Source: Mariannaea sp. PMI_226 (Eukaryota > Ascomycota > Sordariomycetes > Hypocreales > Nectriaceae). From it: a stretch of DNA of 64,000 bases. Shown piece by piece: positions 1-64,000 of this stretch. Numbering within the stretch: the stretch's first letter is position 1; each line of letters begins with the position of its first letter. Location of the stretch: contig JANFOG010000002.1 of assembly GCA_024336345.1 (NCBI GenBank), positions 4,092,001-4,156,000 on the forward strand, written 5' to 3'. The notes below the pieces were generated by a model. That model searched no databases. It saw nothing but the letters and a program-made list of their open reading frames with translations, and had not been told where the DNA came from. The translations under genes and the position numbers were made by a program.

Positions 1-3000
1 CGTGAAAGTCAGCAACTCGAGAATGAAATGCGCGTTCGAGACTCCAAACGCCGAGACCGCTATGATGAGCGCCAGAGGAAGGAACTGGAGCAGCGTGACC
101 AGAGCTCGCGCATATCAAAATACGACTCCACTTCAGCCTCCAAGTATACTGATGACCGAGACTCCGAGAAGATTTCACGACGTGACGATCGCAATGATAC
201 CCTTGCAGAGAAGAAGGAGAAGGAAACTCAACTAGTAATTATACCCCACAAGGACCAGGTGTCCTATGATCGCCATGAGGAGGAGACAACGGTCGATCAA
301 CAATTAGGCTCTCGCATCGAGTCTCACGAGTACGCTGCTCAGGATGTGCAGAAAATGCTTCCCCCATCAACCATGGCTGGCCAAGAAGTTGTTGCGGGAA
401 TTAGCCAACCTACCCAAGAGACTTCGAGGCCTGCTATCGATCCATTCCAATTCCAGGTTCATGATGATAACGCTTTTATGTCACACCAGCTCGACACACC
501 GAAGAGATCACTAACGCCAATGATCGTGACGGTTGACCGCGAACCTACTTTTGATGACTCAGACGACTCATCGGTCGTAGTCCCGGTCCTGGAGCGTAGA
601 CTGAGTCGCAAGGACTCGTATGAGATTGAGAAGATGCTTGATGAGTCCCGAAAGGGATCCAAGGATGTGCTTCAGTACCAGGTTCCCCCAGAAGGACACG
701 ATTACGAGGAGAAAGAGCATGGAGAAACCAAGACCGTCCAGGAGGTGGCTAAGCAGGCCGCTATTCCCGCAGCCGCAGCCGCAGCCGTCATCGCCTCTGC
801 CATTGCTGTTGGACACGGAAGCTCAAAAGAGCAGAAAGACGAAGTCTTTGAGTCTGACTCGACAGATCCCAACGATCAACCACGAGACACTGTTCAAGAG
901 GAAGCAGACAGATTCTACCGAGAGTCTGCGATCGCCCGGAGAAGAGCTTCTGACGAGATTCGCTCCCGAAGTTCTTCACCCGAACGCTCCGTGATAGATA
1001 AATGGCGGGAGAGTGGAGGCGAATCCTTTACCATTGTTACCGCCCCCGAACCTCAAGAGCATGCCAAGGAGCAGGAGAAGAGCGTATTCGAGGGACCCAA
1101 CGCGGATGTGAGGATTGACAACACCATTCTCCCTCACCAGCAACACCGTTTCCGTGTATTACCAACGGATGAGAACACTCCAATCTTTAGGTCGAGAGAC
1201 CCGTCTGCAGAAAGGGAGAGACCGGTCATAAATCTGGTCCGTCCTACTCCCGTTTCTAGCCCAGAGCCTCCGCTAAGCCTCTCCCAGCAGGAAAACCTGA
1301 AGGAAGTCGAACTAGAACCAGAACCAGAACCAGAACCGGAACGGGAACGAGAACCAGAATCAGAACCAGAAACAAAACAGGCATCTCCGAAGCCCGAAGT
1401 GGATGATGTAGTCCTCGGACCCAGGGGCGAAATAATTCACGCCGTACCCGTTGCCAAGTCTGTGACCTGGGGTGAGAACGAGACCAAGAGCTTTGAGGTT
1501 GAAACCCCTGACATTAGGAGCGATTCCGAGGGCTACGTACCCGCTGAAACTACCGATAAGCCTCGCCCTCGTCTCAACAAGGCGAGTCGATGGGGGGCTA
1601 TTGCTGCGGCCATGGCTATCAGCTCTAAGGAGCCCATCAATGAGCCGGAGATTGAATTGCCTTCAGTCAAAGAGAAGGAACTTGTCATGGAACCCATTGT
1701 TGAGAGTAGTGGAGATATCACCGCTCATCCTGCTCAAATTTATGCTGATGACTCTAACCAGGAGCCTCCTGTTCCTGGTCCTAAGCCGACTAGCCCAAGG
1801 ATGGAGCACATGCCTGGCAGTTACGCAGATGACATTGAGTTTGCCGCTACCTTAGCTGCTGGCTTGAAGGATACTGGTTTTGACCCTAACATGGTCATCG
1901 AAAATCCCACATATGCTCGCCGTGAATCCCCGCCGGGGGTGCAGGACGCTGACGGTGATCCTTCCTGGTATAAGCGACCCTATATCGAGACTGCCACCGA
2001 AATCCCCAGCGCAATTGCCGCCACTAAGCTACCGGATCGAGGATTTGTCCTCGGTGAGGTCGATACCCCCACCCCCCTCGAGGAGAGAAGTGTTCCTGTC
2101 GAAGACAAACCTCTTGGATATCTCCCGGGTGCGCTTCCCTCTGATCCTCTGGGATCACCGACTGACGAAGTTGCTGCACGTACCGATGATTCGTCAGACA
2201 CTCGGCAGAGCAAGAGAGAACAACGCAAACGAGACAAAGTTGTAGTTGTCCAAGACGATGAGACGAGGAACTTCGAACATGGTGAACCTAGGTCAAGCCG
2301 AGAGGTTGGAGACGGGGTTTGGGAAAGCTTTCGTCGCCAGAGATCTAACAAGCATGAAAGAAGCCGCGAGTTTGAAGACTCTCCAATCTATGCCCCAATT
2401 GAATCCCGCACGCGGCACCATTCTTCACGAGATTATCCGTCTAGGGACGTTAGATCTGACGACGAGTGGGATGCCCCTCAGCATCACGAAAGGAGGAGTC
2501 GCAGCTCTCAAAAGGAGGATACTTTATCACGCGCTATACCCCCAGCTCTTGCCCTAGGCGCTCTTGCTTATGCTGGTCACCGTCTGGCTAAACACCGGTC
2601 GAGATCCAGATCAAGAGAATCCAGGTCTGACAATGAGTGGGATTCCACGACGAGACCGAGAAAGCACAGAAGAGACCGTGTCTATGATGATGATGACAAG
2701 TCTCGTGTTTCTGCCTCTGCTAAGTCTAACGACAGACATCACAGAAAGACTTCATCACGAGACATGAGATCTGATGACGAGTGGGAGACACCAAGAAAAT
2801 TCAGCGGCTCGAACCGGGATTCTTTCGATTCACCACGTGAAGCTGCTCACTCAGAGATCTCCTCCAGCAGCCGTAGAAGTAAGCGGGACAAGCGAAGAAG
2901 CGGAGCCGATGAGGAGTTTTATGCCTACGACGACGCCCCCAGGGAATACCGACGAGGTCATTTTGATGACAGGGAGATCAGCTCCGTTGTATCGGACTCC

Positions 3001-6000
3001 CGTCGCGATGATCGCAACCGCGAGGCAGGGCATCGACGCAGGTCTTCCCGATACGATGACGACGAAATAAAATCTGTGGCGTCTGCTCCTGGCTCTGGCT
3101 CGTCTCGTCGTGGGCGGGATGCGAAGGACCGCAGGGACCCTGAGAGAAGGTCTAGTGGAGGCCTTTCCAGCATTTTCAAGTCTAGCAAGGACAAGAAGCG
3201 GGATTCTTTTTTAGATAACGCCGACACCCTTGGCAAGGGTGTCGGCCTGGCGGGTGCGACAGCTCTTGCGGCCGGTGCTGTTCATGCCTATGCCACCGAT
3301 GTTTCGAAGGACAACGAGGGTCTGAATGATACCCGCCGCTCTCCGGGTCTCTCTACCGTTGACCCCGAGATCGTCCCTCGAGCAATCAAGCCTGCCATTG
3401 ATCCTCAATATGGCGACCTCCTTCCCCTCCCTCCCAGCGAGCCTAGCAGCCCGATCCTAGAGGTTGAAGAGTTGCCCACCCTAGCCACCCTCCCTGAAAG
3501 TCGACCTGATACTCCCCCAGATGAGCGTGCGAGACACCGTGAGATGTACAGCCACAAGCGACACCGCAGCATTCAAGACACACCAACCAAGTCTCCTAGT
3601 CAAACTGCCATCCCCATTCAACTCCGTCTAGGCCAGCGTTCAACCCCTGGGTCGCCAGTCGCCCACAAGGCCTCGCCCGTCATGTCCCCAGTGACTCACG
3701 TTCTCGAGTCTCCAAAGGGTTCAAGAAAACCTGTACGTCCCACCTCTTGGGACAACACTCGTGAATTTAAGCCGCTCTACCTAGTGGAACACTCTCGCCG
3801 TGAGCCATCTTTGGACGAGCTGACGTTTCCGGAGTTGCCCCCAAGTGAAGCTAGTGAGGAGGAATCACGGGGATCTCCCGAGCCCGAGAACTATCGTGAT
3901 CTGGAATATTTCGGTACTGGGCTCATGCCTTCTCATTTTGCGGAACCTGCTCTTCATATTGATACTACTGTCCCGCCAATCACGTCATTTGAGGATAGTG
4001 CAGGATCCCAAGAGAGCACCCCCCGTGCCGAGATTAGACCTGAATTTCCGATTGTGGCATCAACAGAGCTGCCCCAGACTGAACAGGAAACTTCTCGCGA
4101 AGTGGCCCCGGCAGATGAAAGTCACATCAACTTCACACAGGAACCCTTCACTGTTGAGCCTGAACCATTATCTGCTGAAGGATTAAGCAAGGACCAAAGT
4201 TTGGACCTTCATGATTTGGAAAAGCCGCTCGAGCCTGTTGATGATCTTGGTCGTCCTCAGACCCCCCCGCAGTCTACTCCAATCAAGAATACCGACTCTC
4301 CAACTATTCTTGCCAAGGACCTGGGTGACTTGACGGCTGAGGGTAAAGAATTACCTGATGCTATTGAGCGCCTGCCTGACAACCAGACCACTATTGAGGA
4401 GACTTTTGGTGTGGAGGAAGCACACGATAACGCCACTGACACCGCTTCCGTCGTCACTGTTGAGGCAACTGAGCCTATTTCAGCACAGATTCTCGAGGAG
4501 CCTGTTGAGCCTTTCATGGACGCCGTGAAGGAGCCCGAAGATCTCACGTGGGAGCTCATCGAGGAACCTGTCAACGACGCCGTGGCCGAGGCTGCAGCAC
4601 CTGTAACTCCAGTTGTTACTGAAAAGGAAGCTGTTATTGAGGAACCTACTGGCGAGATCATTCCTGAGCCAGCTACCCACAATATGATCGAGTCTGATGT
4701 GCCTTCAGTTGAAAAGGAAGTGTCTACAGAAGGACTAACAGGAGAGGTTCCGGAAGATACGACCGTGGTTCTTGTGGATTCTATCGAACCTGTGGTCGAA
4801 GCTCCTACTGAAAGAGAACCCGAGACACAGGATTCCATCCTCGAGACTACCGTTGAACCTTTGGAGCCTGTTGCCGAGACCAACGAGTCTCCAATTAAGG
4901 CTGTGGTTGATACGGATCTTTCTCGGGATATCTCCGAGCCCTCTCCAGGCCTTATGATCAAATCTACTGGGTCTGATGTCCAGGTCATCCCAGACAATGA
5001 GCACCAGAGTCTTGAGCCCAGCTTGGAAGCTGCAGTCGAACTCACTGAGCCAGCAGTTGAAGCTGTGGTAGAACAGGATGTAGCTCCCGAGGTGCTCGGT
5101 CGCGATATTTCCGTGGCTGCCACTAATGTCGAGTCTTCTGCTGAAGTCACCGATGGCTCTGTCTTGGAGCCACCTGTTGCGACTGTCGACGAACCTACTG
5201 AGCACCTGGAAGTAGTCGCCGAAAAAGAAATCAATAGTGACACGATTCCTGCATCTGTCTACGACACTGCTCCCGGAATCGTTGAGCCGTTGACGGAAGC
5301 CTCTCCTACCGCTGCTGTAGAGGAGATCAGTGGCGACGAGATTATTGGTGAAGCCACCCCAGAGCGTACATTACAGCACAGCCCTGAATTCTCCATGGAG
5401 CTCGAAAAAGACGTTACTGTTGATGAACCAGCTCAGGATTCCACTTTCCAACAAGTCGAACCAACGCCTGAAGCCCCCGTGCCGGTCCAGAACGACACGG
5501 TGACTGAAGAGTTAACCAGGGACATTCCCTCGGAGGTTGTCGAACCTGAACTTGAGCCTGTGATCGAGGCTGTGAAGGAAGCCAGTATTGAGGAACCTCA
5601 ACCTGTTGCTTCTGAACCAGTTAAGCCTATTGTCATCCCCTCCCCGGCTGATGAACCAGCTCGGGATGCTTCTTCTGAGATGCAAAAGCAAGCATCCGAA
5701 TCCCCTGTGAATCCATGGTCGGCATGGATGAATAAGGCATCCAGCGCCTTTTCGAGAACGGGATGGGGTCTTGGAAAGAACATTGCTGCCGACGAGCCAG
5801 CACCAGGTACTGCTTCTGAACTGACTGAAGTGAAGTCTCAATCTGAGCCAGTTGTAGAACCCGAGGTAACGGCTACAACCGATCAGCCAACTCGAGATGT
5901 CGCTCCTATCGAGTCCACTACTGCACCTGAAACTGAGTTAGTCATGGACACTGTCCCTGAGACTGCCGACCAGACTGCTGAAGTGGAAGAGCCGGCCATC

Positions 6001-9000
6001 CAAGCTGGTACTGAATCTCTCGAAAACGTAGAAGTTCTTACAGAACCGGCTCCCAAGGCCGAAAACGAGTTCACACAAAGCGAATGGGAAAGCCTCCCGA
6101 GCAAGGAGAGAAAGAAGATCAAGAAGGATCTCAAGAAGAAGGGTCTAGAACTTGCTATCGTGGCTGCTGCCGTGACTGCTGTTGCTCTTCCCCCATCCAT
6201 GGAGGAAGCTCCCAAGGAATCTGAAACTCCCAAACCTGAGGATGCAACTCTCACCGATGAAGTGGGCTTAAAGGAACCACCCGTTGAGCTCGAGAAACCA
6301 GAGGAGCAAACAGTACCTGTCATTGAAGAGTCTGTGAAGTTACCTGAGACTGAACTCGTTTCTACTGAGAAGGATGGACCATCCTCCCAGACAGAGGAAG
6401 CTTCGCCACAGGTGTTAGATGCCGTGCCCATTGCTCAAGAGGAGTTAGGTACTGCACAGGACCCTGAAATCCTTGCAACTGACAAGAATGTGGAAAACAT
6501 CACCGAACTTGACCTACCAGCACCTGAACAAGACACCCAGGAGACCGAATTGGCAACTGCTGAGCCTGTCACAACCGAAGATGTCACAATTGCTGAGGAG
6601 CAATCTCCGTCCAAGAAGAGCAAGAAGAAAAAGAAGAAAGGCAAGGCAGCTGCCACCCCAGAGGAAGGGTTGACACAAACCGAAGCCGAAGCTCCTCGTG
6701 AGGAGATTCCCAAAGAGAGTGGTGGTGACCTGGATGAGGTTCCATCGGAAAAGAAGGAAGTTATCGAGAAAGAGATTGAAGCTTCTCAGGTCATCCCCGA
6801 GCCTGAAGTTTCACAAGAAATTCCTGAAACGGGGGTCTCTCAAGCCACCGCCGAGATTCAACAGGAGCCCACATCAGAGCCAATTTCCGACCCAGCCATT
6901 GACAATATAACCGAGCCAATTTCTGAAGAGGCTCTAGAAACTCCGTCAAAGTCAAAGAAGAAGAAGAAAAAGAAGAAGGGTACTCAGTCTGAAGATCCTA
7001 TCCCTTCTGAGGCTTCTGCAGTTGAGGTGCCATCCGAAGAACCACAACCTAATTTGACGGATGTAGCAGACGAGCCCAGCGTGACCAATGGAGCAGATCA
7101 ACCTAGTGCTGACATCGTACCAGCCCAGCCTGATGTTATCGATCAAGCAAACCAGCCTGATTTGACCAATGAGCCAGACCAGCTTGATGTGATCGATGAG
7201 GTTGACCCGGTCGAGGACCCTGATGCTGTAAGGGATTTACCAAAGGAGTCTACAGAACTGGAATCTGGGAACTCGCGAATAATACCCAACTTTCCCAGAG
7301 GCACAGGTAGTGCGGGGCTGCGACCCCTACTCTCCTATCCTTCTCCATTTTGGGCTGTGAAGAAGCGTCTCCTTGAAGATCGCTCCGCCGAACCAGAAGC
7401 CGTATCTGATTCCACGCTGGAGCCAGAAGCGGTTGAGGCGGCTGAAGCAGCTGAAATTTCGGAGAGGAGGGATTCAATCCCGTCCGAGACTCAGGAGCCT
7501 ATTCTCCTATCGCCTATCCAAGAGGAGCCTGCTATGATACTTCCTGTAGATGAAGCTGATAAGGTTGTCAGTGCTCATGGGCCTTCTACTAGTCAAGAAC
7601 CGGAGGCAACGGTTGAGGCATCGATTGAGGCATCGACTGAGGCACCGACTGAGGCACTGACTGAGGCACCGACTGAAGCACCGACTGAGGCACCAACTGA
7701 AGCACCAACTGAGGCACCAACTGAAGCACCAACTGAGGCACCGATCGTGGTCTCACCTACACTCCCACCTCAAGAGGCTCCTGAGGTCGAGAATCGTGAT
7801 GAACCCACTGCGGATGTAGTCGTGGATGACGAATTCTCGGCCTGGGATATGGGAACTGATAGCCCAAGACTGGAAATTCCTGAACAAACCGAAGTCGAGC
7901 CAGACGTTTCCTTGAATGTCGAGACCCCTGCTGCCGAGATTAAGGCTCCTGCTTCTCTCCCATCGCACGTATCTGAACCACTCTTTTCTCAAGGTGAACC
8001 CCCGCTTGAGGATTCTCAAGTGACATCAACTGAACGGGAGCCTTCGCAACTCGAAGAATCGATTCAAGAATCGGTGACCGCTGCGGAAGCTGTCAACGGC
8101 GATGCTCAAACCAAAGACGAGCAGGCAGAAACTTCAGAGGCTCCAACGCTGAATGCTTCTGAACCTTCTGACAACACTGGTAAGAAGAAGAAGAAGAACA
8201 AGAAAAAGAAGAAGAACCAGGTTGATGAGGAAGTCATTACCGAGGAGCCAACATCAACGGAAGCCCCAATTGAAGAGGTCTCACCACCTTCAGCTGCCAC
8301 CGATGAGAAGCCTTCTGACAAGCCTGTGGAGGAAGTCAATTTCGAAGAGACGGCTGCCGAGTCCACTGAGCCCGCTGAGCCCGCTGAATCCCTGAAGGAC
8401 ATTGTCAATGAAACGCCTGAGACGCCTGTCACTATCGCTCAAGAGGACATACCTGCGGATATTCCTGAAGCTTTGACAGCCGATGAGATCAAAGCTGAGA
8501 TCCCGCCAGTTGAAACTTCTGATGAGGCCATCCCCGACAAATCCATTGAAGAACCTGCCACAGAAACGACAGCTGAAGGCACGAAACCCCAGGAACCCCA
8601 AGCTGATGTGGAAGCTGAGTCGGTGAGCGGAAAGAAGTCTAAGAAAAAGAAGAAGAAGAGCAAGTCTGTTGCCTTCGCTGAGAAAGATGCTGCCCAGGAA
8701 GTGACCCCTGAGACTTCTGAGCCAACACCCATTACGCAAGACCTTCTTTCACAAGAGCCTGAGTCAATTGATGAGACAATATCAGTCCCCGTTGACGGGG
8801 TAGAGGCCACTTCAGATATGCCAGTTGAAGAAACCTCTGAAAACACAGTACCGGTCGAGCCCGAGCTGAGTCCAGCAGTTCTTACCCCTGTCGAGCCTGA
8901 GCCAACTTCAGAAGATATCGCTCCAGTCGAGCCCGAGCCGACTTCAGAGAATGTCGCTCCTGCAGAACCCGAGCCGACTTCAACAGATGTCGCCCCTGTA

Positions 9001-12000
9001 GAGCCTGAGCCGACTTCAGCAGATATCGCCCCTGTCGAGTCTGAGCCCACTTCAGCAGATATCGCTCCTGTTGAGACTGAACCCACTCCGGAAAACGACG
9101 CTCCTGTTGAGCAGGAGGCCGGTGCTGAGGCGGAGGCCGAGCCTGAGACTCCTAAGAAGGGAAAGAAGAACAAGAAAAAGAAGAAGAAGAATGCTCTCTC
9201 CCTGGATGAGCCAGAGAATCGGCCGGAAGGAGGCGAGCCTGCGTCTCAAGATCCCTCTGATGAAGCCAAGATCGCCCCAATGGACGACACCTCTTCCAAT
9301 GGTCCGGAACAACAGGATAAGGTCGTTGAGGAGTCTATTGAAGCCCCGATCAATTCCGAGGAACCTGTGCCTCCAGCGGAACCAGAGGATATCCCTGAAA
9401 TTGCCCCAGAAAGTGATGAGCAGACAAAGCCAGCTGATGTCCAAACCTCCCTAGAAACCCCGCCCGTCCAGGATCTTGCAGATGCTCCGGCTGCCGACAC
9501 TCCTGACGTCTCTGTCCCCGATGCGCCTCCTATCAATGAAAACCCCGCGTCCACCGAGGATCCCGAGCCCCTTCCCACAAAAAAGTCCAAGAAGGAAAAG
9601 AAAAAGAAGAAGAAGAAGGCTGCGCTCGAGGATACCGAGGAGCCCGAGTCGGGGACCGTTGCTCCTCCCGAAGAGACCAGTGCTGAACTTACAACAACCG
9701 AGGAGCCCGTAACACGCAGCGAAGACACGCAGCCCGTGCCCGAGTCGACGGAAACTATTACCACCGAGCCAACACCCGAGGCTGAAGCTGCGACGCCAGC
9801 AGACGAATCTGGAGAGCCGCCAGCATCCAGCCAGGAGCCTGAAGCTAATCCTGAAGACGAGCGGGGTGGGTTCACTCTGAAGATTTCCGAGGACAAAGAG
9901 AACAAGAAGGCTAAAGACATCGATTTTCAAAACCTGCAGGACCCCAAAATTTACCCTCCAACGGAACCGGACCCACAAGTGGGAAAGGAGGACGCCGCAA
10001 GAAGAAACGATGAAGCTGGGAGCCTGGGAACCTTTGAACTGGACAAGGATGTGAAGAAGGAGGAACCTGTTATTGCCCTAGAGGCGTCTGTCGAAACGGA
10101 AGCGAAGCCAGAGCTGGAGAAGCAAGAAATTGTCGATGAATATGCTGGCCTGTCCAAAAAGCAGATTAAGAAGTTGAAGAAGGCGAAAGCCAAAGCTGCC
10201 CTGGAGGCCTCAATCGAGCTGGAGAAACCCAGAGAGCCGGAAGCTACACTTGAGGTACTTCCGGAACCTGCGGTGGAACCCATTGTCGAAACCGAATCGA
10301 CACCTAAGCCTAAGAGTGGCCTTTTGGTTGAGCATGCCACTGAGCTGGATGTCGATTCTGGATCGAAGCTTGAGAATGAGCCCACCTCCGCAGCTGAACC
10401 TGAGATTGTACCTATAGTTGAGCCCGAAACTGAAGCTGAATCAAAGCCCGAAACTGAGACTCAACCTCTGGTCGAACCCGAGATTCGAATGCGCGAGCAA
10501 ACTGTTGCTGAGAGCACGACTGATTTTGACCTCAAACCTGATACTACTAAGCCTGAGCCTGAGCCTGAGCTCTTGGAGCGGAATGTTTCCGATGCTCCTG
10601 GACTAGAACTCGAAGCCGCAGAAAAGTTAATAATGGAGGCTCCTTCTACTAAACATACAGTTGACGATATCCATTCAACCCCTGAAATCGAGGCCACAAC
10701 TGACCCTGCCGAGATTGACATCATAGTGGAATCAACTCCTATAATCGACGAGAAGTCGATTTCTGAGCCTGAGACAGAACCGGTCCAGGACCCCATAGAA
10801 GAGACTTCTTCGGTGAAGGGAAAGGAGAAAGGAATTGAATACGAGACCGAGTTGTCAGCGAATACCGAAGCTCCAGAGGACTTGGAGTCTGTGCTAGCCA
10901 AGGACGTACAGGTCGAGACGCCTACTGAGCCAGTGGCTGTCGAAGCCACGCCAAAGACAACTGACACAGAGCCCGAGAGCACAAAGACATTTCCTGAACT
11001 CGTCGAACATGTAGACAAAACCATTCAGTATGCAGTTGACCCCGCTTACGAGGCTGTTGATCCTGCCTCTGTACACGAGCTCAACCGCATTACGGAAACA
11101 GAGATGGAGGTACAGAGTGTTCCCAGAAGCTTCACCACAAAGGTAGAATCAGTGCCGCTTGGTGAACCAGTCATTGAGGAGAAGATGGTAATTGAACCTG
11201 TGGCTGAAATTATGGCTGGGGCTGAGCCTGTTCCCGCGAATAATGAGGAAGAGGAGGCGATTGCTGAGGTTTTTGAGAACGAGAAGCAAGAAGTGATGAG
11301 GGGCAAAGACGAAGCCTCTGAAGTCAAGCCACTCGCAGAACTTGAGCAACTAAGACAGATAGACATCTCGCCCATTCCGACAGACGTTGCCCTGCCCGAA
11401 AGCAGCCAAGCTACCGAACCTTCAGATCAGACAACTGCTACCTTCCAAGCGACCCCTGAAGAACTTGCGCATCCTGGGAGTTTCTCTGGGCCGGGAACCA
11501 TTACGGTTCCTTCCGAAGCCCAATGCATCTCTGAAACTACCGCCTCTGAGCGAGAAAGTGGAAATGCATCAGAGCCTATACTAAGAGCCGCTTACAGGGA
11601 CCTAACAGACCTAACAACCGTCGCCGACGTCTTCCCTGTCCCTGAAGAGGTCGCTCAACAGGTACCAGAAGCAACCGCCGCTCCCGAGCCTCCTATCTTC
11701 TCTCTAGAAGCCTCTCAACGAGAGTTGGAAATGCAGCCTAATGAAGACTCCGAACTCTCCAAGACAGACGGGAATAGAAATGAGGGGGATAAGGGCAAGG
11801 ACTCCCCTGTGACCACTCAAGATGGGCGAGAGACGCGAAGTGAGCAGGCAGACTTGAGTCCACCCACAATCGAACCGGCTGAGTCTGTTGCTGCCACTGC
11901 CGCGCAGACCCAGGAAATGATCGAAAGTACAGAATCACCCGAACAACGCGAATTTACTGGACCAATTGATCAAGAGAATACTGCCAGCCAGGCCTCCGAA

Positions 12001-15000
12001 GCCGTGCTGTTGACCCAGGATATTGGAATTCTCAAGGACGATATGCCTTCCCTTGAGACCGTGGAGCCCGTTCAAACTGTCGAGAATACTCAGCTTAGCG
12101 AACCCAGCAGGGTTTCTCTAGAAGATCCTAATCCCGCCCATTTCATTGAGCCTATTGAGTCAACTTCAACTCGGTCCCTCGACAACCCCGAATCAGAGAT
12201 GAAACCAAGTTTTGAACCCCATCCTCAGGTTGAGCCGGACTTGGAAGCTTCTCAAGAAGCTGGGCCATCTACTCCCTCCAAGAAAAGTAAGAAAAAGAAG
12301 AAGGGCAAGTCTTCGCGGGACTCTATCGAACAACCTCATCTTCTTCAAGAGCCAGAGATTGCCCCTGAGGTTAGCCAACTTGATTCCGTCGTTTCCCATG
12401 AGCCTTCTGGGCCGGGTCTTGAATCTGCTCTCGAAACAGTACCTGAAATTCCTCACGAATCTAGAGACATTCCTCAGCCAGAGGAGTCGGCACAACCCTT
12501 TGAGACCACTGCTCTTATTGGTGAGAGCATCAACCACGAGCAAGTCAACCCTATCGAAGTCTCTGAAGCGGTTGAGGAAGCGCCCATTCCTGCACAGGAC
12601 ACTTCGATGCAGCCAGAACCTGTGGCCGTTGAAGCTCAAAGTGTGCCTGAACCCATATCTGAGTCTCAGACTGTTGATGATCCATATGCTGGCCTCTCCA
12701 AGAAGGAGAAGAAGAAGAGGAAGAAACAGGAGAAAAAGGCGAAGGAGAATATCGTGAGCCTTGAGGCCACGGATTCTGTCAACGATGAAACGCGCAAGGA
12801 GATTGACCCAGAGCCTATCGACGCCTCGACAGAAGAACCAGCCAAGCCAGAGCCCACTTTTGTCGCACAACAAAGCTCAATGATTGAGATTGAGACAGAG
12901 CCCGAGCAAGTTCCAGAGCGCTTGTCTGAACCATCTCCAATAGTTCAAGCAATTTCGGACCAAACAATTCCTGTTCAAGCGGAGCCTAGAGTCATCGAGG
13001 AGGTACACTCTGAACTGTTTCCATTGGTCGAAGATAGCGTAGAGGTCCAGCGTCTCACTGAAACAGAACCTGAAGGACTCACTGCGGATGTCCTGACGCC
13101 TGTGGCTGAGCGTGACGCACTTGGAGGGGAAAGTCATCATGACGCTGGCCTCTCTCAAGCACAAATGGAGCAACACGTCGATGCTGTTCCCATTCATTCG
13201 AACCAACTACCCGAGGAGGCTTCAGCACTAGCCAGCCAAGAACGAGTTGCTCAATCGGACCCTCAAATTCATCCACCAGCTTTCGAAGAAGCTGGCGAAA
13301 TAATCTCGGAGTCTGGTGTTGAGAACCAGCTGGAGCAAGCAGCTAAGGCATCATCCCCCATCCAGCCTCAAATGGACATCGAAACAGCCCTCGAGACTGA
13401 ACAAAGTCTGCAAGATGACCACCCTGTTTCGTTAGAACCGGCCGTAAGTGCATCTGAGCACGTCCCGGAGCTGGTCCCTCAAGCGTCACTTGACATAGAT
13501 TCGATCATTCCTGAGATCGAAGAACAGGAGCCGGAAGATCCCATCCCTAGCCCAACCCTCTCAAAGAAGGACAAGAAAAAGAAGAAAAAGAAGAAAGACA
13601 AGGCAGGAGCATCGTCCGTCAGCCCCAACATTGAACAAGAGCTTCCGGCGGAGCCTGCAGTCGAGGCTGCCGATTCCTCCGTCAAGAAGGAATCAACAGG
13701 GTTTCTTCAGGTTTTCTCAAATCCTGAATCATCCCATGTGATGAGGGATATTGACGTCTCCGTGGAGCCTGTCCATCTTGACAAAGCAATAAGTGAGCCA
13801 GAGCTAGGTCCAGAGGACATTGCTGAGCCTATCGAGTCGAAGCTGCTTGGTGCCGACTCGGTGTCAACTGAAGTTTATGAGGCTGCAGCATCAACCAATG
13901 TTGAAACCTCTAAGGAGCCATTAGAACCGATGAGAACACTGGAGTTGACTACTGATACCAGCCAAGTCGAAGCCATTCTGGAGTCCACCACAATGCATGC
14001 AGCGGACAGCACATCGAAACCAGATGAGGCTGAGAAGAGTGATTTATCAGTCGCACTTATCGTAAAGGGACCTGGGAGTGACGGGGGCCAGAAAGCTGAA
14101 TCCTCCGCGCAAGTTGAAATGCCTGTTCAATCAGCTGGTCGAATCGACACTCCTCCAACAATGATGCAAGCCAATACTGAAGATGGAACTGACCAGCTGA
14201 TGACCGAAGGCGGAGACCCCAACTTGCAAGGTCGCTCTTTGACTGATTCATTACCGATTGAGCAGGACCAAAAAATAGCTAGAGACTTGACTGAGCTATC
14301 ACACATGGCACAACCCATCAAAGAAGGCCATATTCTCGACGACTCGTCCGTTGCTGCTTTAGAGAGTGGGGTTACTTCTGCCATTGAGCCTGAAACTCTG
14401 GCGGATGAGGAACCAATGAACCGGTCAGAAGCAACTTCTGCTGATATTCAAACGGAAGCTTCGACCTCAAATCACTCCAAGAAGGAAAAGAGGAAGAAAA
14501 AGTCAACAAAGAGCGAGCAGAATATAGCGGGGGAATCTCTTGAGGTAGAGCCTTCCGCAGAGCGAGCCAACGATGTCGTGGCGGAGCCATCAGTCAATGA
14601 GAGCACTCAGCTGATCACTGAGGTTTCTGAAAAGCCCAAAGAGCTCTTTTCTCACCCAGAGCAGCCCCAGGACACCCTCTCGTCACAACTGACTATCCCT
14701 GCTGTCGTTGCTAACGTAGGGGGTAACGACGGGGCATTGGCTGCAGAAGAGGCTGACCCCGTTGTTGAGCAGTTAAAAGCAACTGGACTTTTTCCGAAGC
14801 AGCACATGCAAGAAGTCTCCATTCCGCTAGAGGAACCAACAATGGCAGTTGGTGAAGATCAGAGGGCCATTCCTGTCATCTCAACCAGTGAGCCAGTGGC
14901 CGTAGACCTAGGCCCCGCTGGTGACAGGAAAAAGAAAAAGAAGAAACAAAAGAGCAAACTCACGCAGGATATGCTGGAGGCAGTACCCGAACCGTCTTCA

Positions 15001-18000
15001 GAAGCAGATCTGTCTCTTGACCATGAACCTCCTGCTGTTGACGCTTCAGCCCCTGTCCAAACCGATTCTCCGGACTGTGGTCGAAGGGACCTCTTATATG
15101 TCACCTCAGCGGAGCTCGAATCTTCTCAGACTGAAACCACTCCAGACGCCCTCAGTCAGGAAGTACTTGACCAGGATGCACCTGTGGAAATCTCGCGTGC
15201 CTATGATGCCTCTGCCGAGATCCTCTCGGAAGAAACACCAACTAATCTTGCTTCGGTTGAACCGATTTTAGCTGATGCAGCGGTGATCAGCGAGACCAAA
15301 GAGGAGCTTGAAACTGAGGTGGCTTTGAAACAATCTAGGAAAGAGAAGAAGAGAGCGAAGAAACTTGCCCAGAAAAATGCACTGGTAGGGCCTTCACCTG
15401 TAGAGGGACCATCCACCAGGGAAGATATAGCCCACAGTCAGACAGTCGTGGATAAAACAGCCGACTCCCAAGATATCGACTCAACTGAAAGACCGAAAGA
15501 CTACCTAACTCCTTCCTCCCTAGCCACACTGCCAACATTCGCAACCGCTCAGGATGTCGCTGATAGCGTGGAACTTGTCAAATCTATTGAGGCGTCCGAA
15601 GCACCAGTCCTGTCTGCATCAACAAGTGTACCGGCAGGATTGAGAGCAGAGCCTATACTCGAACCTGCGACCGAGGTACCTCAGAACGAATCTACTCCCA
15701 GTGTAGCCGTTCATACATCTCTTCAATCCACAGACACATTCCATCCAGGGCAAGAAACAATTGGCGCTGTCACCAGACAAGATAGTGAGTGGGGTACATC
15801 TGCTGAGCAGGAGAGTATGTATCACAAGCACCATGATATTTTTGGAACAGCGGCCTTGGGAACCGAGGTTCCATTGCCAGTTCATGAAGAGTCTATTGCT
15901 CAGTCTTCAGGGAGATATCAGGAGCCACTTGAAATGACGACTGAATGCGGTCCGGGTTCCAGCTTCGAACAGATCAGAACCGATGAAATTTCAGAAGCTC
16001 CGCTGTCAACAGAACAATCTCGATCACTAGATGACAAGGATGAAGAATGGGCATTGCCAGTCAAAAGGAAAAGCAAGAAGAGCAAGAAGATAGTGGACGC
16101 TCTAGGTTCCAGCGCAGAGGAACCTTTCCAGCCCACTCTATCTGTAGAGTCACTTGAAGCACCATTTGCTGAGACCGAAGTGAAGCAAATGGATGTACTT
16201 TCTGCAAGTACTGCGGGACAGAAATTTGACGTGCCTCCAGGTAGTACCTCTCTTGGCGCCACAGAGCGTAGCATTTTCGAGCGAGAGCCCGAAAACGCAA
16301 GGGAGCTGGATGTCAATCTCCCTACGCAGGACGAGAGGACTGCAGTGCCTAGCCCAGAGGAACAGAGCCAGCAGCTCATGGCTGTTCAAGAGCAACACTA
16401 CCAGCCCGAAACCATGGATATTAACCCAGAGAGTCCTTCTGTTTCTAAGTCCAAGAGAAAGAAGAAGCGGGCAAAGAGCGATGCAATGCAAGCTCATCAA
16501 CCTACGCCAGAAGTGATTCTCGAGCCAGAGGTTCGAGAAGTCGAAGAGCCAGTCGAGGCTACAAATATTACTTTTCTTGATGTTGAGGATGGCAAGGAGC
16601 TATCACTATCTGAACCTAGGACACCACCCCGATCACGCAACGCAAACCATAGCCCCGTGGCTGTGACGCCAGAGGCTGATAGATTCAAATCGCCACCCAA
16701 AACCAGAGAAGAAACAGCTACAGATAGTGAGGTAGCAGCAGCAGTTGCGGCAGGAGCAGGAGGTATTGCGGCCCTTGCTAGCAGGCTTGGGAGCAGCAAG
16801 AAGCGGTTAAAGGAGAAGCAAGAGCCGAGGGGTGATGCACAGACAAGCAGGGAGGTCAAATTGGATGGCGACGTCTGGCTGCCTAGTGAGAGAAGGGACA
16901 AAGGGAATATGGAGCAAGAGCTCGGTATTAGGAGCGAGTCAAAATCGAGCCATAAAAAGACGCAGTCAAAAGAGGAAGAGAAAGCATTCTGGGGTGCTTC
17001 ATCTCAGTCTAAAGAGTTGGGCGATGAGACTAAGCCCGAGCCTGAAAGCAAACCTCGGAAGAGCAATGAGAAGCCCAAGCTCGCAAGCAAGGGTATGGAG
17101 TCTACGAAGGTGCTTGACAAGCCAGAGCACTATAGGGATTCTACTCAATCAAAGAGCAAGGGCAACGATTCGACATCAAGGTTGTCTAACACAAGTATCG
17201 TACGACGGGACAGCGATGGCATGGAGGAGAGTCCCATCCTAGGGCGCGGCAACATGGAACTGCCCCGAACAGCTCCTCAAGGCCTCCTCACTGGAGGCCC
17301 CAACGTGGAGGAAGCTCGTGGAGGGCTCTTGAAGGAGGAGAGTCGAGTATTGATGCCGCTTACAGAGCTGGGACCTGACCTAGGCGATTTCCGACGACCG
17401 CCTTCCCGTGCTCTGCCACCGGTCCAAGAAATTCCAGAGGCGGAGACGGAAGCTACCAAGTTGGTGCGAATGAGGGCAGATGTCAATCGAGACAGCGGCT
17501 TCGTTGAAGGAGTCCAATCGCGGCCACGGCGGAGAGGTTTGTCACTCAACAAAGACCAGGACCAGCAACGGGACAGCGGCGTTCACATCGGAGATTGGCC
17601 TGACACGCAATCACAAGCAGAAACTAGAGAAATATCAAGCCAAGAACGGGCGGTATTGCAAACACCGGAGCCTGAGCGACGCCTTCGAAGATCACCGCGT
17701 AACACGCCAGTTGTTCGAGATACGCCAGTCCTACGAGAGCCACCAGAACCAGCAGCGACTCCGGAGCCAGAGAAGAGAAAGAAGAAGAAACAATACGGAG
17801 CTCTTGGAACATCTGCGACCCCAGCCGCAGCCACAGACGTCGCTACAGGTGTAGCCGCAGGTGTGGCGGCAGTGGCAGCAGTGGCAGCGGTGGCCGGATT
17901 GCGGTCAGCAACGTCCACGCCATCTCGCAGCGTGTCTGACAACCCGCCTGTTTCTCGCCAATCATCACCGCGGTTTGGAACAGCTCCACGCCGATCCCTG

Positions 18001-19760
18001 TCAAACACCAGCCTCTCACGACGTCGCACGCCCGAGCCACTTAAGTTGCGGCCTGAAAGCCCAGGCATCGCTCGCGAATCAGGCACCCCGACTCCACCGC
18101 TCCGCCGGGTTGACAAACGAATGAGCAGCGATCTGCGGGCGCTTCGTCAACAAAACAACACCACGCCCATTGCGAATGAAGGTCGTGTCCGCGCAAAGGA
18201 CATGGCCGACGTTTATGTAAGTTCACCCTTCCCTCCTTTGCCCTAACCCTTTATAGCGCATCCCCAAAGCTTACCCGTCTCCCTCTTCCACAGGATGGCT
18301 ACGGCGAGGGCCGAATCGGCTCGCCCCGTTCACCCACCCGGCCCCACAGCATGCGCCGTCGACAGAGCATGCAGGTGCTCGAGCTGGAGAACAAGGTCGA
18401 GCAGCTGCTTGCCGAGAATCGCGCCCTGAACGATGCCCGTGCCAATGTCGAGACGAATCTTGCTCAGCGCGCCGCAACTACTCTTTCTGAACGCGATGCT
18501 GAGATTGACTCCCTGAGACAGTCCCTCAAGTTTCTGCAAAATGAGGTTGCTCGCTTGACCGAAGTCAACGACGGCCTGACCAGCGCCAATGCCGAGCTTG
18601 CCAACAAGGACACTTCTCGATATGCTGAATTGGAGACCCGTCACGCGACTACCACCCGTGAACTTGATGCCGCTCGCGGCGCTCATAACCGATTCAGCAC
18701 TAGCCTTCAGGAGAAGGACTCAGAGATAGCCAAGTTGCGCGAAGAACTTGAGGCCGCCAAGGAAAAGATTCGCGAGATGCAACGCCAGATCCTCGAGACC
18801 AAGGCTAGCGACGCTAGCTTCCTCAACATCCGCGACGAGGACCATTTCGACCATCGATGCCAGCAGCTCTGCTCTCATGTTCAGCAATGGGTACTGCGCT
18901 TCAGCAAGTTTTCCGATATGCGCGCTTGCCGGTTGACAAGTGAGATCAATGATGAGAAGACTATCGACCGTTTAGACAACGCCGTCCTCGATGGCTCTGA
19001 TGTGGACGTCTACCTCAGAGACCGTGTCAGGCGACGTGATATTTTCATGTCAATGACAATGAACATGATCTGGGAATTTGTGTTCACCCGGTATCTCTTC
19101 GGCATGGACCGAGAACAGCGACAGAAACTTAAGTCGCTCGAAAAGCTACTAAACGAGGTGGGCCCGCCCGAAGCAGTACGACAATGGCGTGCCGTCACCC
19201 TCACCTTGCTCTGCAGGCGTGATGGTTTCAAGCGCCAGCGCGACCTCGATACCGAGGCCGTTGTCCAAGCCATCTTCCAAACATTATGCAAGATCCTTCC
19301 ACCGCCTTCGAACCTGGAGGATCAGATTCAATCGCAACTTAGACGCGTCATGCGAGAGGCTGTGGCCCTTTCCATCGAGATGCGCACCCAGAAGGCTGAG
19401 TATATGATGCTGCCACCGCTGCAACCCCTTTATGATGCAGATGGCGAACTCGCCGAAACAGTCCAGTTCAACGCTTCCATGATGAGTGAGCGAAGCGGCA
19501 GCGTCACCGCGACCAACGATGAGCTTGAAGCTCAAAAGGCTGTGGTCCGTGTAGTTCTTTTCCCTCTTGTCGTCAAGAAGGGGGATGACGACGGCCGCGG
19601 TGATGAGGAGATTGTAGTGTGTCCCGCGCAGGTGCTGATTGCTCGCACCAAGAACCATCCTTTCGGAGCCGGCAGCTCCGTTGGTGCTCGCAGTCACATC
19701 AGTGTCGTGACCGGGGACATGGCCCAACCAGAGGCCGAGTATATTGAAGGAGGAATCTAA
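1..19760 (+). CDS. lah: Leashin-like (LAH) giant septal-pore/Woronin-body tether, 'involucrin repeat' protein, 5' partial
   Basis: The frame is open from base 1, so the N-terminus lies outside the window. Exon A ends at 18216, a 77-bp intron (18217-18293, GTAAGT...CAG) follows, and exon B is 18294-19760; at least 6560 residues are encoded. The middle is acidic, low-complexity Glu/Pro/Thr/Val sequence broken by about 17 lysine islands and several Ala-rich segments. Exon B encodes about 150 residues of heptad coiled coil, then a roughly 300-residue globular domain. Fungal proteins of this size and plan are annotated 'involucrin repeat protein' and include Neurospora LAH and Aspergillus AoLah, which tether Woronin bodies to the cortex or septal pore; the middle is thought to act as an extensible linker. 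Neurospora makes separate LAH-1 and LAH-2 products from its locus; here one frame runs through. Identity rests on architecture and remembered C-terminal similarity, not alignment. Confidence 0.75.
2440..2790 (+). repeat. Three degenerate copies of an Arg-Ser-Asp-Asp-Glu-Trp motif in lah
   Basis: RSDDEWD, RSDNEWD and RSDDEWE occur near 2452, 2626 and 2767, each within Arg/Ser-rich sequence (RSRSRSRES-like). Spacing is about 140-175 bp. These are among the few tryptophans in this part of the protein, which suggests short linear binding motifs. Confidence 0.7.
7600..7743 (+). repeat. Coding minisatellite, 12-bp unit (Thr-Glu-Ala-Pro) in lah
   Basis: About eleven tandem copies of a 12-bp unit encode (T/S)-(E/I)-A-P type tetrapeptides. 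Central copies (about 7655-7740) are nearly identical at the DNA level, differing mainly by third-base changes such as ccg/cca and gag/gaa, so expansion looks recent. The frame is preserved by the unit length. Confidence 0.9.
8845..9117 (+). repeat. Coding minisatellite, 36-bp unit (12 residues) in lah
   Basis: About seven tandem copies of a 12-residue unit of the form VEPEPTSxDIAP. Units diverge by a few substitutions (E to A, D to N). The array lies between two lysine islands, at 8629 and 9151. Confidence 0.85.
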
Positions 19761-20418
19761 GAAAGAGAAAGTAATGAGGATGCGTAGGGATCTTTGGCGA
19801 GTGTTTTGATTACGTATGATAACGGTCTACAGCGACGTTTTCTCATTTTCCTTTGTTACTTTGCTTTTTGTTGGATTTTTATGGGTTATATAAGGCACCA
19901 TATACACACGTACGGGAGGGGAGGAACATGGAAAGGGAAGGGAACAACAAAAGGCTCATGATGATATCCTGGGTTGATATGGGCGGTTAGGTCTTCTCTT
20001 TTATTGGGTGGATGCTGGATTCCTGTTTTTTTTTCTCGTTATTTTTTTTTTTCTACTCTTCTCTCCCTGTATTTTACTTCATGTTTTTTTGTTATTTTAC
20101 CTTCTTGTTATCTGCCGACACGGGACTATGTCAGGCTTAGTTTGAGAATATGTTGTAATGACACACCTTTTGTTGTTTTTATCGCCAATCAATCAAACAA
20201 GCATCAATCATTTTAGTTCATAATTATTCATTCCTTGTCTATCTGATATCTATTTTTTTCTGCCCTATTTATCCCATGCCAAGAAAGAGTTAGGCCAGAA
20301 ACTGTGTCGAGAATGATTCTATTCAATAAGCAATTCAGTAGTACCCTCTTGCTACTCTCACGAGACTGTCCAGATAATATATGCCATCAGACATAAATCA
20401 TCTCTTTAATTGTAGGTC
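19761..20418. other. Intergenic, convergent 3' ends
   Basis: Spacer between lah and the converging gene on the other strand. It is strongly T-rich on the + strand (long T runs 20024-20100), consistent with 3' UTRs and poly(A) regions. No gene seen. Confidence 0.6.
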
Positions 20419-22584
20419 TCACGATGCCATCTCTCTTCTCTGAGCTCTCATAATAGACCCTACGCTGAGAGTATCTTCAACATTTGAGATGGGCGCGGGT
20501 GCCTGAACTGGATGGCTATCTCTTGGCGCAGATGCTTCTGTTGCTTCTGCTGCTTCTGCTGCTTCTGCCATCATATTGAGCTCTCGCTGAATCCGATTGA
20601 TGGACGGTCTCTTGGAGGTGCTGGTTTGATTCTCGATAGTCCATCGCCAGCCTTGAAGTTGCAACAATACTTTGTCTGCTTCTGGGTCGCCTTTGTGTTT
20701 TCGAATAAGGCTCACCATCCACGCAAGCCGCTCCTGGCGTCCAGGAAACCCGTTTTCAAGGTCGCGTACCACCACGTCAATTAGGCGACCCAGCATGCGC
20801 CAAGACAGCTTCTTGTCGATAGATTGGTATCTATTCAAACACTGTTCAACGGACGTCAGAACCTGGCGATGGGTGAGATGGTCAGACTCGATGAACCATC
20901 CTGCCATCAGCTCTAAAAGTCGTGTCTGAGATTTGATACGTCTCTTGTCAGGGCGCGGCTTGTTAGGCTGATGCCAATTGAGTGCTAGTACACGCCAAAT
21001 GGTTTGGCGGCTGACATCTGGATCATTTATCATCGCCTTGACATAAGGAGTCCAATCGGTCCATGTCCAGTCCCAAAGCCGAATTAGCTTGTAGTTGCTA
21101 TGTCGCCGTGAGGCAGCCTCCCAGAGAGCGATTGCGCGTTTGTAGTCGCCACCTGCATAAGCCATTTTCTTGAGGATGGCTACTTCCGAGTCCATAGCAA
21201 GCTGCCGTGCCATGTCGTCAAAATATCCCGTCTTCGCAGTGATCGAGCAAAGCTCGTCAAAGAGAACCTGTTGGTCCTGATTTCGCTGCCGGGAGATAAC
21301 CTTTACAAGCCTAGTCCAGCTGTCGGGGCCGAAAATTCTCACATTGGCCAAAAAGAGGGTTGAGCTTGCTGAGAAGCATTGCGTAGCCCACAAACGGCCC
21401 ATGGTGAAGAGGAAGGCATCGCCGCTAGCCCAAGGGCCGCTATACGTTCTGAGACAGTCTTCTGTCCGGACAGAAGGGTAGAATGACTTGGCGACTGCTA
21501 GTTGACGCTGAACCCGTTTGAAGTCGGCGTTACTATACCGCTCATTGAGACGGTCCTCGAGTGTCTGCCAAACCGACGCGGATTTTCCGAGATTGGGGCT
21601 GAGGTATCGAACGGCTGAGCTAATCATGATATGGTGGAGTGCTGCCTTGTGATGTGGTATTTGAAATGCTTTGAACTCAATATACGATTCCACTGCATCC
21701 AAAAGGAGCGACTGGATGGCTGGCCGAGCGCGATCTTTGCGGATTAACTTGGCAACACAAGAAAAGACCAAGTGGGTTTCAAGGTGTTGTTTGTCTAGTT
21801 TCATGTACTCCTCCACCAACATCTGCCGAAATTCGGGTGTGCATAAACTACAGCTCGACTTCTTGGAGAGGGGACTGATAAACATGTATGCCATTTTGCT
21901 GCTCGCCCGTCCTAGCCATTCGTTGCTGAACCTTCCCTTGACGGTGGAGCTGAAAGGTTGGAGAGCGTGCCTGAAATCAGCGGCAGAAAGTGCATCTTGT
22001 TTTATCATGCCAAGGATGCTTGTATAAAAGGGCTGGCATGCCTCCCAGAACACAGGCTCACTAAGCGTTTCCACATTGAGGATCTCGATTCGCTGATTGA
22101 GTTGCGAGACCAGGAGAGTCATTTGCTGGGATGTATCGTTGGCATTGGATACAGAGACTTCTGTCGCGAGAGTGGCCAGTTCGCTGATGGATTCGGCAGG
22201 AGGTGATTGATCTTCATAATTCTCTAGCCAAGTGATGAATCGATCAAGCTTTCGACGTAAGCTGAACTTTTGGCTGTTTAGGATTCGGTCTTCAGGGGTG
22301 TTTGGAGCCTCCCATTTCCACTCGCCGGGGCGAAGAGAAAATTCTATTGACCATGGAGGGGGCGTGCCGTAAGACTCAGGTCCAATGGCTGTCATATGGC
22401 GTTTTCCTAGACGGCGACGGCTTTCGATAGGGCCAGGACAGGAGCTGATATGGCGGCTCTGATGTGTAGAGAAGCGAATGTAGCGCTCAACAGCTTGACG
22501 AAGCATCGTATCGGTGATCCAGAGGCCATCTTGCGAGACTATCGGCACAGTTGTAGCTCGTAATGAACCGCATCGGGGCGGCAT
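20419..22584 (-). CDS. Uncharacterised helical protein, probably mitochondrial
   Basis: Single-exon 721-residue protein starting at the ATG 22584-22582. I do not recognise a named family. The first 50 residues lack acidic clusters, carry Arg/Ser/Thr and end in a stretch (FSTHQSRHISS) resembling a mitochondrial presequence. The body is mostly alpha-helical, with many Trp and basic residues and no obvious membrane span. The helix spacing would fit a pentatricopeptide-like or mitochondrial expression factor, but no repeat is clear enough to call. The tail has a short Ala-Glu run (near 20530-20570) from a GCT/TCT-type trinucleotide repeat. It converges on lah and shares no signal with its neighbours. 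Confidence 0.7.
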   Translation of the reverse strand: MPPRCGSLRATTVPIVSQDGLWITDTMLRQAVERYIRFSTHQSRHISSCPGPIESRRRLGKRHMTAIGPESYGTPPPWSIEFSLRPGEWKWEAPNTPEDRILNSQKFSLRRKLDRFITWLENYEDQSPPAESISELATLATEVSVSNANDTSQQMTLLVSQLNQRIEILNVETLSEPVFWEACQPFYTSILGMIKQDALSAADFRHALQPFSSTVKGRFSNEWLGRASSKMAYMFISPLSKKSSCSLCTPEFRQMLVEEYMKLDKQHLETHLVFSCVAKLIRKDRARPAIQSLLLDAVESYIEFKAFQIPHHKAALHHIMISSAVRYLSPNLGKSASVWQTLEDRLNERYSNADFKRVQRQLAVAKSFYPSVRTEDCLRTYSGPWASGDAFLFTMGRLWATQCFSASSTLFLANVRIFGPDSWTRLVKVISRQRNQDQQVLFDELCSITAKTGYFDDMARQLAMDSEVAILKKMAYAGGDYKRAIALWEAASRRHSNYKLIRLWDWTWTDWTPYVKAMINDPDVSRQTIWRVLALNWHQPNKPRPDKRRIKSQTRLLELMAGWFIESDHLTHRQVLTSVEQCLNRYQSIDKKLSWRMLGRLIDVVVRDLENGFPGRQERLAWMVSLIRKHKGDPEADKVLLQLQGWRWTIENQTSTSKRPSINRIQRELNMMAEAAEAAEATEASAPRDSHPVQAPAPISNVEDTLSVGSIMRAQRREMAS

Positions 22585-24038
22585 TGGAAGGGTTCAATCG
22601 AGCGAAGAGGCAAAAGAGACGTTCCCTAGCCGAGACTGAGCTGTGTCTCTAGTCTGAGTAAGCAGTCAAGGAGTTGGCATAATTCAATTGCCGGCGGGGG
22701 AGGGGGAGGCCGGTATCGAGATATCGACACACACGGTTTCGTTGAGGTTGTTTTCGACACACAAGGCTGGCTCCGCTCTTCTGAAAGCTCCTTCGAATTA
22801 GAGAGGGGACCCACCTGGGGAGAGATGGGCCAATCGAAGCGAAGCGAAATGCCCCAAGCTGTAAAACCCGCACGTGGACCCAAGTACCAATGTACCGCCA
22901 TACGATTACCTTCATACCGTAGCCTGTAGGTACACTACCAATGTGCCCATGTGCCCTCCTTCCCCTCTTTCGTACTTTCGGCTAAAAGTAAGCGCGGCCC
23001 GGCTAACTGAAGACGAAACAGAACAACATGCTGGGAAGCCCGCCCCGGAAGCGACAGTACCACAGTACGTACACAAGCACTCAAATACGGTATGATAATG
23101 CCACAAATGGCCACAAAGGGCCACAATGCCACAGTGCCACAAATCTCCCCAGTGGAGCAGGAACCTGCAACTGGAATGCAAGTCAAGCCCACTGTTCCAT
23201 CTCACTTTCCAGTCGCTGTACATAGATAGCATTAATTAGGACCAGCATCCATGCAGGAGTCGACAGCGCTACTGCTCTGTCTGACCCTTGGAACCCTGCA
23301 GTATTACCCCTTGCGTATTTCTTCCTGCTACGTAACTTGACGACTCGAATTTTGAGACCCTGCTCGATGTTATCCCCGTCCTTGGATGGATGAAAATGCC
23401 ATTGTGTCCGGCCAATTGTCACTGTCCGACTGTCCGAAGTAAACGCGGTATGCACGCTTTTGGTTCTTGGGGTTCGAACGACTCTCACAAGCTTCGCAAG
23501 CCACAGCATACAGTACGCACTTAGGTTAGTTGGTCTTGTGACGTCTACCCACTTACTCATGCTACCAGGATATTCCGCCCTCCCTACATACGCAAACACC
23601 ATCGTCATCATCATTATTTATTTTTCTACATCTTCTTCACTATTCTTCATCGCCTACTACGTACCTATACGTAAAATCTCCATCCGCGACCCCGGCTCGC
23701 TAACGGCGCGTTACCGCTATTACCTTCAGCGCTATTCCTATCCTTGTCAATCACCCACTTGCCCCAAGCTTGGTTACTAGAGTACGCCGGCGTGGAGCTC
23801 CCCAAATAGGAACATCAACAGCTAGCCCAGCCTGTCCTTGTCGAGTCTCCTGAACATGTCTCGTTAATCCGCCGAAAGCCATCTCACAGCTTTCCCCCAG
23901 CTTTCCCCAACTTTGCCGCTCGCACCAAGTCACGACATCAACACCTACTCACATCCGCATAGCTAGTCTTGCGATCCTCGGCACCCTCACGATATTGCTA
24001 CGAACGATTCTGCATCCCTTTTTGCCGCTTGCCGCTTC
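22585..24038. other. Intergenic, divergent promoter region
   Basis: About 1.45 kb between two divergent genes. It holds a Pro/Gly-type simple stretch near 22690, a cluster of GCCACA repeats at 23100-23141, and a pyrimidine-rich leader (about 23570-24030) ahead of vezA. No coding region supported. Confidence 0.6.
23100..23141. repeat. Five GCCACA hexamers, spaced 8-10 bp
   Basis: GCCACA starts at 23100, 23110, 23120, 23128 and 23136, giving spacings of 10, 10, 8 and 8 bp. The near-helical-turn spacing puts the copies on a similar face of the DNA. Lies about 0.9 kb upstream of vezA and 0.5 kb upstream of the divergent gene; function unknown. Confidence 0.75.
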
Positions 24039-26189
24039 ATGGCTTTGCGTGCTCTCTCATCTTCTCCGTCAACATCGCAGCATAATTATATGGAGCCCGT
24101 GGTCTATGAGGAGACGCCTTTAGCCGACTACCTCAGAGGTGAGTCTTCCCTCCCTTCTGTTTTGCCTTTGCATGGAGCTTCATTTTGACATTGACCCTTT
24201 AGATGGGGGAGATGAGCCGCAGCCAGACTGGGCACCTGGCGCAACAACTCCTAATCCAGCCTCCTCAGCCGGTCGATCGAGTCCTTCACCACCGTCTAGC
24301 CCTTCACCCTTCGCCCCGACAGGCCGGCCCTTAGTCAAGGCGAGATTTCGCAACAAAGCACCCAGTGATCTCCGGCTGGATCTACCGAAACCTACTTCAT
24401 TACGTTCAATCAGAAAGAATTACTCGGTACGCTGTCTATACCGTTCCGTCACCGCCTGTTCCATACCCTTCAACTAACTTGATGTCTCCAGGCGGCAGTG
24501 GCAGCTAGTATTGATCGTGCCGATAATGCGAAATTCCTCGAACAGTTCCGATACACAATTATTGCCTCCCAGCTGCTGAGCGGCCATTCCGGGCTAGGAC
24601 CGCATCAAATTAATGGCACTGGTCCGCAAGCCCCAGCTCATAGTCAAGATGACTCCCTTTTATCAACTGAAGGAATTATTGCATCAATCCTTGCTGCTTT
24701 GGCCGTTGCAGTTATCCTAAGCTGGGTAGTGGAAAATGGTGTTACTCGGAAACGGCTTGTCTTCCTCGTGCTCATCTGCGTGGCCGGGGTTCTCCTTGGC
24801 CAAGTATACATGAGGCGGCAATGGCTGCGTTATCAAAGAGCGCAATCGTTAGCGGGAATTACTACATTCATCCAGACTTCCAATAATTATGACGGTGCTT
24901 CTGGAGCCGCATTATCTCTCATACAAGAGGTGGAGTTGGTATCTCGTGGTTATCGGATGTGAGCCTGCGCCTAACTCCCCCTCCCCCCCTTTTTTTTTCT
25001 ACCGAGAACCGTGTGATTGACATGTGGATAGAAGCGCACCAATGCCCCCTATCAGTCGTATTGAAGACCGTGTTCAAAGTCGAAAGTGTGTGCGATTGCG
25101 AAAAGCCTTGAAGAATTCGTTCGCCGACGTTTTGCAAGTATACCATCAGGTGTGTACTGTAGTGAATGGCTTCGCCGAACAGCTCGATCTGGAAAAGTAC
25201 TACGACATCTATGATATTAGTGACTTTGACATGTCCGATGCGCGACGTGGTTTCGATGAGGACGAATTTGAGGATTTGGAGTCGTTGAGGATCCTTAAGG
25301 TGTTAGCTGCGCGGTTTTACACCCTTCGCAAGATGTTCCTTTGCGCCTTGTTAGCTCTTGATGCCAATGGTGACACAAATGACTTGCTTCGATGGACGAC
25401 AGCAGTTGAAAGCCTTCGAAATCTCAACACGGCAACAAGCGCTTCCTATGAGAGGCTTCAGAATCTCCTGCGAGAAGAAGAGTGTAAGTTCTCTTATTTC
25501 AACCGACAATGACATAGCTAATGTATGCGACAGCTTTCCCAGCTCCGGCTTCGCCGAGGGTCGCCTTAACACCGGGAAGAGAACGATGGAGAGCTCAGCT
25601 TCGAAAGCTCAATGGACTCTCCAGTGGAATTAGAGGGCTTCAAGCAAAACTACAGCTTCTACGGGAGGAATCTGACAAGGCACTTAACGACTCGAATGAT
25701 GTTTCGGAGTTAGGGCCGAATCTCATGGCTCAATATGAATCCATTGGCGTGGACCTCAGGGAACTCATGGCTGCCTGGGAAGACGGCCGAGCCGCCTTGG
25801 CCCTCGGAATCGATAGAAACGAAAAGCGGCTTTCATCCATGAGTACCCTCATATCTCCCGCCAGCTCTCTGAGTGGACTTACCACAGTCGACGAGGGCGG
25901 TACTGCGGTCGACGCACTGAAGGCCCTTACAGGCGAATCGCCGCCAAATTCTGACTTTGCGGATCATGATGCACTCGAGGTGTTTGAGGCAGTTGCGCGG
26001 CCCCGACCGCGCAGCATGCTTACGAGAGAGGAGAGAATAGTCAAAATGAAAGAAGAAAGAGAGCAGAAAGCAGCCGCTCGCCACCAACTGGACGCAACAA
26101 AGGGAATGCTTCGGGAACTGGAGACCGTCATCAACCTCCGGCCACGCACGCGCACGAGTGCCCCAGCTGGTCGGATCGTCTCTATGTGA
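24039..26189 (+). CDS. vezA: Vezatin-like protein VezA (dynein/early-endosome transport)
   Basis: Five exons: 24039-24138, 24203-24426, 24492-24958, 25032-25483 and 25534-26189, giving 632 residues with phases consistent at every junction. Two adjacent hydrophobic segments (exon 3, about 24670-24810) form a membrane hairpin; after them comes a long helical region with a conserved acidic stretch (near 25215-25290) and a basic, charged C-terminal helix. Size, paired membrane spans and overall plan match fungal vezatin-like proteins (vezatin/Inp2 family). Aspergillus nidulans VezA, of similar length, is needed for dynein-mediated early-endosome movement; yeast Inp2 is a peroxisomal myosin receptor. 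The start was chosen because the first 35 codons read into a Glu/Tyr-rich N-terminus before a GTGAGT donor. Family assignment is from memory of the fold, not a search. Confidence 0.75.
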
Positions 26190-26946
26190 CAGCACGAGAT
26201 CAACTACCATAAACACCTTGTGGGAATATTAGCGACACCACATTCATTGAATACTTTTCAAGTTTTTACTTACACCTTTTGCTACAACTACGAACAGGCG
26301 TCGACGCCATTTTGGACGCAACGATGCGCACACAAGCATACACATATGCACACGCACAGCAGCGATTTCTTTAGCAGAGTCACGACGACATGCAACGGTT
26401 TCATTAATTAAGCGGTACAATTATCACTATAGAACGGGACAGGCGCAGCAATGGGCATCTGAAGAGTATTTGAAGACCAACTGAAGGTTAATTTTACTGT
26501 GCACTCACTGCTATACAACAACATGTATCTAGTGGTTTTGTTTTTTGTTACCTTTTTTTTTTCTTTCCCAAATTTTAGGATGTTATCCCGGGATTTGACA
26601 TCCTGGTTGATCATAGAATGTAGGTATCGATCTCATCTGCCTAAGAGCAGGAGGAGTGTGCGAATAATACGATAGGATTAATCCACACCTGATTGGCCGT
26701 TTGGTATTGCTGTTATTCCATGACGAGGTCAGTTGAAGAATTAGACTCGAACAGTCTATCTCCGCCCGTTCATATGTTGTAAGTCAATCAATGATAAATT
26801 GTAATATTAGAGCAGCATCGGTGCCGTGGTAACGACTCTCTCCCTGCAGGTAATTAATTACTCCGGTCTCCGTAAGTTACAAGGGGCTCAAATCGGCGGA
26901 TGTACTCCGGAGTTTGAACGGGGAGTCTCTATGGAGCACGGAGTAC

Positions 26947-26960
26947 ACAGTACGTACTGT
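26947..26960. repeat. 14-bp perfect palindrome
   Basis: ACAGTACGTACTGT reads identically on both strands. It follows two ACGGAGTAC/CTCCGGAGT-type inverted stretches (26895-26946), so the 70 bp are rich in short inverted repeats. It is one of several GTAC-centred palindromes in the spacers of this window. Confidence 0.7.
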
Positions 26961-27030
26961 ACGACACAATCAAGCCAATCCATCTTAGGCTTAGCCTCAA
27001 CTTGAATGCCCCGCGTCGAGTTGGCGTCAC

Positions 27031-27038
27031 GACGCGTC
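27031..27038. promoter_or_regulatory. MluI cell-cycle box (GACGCGTC) upstream of PCNA
   Basis: ACGCGT, the consensus bound by MBF (Mbp1/Res-type factors) at G1/S genes in yeasts, occurs as the palindrome GACGCGTC about 405 bp before the PCNA start codon. PCNA is a classic MBF target. Role here is inferred from motif and gene identity. Confidence 0.5.
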
Positions 27039-27442
27039 GAATCGCCATTACTGCTTGTGGCCCGCGTGTTAAGTGCTTGCTTTGCTGGCTTGCTTGTCCC
27101 ATTGATTACCTACCCAAGTAAATTTGGCTGGTACCTAGCCCTTGACCAAATCTTGCGCTCATCCAACCCTCTTTTTGCAAGCCTAAACCATCCCCAACCA
27201 TCTCTTCTTCTCCCTCCGCTTCCCATTGACGACTTGTCTTCTCTTGCCTTCCATTTCCTCATCCTTTCCTTTCCTCTTCGACAAGATACTGTCTTGCTTC
27301 TCCCCTCTATCAACAATCAAGATCCACACAATTCTCAGCCAGTCAGTGAACAGCTCCTCCCCGCCGCCGCCCTTTTTTCTGCACACAACCGCAAAGCTCC
27401 CTAGATTTGCAGCTGGCTAACTCAACACCGCGCACTACAGAC

Positions 27443-28381
27443 ATGTTGGAAGCACGACTTGAGCAGGCTAACATCCTGAAGCGAGTCGTTGATGCAATCA
27501 AGGACCTTGTCCAGGACTGCAACTTCGACTGCAATGACACAGGCATCGCGCTCCAGGCCATGGATAACTCCCATGTTGCCCTCGTGTCCATGATGCTCAA
27601 GGCTGACGCCTTCTCCCCATACCGCTGCGATCGCAACATCTCCCTCGGAGTCAACCTTACCTCCTTGACCAAGGTCCTGCGTGCCGCCCAGAACGAAGAC
27701 ATGCTCACACTCAAGGCTGAGGACGGCCCAGATGTTCTGAACTTAATGTTCGAGAGCGCTGAGAACGACCGTGTAAGCGAGTACGATCTCAAGCTCATGG
27801 ATATCGATCAGGAGCACCTCGGTATCCCGGATACCGAATACGCTGCTACCATCACGATGCCTGCTGCTGAGTTTCGACGTATTTGCACCGACTTGAACGC
27901 CATGTCAGAGTCTGGTATGTTCTCCTTCTACACCCTCCACCTGCCATGCCCATTCCTACGTAACAGAAAAGAGACATCAGAACTAATACCCAATCTCTCT
28001 CATATGCAGTTAGCATCGAGGCCTCCAAGGACGGTATCAAGTTTTCTTGTAATGGTGACATTGGTAACGGTTCCGTTACGCTTCGAAGCCATACCAATGT
28101 CGAAAAGCCGGAGCTTAACGTCGACATTGAGCTGACTGAGCCTGTCTCTCTGACCTTCTCTCTCAAGTATCTTGTCAACTTTTGCAAGGCCGCTGCCCTT
28201 GCCAGCCAGGTCAAGATTTGCCTTTCCAACGAGGTGCCGCTCTTGGTTGAGTACGATGTGACATCGGGTAGTTATCTTCGCTTCTATCTTGCGCCCAAGG
28301 TCAGTCACAACCCTGTTTATTTCTATCTGATGATATGCACAATTCGCTAACGAGGATTCACAGATTGGCGATGACGAGTAA
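27443..28381 (+). CDS. PCNA: Proliferating cell nuclear antigen (PCNA)
   Basis: Three exons (27443-27914, 28010-28299, 28364-28381) give 259 residues, the usual fungal PCNA length. The trimeric sliding clamp encircles DNA and tethers replicative polymerases and repair factors in the nucleus. The start (MLEARLEQA) and the two-domain clamp fold with its interdomain region are recognisable. The C-terminus (LAPKIGDDE) is encoded partly in an 18-bp last exon; its short acidic tail is slightly changed from the common KIEDEE type. A GACGCGTC box lies upstream, fitting S-phase transcription. The start is the first ATG giving the conserved N-terminus; an in-frame stretch upstream has no ATG. Confidence 0.97.
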
Positions 28382-29885
28382 GATGCACACCTTAAGTCAA
28401 GCTACCTACTTCTCGCAAGCGTCAAGGCTGTGGCGGCGTTACATGGATCGGGGAGAAAGTTGTGTCAAAGGGAACAAATACCAGGGAATTATTTACGAGG
28501 GAAAGTCAAAAGGGGCCGGAAGGGAATGTTGGCCTCGACTTGGGAGTCACTGTAACCACAACAAGGGGATGCTTCAGAATCTGCGCTGTATATCCAATGG
28601 CTTGCTGTGGACAAGCTTGTTTGTATGTACTTTCCAGGAGCTGGGCTATCTATCCCCGACACGATAATGATTTGAAAGCCTGTGTTTTTATTTTTCTCGG
28701 TCGGTTTTTAGGTCAACTCATCACACACCATGATGATCTGGTCGAATTAACAGTCAGTTGGTTGGCCGGCTGGTTGCTGACTGGCTGGGTGGCTGGCGAT
28801 TTCGACTATGTGCACCTTGCTTTCTGCATGCTCTGAACATTCGCGTATGCGACATGATATTTTCAGAACACATCCAGATTGGACATAGAGCGTTTTCGAG
28901 GCAGTGATGGCGGAGAAGAAAATTGTCAGAAACACAATGGGTGTACCGTGGCTAGTAGCCGCTGGCATTTCGCAGGCTATGTGGAAGATGTCCACTTTGA
29001 AAATATAGACTATTGTCCCGGTATCACGAACAGTCCGATTGAGTGTTTTAAGTTTTAACTGGTTCGGACACTGGCAAACCTCAATCTCCGTTGTCCCCCC
29101 TTCCCTGATAGTTTTACTTAGGGATCCTTTGGGGAGGTGAGGTTTCCTTCCGCTAGGAACTTCTATCCAGTCAATTATTGGTTATCAAGTCGAGCACGAC
29201 TGGAGACGATAGAAGTGAGGGTGGGGGTAAAGAAAACGCATCCCATCGGATCTTGGCGGGGTATATGGAGTCTCGGTCTCTCCAAGCTAATTCACTAAAT
29301 TAATTAGGTCACTTGCCGTCACTTTGATTCGAGTCACAAGTCCATTGAATCAGTCATCCCTCGTTGCAGTGCATAGCACCAAGGCCCCATTTCCTCCGTC
29401 TCTTTCACTCTTCCTCCCTGCGTCCTTTGTAGTTGAAACAGGGTCCTCTGGGTGAAATTTCTTTTCCTCCAGATACATACCTAGGTACCTAACTATTTTA
29501 CGCAGGTCGCACTCGCAAACGGAGTACCGAACCTGGCATCGGCAATTACGGCCCATTCGCTCTCTCCCCACAAACGTCGAATAGGCCGTCAGTCAGTCAA
29601 TCAGTCAGTCTCTCTTCACTCTTATCGATAAGCACCCCTCGAGGTCAACTTGAGTCAACTCGAACTCTCCAACGCCCTCTAATCCAAGTGTCTTTTCTTG
29701 ACGTCTACGGAAATCGTGCCTGCATACGATATCTGATCAGTCGAGGCCCTCGCTCATATTTGTTCACCCTGCGGTACCTTGCTCACGCGTCACGAAGTCT
29801 TCCACCCGTTTGGCGCAGTTGTATCATCCCCCCACCAAGAGAATTTCCCATCTGGACCTGGCCTATCTGGGAGATTTGAGTAGTT
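28382..29885. other. Intergenic: PCNA 3' region and BUD16 promoter
   Basis: Holds a GGCTGG-rich stretch (28758-28798), a TAGGTACCTA-like palindrome (29481) and a GTCA repeat (29588-29610). Open frames here are short and lack coding character. Confidence 0.6.
29588..29610. repeat. GTCA tetranucleotide microsatellite
   Basis: About five copies of GTCA/ATCA, one imperfect, in the 5' leader or promoter of the pyridoxal kinase gene, about 280 bp before its start codon. Confidence 0.8.
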
Positions 29886-31281
29886 ATGTCGCAACCTCTC
29901 CCAATTCCCGACACGCGAGTTCTAGCTGTCGCGAGCCATGTACGAGCCCTAAATTGCCGTTCTCTCACACATCCAGGGACTTCTTTTTAGCTGACTCTTC
30001 TGTGCTTCCTCAGGTCGTCTCTGGGTAAGATCCGGCCCTCACCTTACAAACCGTCTAGCTCGCTCGTGTCGACACCCCCCCAGAGAACTCGTCGTAATTC
30101 TAACGTGTCCGGTTTTTTTCTTCTTAGATATGTTGGCAATAAAATTGCCGTCTTTGTCCTGCAGTCGTTAGGGTGTGATGTTGCGGCACTCAACACCGTG
30201 CAGTTTAGTAAGTACTATTCTCTTGTGGACAAGAGCATCTCGACACCAAATCAGCCAATGATATGTAAGGTCTAACCCTTTTTTTCTTCATAAGGTAACC
30301 ATACTGGCTACGGACAATGGAAAGGAACAAAAGTTTCTGCCCAAGAAATTCTTGATCTCTACCAAGGCCTGAAGCAGTCATACCTCGATAATTTTGACAT
30401 GATGCTCACCGGCTATATACCTGGGGCCGAGGCTGTCGATGCAGTTGGAAAGATCGGTTGTGAACTCAAGGAAAAGTCAAAAGCAAACGCCGGCTCTTTC
30501 TTTTGGGTTCTTGACCCTGTCATGGGCGACAACGGTCAGCTCTACGTTGCCCAGGATGTCGTTCCTGCTTACAAGAAGCTCATCCATCATGCGGATCTAA
30601 TCCTACCAAATCAATTCGAAGCTGAGTATGCTTGCACCTTTCCTGCATTGATGTAATGGCCTCCCTTCGCCTGTTTCCATACTGACAAATAATTGAAGAC
30701 TTCTCTCCGAGACCAAAATCACGGATATGGATAGCCTTACTAAAGCCATCCAAGCCTTGCATGACAAATACAAAGTCCCTCATATTGTTATCACATCAGT
30801 CAATCTCGAAGCTCCTGATCACCCGCCTTCTCACCTTTCCGTTGTCGGCTCAAGCATGACCTCCACTGGCAAAGCCCGCCTCTTCAAGATTGTTTTCCCC
30901 TCCATTGACTGCTATTTCAGCGGCACTGGCGACATGTTTGCCGCCCTCATGGTAACTCGCATGCGTGAGGCCGTCCATCACGCAGATGGGGAACTCGCCT
31001 CTACCCCCAGCTGGCTAAGCGAGGACAGCGTTCCCGCCACCGAACTACCGCTTGCCAAGGCTGCAGAAAAGGTTCTCGCGAGCATGAATGAGGTTTTGTC
31101 AAAGACAAGCCAAGGCATGCTCAAAGTCATGGACCGAACAACAAATGGCATGTCACCTGAGGACCGCGATGATGAGAAAAAGTCACGCCTAGTAATGAGT
31201 AAAGCTGCTGAACTGCAGTTGGTTAGGAACCTCGACTGCTTACGCTCACCGTCGAACAAGTTTCCGGCTAGAGCAATGTGA
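29886..31281 (+). CDS. BUD16: Pyridoxal kinase (Bud16 type)
   Basis: Phosphorylates pyridoxal, pyridoxine and pyridoxamine in vitamin B6 salvage to make PLP. Five exons: 29886-29939, 30014-30024, 30128-30207, 30295-30625 and 30699-31281, giving 352 residues. The N-terminal SHVVSGYVGN signature is rebuilt across the first three exons, including an 11-bp micro-exon. INTVQF-SNHTGYG-like substrate loop, DPVMGDNG and the catalytic SGTGD motif (Asp about residue 237) are present. Introns 3 and 4 end in AAG rather than the usual CAG/TAG. Length and motifs fit ribokinase-fold pyridoxal kinases. It lies downstream of PCNA and converges on the dUTPase gene, 300 bp away. Confidence 0.92.
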
Positions 31282-31581
31282 TAAAAGAGATGGAAGATAT
31301 GTTTGAATAGATTACGAATTGGATTCCAAGGCGTCATACACAAAGACTTAGATAGAAGCGCATGCAATAAATGATAAGAGACTTGGCATTGTATTCGCAT
31401 TTCCATTCATTTGTCTATGATATGATGTGTCCTGTCTTTCCGTCCCAATCCCACTTTATGAACCCACAACTAAAAATGAATACCGATACTAATAAAAATG
31501 GACTACCTAGTGAGGTTTCGTATACGCAAAAAGAGTGAGTGGCGTCTTCACGACGTTCAACTCATATATCAACGTCTCTCA
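31282..31581. other. Short intergenic spacer between convergent genes
   Basis: 300 bp of AT-rich 3' flanking sequence between BUD16 and DUT1. No feature seen. Confidence 0.6.
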
Positions 31582-32176
31582 TTAATTATGGCCAGTGCTG
31601 CCAAAGCCACCAGCGCCGCGAACGCTCTCAGCCAACTCTTGGACTTCAACGACCTCGGGGGTGTAGATGCGCTCGAGGACGAGCTGGGCAATACGGTCTC
31701 CCTCCTTGATCTCGAAATCGATGTCGGAGTGGTTGAAGAGGAGGACCTTGACCTCACCTCGGTAATCGGCGTCGATAACGCCAGCGCCGGTGTCGATGAA
31801 GTGCTTGGCAGCGAGACCGGAACGAGGTGCGATACGACCATCTATGGTATCCATGGTTATTAACGTCTTCAATTGAGGCAGAGGGGAGGAGAGGTGGTGG
31901 AGGGGGCGAGGAAGGCAACTCACAAGTTCCCTCTGGAACAGCCATGCTAATGTCGGTGCTGACAAGAGCCTTGCCACGAGCAGGGATTGTGGTATCACGA
32001 GCAGCATACATGTCGTAGCCAGCGGCGAAAGCGCTACCACGGGTAGGCAAGCGGCCCTTGTCTGAGAGCTTCTTGATCTGGAGAGGAATTGGGTCCATTG
32101 CAGGGACAGTCTTGACGCGCTTAGCGGGGGGAGACGAGATGGTGCTAGTGTTGTTGATTGAGGCTTCGGCAGTCAT
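31582..32176 (-). CDS. DUT1: Deoxyuridine 5'-triphosphate nucleotidohydrolase (dUTPase)
   Basis: Hydrolyses dUTP to dUMP and pyrophosphate, keeping uracil out of DNA and supplying dTMP synthesis. Two exons: 31924-32176 and 31582-31841, with an 82-bp intron (GTGAGT...TAG) splitting the Tyr codon before GRIAPRSG; 170 residues. All five trimeric-dUTPase motifs are visible in order: AGYDMYAA (1), RIAPRSGLA (2), GVIDADYRG (3), GDRIAQLV (4) and [10 protein letters not shown] (5). The N-terminal extension is short and carries a basic PPAKRVK stretch that could be a nuclear signal. Three ACGCG elements sit 157-188 bp upstream, suggesting G1/S control shared with PCNA. Confidence 0.97.
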
Positions 32177-32332
32177 GTTGATTGTGAATGTGAGAGGCAG
32201 AAAATAAAAAGTCAGTTATGTATGGGGAAAGCAATTGAAGTTGTTGTTGGCTCTTGGGGTCATGATGAAAGAGAAAATCCGTTGGGATCAACTAAATTTC
32301 TAGTATAAAGACCAGCGTAGCTCAGGTAATTA

Positions 32333-32376
32333 ACGCGACCTAAGGTTGCGACGCGGTGTAACGCGAATTGACCAAT
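32333..32376. promoter_or_regulatory. Triple ACGCG (MBF/SBF-like) cluster plus CCAAT box upstream of DUT1
   Basis: ACGCGA at 32333, ACGCGG at 32351 and ACGCGA at 32361 lie within 34 bp, followed by CCAAT at 32372. They are 157-200 bp upstream of the DUT1 start codon on the minus strand. ACGCG is the core of MCB sites and overlaps SCB-like sites; dUTPase genes are commonly S-phase regulated. Confidence 0.55.
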
Positions 32377-32729
32377 CACAGACACCCAAGTCCGGTTGAA
32401 GTGCGAAAGCTGGTCCATGACGAGGGATGGAACATACTACACGCGAAGGAGGCTGGAAGTTCAGCTCCGCCTGATGCGACCAAGAGGAGGTTGGGAAAGA
32501 AGAAAGAAGAACAAAAAGTAAAAAGGAAAGTGAAGACTAATGTGGCAAGGAAATAGATGCGTTGAAGTTTAGAGTATCTTCAAGCAAGAATAATGAAGCT
32601 GCCAAAGGCAACAAAACATGTTGACAAAGTTACCATCATGCATATGCAAAATTGGTGTTTTTCTTCACAGTCGATTAAAAATTATAGAAAAATTCATATT
32701 GATATCATTTATCATCAGACAGATTATAC

Positions 32730-33801
32730 CTATCCCTCCAACTCTCGTCCAAAGTCAATTAATCGAAGTTTGGTCGCATCTTTGGGGTGGAACTGTGCAA
32801 CTTTAGATCGGACAAGGAACCGCGCCACTGCTGATTCTCTAGGTAGCTGAACGTAAGACGCCACCGTATCTCCCTTGGCGCTTGAATGTGTATTGAGAAG
32901 CTCTTCGGTGAGTTGTCTCATCTCTGCCGCTGCCGCTGTAACCTCGTCTTGGTGTCCGGCACCTCCAGCACTACCGCCGCCGCCGCCCTCATCCCCATCC
33001 CCAGCCTGGCCCCAGATCTCATCGATACGTTGCTGCCGTTTGCCGTCCTGGTCCGGACCATCTTGGGCTTTTTTCAGCTTTCCTTGGGAGTTGAAGCCAG
33101 CCGCGAGATCGTCACCGTCCAGGTCCATGAGATCGCCTACGACGGGACCACCGAGTTCCTCGGCCGCAAGCATTGGCGCAAGGGTGTTGTTGATAAATCC
33201 GAGAAGGACCTTCATTAGCCTCGATGTTTCGCGATTGTACCCTTTCCCCTTCTCCTTCAGCTCCTCGAGGCGCTCTCTTGCGCCGTCCTCAGGGCTCACC
33301 TCCACGCTGGTCTCTAACTCGGTGCGCAGAGACTCGATTCGCTTTCCAAGCGCATCCTTGAGCTGGAGTTGATCCTTCAGTCTTGCCTGGTCGGCTTCCA
33401 GCTGGCGCGCGACCTGGTCATGGCTCACGCGCTGCGATGCCAGATACGCATTGGACTCCAGGATTGTTTTATGCGTCTGACGCAGGGTCAACAGGGCCGG
33501 TAGCAGAGACCCCGGAAACGGCAGGAAAGGTTCGGAATCCGTCACCTCGTCCAGAGCTGCCTTGATCACTTGAGCCTGGCCTGCCAGAGTTTTAGGAAGC
33601 TCATCCTGCTTCGACCGGAGCTATCCACCAGTCAATGTCTGACAAACCAAAATAGACGTGTCAAAAAAGGGGAGGGGGGCGTGAACATACATTTCTCAAT
33701 TCGGTCTCATGTTCTCGAACCTTCTTCTGAAGTTCTTTTAAGGTACGGTCAAGATTGGCGGTGTAAAGCTGCGTCTCTGCGCGTTGAGTCCTGGAATTCA
33801 T
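32730..33801 (-). CDS. FTA4: Fta4-like kinetochore (Sim4/CCAN complex) subunit
   Basis: Two exons: 33691-33801 (37 residues) and 32730-33620, separated by a 70-bp intron (GTATGT...TAG); 333 residues. The first exon and start of the second encode a coiled coil. A hydrophobic segment with the pattern LPFPGSLLPALLTLR follows, then a second long coiled coil. The C-terminal third has a Gly/Ala-rich linker and ends in a short basic segment. This order resembles the fungal Fta4/CENP-50 family of the inner kinetochore Sim4 complex; I recall the LLPALL segment as typical, but there is no catalytic motif to confirm it. It lies tail-to-head behind DUT1. Another centromere coiled-coil family is the main alternative. 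Confidence 0.6.
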
Positions 33802-35620
33802 GGTTGTGTTGTTCTCGTGGGAGCACGGTCACTCAGTCCCGCGACCGCGAGTATTGTTTTCCTTCGTTATTTTGGTTTTCTGTTTCTCTTTTATGGTCGT
33901 GTATTTTGCTCTATCCCAAAATCAAGAAATATTGATTCCACTCAGTATCATTCATATTCAGGATGAGTGATGGAATGCACGTGAGTGTATGATCCCTTAT
34001 TTCCTACGGATCGGGTGAGAAATAACAAGCCGGGTGCCGATTGCTGGTGGTAAAGTCGTGGCGCAAAGCGCTGTTGATTGGGTAGAGGTGCTACCAATGA
34101 GTGTGCTTTCAAGAGACAGACGGCGGGGATGAGCTTCTCCAGCTAACTACGGACCTGACTGCCTGGAATAGCTATCAATTCAGCTCTCAACACGGTCGTT
34201 GAAGAATACAATAAATCCTGCTCGGAACATCTCCGGCTCTTCTTGGCGCAATAAGCAATTATTCACTTCCAAAGCGAAAAAATAAAAATGTTTTTACCGG
34301 AAGAAATGAGAAGTGATGAGAAGTACATTTTTCCTAAACGGAGCACACGATCTGAAACAATATACCTGGAAAGACTTTTAATGCCCAGAGTATTTTTATT
34401 ACGCGCCATTGACCTTCATTTAAGACCACCTCTCATGGTACAGCTGGTGGAACATGCGCCGAGGCTTCATGCACTGTACATCGCAGCCCGCAAGGCATCG
34501 ACAGGGGTGCTTAGTGGTGCTGGAGCTTCCCCCCCCGGAGCCCTGGAAGCAAGCGCTGGTTGGCCCCGGGCTCGGACGATCACGGGAGTCTCCGCACTGT
34601 GTGCAATATTGCTCCGACCGCTGATTGCCGTTAGATGATGGCCTTACACGTGACCTTGCCAGCACATCCAACATCCCATACCGCTTCTGGTTTCAGCTGC
34701 TTCTCCCGAACTTTCTACCAAACTCCAAGAGCTCCATTCTCTCGTCCCCGACGCCACGACCTTGGTCATCGCCCACCACCCCCCCTCCAGTCGGTCGCCG
34801 ACTTTTCTCATCTTCTCCATTGCCAGCGATCATCGTAGAATCACCTTGACGTCTTTTTCTTGACCTCCCCCCCTTCCCCCCCCCTTCTTTCCGGACTGCT
34901 TCTCGTTTGTCGTTCCGCCTGCCCCCCCTTGTCCGCCGTGCGCGCAAGCTACCATTCATCGCAATCACCATTGCCATTCGAACCTTCTTTCAGATCGCCA
35001 TCCATCCGTGGAATCGCTGCGCCATCTTTCTCGCATCATTTCTTTCCACATTGTGGTCAGAGATTTGCGACACAAGAGTCCCTCACATTTGCCAGGCACC
35101 GGCAGCTGATTGGAGATTGTTTGCGGCATTCAGGAACCCGTGGTCATAAGGTTTGAGCTGAGCACTTGCCTCTTCCTTTCTGCTTTTCAGACCTCCGTCC
35201 CAGCATCGATTTGTCGCTTCACCTCCTCTCCTCAACCACCCACAAATCATCATCTCCCGCCTTCTTCCTTCCCGCCCACCGTCTGCGAAATCTTCCGGGT
35301 ATTATCACTCCGACACCCGTTGCAAGACTTCTGGAAACCCGCCCTGAGTCCGAGAAAAGGATTACCCTTAGAGATCACCTTCTACTCCCACTCAACCCGT
35401 CACTCCGTCACTCCTCTGGGCAGCGCCCTTCACGACATCAGTCACTTCACGAATTACTGCACCGAAAGCGCGACCCCATCGATCCAAAGTCACTACACCA
35501 GCACGTTTTCCTTCGAAAACCCCCTGAGTGTAAATAAGACGAGAATAAAGATCCATTCAACCGAATAAGACCATTCGAACGTGATCCAAATTTGAATATC
35601 TAAAAAAAACAAGAAGAAAA
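33802..35620. other. Intergenic: divergent promoters and a long pyrimidine-rich leader
   Basis: About 1.8 kb between two divergent genes. From about 34680 to 35550 the + strand is very C/T-rich with scattered short open frames, among them one at 35110-35568 that ends about 50 bp before the KH-protein start. This looks like a long 5' leader, possibly with a spliced upstream exon, not a gene. Confidence 0.55.
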
Positions 35621-37097
35621 ATGTCTGCCTCGCCAACCCAACCCACCCAATCGGTTAAGCGACCCCTCGAGGAAGCATCCTCGCCTTCTCGCGCTACTGA
35701 CCAACCTGATGCCAAGCGACCTGCGCTCGACAAGGTGATCAAGCACGATGACGATGTGGAAGTCCCCGAAGCTCCCGCCGAGCCCGCTGTTGAACCCCAG
35801 GAGCAGAACGGTGATGAGAAGACCAATGGCACTGTCAAGTCCGACCATGATGATACCCCCGCTGCTGACGATGCTTCGGATTCTAAAGCTGTCGCCGCCA
35901 CGGCCGCCGTCTCAACCTCCAATGCAGTCACATCCGCTTCAGCCCACGACGAAACTTCCTGGATCCACATCCGGGCTGTCATCTCTAGCCCAGAGGCGGC
36001 AACTGTGATTGGAAAGGGAGGTGAGAATGTTTCGAACATCAGAAAGCTATCCAACGCCAAGTGCACTGTAAGCGACTATCAGAAGGGCGCCGTAGAGCGC
36101 ATCCTCACTGTCAGTGGAATTGTCGATGCAGTGGCCAAGGTGGGTTTTATTCTTAGATATCCGATCAAGTGATTCGTATCTGCGTACTAATCGTGCCCAG
36201 GCTTTTGGTCTGATCATTCGCACTCTCAACAACGAGCCGCTCAACGAGCCCTCCACCGCGTCATCTAAAACCTATCCCCTCCGGCTCCTCATCCCTCACA
36301 TCCTCATCGGATCTATCATTGGTAAGGGCGGAGCTCGCATTCGTGAGATCCAGGAGGCTTCTGGGGCGCGCCTCAATGCCTCCGACTCCTGTCTCCCCAT
36401 GTCCAGCGAGCGTTCTCTGGTTGTCATGGGCGTTGCTGATGCTGTTCACATTGCCACTTACTACGTTGGCAGCACCCTGCTCGAGCAGTTGAACGACCGA
36501 TTCGGTGGCCCAGCCGCCTCAGCTTATGCTACTCGAAGTGGCGCTCCAGCTGGCTCCATTCCCGGAGGCATGCAGGTTGTACCTTACTGCCCGCAACCCG
36601 CTTCTGGACACTACGGTCGAAGCGAAAACTACGGACGACACAACGAGCGACGCTCCCACCACATGCCACCTGCGCCTTACCCTCAGCAGTACCCCCACGC
36701 GGCACAAGGAAACCCCGTGGTGCCCATGCAATATGGTGCGCAGGGAGGGGCCTATGGTGCTCAGCCCCATATGCAGCCTCATATGGCCCCTCATGTTGGT
36801 CCTCAGCCTCATGGTGCCCCGACTGCGCAACCCATGGCTGGAGCAATGCCCGGAGGTCCCATCACCCAGCAAATCTACATCCCCAACGACATGGTCGGTG
36901 CCATTATTGGCAAGGGTGGACAGAAGATCAACGAGATCCGTCAAATGAGCAACAGCGTCATTAAGATTAACGAGCCACAGGACAATAGCAACGAGCGCCT
37001 GGTTACGATTACCGGAACGGAGGAAGCTAACCGCATGGCGCTCTATATGCTCTATTCTCGACTTGGTGAGGTGCAAAACAGAACCACCGGCAACTAG
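35621..37097 (+). CDS. Triple KH-domain RNA-binding protein (PCBP/hnRNP K, Pbp2/Rnc1 type)
   Basis: Two exons: 35621-36139 and 36201-37097 (61-bp intron); 471 residues. A roughly 110-residue acidic, low-complexity N-terminus precedes KH1 (GKGG about residue 131). KH2 follows (GKGG about 213), then a His/Gln/Pro/Gly-rich linker, and KH3 near the C-terminus (GKGG about 411). Each KH domain has the invariant GxxG loop after a VIGKGG- or IIGKGG-like helix, so all three should bind single-stranded RNA or DNA. Yeast Pbp2 and fission yeast Rnc1 share the three-KH layout and act in mRNA stability and telomere biology. The start follows a 5' region with A-rich context (AAGAAAAATG). Confidence 0.9.
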
Positions 37098-37322
37098 ATT
37101 TCTAACCCGTGCGCCCTTTCATAGAATCGGAGAAACATCGCATCTAACTCTCTAACCACGACGAACGACGATCCTCCGATTCCGTCTACAAAATACACTT
37201 CCCCTTAACTGGGACGGTAGTTGCTTAAGTAGTATGATATTTAAAAAAGAAAACAGGCGGGGTTGATTGGTTGGTGATGATCATATTGATTATATGTGTG
37301 GCAGAAATTGAGGAAAGGTATA

Positions 37323-37685
37323 TTACTGCACAGGTCTCTCGAACCCTAATAAGCCTAAGGGGCGAATGTTTTGTTTGTTTTTAGGAGGAGGGGTTGACGG
37401 GAAGTGGTCGAGAGGACGCCTGATTCTGCGACCCGAGTTTGCGGCTTCATGGTACCAGGGGTCTGGGGCGGTTGGAAGGGCATAGACAGGTGTATCAGGC
37501 TGGGAAATTCGCATTTCATCGAATGGGACGGACGAGCTGGCGAAGGTGAAATTGTTCGGTCGGAAAGGGAGGGTCTCATTGTCACGATTTGATAGCTCCC
37601 AAGGTACTCGATTATAATGGCGCAATTGATTTATATTCTTCTTCCTAAGCTCGTACCAGATTCCCATGAGCTCATTTGCGGTCAT
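37323..37685 (-). CDS. Possible small hypothetical protein
   Basis: A 120-codon open frame starting at ATG 37685, between the 3' ends of the KH-protein gene and the alpha/beta-barrel gene. The product is Pro/Asn/Arg-rich, has several Trp and Tyr and lacks low-complexity runs, giving it some coding look. It has no recognised domain and could be 3' UTR of the minus-strand gene upstream of it (37807-38620), or a terminal exon of an alternative transcript. Confidence 0.3.
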   Translation of the reverse strand: MTANELMGIWYELRKKNINQLRHYNRVPWELSNRDNETLPFRPNNFTFASSSVPFDEMRISQPDTPVYALPTAPDPWYHEAANSGRRIRRPLDHFPSTPPPKNKQNIRPLGLLGFERPVQ

Positions 37686-37806
37686 GAAGTAAGCATATAT
37701 GTCATGTATCCAAGACAATTAATTAGCTCTGGTGATACAGAGAGAAGCACATGAACGTCAGTGCTAACTGGCAATTGAACAATCGATGTCAACTCATCGC
37801 TAGCAT

Positions 37807-38620
37807 CTAGATCTTGTTAAGTGGAACATGGTACTGCAGTAGTGGACAGGTTAGTCAGATAGAGGTTTTCTGGTTGGTGTATATGGCATTGACAGAGAGA
37901 TATAAAAAATGCATGATTCGAACGTACCATCTCGAGCTTCTCTCGTCGGCTCATGAGCAAGTGAACGTGCTTATCAATGACTGACACACGCACACGGAGG
38001 TTAGTTTCAAAGCTGGATACAGAACATGCTCTCAGCCTAGAGCGTTGCTACTTACTGCTGTCGACACCCTTGTGGGCCATGTGAGCCTCCATGCTATCCC
38101 ATCCAAGGAGGATTCGCGAGGCGTGGCCAGCAATGACGGAAGGGTCTGGGTTAGGTGCCTGGTCGAACTCTCCTCGAGCCATGCCATGGTAGCCGCTTAG
38201 GCCAAAAGCATCCACAGGGTCGGCAAAGGGATGCATGCGCTCCTCGTGAAACTTCTCATCAGCGCCCCAGCATGTGCACACCTCAGTGCATGGTGCTGTC
38301 AGGGCGCCCTCGACGTTGTGGGTGTAAGTCGTCAGCTCAGTGAGCACAGGAGGCTCGGCGAGGACGGCACCGAGCTTGGCTTGCAAGTTTGCAGGGGCCT
38401 CAGAGGCGCCGAAGGCGATGGTGGCTTCTTTGGATTCCCACTCGATGATGAGCTGCCACTTCTTGGGATCCTCGATGACCTGGCCGAGGTAGAGCTGGAT
38501 GATGCCTGGGACGGCCTTTAGGCCCGGGACGACCTCGTCAAAGAAACCTTTGGGAGGAGTTGACACGTCCGGAGACAGGTCAGGGTTGAATTTGAGGAGA
38601 ACGAATTCGAGGAGAGCCAT
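37807..38620 (-). CDS. Small dimeric alpha/beta-barrel (ABM/Dabb-like) protein
   Basis: Three exons: 38056-38620, 37928-37980 and 37807-37833, joined by GTAAGT...CAG and GTACGT...CAG introns; 214 residues. Without splicing the frame would stop two codons into intron 1. The first 100 residues have the beta-alpha-beta pattern of stress-responsive or antibiotic-biosynthesis-monooxygenase-like barrels (an LLKF strand, then a helix, then W-Q-L-I-I-E-W). The second half repeats a similar pattern and has three Cys near the middle. No catalytic residue can be assigned, and I cannot name a function. Exons 2 and 3 add a basic helix (LLMSRREKLEM) and a short tail; their phase agreement supports them. 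Confidence 0.7.
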
Positions 38621-40930
38621 GGCTACACTGTGTATTCAATGATAGAATGCTAATTTTTTTTCCAACAATTATTTTTGGCTTTTGTGGAGAGAGGAGGTAT
38701 CTTCACGACAGGTAGCTGGTAGGATGACAAACAATGATGGCCTGTGTAGATAGATGATGGAGCACCGGGGAGTATGTACTAGTATTTATATGTACATGGC
38801 CCGACGGGAAGCGTTCTTCCTGGGTAACAGAAGCAGCAGCAGCAGCAAGCTCCTCCCAGCCAGGAGCCAACCCCTCCTCTATCTATTTGCCGAGTGCCTG
38901 GGGCGGAATTATGGACAAGGACAAATTGGTGAGGAAGAGGAGAGGGGCAGTAAGAGGCAGCAGCATGAGAGGGGTTGCAGCATTTTTTTTTCCCCGCTTC
39001 AACCTGGAAATGGTTCAGCCGGCCGTCCGGACGGGACCCCGGGGGGGAGGGCCCAACTGATAGTGAGGGATGATTTAGATGAGGAAGCTGATGGGATGGG
39101 TAAAGTGAAGAGGGGGTGTGAAGTATTTTGTTATTGCTGACATGGTGCAAAGTTCTACTCAGCCTCGTTAGTTGCGTCTATCTCACTTGCAGGACCCAAG
39201 GTAGCTGCTGTTGGCAGGCAAGTAAGCATCATGACTGATTGAGGTATTGATTGACCTGATATGATTTGATGACTTACGGTATGAATGCAATATGGGTCGA
39301 AGGGGGAGTGGGGGCTGAACTTGGTATGAGATACCTCGCGTTATGTACTGAGATAGGTAGTTCTAAAACGGGGTGAAATCATCGAAATAGGGCATGTAGT
39401 AAAGAGCCAATGTATGATTCTGCAAGGTACTAACTAGTATGTAAGAGGCGTACATATAGACCTGTGCGTTTGGATACCAATATACATACACTACCTATTC
39501 ATTGATTGAACATAATGACACGACGTCTCCGTACTCTGTCAAGTTGATTGTCGGCATGACTCAATTTGGCTTGACCTGGAGATGCATTGCGATGATGCCT
39601 ATTTTAGAACTCGATAAACACGAGTTTGGACGGATGAAGAATGGAAGCAAGCTCTAGATTATATTTAACACCGATGCAGAAACAAACGCTTCACTGGAGA
39701 ACGATTTGATTATAGAGGTAACGTAAGTATGTAAGTGCTGTAGGTTAGGTACCTAGGTTATGTGCCAAATGTGCCTAGGTTGGGTGCCTCGGCAAAATAG
39801 ACTAGACAGCTCCTACTATGGTACCTGCCCCCCATGGTCGCCTTCTGCAGAGTAGGTAGGTAGCCAAGTAGCCAACATACCACCAACCCGCTTTTTGTCT
39901 CTCTTGTTCCTAAATATATAAACCACCTTAACGGCATCTGGACTGTGTGCCTTGCATTAGGTACCTAGTGAATCGGGGTTTCTTGAGGTACAGTACGTGG
40001 TGCCGTTTCTGTCCAAGGGATGGCAAGGTAGCTAGCTACCTACTATTAGACTGGTGCAATACGTACAGTAGTAATAAGGAATTGTTACAAGCCAATCTTG
40101 ATCTACCGGGAATAATTTGCGGCACACCAGAGCGGCACTTTCCTCTCATTAAAATTGGATAAATAAAATGGCCTGGAAGGCGCCGAGATGATCGCCCCCA
40201 CCAATGGGAGTGTCTTCTCCCCTTTGGGAGGAAAGAGCAGTGGCTTGGCGGCAGATTGGCAGTGGCAGGTTGGTAGGAGCACAGTTACTGTACTCTGTAA
40301 GGTACCTATCAGTCAATATTACGAGTAATAAAACACCCGACAAGGTTGGAGCTCGACTATTACACAGTAAGGCCACCTGAGTTAAGGTAAGCTAAAGGTA
40401 ATAATAAGATAAGCTACAAGTAGGTACCTTAATTACGGCACTTTGGCATAAATGAAGTACGTACCTACTCAATCAACACTTCTCGACAGGGGAGGACAGG
40501 AAAAAAAGGTCGAGCTTTTCTTTTTCTTCTCTCGCTTCCTTCACAAGCCATCATCGATCTGTAACGCGCCTCGTACCCCTTTTAATCATTTGCGCACTTA
40601 TTCTGTTTCTTTTTATCCCCTTCTTTTATACACAATACTTCCCAAAGCACAAAAGTACACTGCCCCTGCTACCATCCTGAACTTTGATCGTCGCACCAGC
40701 AAGACGTCACTTGGGTCCCCCGCAACTACCGACTGGATCCCGTTTAAGCCGTTGACGATCCCCCCCTCCCCAACTATCATCGTCAACGTCATCTTCATCA
40801 CCAGCTTGGATAATTTGGACCTTCAACTCTGGTATCTATAGATACTGCTCGATCGCTTTAGCGTGCCTTTCTTAATAGGTTACGCCGCTTTGCGTTCCAT
40901 CCATTCAACTCCGATACCGACCAACAAACT
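38621..40930. other. Intergenic, 2.3 kb, palindrome-rich
   Basis: Divergent promoters of the barrel protein and ISC1. It holds a CAG microsatellite (38830-38850), TAGGTACCTA-type palindromes at 39746, 39958, 40301 and 40421, and a C/T-rich leader (40500-40900). Short open frames only; no gene supported. Confidence 0.6.
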
Positions 40931-42626
40931 ATGGCAGCCGAAACGAATCTTGGCAAACGCCATCCATCTACCACCACAAACACCGTCATTCCTGATGATG
41001 AAGCGAGTTTGCCCACTGAGCTCAACTTGTTTACCCTGAACTGCTGGGGCCTTCTTCACATCTCTGCCCTTCGCACCCATCGACTCGACGAGATTGGCCG
41101 CCAGCTCGCTCTCCTCATACCAGCCCCTGACATTGTCGCTCTCCAAGAGTGCTGGACTCAGGATGACTACACAGCAATCCGTCGCCATACCCGGCAGATC
41201 CTCCCCTATGGGAAATTCTATCACAGTGGTGCTTTCGGAGGTGGTCTCGCCATATTGAGCCGCTGGCCCATTGAAGAAAGCACAATGTTTAAATATCCTC
41301 TCAACGGCCGTCCCACCGCTTTCTGGAGAGGCGACTGGTACGTTGGCAAGGGTGTCGCATGCGCCAAGATTCGATTTGGCGCGAGGAGGAAAGATATCAT
41401 TGAGGTTTTCAACACTCACGTAAGTTCAGCCATATGGACACTCGAGTGTGTCCCGTGCTATACCCACAGACTGCGAGCATTGTTTCTGACCCTGCATCTA
41501 GACTCACGCTCCATATGAGAAAGAGCCCAACGACTCATACCTCTGCCATCGCACTGCTCAGGCGTGGGAGATATCTAAGCTCCTCCGAGGTGCCGCTGAG
41601 CGTGGTCACCTCGTTGTCGCCATGGGCGACTTTAATATGCTTCCTCTCTCCCTTGCCCATCGCCTCATCACTGCCCACGCTCCCGTTCGTGATGTTTGGC
41701 GCGTACTTCATCCGGACAGCTCACTTGGTCCTGCTGACCATCCAGCTGAAATGGCGCGCCGCATGCCTGTCCCTGCGGCCGAATTTAACCTCTTGGAGAA
41801 CGGTGCGACTAGTGATTCCGTATACAACACGTGGCGATGGACCAAGAACCAGCAGAACCTCCTCAAGTCTGGCAAGCATATCGAAGTTGAGCCGGACACA
41901 GTCGATCCTCGCGGCAAGCGTCTCGACTACATTTTTGCATCCACTGGTATTGACCCTGAGGCTCCACCTATGACACCCGGCTGGGTCATCGATACGGCCG
42001 TTGTTGCGATGCATGAGCGACATCCTGACCTTCACGTTTCTCTCTCCGACCACTTTGCCGTCCGCGCGACACTGACCAGACACACCCCCACCCCATTGAC
42101 TCCTCCAGCCCATCCTCGAGCCGAAACTCCTTCGGCCGCTTTGAAATCAGGTGCCTTCTTGGCCAACGACAGCCCGGCTGCCAGTATTCGTTCTATCCCT
42201 AGAGCGGCGCCTGCCGACCCGGATATGCAGCTATATCACAGACAAGAAGACGAAGCTCTTCCAATCTCCGTCTACGATGAAATTCTCACCATGATTCATC
42301 AGTATCACGCCCGCGAGACCAGTCAGCGCTACTGGCGGGGTGTTCATTTTTTCGTTGCCCTGTTCATCACCATTGGCTGCTTGGTCGCTGTTTGGTTCAG
42401 CCCGGCCAACTTCGTTGCCTTCATCCTCATGCTTGTCAGCAGCCTAGGGCTAGCTGCCGGCGTTGTGGATGGCCTTCTCTCACTGCTTTTCTTCTCATGG
42501 GAGATTCGTGGCCTCAAGGAATTCGAGTGGGAGATTCGCAATGCCAAGGCTGTGGCGTCGGGTGACTTGGTGGCCTTGACTGAGAGCGAGGTTGTCTTTA
42601 GTAGTCATCGAAGTTCTAAAAACTAA
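40931..42626 (+). CDS. ISC1: Inositol phosphosphingolipid phospholipase C (neutral sphingomyelinase-like, Isc1)
   Basis: Hydrolyses inositol phosphosphingolipids to ceramides at internal membranes. Two exons: 40931-41419 and 41502-42626 (82-bp intron ending TAG inside the NTHTHAPY region); 537 residues. The endonuclease/exonuclease/phosphatase fold is clear: N-terminal NCWGL, the metal-binding Glu in LQECW (about residue 73), NTH-THAPY, GDFN (about 205-208) and the catalytic SDHF (about 346). Two C-terminal membrane segments (about 445-462 and 466-486) match Isc1, which is anchored this way. An earlier CAG inside the intron would shift the frame, so the TAG acceptor was chosen. Confidence 0.92.
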
Positions 42627-42640
42627 TGATTTAAATCTTG

Positions 42641-42701
42641 TGTGAGTGAGTGAGTGAAAGGGGGAGAGAGAGAGAGAGGTCGTGTGCGTGCGTGTGTGTA
42701 T
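42641..42701. repeat. GTGA / GA / GT compound microsatellite
   Basis: Successive (GTGA)n, (GA)n and (GT)n tracts begin about 15 bp after the ISC1 stop codon, in the likely 3' UTR. Such tracts are length-variable; no further function is seen. The remaining spacer up to 42917 is AT-rich. Confidence 0.85.
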
Positions 42702-42917
42702 GACGAATCATGAATGACCTTCATGAGTCCTGGGAATGAGTTGATATGCAAATTCGAAATAATGATTATAGAAACAGGAATAATGTTAATTTATAATAAT
42801 AGTAATACTTAGTTATCATGCTTGTATTGATACAACTACCACTACTCTTGTATGTGATCTTATCGCACAGCGAGACCTATCCCTGTCCTGCTTGACAAGG
42901 TGACGGTTTTAACCGAC

Positions 42918-45660
42918 TCATACCTTAACCACCGTTCGTTCCTCAATTCCAGGGATGCTGTAACCACCTGGTCTCATTCTGCGCCATTCATACCCCAGAA
43001 AAGCCGCCTTCTTTCTGATATCCATGACATTACTCTTCAGCTCCTGATCTCGTAAGAGAATATCTCTGGGTCGCTTGCGTTCCTTCTGTCCATAGAGCCT
43101 CACAAAATGTTTGAGCATTTCCTTCTCTTCTAATCTCAACCACAAGGTCTCGATCTGGTGGTCGACCTTTCTCAATCCTGTAGAATCGAATGGTAACTCG
43201 ATGAGCTGGATGGCTTGGTCCTGCACGTGTGGCGAGAAGTCACGTAACACTTCCCTCACATCATCTGGAGTCAGGACAGCATCTGTAGGCGACGAGTCGG
43301 ACCAGTCCTCGAGGGTCTCCGACTCATCGAAATAGCGCGTATCATCAGCGCTATAGATGTGTGGGACAAATGGAGGCGTCAAACTCTGCAGTCGATCCCA
43401 GGGCACGTTCTTGAACCACCGATGAGCTTTGATATCTTCTGCATCATCAGGAAACACATGCCGACGAATCGTCTCCGTCGATCTTGCACCGTTAGGCAGG
43501 TTTCGGTCTTTTAAGTGATATCTTCTTGAGCAGAGCCGATGTTCTTTGTCCTGAATAAGTCGGCATATCAAGTCCTTGCACTTATCGCTGACCAGTGGTC
43601 TTTGCGGAAAATAGAACTGCTTTCTGTAGTCCTTTGAGATTGTAAGTCAATGACACATTCACGTCTGCGAGATAAACCGAGTTCACACTCACTACAATGT
43701 TCTGTTTTGTCTGTTTTCGCCCTTCCTCTGATAGAAACGGCGTATGTCCATAGAGACACTCGTACAAGATGATACCGATGCTCTACTAATCGCATCTCCC
43801 GTCGTACTTTTGGCCTAGAACGACCTCGGGTGCCATGTATTGACTGGTTCCGACGACTGAGTTGGCAGCAGTGCGGTTGCTATCTCGATTTCTCCAGCAG
43901 ACCAGCTTTTCAAGATCATCGGCGGCAGCGGACGGGGATTTACCATGCCGCTCTATACTCTGAACGAGGGATTTATACTAATCAAACTGGGTCAGAATAC
44001 TATGCTTGCTTTTCTGATCGGTCTCGTCTCCGTTGACATTGATCCCGAGCTTCCGGACAAGCGAATACCGGTGACAATTGTAGTAAGAGGCGTCATGGGA
44101 CCAGTGGCCATCGAAGGCGAGGCCAAAATCTGATATCTTGAGATGGCCAGATGCGGATATTAGAAAATTGTCTGGCTTGATGTCCCTGTGGATAAACTGG
44201 AGTCGGTGGGCTTCTTCAACGGCAAGAATCATCTCAGCTATGTAGAAGCGTGCAACTGACTCATGAAGGATGTTTTCGCGAATCAAAAGGCCAAGAAAAT
44301 CTCCCCCAGGCATGTATTCCATCACAAGATAGAGGTTGTCGGTGTCTTGAAAGCTGGAAATTAATGGAACTACCCTGGAGCAATCACATCAAATCAGCGT
44401 GACATCAGCCTGTGCGAATGATCAACTCTGCTCTACTAACCAATTTGACCCTTCAGAAGCAACAAGGAAGTCTCTTTCTGCCCTTAAGTGACCCTCTTGG
44501 CAGCTTCGCAGCATTTCCGATTTTCGAATCACCTTCATCGCATACACTTGTCCGGTGAAAGTGTGGCCAGCCACGGGCTTCTCTCGAACAAGACGTACGA
44601 CACCAAAGCTGCCCTTTCCTAATAGTTGGAGCAGCTCGTAGTTTTCAAGAGGTGAGCTGACAGATCCTGTTCTACCTAATTCTAGGTGTTGCGAATTCAT
44701 CGCTCGCAGCTCTCTCAAGTGCCACGTTTCCTGGTTCCTGAAAGATTCACGAATAGCCTCCTTCTGTTCGAGAGTAAGATGAGGGCTGTAATATAGTTGT
44801 GTCTCAAGGTACTGGCGACGGGCGCCACGGGAGTTGGGTTTGTGAAGGAGGTCGTTGAATTTCGTCTCGAAGTAAATTTTGGCAGCTGCAGCGCGTTCTA
44901 CGGTTGCTACGGTGGGTTTTACCATGGAGACGCACGACTCATCAATGGTGCCAAGAACACCGCCTTCCGGGCTTGATCTAGTCCATGGATTTCTCCTGCT
45001 GTGTCGTCTGTTGGAAGCTTCTTTAGTGAGAGGAGAAGCTCTGGAGTCTAATGAGGTCTTCGTTGTCGACTCATCTGCAACCGTCGATAAAAGGGCGCTC
45101 CCACCAGAAGAGGACGCCGTCTCTGAGTCATGGGCTGATGAGGAATAGGCGCTAAGGAATACCTGGGCAGAACTGGCCGTCCCTAGAGGCTGATTTCGAA
45201 GGACAACAGTCGTGTTGGAAGAGAGAGTAGGATGCCTCAGTTGTAGTTTCCTCAGGATTTCCTTCCGAGATAATGCGTTACTATTCTGCATTGGCGAACT
45301 CGCATGATCGTCTTCAACCTGAAGAGGAGACTTGCCCTTCCATAGCCCGGGTGATGGCCTCTCTGGTGCCCACATGACTTCTTCTGAGTTTTGTGAGCCA
45401 GGTGTCCGAGCGGCCGACGTACGTGGGCAGTCTGGCAGTCTCTTGCTGCTGTTGCTACTTCGTCCGATGGCCTTGATAGCTCCCCGGATATCAGACCACA
45501 CCTTGGAGCTGTTCCGACGAAAGCTGAGTATATGGTTGCTGGAAGATACTTTCAGGGGTCGAGGACATGGGAGAGACACTTGGGATTGGGAATCAAGCGA
45601 GTTCCGAGAAAATGCCTGAATCAACTGTTGGCTGCCCTTGGTCAAAAGGGACGGGCCCAT
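42918..45660 (-). CDS. PUK1: PUK1-type AGC/NDR-like protein kinase with in-frame UAG codons (candidate RNA-editing substrate)
   Basis: Three exons: 44441-45660, 43693-44374 and 42918-43631, joined by a 66-bp and a 61-bp intron; 871 codons. About 300 disordered Ser-rich residues precede an NDR-like helical segment, then the kinase domain: GKGSFG (about 347), YAMKVIRK, HRDIKPDN (about 469), DFG (about 488), GTSQYMAPE, and LYECLYGHTPF in subdomain IX, with a C-terminal extension. The frame is intact except for three TAG codons: residue 539 (43980-43978) and a tandem pair at 603-604 (43788-43783). The pair replaces the Trp-Trp of the universal DWWS motif. Fusarium graminearum PUK1 (perithecium unique kinase) carries a tandem UAGUAG in its kinase domain that A-to-I editing turns into UGGUGG during sexual development. 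Without editing the protein would lack subdomains VIII-XI. RIP-mutated pseudogene is the alternative. Confidence 0.85.
43777..43796 (-). promoter_or_regulatory. RNA hairpin presenting the tandem UAG in its loop
   Basis: In the mRNA sense, GAUGC (43796-43792) pairs perfectly with GCAUC (43781-43777), leaving a 10-nt loop, GAUUAGUAGA, that contains both UAG codons. Fungal A-to-I editing sites are reported to prefer hairpin loops and a U just 5' of the edited A; both conditions hold for both adenosines. The pairing is read directly; its use is inference. Confidence 0.6.
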
Positions 45661-46697
45661 CTTGTTCCAGGTTAAGAGGCCAACATGTGGATAGCAAGTT
45701 TAGATTAGACGTCTAATGATGTAAAAAACGAAAGTATCAATGATGACCGCGGAGAATTGGCGCAGGCCTCGATGATAGAGAGAGCGCAGCGCGAGTGACC
45801 TTATAAGTTGATAAGTTGGGTATTCAATGAATGGTAGTGATTAGAATGTCAATGGGAGGGGTTTGAGAAATGGGACAGAAGTTTCTTGAGGCAGGGAGAT
45901 TGTCCTGATGCCAGAGTTCAGAGACTTTCTCGGCAAGTATGTGGTAACTGCCTCGACAGAGGCTGCCTTGCTTGGGAAATGCTTCTTTGGATCTGGCTGG
46001 AAAGATGGAGTAGCTCAGGATATACGGAAGAACCTTCCGTACCTTGTTAATTGCTTAGGTATGCACACTGAGGCAAGGTGTGCCTATCTAGGCAGGTAAG
46101 TATGTAGAGTAGGATGCTTCATGGCATATGGCACCTGGAAAGCATGGAACAGAGAGTGTCCTGAATTAGGTACCTACCTACCTACATTCACTTCACAATA
46201 GGAACGTGGGCATCATGGGTGAAAAACGAGGAACAACACAGTATATCAGATAGCCAGAAGCGGCCTATATTGGCAAATCCGTATTACCTAAAGCCAACCC
46301 GAAATAACCATTCGTGACAACTGCCACCAAACAACAAAGAACCGTTTTATCGTACGCCATTCGTGCCGTGCTGGTGCAAGGCCATGCAATGCAAGCCCTC
46401 GCCTCGTCATCCCTGATCAACCCAGCCGCCCCATAGCCTTCTTTTTGATGCACGTCGGCTGTTTTCGGGCAGAAGATGCAGGTCTAAGGTTCCTGTAATC
46501 ATTGCAGGTAACGTATCAAGTGGGCATATGAAAGGACCATTGACTACCAGGGATAATCCGACCGAAAAATTAATATCACCCGTCCAGCAGCCGGTCCATG
46601 TATTCATCATGGGTAGCGGTCGTAGAAGGGTATAAGTACACGTCGCCTACTTTGGGTAGGCGCACAATCAAGAAAGGTTAGGCGATACGCCCGACAT
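45661..46697. other. Intergenic: PUK1 promoter and FPR4 3' flank
   Basis: About 1 kb. A TAGGTACCTACC palindrome-like repeat is at 46167-46183. Short open frames lack coding character. Nothing else seen. Confidence 0.55.
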
Positions 46698-48410
46698 TTA
46701 CTTGATCTCAAGCACCTTGACGTCGAAGATCAACTGGCTGTTGGCGGGGATACCGGGCATGCCACGCGAGCCATAGGCCAGGTGCGCGGGGATGGTCAAG
46801 CGGCGCTCACCACCAATGGCCATGCCGACGACACCAATGTCCCAACCCTTGATGACCTGGCCCTTGCCGACCTTGAAGGAGAAAGGCTTACCCTTCTTGT
46901 TGGCTGGCGAGAGAGTTAGTTTAAGTAGGCGTCTTTCGTATGGGCAATATTGTCACTCACCATCAAACACCTGGCCGTTCTGAAGCTTGCCAATGTATCG
47001 GACACCAACATTGTCGCCATTCTTGACGGTGCGACCCTTGCCAGCAGTTCGGTCATCAATGGTAACACCCTGGACGACCTTGACGCCGGTGGCGGCCTTG
47101 GCCTGCTTGGCCTTCTCAGTGGAGCCGGTAGGGCCCTGCTCAAGGTTCTTGGCAAACTGCACCTTCTTCTTACTATCCTCGGTAGCAACAGCCTCGCCCT
47201 TGTTGTTCTTGAGCTTCTTCTGCTGCTTCTTGGACTCCTTGGCATCATCCTTGGAGATGAGCTCGTCAAGTCCCTCAGCAGCCTCCTCAGCGGCGCGCTT
47301 GTTCTTGCCCTTCTTCACAGGGACCAACTTGGGAGCCTCCTCCTCATCAGACTCGATCTCAGCGACGCGGGGGTTCTCAAGACCGTCAAGTTCGTCGCTC
47401 TCCTCATCGCTCTCATCTTCGCCCATAGCGTACTCGAGCTCATCAGGGGAGAGGTCATAATCGTCCTCATCATCCTCATCATCCTCCTCGTCATCGTCCA
47501 TGATGTAGTTACCAGTCAGGTAAACAGTATGGGTACCGGTGACAACGAAGAACACCTTCTCACCGTGGTTGACAGTGATGTCAAGGGGCTGCTGGTAGTT
47601 CTAAGAATAGGTTAGCAAACAGAAAGCGGCGACGTGTCACTGTCGGGGGGTGGTCGAGCATACTCTCTCAGTGTCCAGAGTGCAGATGACAAAGTTCTCG
47701 AGATCAGCGCCCTCCTCAGAATCATCATCAGAATCCTCCTCCTCCTCGTCGGACTCCTCCTCGGTAGCCTTGCCCTTGCCCTTAGCCTTGCCATTGGGCT
47801 TAGCGTCCTCCATATCCTCGTCATCATCAGACTCATCCTGAGTAGCGTCCATGAGCTTCTTGATGGCAGCAGCCTGCTTCTGCTTCTTAGACTTGGCAGG
47901 GTCGCTGGGACCGCCATTGGCCTCCTCATCGGACTCCTCGTCGGACTCGGAGGCGGCCAGGAGAGCCTTCATGTACTCATCATCAATCTCATCATCCTCG
48001 TCATCGTCGAGGCCGGGGAAGGCGCGCTTGACTAGTCGGAGGGTAGAACGAGGGACAGAGGGGACGTTGCCTTCAGCATCGGCCTCGGGCTCCTCGGTGG
48101 GATCGACAGCAGCCATAGTAATGCGGAACTGCGGGTTTCAAAAGTTAGTCGACTGAAGCGTTTGGCGGATGCGTCCATGGTGGCGCGCAACGAGTAATGC
48201 AGGCAAAAACATGGATGGAACGGGATGTAGGAACATCCTGAGGCATCGCAAAGCATCTGAAATGGCATCATATTGCTAGCAAAGCCAGAAGAGATGGGAG
48301 GATGAGAGGCGGAAAAATCTTACAGAGGCAGGGAACTCCATGGCGGCAGGAATGAGGATCTCGCCAGGCGGGACCTCGAGGCCGTAAACAGGACCAGGAA
48401 CAGCAGACAT
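46698..48410 (-). CDS. FPR4: Nucleolar FKBP-type peptidyl-prolyl isomerase (Fpr3/Fpr4 type)
   Basis: Four exons: 48324-48410, 47664-48128, 46961-47600 and 46698-46903; 465 residues. The first intron is long for this window (195 bp). The N-terminus (start YGLEVPPGE) is the nucleoplasmin-like domain of Fpr3/Fpr4. Two long Asp/Glu/Ser tracts and Lys-rich patches follow, then the FKBP domain in the last 110 residues ([52 protein letters not shown]), with the catalytic aromatic residues retained. This class is a histone chaperone and proline isomerase acting on histone H3 tails and rDNA chromatin. Because exon 1 lies upstream of a plausible internal ATG (48116), the longer start restores the nucleoplasmin fold and is preferred. 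Confidence 0.9.
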
Positions 48411-49318
48411 TATGATGAATTGCAGGATTTTGAGCTAATAAAAGGGTTTGATGAAAAGGAGAGAGAAGATGGAGAGGGGTGAGAGCGGAAGTAAGGAATG
48501 GTGATGGGTTGCGGTGGGAGTTTGGAGAGAAGTTCACGACGGGAAGGAAGAAAACCAAGAGACTCTGCAGAAGCCTTCAAGAGAGCTTCGAAATTTTTTT
48601 CTGGGTCTGATAGCCTGAAAAGATGCGACCCCACTAAAAGGAACGTACCTGGCCATTGAGCGGCAGCGATAAGATCCTTATCGTGATGGATTAGTTGCTG
48701 TCTCAGCAACCACGCCACGCAAACTCAGGTACCTACCTAAGGTACCTTACCTTACCAACTGCGGTACCTGTCTCCATACGGTACGTAATTGAAGGTAACA
48801 AATGGGGAGAACCTTTGATGAGAAGAGCCAAGTGAGAGAAAGTTGGAGCGAGTCAAGTCCGCGCCGATTTTCATGTTCCTCCGGCAGGAAGTGGATTCTT
48901 TGGAGGGATCCAGCAAAACTTCCACAGGCTAATTATCCTTTGTTCGCTTTGTTCAACAAAGTATAGTCCAATGGCAGAACAGATGCAGGAAGTATGAGAT
49001 GTGTCTTTGTTTTTATAGGCAAAGGAAGTTCAAATTGGACAAAGATGTGACTGATCTCTCACCACCTGTGTATGTCCTGTACAGATAACGAAGTATTTAT
49101 TCTCTCATTCCCTTCTCTCATTCCCCTCCCACTCCCATATAACTCCTTCTTTATGCAGTACCTAATGTACCTAGGTAAGATACTTGTAACATAGTTAAGG
49201 AGGTAATATGTTAGCACACCCAAGACACAACTTATCCCAAGTTCAGCAAGGCTGCTTGCTTGAGGCTGCTTGCTTGCTTGCTCATTCATGCCAAGGTTAT
49301 TTCTTTGCTCTTTTTATT
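48411..49318. other. Intergenic: FPR4 promoter and 3' flank of the DJ-1 gene
   Basis: Contains GGTACCT-type palindromes (48728-48755 and 49168) and AT-rich flanks. Short open frames here (one 76 codons long at 49059-49289 on the minus strand) are not supported. Confidence 0.55.
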
Positions 49319-50201
49319 TCAAGCCGTCTTTCCATCCTTCGGCGACTTAGGACCACCTGCAAACCATGCCTTCAACAAAGTCCACACAAAGCCCAACACA
49401 AATCGACTCTGGCTCTCGCCGTAAATCTGGCTGCGATCCCCGACGTCAGTCAGCATGGCTCCCATCTCGGCAATGGATGTGGTCCATCGCCCGCAAGCCT
49501 TTGCATAAGCTGCCATGAGGTCGTTGCCGTTGGTCACGCCGCCTGGAATAAAATCATGTCGTTGTTAGCCAGTGTCGAATATGCAGGTAATTGCAGGGCA
49601 ATCTTTTTTACTGCTGATTGTAAAGGATTGCACATAGCCTCCCCAACCCAAGAGAAAACTCACCACTAGACCATATGTTTCCGTCTTGCACCCATCGATA
49701 CTTTGTCCCTGCCAGCTTTACCTGCGGATACTTTTTCATAATGTCGTCCTGTAGCCCTCGTGGTCCGCTGGCATGTTTGCCGTCCAAGATGCCCGCTGCA
49801 GCACACAGGTAAATCCCCGTACACACGCTCAAGATGTCCACGCCTGGTGTGTTGCACTGCTCTCGAAGCCACTTGAGTTCGCCTTGCTCGAATGTTGATC
49901 TCGGATCCGGTCCGGGCACGACTATGATGTCGAGCTCCCCGGGAGCCACTCTAGGATCTTCATAGGAGCACGTCGCCTTGATTGTCCCGTTGGACGTGAT
50001 GGGAATATCAGACCCTTGTCGGGGGGAGGATATATATGAGATGGTGACGTTTGGTGCCGCAGCGGCGACGTGAGAGGGCAGCATTTCCAACTGGCTTAAA
50101 TATTCCTTGGACATGCAGCCCAGCACGTCGACGGTTGCCACATCGAGGAACTGTGCGCCCGTGGGAAGAAAAACGCCAATGTGGATGTGTGTCGCACTCA
50201 T
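49319..50201 (-). CDS. DJ-1/PfpI (class I glutamine amidotransferase-like) family protein
   Basis: Two exons: 49664-50201 and 49319-49542 (121-bp intron, GTGAGT...CAG); 253 residues. The flavodoxin-like fold has the nucleophile-elbow cysteine in LSVCTGIYLC (about residue 127), preceded by a PGPDPR loop and followed by a strand-turn GTKYRWV segment and the SSGGVTNGNDL region where relatives keep SSGG. Family members are isonitrile hydratases, glyoxalases or regulators; the subgroup with this elbow is usually called isonitrile hydratase-like, but substrate is unknown. The ATG at 50201 gives the usual short N-terminus (HIGVFL strand); an in-frame upstream extension has no ATG. Confidence 0.85.
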
Positions 50202-51283
50202 TATTGCTGAAAGAGCAAAGTTAAAGTCGAAGACGCACTCAGGGTTGAGTTGCACAGAAGCCAAGCAAATTTATTGTAGTGCTGCTCTTAGTCGAGAGGA
50301 TGAGGAGCTTTACTGGGATCATAATCTTCATTGCCAACATACGAAAAATGCGAAGATTAAATATGTTCCCAGGACCGGTTTGTCGTCTGATCCATCCATT
50401 ATTGAACCGCCTGGGCCTGGAACCCAGCTGGATGCTGTTGAGCCGACACTGCGAGAACATCGCCCTTCAAAACCCAAACCGGCTGCAGACTTGGTTCTGA
50501 TTGGCCAGATGTATGTTAAGCTCCGAACTCCCTCGGAACTTGACACCAACCACACCTGACCAGAATGTCCAGACTGGTGATGGCGGCTCCATGCCCTCAT
50601 TACTGTATTATTATCAACCATTTGATACAATAGAGCGAGAATTCAACTATCTACTGTACGTACTACCGCACTAACTTGCACACACTGCACAGTCATCACT
50701 CGCTCGCATGCAAGCTTCGCTGCCACACACAGCATTCCAATTGTGCTTCATCTCCATGACCTTTTTCGTGTTTCCGCTACGAAATCCACATCGTCCTGAC
50801 ATGGTGCGATGTGTAGGGTATCTTGGTCTAAGAGCGACTCTTTCTGATATATTAATTAGATTACATACTTGACTAATTAGAGGTAAGTAATTAATAGGGT
50901 TATTCCCCTAGGCTCATGTCCAAACACATCGTCCTTTCTCGCTGCCGAGATCTTGTCCTCATCATTTCTTGTCCACATTACCGCCTAATTATCTCTACCC
51001 CTGCATGCACCCCAAACTTTCAATTTCATGCCTAAGAGCTGGGTCTATGTGAACCCTTTGATCCCCTTCATGTCGAATGCTGGTGCTATTCCTGTAACGC
51101 CGATTGAGTTTCGATATCCTCCGAAATCGCGAAATTGCAAAATTGCAGACGCGAGTGTCCCATCTGTATCAAGACAAAAATTTCCATACCGTAAATATAT
51201 ACCATCCAGGTCGTACTCTTCCGTGACCAAGGCCACATCAAATATTCAGATATGCGCTGCTAGACAAAATTCTCATCAGCTGC
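50202..51283. other. Intergenic, about 1.1 kb
   Basis: Promoter of the DJ-1 gene and 3' flank of the glycosyltransferase gene. AT-rich segment 50850-50905. No gene seen. Confidence 0.55.
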
Positions 51284-53498
51284 CTAGGCGATGTCTTCTA
51301 CTTTGGGTGCCTGCGATGCATGTCGTCGAGTGGCCTTTTTGCTGACTGTATATACCAGGTCCTGGTTCCATAGCTGGCAGACCAACGCTTGAGCGCTTGG
51401 AATCGTGCCATACAGAGGAGCTACTAAGGGCACCATGAGATAATCTTTCCAGTTCTTGCGCAGAGATCGTCTAGAGAAATTCATCCCATCGGCCAGACCC
51501 GCTTTCACCATCTCACGTTCGCGGGCCGCAACACCAACCCGATGAAAGCTCTCATACAGGAACATATAAACAGTAATCTGTAAGATGCCAGCAATTCGAA
51601 CTCTTTCGGCCCAGATAAAAGCCCAGGCGAGGTTGTGAGGATCCTCCTTGTCCTCCATGACCTTGACATAAATGGTGGACGCAATGACGAGAATGGCCAT
51701 ATGGACTGGAAGGAAATGAGCTTCGAAAATTCGGTGCATCATGTAGAAGACACGCTCCCAATGAGGCTCTTGGATTGTGTCTTTGGTAATTTCGGAGAAG
51801 ATGCCATTCTCGCCAGGCTGCTCCATTCCGGCATCGCTTGGATGGCTGTCCGGGTTGAACAGGCCAGTGCTGTCACCGTGAGTACAGTGAAGAGGCTGAT
51901 ACACTCGAGAAGTATGCTTTCGCTCCTGCCACATCTCCGCAAACTTTCGCATTGTGAAGCCCGTATCAAGGGCTCCCCACATGTGACGGAGGGCCTGCTT
52001 ATAACGAGCGTTGATATCTGCGTAGGCGCCGCGCCACCCCTTTCCGACACCGCCAGTAACATTACTCTGGCTGACTGGGCTATTGATGATGCGGCTGGTT
52101 AGATTCCCATTAAGCACAAAAAAACACTTGATGTACATGTGTAGATCTTCGCCGATAGCCTCGGCATCACAATCCCAGCCGCCAACACGGTCAACCAAGT
52201 CTAGGGGCAGAGAATAGACGGATGTGGGCGGGGCGATGCTAGAGCCTGGATAGAGGCCGGACATGCCAGCAGCGCACCAGACAATGTCGGCGACTCGGAC
52301 GAGGGGATGGACGTTGTGCGCATTACGATCGAAAATGACTGGAGCAGAGTAAATGGTTGTCAATGCAGTTTCGGGATACGCCAAATGCATATTTGTTAGA
52401 AGCGTGAAGTAGTCGGCAGAGAGATGACTATCGGCTATCGGTGATGGCAAGTAGCCCAAAGTCAGCAATTGAGGCTATGCAAGGACACAGAATCCTTGTA
52501 TGGTGGTCGCATTTTGTCAAATGCTAATTTCATGTCAAGGAGGGTACCTACCATCGATTCCTGTGATGATCACATCCTTTCTAACTGCCATTGAATACTT
52601 GGCACTGAGCTTGTGAGCTGCCCAGCCGATGTTGCTGCCCTTCCCAGCAGCTTCACCTGGGATATCTGACGGGTGAGAGGTGAAATCAATTGATCGGAAC
52701 TTCTTAGCGAATTCCTGAATGAGACCTTGCGCTTTGATCTCCCCATTGGCTTCCCGCTGCTCCATTGCTAAGTATATCTGCCAAAAAAAGGTGTGTTAAT
52801 GACAAATATGTCAATTTGCGCCTTGCCCGTTCCCTCTTTCTGGAAGTCACAACTAATAGAACACTGGGGTCGCAGCACTCTGGGAAGTGAAGACATGGTA
52901 AGAAGTGGTAAGCACTTACATCATATGAGTCGTGAGCTCGTGGGTGACATGATAGAACTTCGATTGTCTCCCTGAGGGTATCATAGTCCTCCTTGTAATT
53001 AGGAATAATGACGGCGTGGATGACATTATCGGCTGCAGTGGACACTCCATCGGTGAATGATTCAGGTTCGAAGTCGCCGGCTTCACTGGTGGTAGATGAG
53101 GAAACACCACCGGGACTATAGGTAAGAGTTTCAGAGCTAGATACAGATGTATAGGAGCTGCGACGGGAAGCAAGTCTCTTGAGATCGAGGAGAGAGTTAC
53201 TCTGGGCGGCGCGCTTGAGGGTCTTGGTGAGGTTCCAGACAGTCCAGCAAGCCCGCAGTGGGAAGAGACAAACTAGAACGTGAATCAGGAGCGAGTAATA
53301 GGCGAACAAGTAAGTCCAGATCCCGGCACCAGTGGTAGTTGTAGATGAATAGTACGATTCTTGAGTGTCAGACTGTTCATACTTGTATCGATGCTGTTGA
53401 GTCGAGTATTCCTGTGAGATGACCCAGTAGCAGAGCCCAATCAGCGCAATCATGCTGAGACCGCCAGCTCGCCGCGATATCCACGCGAAGACGGACAT
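51284..53498 (-). CDS. Membrane glycosyltransferase, GT2-like (GT-A fold)
   Basis: Three exons: 52920-53498, 52552-52777 and 51284-52434 (introns 142 and 117 bp); 651 residues. Two N-terminal membrane segments, a Ser/Thr-rich cytosolic linker, then a processive-type GT2 domain: nucleotide-binding IIPNYKE strand, the metal-binding DAD triad (D268-D270) rebuilt at the second splice junction, an acidic GED motif (about 364) and QALRHMWG, a variant of the QxxRW motif. Three further membrane segments close the protein. Sugar donor and product are not predictable; similar fungal proteins are annotated 'glycosyltransferase family 2'. An in-frame ATG further upstream (53663) would add a hydrophobic N-terminus; 53498 was preferred because it starts just before a membrane segment. 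Confidence 0.82.
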
Positions 53499-56400
53499 TT
53501 TTGGCAGCAGACGAGAAGGGTTTGACGGAGGCTCGAAACTTGTTTCTTGGGGGATGGGCAGCACCGAGGCACCAATGGCCAAGGTAGAGACGAAGCAAAG
53601 CAGAAGCTGAGGAGGAGCGTTGAGGGAGGAAGACAATGGGCAGGGAAGAACACACGCACACATACACTCACGCACACACCCAAAAGAAAAAAAAAATCTT
53701 GTGAAAGAAAAAGAAGATAGAAGAGGAAAAAAAAGGCTCGGCTGAACAGATTCAAGGCAAGGCTAAGAGCCGAGCCGCAGCTCAGATGTCAGGCTACCTA
53801 CCCCTACCTCAGGAAGGAGGCCACCCAGGGTGACTTGCAAGATCTTGGATACACGGATTTCTCTGTAAACTACTCTACACCCCCGGACCCTGGAGGCAGA
53901 AGTGGAGGACGGAGGATCCATTCAACGAGGCGAGAGGTCAAACGGACTAATTAGGACGAGTGGCAGGTGTGCTCAGTGTGGGAGGATTGGTAGGTCCATT
54001 GCAGAGCCACTCCCTTATCCCCCGTTCCATGAGAAAGGCAACGTTAAGCCGCGATGTAGGAGCCCTAGTACTAGACCGTTTGACCATGTTTAGGTACAAG
54101 TATGGGTATATGGGTGACGGACGGGTGGGTGGATGGGAGGGCATGATCTACATAGCTCCATGTAGTTAAGTTGAGGCCGCCTCTGAGTACAAGTGAAAGC
54201 CAAGGCGATATAGACCAAGCTTGTCGACGGACACTAGGACTCGCCAAGGTTAGGAGAGCCAATAGTATTGGGAGACCATGATGGGAAATAATGAGCTAGA
54301 ATCACCCCGAGTACTGTGTGTGTCAGATGCCATGATATTCGTAAACAGAGGCTTTGTTAGCGCCGTAGGTACAGCTTCAAAATCCAGATAGTTGGGGGAG
54401 ATGGACGTGAGAGTGTGAGAGTGTGGCTGGTGAGCTCATCTCCACTACTTGTCTACGGTGGGAGTCCTCTGTGCGACGCATAATGTTGTCTATATGGAGT
54501 GACTATCAATGACAATGCCTCTTCTTGAGTGGTTGAAGTATCTAGTGGTTGAATAATACTTCACGGAAATCCAGATTGAGGAAGTTTGGGTGACAGCTGG
54601 GGACCTCCATGACAGGATAATGCATCATGTGAATCCACATCTCATACAGCCATCTGGACCCTTTCCCGTAGCTAGTAAAGCCATACGTAACCCACGTGTG
54701 TTGTAGGCCTTATTATTAGTAGTCCAATGCCAAAAAAATGATGGACAGACGGACTAACACGGCATCGCAACTAACAGGGGGAGGCATAACTTCTCCATCG
54801 TCTTTTTCTCCACTCCCTCAAAATTCGTACCACGTAGCTGTATACGCTCTCAGATCCAGTCACTTAGCCTTAGTCCAGGCGGAATTGTCTCACGGCCTCT
54901 CCTGCTGCATCCACCTCATGAGGTAATGGCCGGCTTAATTACTCAGAATGGGAGGCAACGGCCTTGCTTGATATGAGTACCGCGTGTGATATACAGATCG
55001 TCAAATGGCCTAAGCGAGAAGGGAAGACAGACTTTGTCTGTATCGCAGTGTCCGTCACCAGTACTGTACTCTAGATACTGTAGCTTATGCAGGCTGATAA
55101 GACAAACTAACCCACCGGACAGCAAGTACAAGGTAGTGACTGGTGGACCTGGCAGGTCTAACAACTGTCCGAAGACAGCATTGTACTACATCCCGGGAGG
55201 CACGAGGTGCATCGGCTTGCATACATGCAAGAGGAGCGAACCCTACTACATACCAAAATGGAAAATCCCTCGATAATCAGAGACGTCTGTATTGGTCTAT
55301 TGCAATATTATTCGCCAGGCACGTCTGATCAGGTTTCCGCATGATAGAGGGCGTAAGACACGGGTTTGCTAGGAGTTCATGCCCATAGACTGCTGCCTTA
55401 CAACAGAGGAATGTTGCCCACCTATCTTACTCAGTAGAAGCGAGGACTTTTCGTTTGTAAGCTGTAGATGCCCTCCGCATCTGCAAAATGCCAGGATCAA
55501 CAGTCTCCATACGCAATACGGAGTACGCGCAAAGAGGAATCGAGGTACAGTACCGAGGCGGGTGTAAACATGTAAACATTCACTTCGGCCAGAACCTCCA
55601 ACACGACGACGTGGTGACCCCCCTACCCCCGTTCTATAAGGTAATTTTCGGGTTCTTTTTTCGGGTTGTTCTCTGGACCCTCCCTCCCCTGCCCCATGTT
55701 TGCTTATTGACTATCCAATAGGGGGCGATCCCTCATGCAGGTTATGCTGCAGTACTGCAGTTACCCGAGTGGACAGGGCTCGCAGTGCCAATTTTGCGAA
55801 AAACAACAATTGCCGCCACCACCACCACCATCACCACGTTGCTTCCGTAAAGCAAGAGAGATATTGTTTAGAAGCATAAACCACGATGTTGAAAGCCAAG
55901 CTTTGTCGTCCGTGCTTCTTTTTCCTATGTTCAATTGCGAGGACATACTTAGCTGGCTGATTATTACACGGTACCCTCGTGCTGACCCTCTGTGGCTGGT
56001 GTTGTCCAGTTCATAATTACTTCAACGGCAAACAACTATAGGAAAGGCTTGATCACTTCCCTCGACCAATCATTCATCCACGTCAAGCCAATACCATTTT
56101 CAACTGGTCTCATTACGAAAATTGACCGGAGTATGGTTGGTACTTCATGTAGCGAAGAAACTACCGTGCCTTGATATTCCCCAGCGACAATGGCAGGTTC
56201 ACAAACCCATTCTGCGTTGGTGCTGTATATGAACCCATCATCCCCACTCTGAGTGGTTGGGCCTCTTCTTCTCCAGCGTGGTGGACCTTGACCCCCGCGA
56301 TCTACTACGTATTGCTTTGCTTCATGGTTCATCAGCATCTCTCAATGATCATAGGAGGTTTGGTGCGACGCTCCTCTTCTCCGCTTGACCCTTGGGTTGC

Positions 56401-57838
56401 CTCTGCCGACCAACGTTCGTGCGTCATCTCCTCTCACTGGTCGATCTAAATTCAAGCATGACCTACTTTATTCTGGACGTGGTGTTCACCGCCGATGGAC
56501 AGGTCAAGACAGGGTCCTGACATGGTTCTGACAAGGTCTCGTCAATCGCAACGCCTCCCCGTCGCACGCGCCATCGTCATTGGTCCGTGGGCCACAGCCC
56601 TTTCAGCCCCCTCAACACTCAACTTGCTAAGGCTATCAATCACAAGCCGCTTTAGTTGCGATGCGCCGTCCCAGGTCGCGAATCGCCCGTTATTGGCCAC
56701 ATGTCTCAGCGATTGGATCTCAGCCGCTCCAAGACCTTGTTCCTCTTGGCCGGTTACATCGTACATGAGGACGCCTCGTCAACACCAGTTCGATTCTGCA
56801 ACTTTGAGCGGCATCCCAACCCAATCGCCGAGTTAAGAGAAATAGGTCGCGATGAGTTTGATACACCCTCTTCATTGTAAAAAAAAAGGGTCATGCTCTC
56901 TCTCATTCCATCGGAGAGAGTCATGAGACGGCCAGAGCCACATCCCATGTCGTCGCACCCATGCCTGCAGTCTTCTCTCCTTTGGATTAGTCCTGCCGCT
57001 GGTGCTTTTATTGTTAGTGATCAACGTACCCTTCACGAACTGAAGGTTATGAGTTTGTTTTGATTACGTCCCAGACATAAGGCTCAAATGTGGCTTATCC
57101 GCCCGCACACGATGCTGCTCTCAATCACCAGCACTGATGTAAGTTCTAGGGCCTTACGTCTCATACCATGAGGTAGGTAGTGTACATAGATGAGTATAAC
57201 AACTTAGCGACATCACCCAAGCCGCTAAATATCTTGCATTACCCGTAGGCCTTCGAGAAGTCTTTGAAGCAATGAGAAGCTGCGGAGACGTCCAAGAAAC
57301 TCTGTCAGAAAGAGGCACCTTCAGTTCTTCCACCAACAAGGTAACCAACTCTTGTTCTATCGTCGCATTATTTAGGTGATGCCTCTATACCTATCTACCA
57401 AACTTGGGCTTCTCAAATCATTGCTCGCGCGCATTTCCATTGAACATGCCGTTCCGATCGGTATGGGGTTTGCATTTTCCATTAACTATTTACTTGCCAA
57501 ATCTAGGCTTAGGGTATCTTATTTCGTTGTTCAGCTTCTTGTAGCATTCTCCATGTTGTTGCTCGCCTCTGGTCGGCACGGATACCATCCATGATTGGTG
57601 TACCGGATACTTCTAGTTTCTATTCAGGAGATGCCTGGGCTCCAAGTGGCAGCCCTTCCTCTGATGTAGGCGTCTTGCCCATATTCATCGTTCGTTTTAT
57701 TTCGCCCGCTTCAGGGTTGCCGTATCACTGTGCCGAGGATGCCGTGGCGCGGACTTCTACCATTTTAAATCGTGTCACCATTGAATGGTCCAAGGCGTCA
57801 TGATAATATGTGTCGATGTCGGTGTCACAGTGGCCTGC
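53499..57838. other. Gene-poor region, about 4.3 kb
   Basis: No open frame exceeds about 115 codons, and none shows a domain or a consistent exon chain. Features seen: a CA/AAAA-rich stretch (53640-53740), a CCACCACCACC run near 55815 and several GGAGTAC motifs (about 55520). A frame pair near 56495-56948 has a mildly coding look but does not assemble. It may contain long promoters, unrecognised non-coding RNA or degraded sequence. Confidence 0.5.
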
Positions 57839-58617
57839 TCACGGCGCTTTCTCGAATAGCTTCTGAATAGGTTTGGCGGCCTGAGATGTTGTTAGTATCT
57901 CCTCGATGTCCCCAAGAGGGGAAATCGCCATATTGTGAAGAGGAAACATACGTCGATGAACTTTTCAAGGTCCTTATCCAAGTTGGCCAGGTCATCTTTC
58001 CGTCGCTTATTGTCGGCAATCAGCTTCTGCTTGCGCTTCAAAAGTTCCTGCCTCTGCTGCTCCAAAGTTTCTCGTTCAGCCCGTTCATGATCGATTCGTG
58101 CTACCATTAACGTGTTTTCATCATCGTCCTGGTGTTCGGGGTGTTGAGCGAGGAATTGCTCCACGGGGATGAGAGGGAGTTGTTGATATTTATGACTGCG
58201 AGAGGATCTTAGTTAGGGTTGCTCGACGGATGGGGTGATGTTGTCACCCAGATTTCCCGAATATACGGACTCATAGGATTCGCAGGCAGAAATCTCGCCC
58301 TGGAGATGTCGCTGCTCGTAGTATAGGTTTTGGAGCTGCAGATGCAGTCGGTCGACTTCCTGACGCGCTTCAGCTGTTTCGGCCTTTGTCTCCCGAGCAG
58401 AGAAACAGGCGTTTCTATGGAGTCCTCTAAGATGTGCGATATTGGTGAAGAGCAACTTCTGTTGTTTAGCGATTTCTGCGATTACTTCGGTCGAGGCAGA
58501 ACCATCAGGCGATTTGTCAAGGAGACTGGCGAGAGTGCTAGCTTGATCGCGTGCCTGATCGGAAATTTGCAAGACAGCCGCAAGGGCGGGCTCGTCAACG
58601 ATCTTATCGATTGCCAT
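57839..58617 (-). CDS. THOC5: THO complex subunit 5 (Thoc5/Fmip) homologue
   Basis: Three exons: 58271-58617, 57952-58195 and 57839-57880; 210 residues. Almost entirely coiled coil, with the conserved segment CESY-DHKYQQLPLIPVE rebuilt exactly across intron 1, followed by a heavily charged helix (ERETLEQQRQELLKRKQ). This is the fungal short form of the Thoc5 family, part of the THO complex that couples transcription to mRNA export. The first donor is GTCCGT, unusual but fixed by phase and by conservation of the DHKY residues; the branch site CTAAC is present. The start (MAIDKIVDEP) is the first ATG giving family-like sequence; an upstream in-frame stretch looks non-coding. Confidence 0.8.
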
Positions 58618-60690
58618 AACGAAGGGATCCAAGGGGTTTGCCAAAACGTAGTGTGGTGAGGCGAAAGAGAAGATCACAGAACAAGGCTGTGAGTTTGCAA
58701 TTATCGCGGGCAGCAATTCAGCACGATAACAAAGGACAGTGGAACTTGCAAGGGTACTGGCGACGAGGCTGAAAGTACCCCGTACCTGTCGCGCCCGTAT
58801 CTGAGTTGGCCACAAACCAATGTGCCCAAGGGTGGGTACGTATCGAAGTTGAACCCTTTGGTGTAAGTACCTATGTATCTTACGTCAGGGGTTTCGGATC
58901 GGATTATTTATCGCGGAACCAATCGTGGAGCCAAGGCAATGAACTCGAAACATGTGAACGAGGAGACAGCAGTTGGGCATGAGACAATTACTTCCTCCAT
59001 GGCAAATCAGACAGGACGCGCCGTTCGAAAGCCGAAACAGCCCATTAAAATGAGGGTTTTCAGTCAGCGGTTCTCATTACCAAATAATTCTATAGAGCGA
59101 ATATTACCACATCAGACAAATGAATTGATGATGCCAAAACGCACGAACTCTGCTTCTCATAAAGCCGAGGATAATGTAAAATAACGAAATGGATTCAGTT
59201 CCCAACAACATGGTAGGAACTTGATTGACCAGGGTTACGCGGTACTGGAGGGTTGGAGGTACTGTGCTGCGAAGCACAGGGCTATCTGCTATTTCCAGGG
59301 GGACCAACTTCTTACTGAACAGAGTAGGGCCCTCCTTCCCCTAGTCAAGGATTGATTGGCGCGACGTCGATTCGACGATTGCGGGGCCGTGGCAAGCTTC
59401 CATTCACTGTCATCTGCTTTCTGAACCGGGGCTGCCGGTCAATTGGATGGTTCTTCCAAGTCATATCCGTGTATTTCTTGGCTCCCCCCCGCTGGCCAGG
59501 ATTACTGCCGGTCTGCTGCAGGGCTATTGCTGGGGCTACTGCTTCCTTCGTCTCCATAGTACTGCGTAGTGCAGTGAATGTCAAATAGGTATGTAATATC
59601 AGTCATCTAATCTGTATGGCATCTTCAGTAATTACCTTAGGTATCTTAGAGTGTAGGGACCAAATGAAGGTACTCAGTACTGTACTCCATAAGTCGGAAA
59701 ATCATGCTTACCTTAGTCAGGTAGCTGACTACGGATTACAGCGACACTAATACACACGGCAAGTCCTTAAGTCCCAAGTCCTACAGTAGCCCAATCCCCC
59801 TTTCCCCAACGAGACTTTTTGCCAACCATTTACTGCAAGTCTCGCTTAGCTTCCTGCACTGTTTGGTGCTTGAGCGGCTTTGTTAGGCGGGACGCGTTTC
59901 CCGTTGTCCCGATAATATTACTTGGAGGACGGAGTACAGACTACTGCACTCACCTGCAATTTTCGTACCCCCATAGTAACCACTACAGATTAATCCCGCT
60001 TGGTTGTCATGGGGGGATCATCCAGTTCTCTCATTTTTAGTGGACGTGCCCGATTTCGCCAAGGCCGCGGGATCCATGAGACCCAATTTCCAGCTCGCCT
60101 CTCTTTTCCCGATTATTGATTCAAGGTTCCTTTTCTCTGACCTTCCTAATTTCTCGCATTCTCTCCTTCTGTCCCTTTCCCCCCTCGTTTTTTCTCTCCG
60201 AATAGTCACTCCTTGGACGATAATACCTCTTCTTCATTATACTCTCCCTCTCTTTGCCTTCTACCAGAATATTAGATGAAATCATCAAGATCCTAGGACA
60301 ACCAAACAAATAAGAAAAAAAAAAAGACACCCAAAGTGGGAAAAAAAAGGAGCAACCAGAGATTTGCCATCCCATGACAGAACCGTTGACGCCAACCAAC
60401 CTGCCCCCCAAACTTCGGTAATCTCCTCCACACGACCACGGGTCGTCCACGATCCGCCATCGCACTTTCAGCCTGCCATACCTTACACCTGTACGAAGTC
60501 GGCCAACGCTTAATCAATTGTATTCCCCTGGATCACTCTTGTCTTGCAATATCATTGCATGTTGAGGCAGAGCACCCGGTTGTACGCATTGAATTACGGC
60601 TGTGCCTTTGCCGAAAAGGCCGATCCGTCGGACCCCAGCGCAACGCCCTAAACACTACAAATCCGCCTCCCTCCACCGAAAACGCCCATC
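58618..60690. other. Intergenic, about 2.1 kb, divergent promoters
   Basis: Thoc5 and Izh3 promoters. GTAC and GGTATC palindromic clusters (59636-59690) and a C/T-rich leader (60120-60260) are present. Open frames are short and unsupported. Confidence 0.55.
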
Positions 60691-62187
60691 ATGTCCGACG
60701 TAACCACCGCTTTAACGTCGACCTGCTCCGGTCGAACCCAGGCTGGAAAGGCCGCCGCCACGGCCTCCGGTTCCGATGCCCGAGCCGGACCTGATCAGGC
60801 CCGCAAACGCCGACATTCTTTCTTCATCCCCCGACGTCGCTCCATTGTCGGATCCATTATGGACGGGGAGGAAGGTCTACTACTCAAGGTAGACCTATTC
60901 CTCTCCGAGCTGGAACGTCGCCTTGACTTTATTGAAAGCTATGCCGACCTGAGCAAGGATTCGAGCATATCACGTGCATTCTCTACTCTGCAGGCCGTCC
61001 GTACAAGATGTTCTCAAGCCTCCGAGGAGGTCCTTGGTGCTGGCCGACGACGTCTACATATCATGGTTGAAACCCTCGAGACTAGATACCACGATGGTCT
61101 TGAAGCTGCTGAGTCTCTTAATGAGAAGGCCCGTGTCGGGGTCGAGCTGTTGGAGGAGATGTTGACTGAATTTGAGACTCGGGCTTATAAGTTGCGCGAG
61201 CAGGGACTTGCTAATGCTGCCACTGCTGCTGAGGCTTTCATGGATGAAGGTCGACGAGTTGCCAATGAAGGGATTGAAAGAGCCATGCGCGCCGCCTTGT
61301 CCCTTGAGGAGCATATCCAGCAAGCCATTGTTCAGGCCAAGGAAGCCCGACTGATCCATTACGACGACTTGCCAATGCCTTGGAGAAACAATCCTCATAT
61401 CCTAAAGGGATACCGCTTTACCGAATCAAAGCTCGAATGTGTTTTGTCAGCTTTCAACGTTTCCAACGAACTGGTTAATATCTGGTCTCACTTCCTTGGT
61501 CTCATCCTGGTCCTAGCCATTGCCTTATGGTTCTACCCGAGCAGCGCCAATTTCTCTCTCAGCTCCAACACTGACGTCTTTGTAGCTGCCGTCTTTTTTG
61601 TGACGGCTTGCCTGACCCTCGTGTGCTCGACGGTCTGGCACACTATGAATGCGGTTGCTGATGTTGATGCAATCTCTACATTTGCTTGTGTTGATTACAC
61701 TGGCATCTCCTTGCTCATTGCTGCGTCTATCATGACCACCGAGTACACCGCCTTCTATTGCGACCCAGTCAGCAGATGGGTCTATATGGGGTTGACAGCC
61801 ATGCTTGGACTCGGTGGTGTCATCCTCCCTTGGCATCCTCGTTTCAACGGTGCCGATATGGCTTGGGCCCGTGTTGCTTTCTATGTCGGATTGGCATTGA
61901 CCGGATTCATGCCTATTGTCCAGCTGTGGTGGACCCATGGGCCTGATTTCGTTTACAACTTCTACTCGCCTATTTCCAAGTCGATGCTGGTCTACTTTGG
62001 TGGCTCGATCGTCTATGCCAGCAAGATCCCAGAGCGTTGGTGTCCGGGTATGTTTGATTATGTAGGAGGCAGCCATAACCTTTGGCATGCAGCGGTGCTT
62101 GGAGGTATCTTGTTCCACTATACAGCCATGCAAGCGTTCTTTGCCAACGCTTTCGGCCGTGCTGAGAGTGGCTGCCCTGGCTACTGA
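60691..62187 (+). CDS. IZH3: Izh3-type haemolysin-III/PAQR seven-membrane-span protein
   Basis: Single exon, 498 residues. An N-terminal cytosolic region of about 240 residues contains coiled coil, as in yeast Izh3 but not in shorter Izh proteins. Seven membrane segments follow, from about residue 255. PAQR motifs are present: NELVNIWSH (Glu, Asn, His), the STVWHTM motif with its conserved Ser and His, and SHNLWH (HxxxH) near the end; these form the zinc-binding, ceramidase-like site. Yeast Izh proteins affect zinc and sterol homeostasis. Length and single exon agree with the family. The Met at 60691 is in good context (CATCATG) and precedes a basic region. Confidence 0.93.
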   Translation: MSDVTTALTSTCSGRTQAGKAAATASGSDARAGPDQARKRRHSFFIPRRRSIVGSIMDGEEGLLLKVDLFLSELERRLDFIESYADLSKDSSISRAFSTLQAVRTRCSQASEEVLGAGRRRLHIMVETLETRYHDGLEAAESLNEKARVGVELLEEMLTEFETRAYKLREQGLANAATAAEAFMDEGRRVANEGIERAMRAALSLEEHIQQAIVQAKEARLIHYDDLPMPWRNNPHILKGYRFTESKLECVLSAFNVSNELVNIWSHFLGLILVLAIALWFYPSSANFSLSSNTDVFVAAVFFVTACLTLVCSTVWHTMNAVADVDAISTFACVDYTGISLLIAASIMTTEYTAFYCDPVSRWVYMGLTAMLGLGGVILPWHPRFNGADMAWARVAFYVGLALTGFMPIVQLWWTHGPDFVYNFYSPISKSMLVYFGGSIVYASKIPERWCPGMFDYVGGSHNLWHAAVLGGILFHYTAMQAFFANAFGRAESGCPGY

Positions 62188-62353
62188 GGGAGATACACCA
62201 GAACTTCCACGCAAAATTCCCCATTCATGAGGTGCATGAACCGCGTCCGGTCCATCCAGGTCCTCAATATGCTATTGATCTATACGCCTCATCAAGAACT
62301 TGGCACATCTAAGCAACCAATCCTCAAGTGCTGAGACGATTGGAAGTGATATT

Positions 62354-63083
62354 TCACCAATTGACGATGAACAACATCAGGATTCCCAACACCAAGTTTG
62401 ATACGCGACCCTGATCAACAGCTTGCGATGCCAGCTTGGAAAGACCAATGCTCCCAGTAAGATCCGATATTTCAGCATTCCCCATCTCAGTCGTGGCAGT
62501 TGACGACTCTGTTGTTTTCTTTGGATTGAGTGTCGGATCTTCATCAGTTGATGTTTGTTTGGCGATGCCGAGGCTGATAATGGTTGTCTTTGTTACTGTT
62601 ACTCTAACGGTGGTTAAAGCATTGCCACCAGCTCTGTGATCAGGGATACGAAACACTGCTGTTTGTTCAGACGCCTCCACATCGTTGTCCATTATCTTCA
62701 TGTTAGAGGACTATGGCGCATGGTGGATCTGGAAGGGTGTGTATACAAGGGTGCTATTGGGCTCACCCGGGAGTTGGCAACCGCCACTAACATCATTGGA
62801 GTCAACGGCCTCTGGGAAATACTTCTGTGATGACCCGATTAGGACTAAGTCAAGAATGAACGGAAGAGGCAAACGGTACCTTGTCAGTCGCCTGGCTGCC
62901 CTCAATACATTGGTCCGTGGAGTCATTGCTGCATGAGAGCCGGTCGAACACCTCACACCATGGCTCTTTACTGTGTTGGGGGAACCGCAGCCGGATTGGA
63001 AACGGAGTTGCGCCAGTCCCAGTGACGACGGTTACTACTGCAAGAGAGAAAAGAGATGCAGCTAAAGTTGCTGTGGAAAGCAT
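62354..63083 (-). CDS. GPI-anchor-type secreted protein with one in-frame UAG
   Basis: Two exons: 62880-63083 and 62354-62824 (55-bp intron, GTACCG...CAG); 224 codons if the TAG at 62713-62711 (codon 106) is read through. The product starts with a clear signal peptide (about 24 residues) and has four Cys, three before or near the intron and one after it. A Ser/Thr-rich segment follows, and the C-terminal hydrophobic stretch (NLVLGILMLFIVNW) resembles a GPI-attachment signal. No domain is recognised. The first half ends at the TAG without any tail, and the second half lacks a start signal of its own. A-to-I editing (UAG to UGG, Trp) is one reading. Other readings are a 36-nt in-frame intron (62746-62711, too short to be usual), or a decayed gene. 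Confidence 0.6.
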
Positions 63084-63886
63084 GGTTTGGCATGAACGGT
63101 GCCGTTAATGTTGTGGTGCAAGTTGAGTGATGAAGGCCCTTGGGAAACACGCATACTGGAACGATCTGACTGTGGGGAACGACTGTTCGCAGTCGGCAAC
63201 ATTTGCCATTTACTTGACAATATTTTCCTGAAAAATAATACGCATTACAGGCTTAGCATAATTTGGCGTTATTGGATAGGGCCAGTCTTTCGTCAGGTGA
63301 CGAACAGATGGTTTTTTTATATAGGCCCTATAGCATTACATGAACCTACCTACATTAGACTTGGACAAGTCGGCATAGAAGCAGCATAGGTATGGAGTTT
63401 TAGTACATATTAAGCAATTCAAAACATTCATATCTTCATTAATTCATCCAATAAAACCATTACAACCCACCTATGCAAGTAGATACAGGTGTGTCTTTTC
63501 TCGTCTGGCTCGCGGCCGGATTTGTTTCTTGGGCACGTAACGACATTACCACACTAAGAGGTTAGATTTCCAGCTCCTATCCATGCTTCCATGTACCATT
63601 AATTGATCATAATCCGTGTCCTCTTTTTTCCTTGTTTTTTCTTCTTTTTCATAAAAGATATGGGCATCTTCGTTTATTGGGCCTGTTTGAGCACGAGGCG
63701 TTTCCTGGGATGGGGATCTTGAGTCGAGTCAATCATTGGAGACCCTTGTTACCATCGTGCATGTAGTTCTAATGCAGAGCACCCGGTTCTTCCGAGCGGT
63801 GCCTTCACCACCCCGGCAGATCGGATGGAGCCGCGTGCAAAGTGACCGAAAGCCTTGAATGAACTGCATGATGCACCTCCGAGGGT
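63084..63886. other. Intergenic, about 0.8 kb
   Basis: Promoter of the secreted-protein gene and 3' flank of the next gene. AT-rich, no gene seen. Confidence 0.5.
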
Positions 63887-64000
63887 TCACTCTGCAGCAC
63901 GCCTCTCCCGCCCCTGGTTGAACCAGGGCATAGTTTCCTGGTTCATGTGGTAGTTCCTGGACGCTTCAACTTGGAGGGATCTAAGACGAGGGTCCCTGTG
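63887..64000 (-). CDS. C-terminal end of a gene running off the right edge
   Basis: Read on the minus strand from the window edge, the frame encodes 37 residues without a stop and closes with TGA at 63889-63887. The sequence (Arg-rich, with an Asn-Tyr-His-Met-Asn and a Pro-Trp-Phe-Asn stretch) has no low-complexity character and looks coding. Too short to name; protein identity needs the neighbouring sequence. Confidence 0.45.
   Translation of the reverse strand, partial: HRDPRLRSLQVEASRNYHMNQETMPWFNQGRERRAAE

Follow-up and report, generated by a model that had tools for sequence, protein, structure and literature searches.

Three in-frame TAG codons in the PUK1-type kinase gene of Mariannaea sp. 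PMI_226, candidate targets of A-to-I mRNA editing

Background

Fungal mRNA editing independent of ADAR was first recognised in the gene PUK1. Expression almost confined to perithecia is a mark of the PUK1/stk-21 group. In perithecia of Fusarium graminearum, A1831 and A1834 of the PUK1 transcript are edited at 91% and 99%, respectively (PMC11156358). The two Trp codons of the DWW motif vary among fungi. According to PMC4817773, both are stops in F. graminearum, the first only in Neurospora crassa, the second only in Fusarium verticillioides, and Magnaporthe oryzae and Claviceps paspali are described as having a stop at neither codon of the pair. For puk1, such sites have been suggested to arise neutrally (PMC5381528). 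The mRNA A-to-I enzyme of F. graminearum is Tad2-Tad3 together with Ame1, and Met-Val in place of Lys-Asn at residues 500-501 (F. graminearum Ame1 numbering), described as an innovation of Sordariomycetes, is needed for the binding of Ame1 to Tad3 (PMC11087585). Placed in laboratory yeast or E. coli, the Tad2-Tad3-Ame1 set is likewise able to edit (PMC11087585). A sequence-only reading of the locus described here had named editing that does not use ADAR, and in this it was right. Fungal A-to-I sites are reported to prefer U at -1, purines at +1 and +3, and a position in a hairpin loop (PMC11156358; PMC9600606).

The locus resides in a stretch of 64,000 nucleotides (hereafter the window) from Mariannaea sp. 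PMI_226, an ascomycete of the Nectriaceae (GenBank assembly GCA_024336345.1, contig JANFOG010000002.1, positions 4,092,001 to 4,156,000). For the genus, a draft genome of Mariannaea elegans has also been published (PMC9258550). Positions are those of the window unless a contig is named.

Results

Gene structure and in-frame stops

The kinase gene runs from 45660 to 42918 on the minus strand, and comprises three exons, two introns and 871 codons before the terminal TGA (Table 1). The letters at 43783-43788 are CTACTA on the plus strand and TAGTAG on the minus strand, and read in frame D-stop-stop-S-I-G. The tandem stop at the kinase DWWS motif, to which the earlier reading had drawn attention, is real, and corresponds to codons 603-604. 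The same reading had described an intact frame of 871 codons. Codon number and absence of frameshifts hold, but a third in-frame TAG had been overlooked at codon 539, in the context Q-F-D-stop-Y-K-S, within an insert of the activation segment. Beyond the three TAGs, no further stop interrupts the frame. The 267 codons following the tandem are free of stops, a result obtained in 0/2000 nucleotide shuffles (mean 14.5 stops per shuffle), and GC3 is 0.54 at residues 605-871 and 0.52-0.54 in the preceding segments.

Table 1. Kinase gene, predicted RNA hairpins and neighbouring genes in the window
Feature	Position	Strand	Remarks
Exon 1, putative PUK1 orthologue	44441..45660	-	ATG at 45660; open frame, homologous along whole length
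Intron 1, 66 nt, GTTAGT...CAG	44375..44440	-	Excision leaves N-W-V-V-P in a single frame
Exon 2, contains all three in-frame TAGs	43693..44374	-	
In-frame TAG, codon 539	43978..43980	-	Trp column; would-be edited A at 43979
Tandem TAGTAG, codons 603-604	43783..43788	-	Trp-Trp of kinase subdomain IX DWWS; would-be edited A's at 43787 and 43784
Intron 2, 61 nt, GTGAGT...AAG	43632..43692	-	
Exon 3, kinase C-lobe and C-terminal extension	42918..43631	-	Stop TGA at 42920-42918
Predicted RNA hairpin around codon 539	43955..44000	-	Codon-539 A is first base of 6-nt loop; longer stem
Predicted 5-bp hairpin GATGC-loop-GCATC	43777..43796	-	Tandem inside its 10-nt loop
Piece of FKBP-type prolyl isomerase gene	46701..46904	-	PF00254, E 2.2e-24
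Endonuclease/exonuclease/phosphatase-family gene	40931..42626	+	PF03372 in both exons

Each of the three in-frame stops is a TAG, with neither TAA nor TGA among them, and occupies a Trp column. The chance that three random single-change stops are all TGG-to-TAG is 4.8e-5 at equal rates, 6.5e-4 if transitions are four times as frequent, and 4.1e-3 if only G:C-to-A:T changes are admitted, figures which are post hoc and treat as separate codons 603 and 604, probably one inherited pair. As the two were probably inherited together, codon 539 is the sole independent event for this calculation, and its own chance is 0.036, 0.087 and 0.16 under the three schemes, respectively. Bearing on the hypothesis of an alternative genetic code, TAG appears to terminate other frames of the window, as for example the KH-domain ORF at 36114-37097.

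Orthology and neighbourhood

The product carries a protein kinase domain (PF00069, beginning at residue 341, E 1.5e-51), and the solved kinases most similar to it in sequence, STK38 (E 2e-70) and CBK1 (E 2e-69), belong to the NDR group. In NCBIfam nothing but bacterial or archaeal models was hit, below cut-off. In the homologue search 7993 candidates were scored, within a length range of 0.55 to 1.75 times the query. Among the best 120 of 2523 homologues, the nearest are those of Thelonectria olida, 70% identical along 99% of the query, and of Neonectria punicea, 76% identical along 71%. None of these 120 proteins is the product of this gene itself, since the top identity is 76%; its own annotated model, if any, plausibly lies outside the searched length range, or is absent. 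In a gene tree built from 55 of the 120 homologues, which includes F. culmorum (P0015) and has no F. graminearum or N. crassa protein among its rows, the kinase is sister to Thelonectria (support 0.94) within Nectriaceae, and its branch is the shorter of the two. The 17 Nectriaceae rows of the tree all cluster with it (support 0.93), and the placement agrees with the species tree.

A piece of an FKBP gene lies next to the kinase gene, and the two are fused in gene models of Stachybotrys chartarum (P0011) and Fusarium longipes (P0040), an indication that the neighbourhood is conserved; the FKBP neighbour is an orthology criterion adopted for this analysis, not a published one. Homology, gene tree and neighbourhood support the notion, already put forward from the sequence, of a PUK1 orthologue, here the PUK1/stk-21 gene of Mariannaea sp. 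PMI_226. The plus-strand gene on the other side of the kinase presumably resembles ISC1-type sphingolipid phospholipase C. As for the C-terminal end of the kinase, residues 845-850 (42984-43001, minus strand) form the motif F-L-G-Y-E-W. The Glu is replaced by Thr in 9/12 homologues compared, by Ala in Thelonectria and by Asp in Diaporthe, and one model diverges. Should these residues represent the hydrophobic motif of NDR kinases, the Glu might mimic phosphorylation.

Stop positions in relatives

Relatives were surveyed as annotated proteins only (the 120 listed homologues of 2523), and assigned to lineages by genus name. Residues 603-604 are both missing in 25/25 Nectriaceae models. Among other Hypocreales (n=43), 37 models are without both residues, three have the second W only, two WW and one CW; among other Sordariomycetes (n=22), 14 have WW, seven the second W only, and one is without both. 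WW is found in 26/26 Leotiomycetes and in 4/4 unnamed homologues. In the 68 Hypocreales models the gap share, given as 12-residue means, is 0-7% along residues 339-578 and 13% at 579-590, rises to 96-97% at residues 597-603, and drops to 0.37-0.53 at 605-623. These gaps suggest that gene models dodge stops; TAGs of relatives are read from such gaps, and a gap fits either one or both codons being stops. The pattern at 597-603 resembles the false intron which automated annotation gave to F. graminearum PUK1, where the annotated third intron is unspliced in cDNA (PMC4817773; PMC7306014). In the same way, annotation of the CHE1 gene dodges a stop in several species (PMC11169179). The sequence-only reading had opposed a fixed edited site to a stop allele of a few strains, with TGGTGG in all orthologues. 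The gene models, being annotated proteins and nothing else, do not suggest that all orthologues have TGGTGG. At odds with the published state of C. paspali, all 12 Claviceps models listed, C. paspali not being among them, are without the pair. WW is kept in two of the 68 Hypocreales models, those of Clonostachys (P0024) and Geosmithia (P0094), where stops were perhaps never gained, or have been lost.

At codon 539 the picture is different. Its column is W in 23/25 Nectriaceae (L in the other two), in 26/43 other Hypocreales and in 20/22 other Sordariomycetes, in 0/26 Leotiomycetes and in 1/4 unnamed homologues. There is no gap at this column in any of the 68 Hypocreales models, so that an ordinary codon is to be expected in relatives, and the TAG is probably private to the Mariannaea lineage. 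The residues that flank codon 539, before and after it, are conserved, which speaks against an intron there.

Real introns excising the stops would conform to the annotation of many relatives, the gene models of which put introns at 603-604. Such an explanation is highly improbable. GTRNGT donors are found in 0/35 of the GT-AG pairs (40-140 nt) spanning codon 539, and in 0/54 of those spanning codon 603; by contrast, the true intron 2 begins with a donor of this type (GTGAGT), and intron 1 (GTTAGT) matches at 5/6 positions. Among in-frame candidates whose donor matches at 5/6 positions or better, none spans codon 539 and one spans codon 603. The latter is without a CTRAY branch site, and its excision would remove 12 near-invariant residues. 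The in-frame 42-nt stretch of codons 591-604, skipped by the models of some relatives, includes by eye the invariant Asp of subdomain IX. Introns across the stops were rejected on the donor scan and on the published cDNA of F. graminearum (PMC4817773; PMC7306014).

Conservation beyond the stops

Columns were called near-invariant at an identity of >=97% with at least 60 rows. All of them are retained both in the kinase before codon 539 (88/88) and at residues 605-871 (35/35), and relatives scored alike keep about 34-36 of 34-36 after the stops. Kinase conservation past the stops resembles that of relatives. Private changes of this gene and of three sisters, counted with four outgroups, are given in Table 2. 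At residues 701-871 this gene has more changes than Thelonectria and Neonectria with every outgroup, and is not consistently higher than Dactylonectria; at residues 605-700 Thelonectria has as many or more. At most, these counts would indicate slightly faster change towards the C-terminus, unlike the decay of a dead gene.

Table 2. Private changes, this gene v sister, with each of four outgroups
Residues	Sister	P0005	P0006	P0009	P0002
605-871	Thelonectria	11 v 14	13 v 10	10 v 11	14 v 10
605-871	Neonectria	19 v 22	25 v 14	17 v 18	29 v 13
605-871	Dactylonectria	18 v 21	19 v 17	17 v 19	20 v 19
701-871	Thelonectria	8 v 7	10 v 3	6 v 4	7 v 3
701-871	Neonectria	14 v 11	19 v 6	12 v 11	17 v 10
701-871	Dactylonectria	10 v 11	13 v 6	11 v 10	11 v 12
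605-700	Thelonectria	3 v 7	3 v 7	4 v 7	7 v 7

The same counts bear on the idea that the gene is a recent pseudogene, that the stops are the outcome of decay, and that the full kinase is never made. The presence of three stops and the slight surplus of private changes over Thelonectria at residues 701-871 go in this direction, and so does the failure to recognise a mating-type gene in the genome, although control genomes were silent too. In the search for MAT1-1-1 and MAT1-1-2, PF04769 gave no match at E 0.001 and PF17043 none at E 1; at E 10 a single PF04769 match was found, under the curated score, and introns split such domains. No HMG-box match in the genome was recognised as MAT1-2-1, a domain that introns can likewise split. 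Yet 871 codons free of frameshifts and of other stops, the full set of near-invariant columns, the absence of an overall excess over Thelonectria at residues 605-871, and models skipping the same place throughout Hypocreales, all argue against decay, and make a pseudogene quite improbable.

Sequence and hairpin context

The adenosines of the three TAGs have U at -1 and G at +1, as dictated by UAG itself. The remaining test is position +3, which is A, A and G for codons 539, 603 and 604, respectively. All three (3/3) lie in predicted hairpin loops in 61-nt folds, against 8/24 UAG and 46/98 UA in the coding sequence (both counts including the three sites); codons 603 and 604 occupy one loop, and their placements are not independent. 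The adenosine of codon 539 has a sampled probability of 0.994 of being in a hairpin loop, and its fold has a z of +0.58 at 31 nt, -2.71 at 61 nt (-12.9 kcal/mol) and -1.77 at 101 nt. The corresponding probabilities are 0.76 and 0.84 for the adenosines of the tandem, the z of which is -2.20 at 30 nt (-6.2 kcal/mol), -0.31 at 60 nt and -0.16 at 100 nt. The octamer GATTAGTA is common to codons 539 and 603. Some features count against editing. The tandem hairpin in the 60- and 100-nt folds, and the codon-539 hairpin in the 31-nt fold, are no stabler than shuffles, and unfavoured bases, called on the preferences reported in PMC9600606, are found at -2, +2 and +4 of codon 604, and at +4 of codon 539.

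It might be argued that the tandem is edited as in PUK1, and that the TAG at codon 539 reflects an error of sequencing or assembly, or else the private allele of one isolate. A single base is involved, no Hypocreales model has a gap at that position, and the assembly derives from one isolate. Such a coincidence is unlikely, as the change at codon 539 produces a TAG on a Trp column, in a hairpin loop, within the same octamer found at codon 603; a random stop is TGG-to-TAG with a chance of 0.036 to 0.16, and the assembly is contiguous (25 contigs).

Editing machinery in the genome

Profile searches of the genome revealed six DUF726 matches at three places. The first, at C1:1159878-1160926, is an AME1 orthologue; the 629-aa protein P0241 is 96% identical to a rough splice of this locus, and has Met-Val at the column of residues 500-501 of F. 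culmorum. Met-Val predominates among the aligned homologues (120 of 193 found), which split into 110 MV, 9 IV and 1 LV. Another DUF726 locus of the genome has by eye HN at this column. In the third, at C12:3241284-3242359, a TAG lies inside the match at a point where the reading frame shifts, and is therefore probably intronic. A search for deaminase domains gave seven matches, with Tad2 and Tad3 candidates pooled.

As to other genes with published stops, no stop was found in the three matched pieces of the DNA methylase family (RID), a result that is uninformative about the published stop. Matches to the kinase profile having TAG as their only kind of internal stop were found, among other places, at C24:1204635-1205489, C5:660266-661156, C22:305978-306550, C11:372433-372864 and C1:3146172-3146510. 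Introns are the likely cause, and the matches are candidates for more edited stops; some stops within the 137 kinase matches of the genome are intronic, and the figure was not taken as a count.

Two further frames of the window may be mentioned. A single open frame of 6072 codons spans 28-18246 (plus strand), the first 2000 residues of which match no Pfam family at E 0.001. At 60691-62187 (plus strand) an IZH3/ADIPOR-like membrane receptor of 498 aa is encoded in one open frame, with 86% identity to proteins of Neonectria ditissima and Dactylonectria macrodidyma.

Discussion

The data are best accommodated by assuming that in the sexual stage of Mariannaea the Tad2-Tad3-Ame1 system converts three UAGs, located in two hairpins, to yield full Puk1, a conclusion that we regard as probable. 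The gene would encode the Puk1/STK-21 orthologue, an NDR-type kinase of ascospore formation. Vegetative mRNA would give at most a fragment of 538 residues ending in the activation segment, provided with catalytic Lys, HRD and DFG, devoid of APE and C-lobe (motifs assigned by eye), and plausibly inactive. In fruiting bodies Ame1 would direct the tRNA deaminase Tad2-Tad3 onto mRNA, A would become I at codons 539, 603 and 604, and the edited UAGs, read as UGG Trp, would restore the kinase of 871 residues. Editing itself, its stage, the enzyme involved in Mariannaea and the inactivity of the fragment are what we infer from the features described. The dependence of the tandem on editing, claimed by the sequence-only reading, draws indirect support from the conserved sequence beyond the stops, from the bases and hairpins around the sites, from models which dodge the stops and from the AME1 orthologue; the claim has to be widened, because the third stop also needs editing.

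Ribosomal read-through, or a suppressor tRNA, would likewise yield the full protein from this DNA. However, a tandem of stops together with a third one should leave a very small yield, and editing is what the orthologues of F. graminearum, F. verticillioides and N. crassa undergo (PMC4817773). Read-through in place of editing is thus barely credible, and editing of all three codons remains the preferred explanation.

The stop in the DWW pair would be the older one, since the region is skipped in all 25 Nectriaceae models, and that at codon 539 the newer. The third stop probably originated as a TGG to TAG change in a gene which already needed editing, and hence at low cost. If sites are edited independently, the yield of full-length kinase is the product of three editing levels, and codon 539 should be highly edited for useful kinase to be made. 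A further, distant and correctable stop provides a natural test of a neutral ratchet versus retention to silence the kinase outside sexual tissue. The sequence is compatible both with neutral extra stops and with tighter silencing. The editing of a tandem stop in PUK1 is already known, and the third stop appears to be new: in the literature surveyed, neither a third stop in any PUK1 orthologue nor RNA editing in Mariannaea or Thelonectria is reported. Under the interpretation proposed, mRNA editing should occur in this Mariannaea fungus, known here from its genome only, and with it a sexual stage should exist.

Human STK38/NDR1 and yeast CBK1, whose solved kinase domains come closest in sequence, are not orthologues of the sexual-stage gene, and to our knowledge no such stops occur in them. 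A change of UAG to UGG restores the full protein in the premature-stop-correction (PSC) genes AMD1, FgAMA1, FgRID, FgBUD14 and CHE1 of F. graminearum (PMC11156358), which are different genes. Closer to the case described are stk-21 of N. crassa (NCU03242) and FVEG_01191 of F. verticillioides, in which the orthologous site is edited in perithecia; unlike Mariannaea, one TAG of the pair only is present in each (PMC4817773). The closest counterpart is PUK1 of F. graminearum (FGRRES_01058), an orthologous kinase with a tandem TAGTAG in the kinase domain. The Mariannaea gene, known here from DNA alone, differs by the extra in-frame TAG, which lies 64 codons upstream within the insert of the activation segment. 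It seems somewhat favoured, on balance, that PUK1 is triple-locked in the Mariannaea lineage, with three UAGs in two separate hairpins, all to be edited in the same mRNA, and full kinase made only where nearly every site is edited. With the fungi having one or two stops, it would then form a natural series in which a gene already dependent on editing gathers more correctable stops like a ratchet, always with UAG at Trp.
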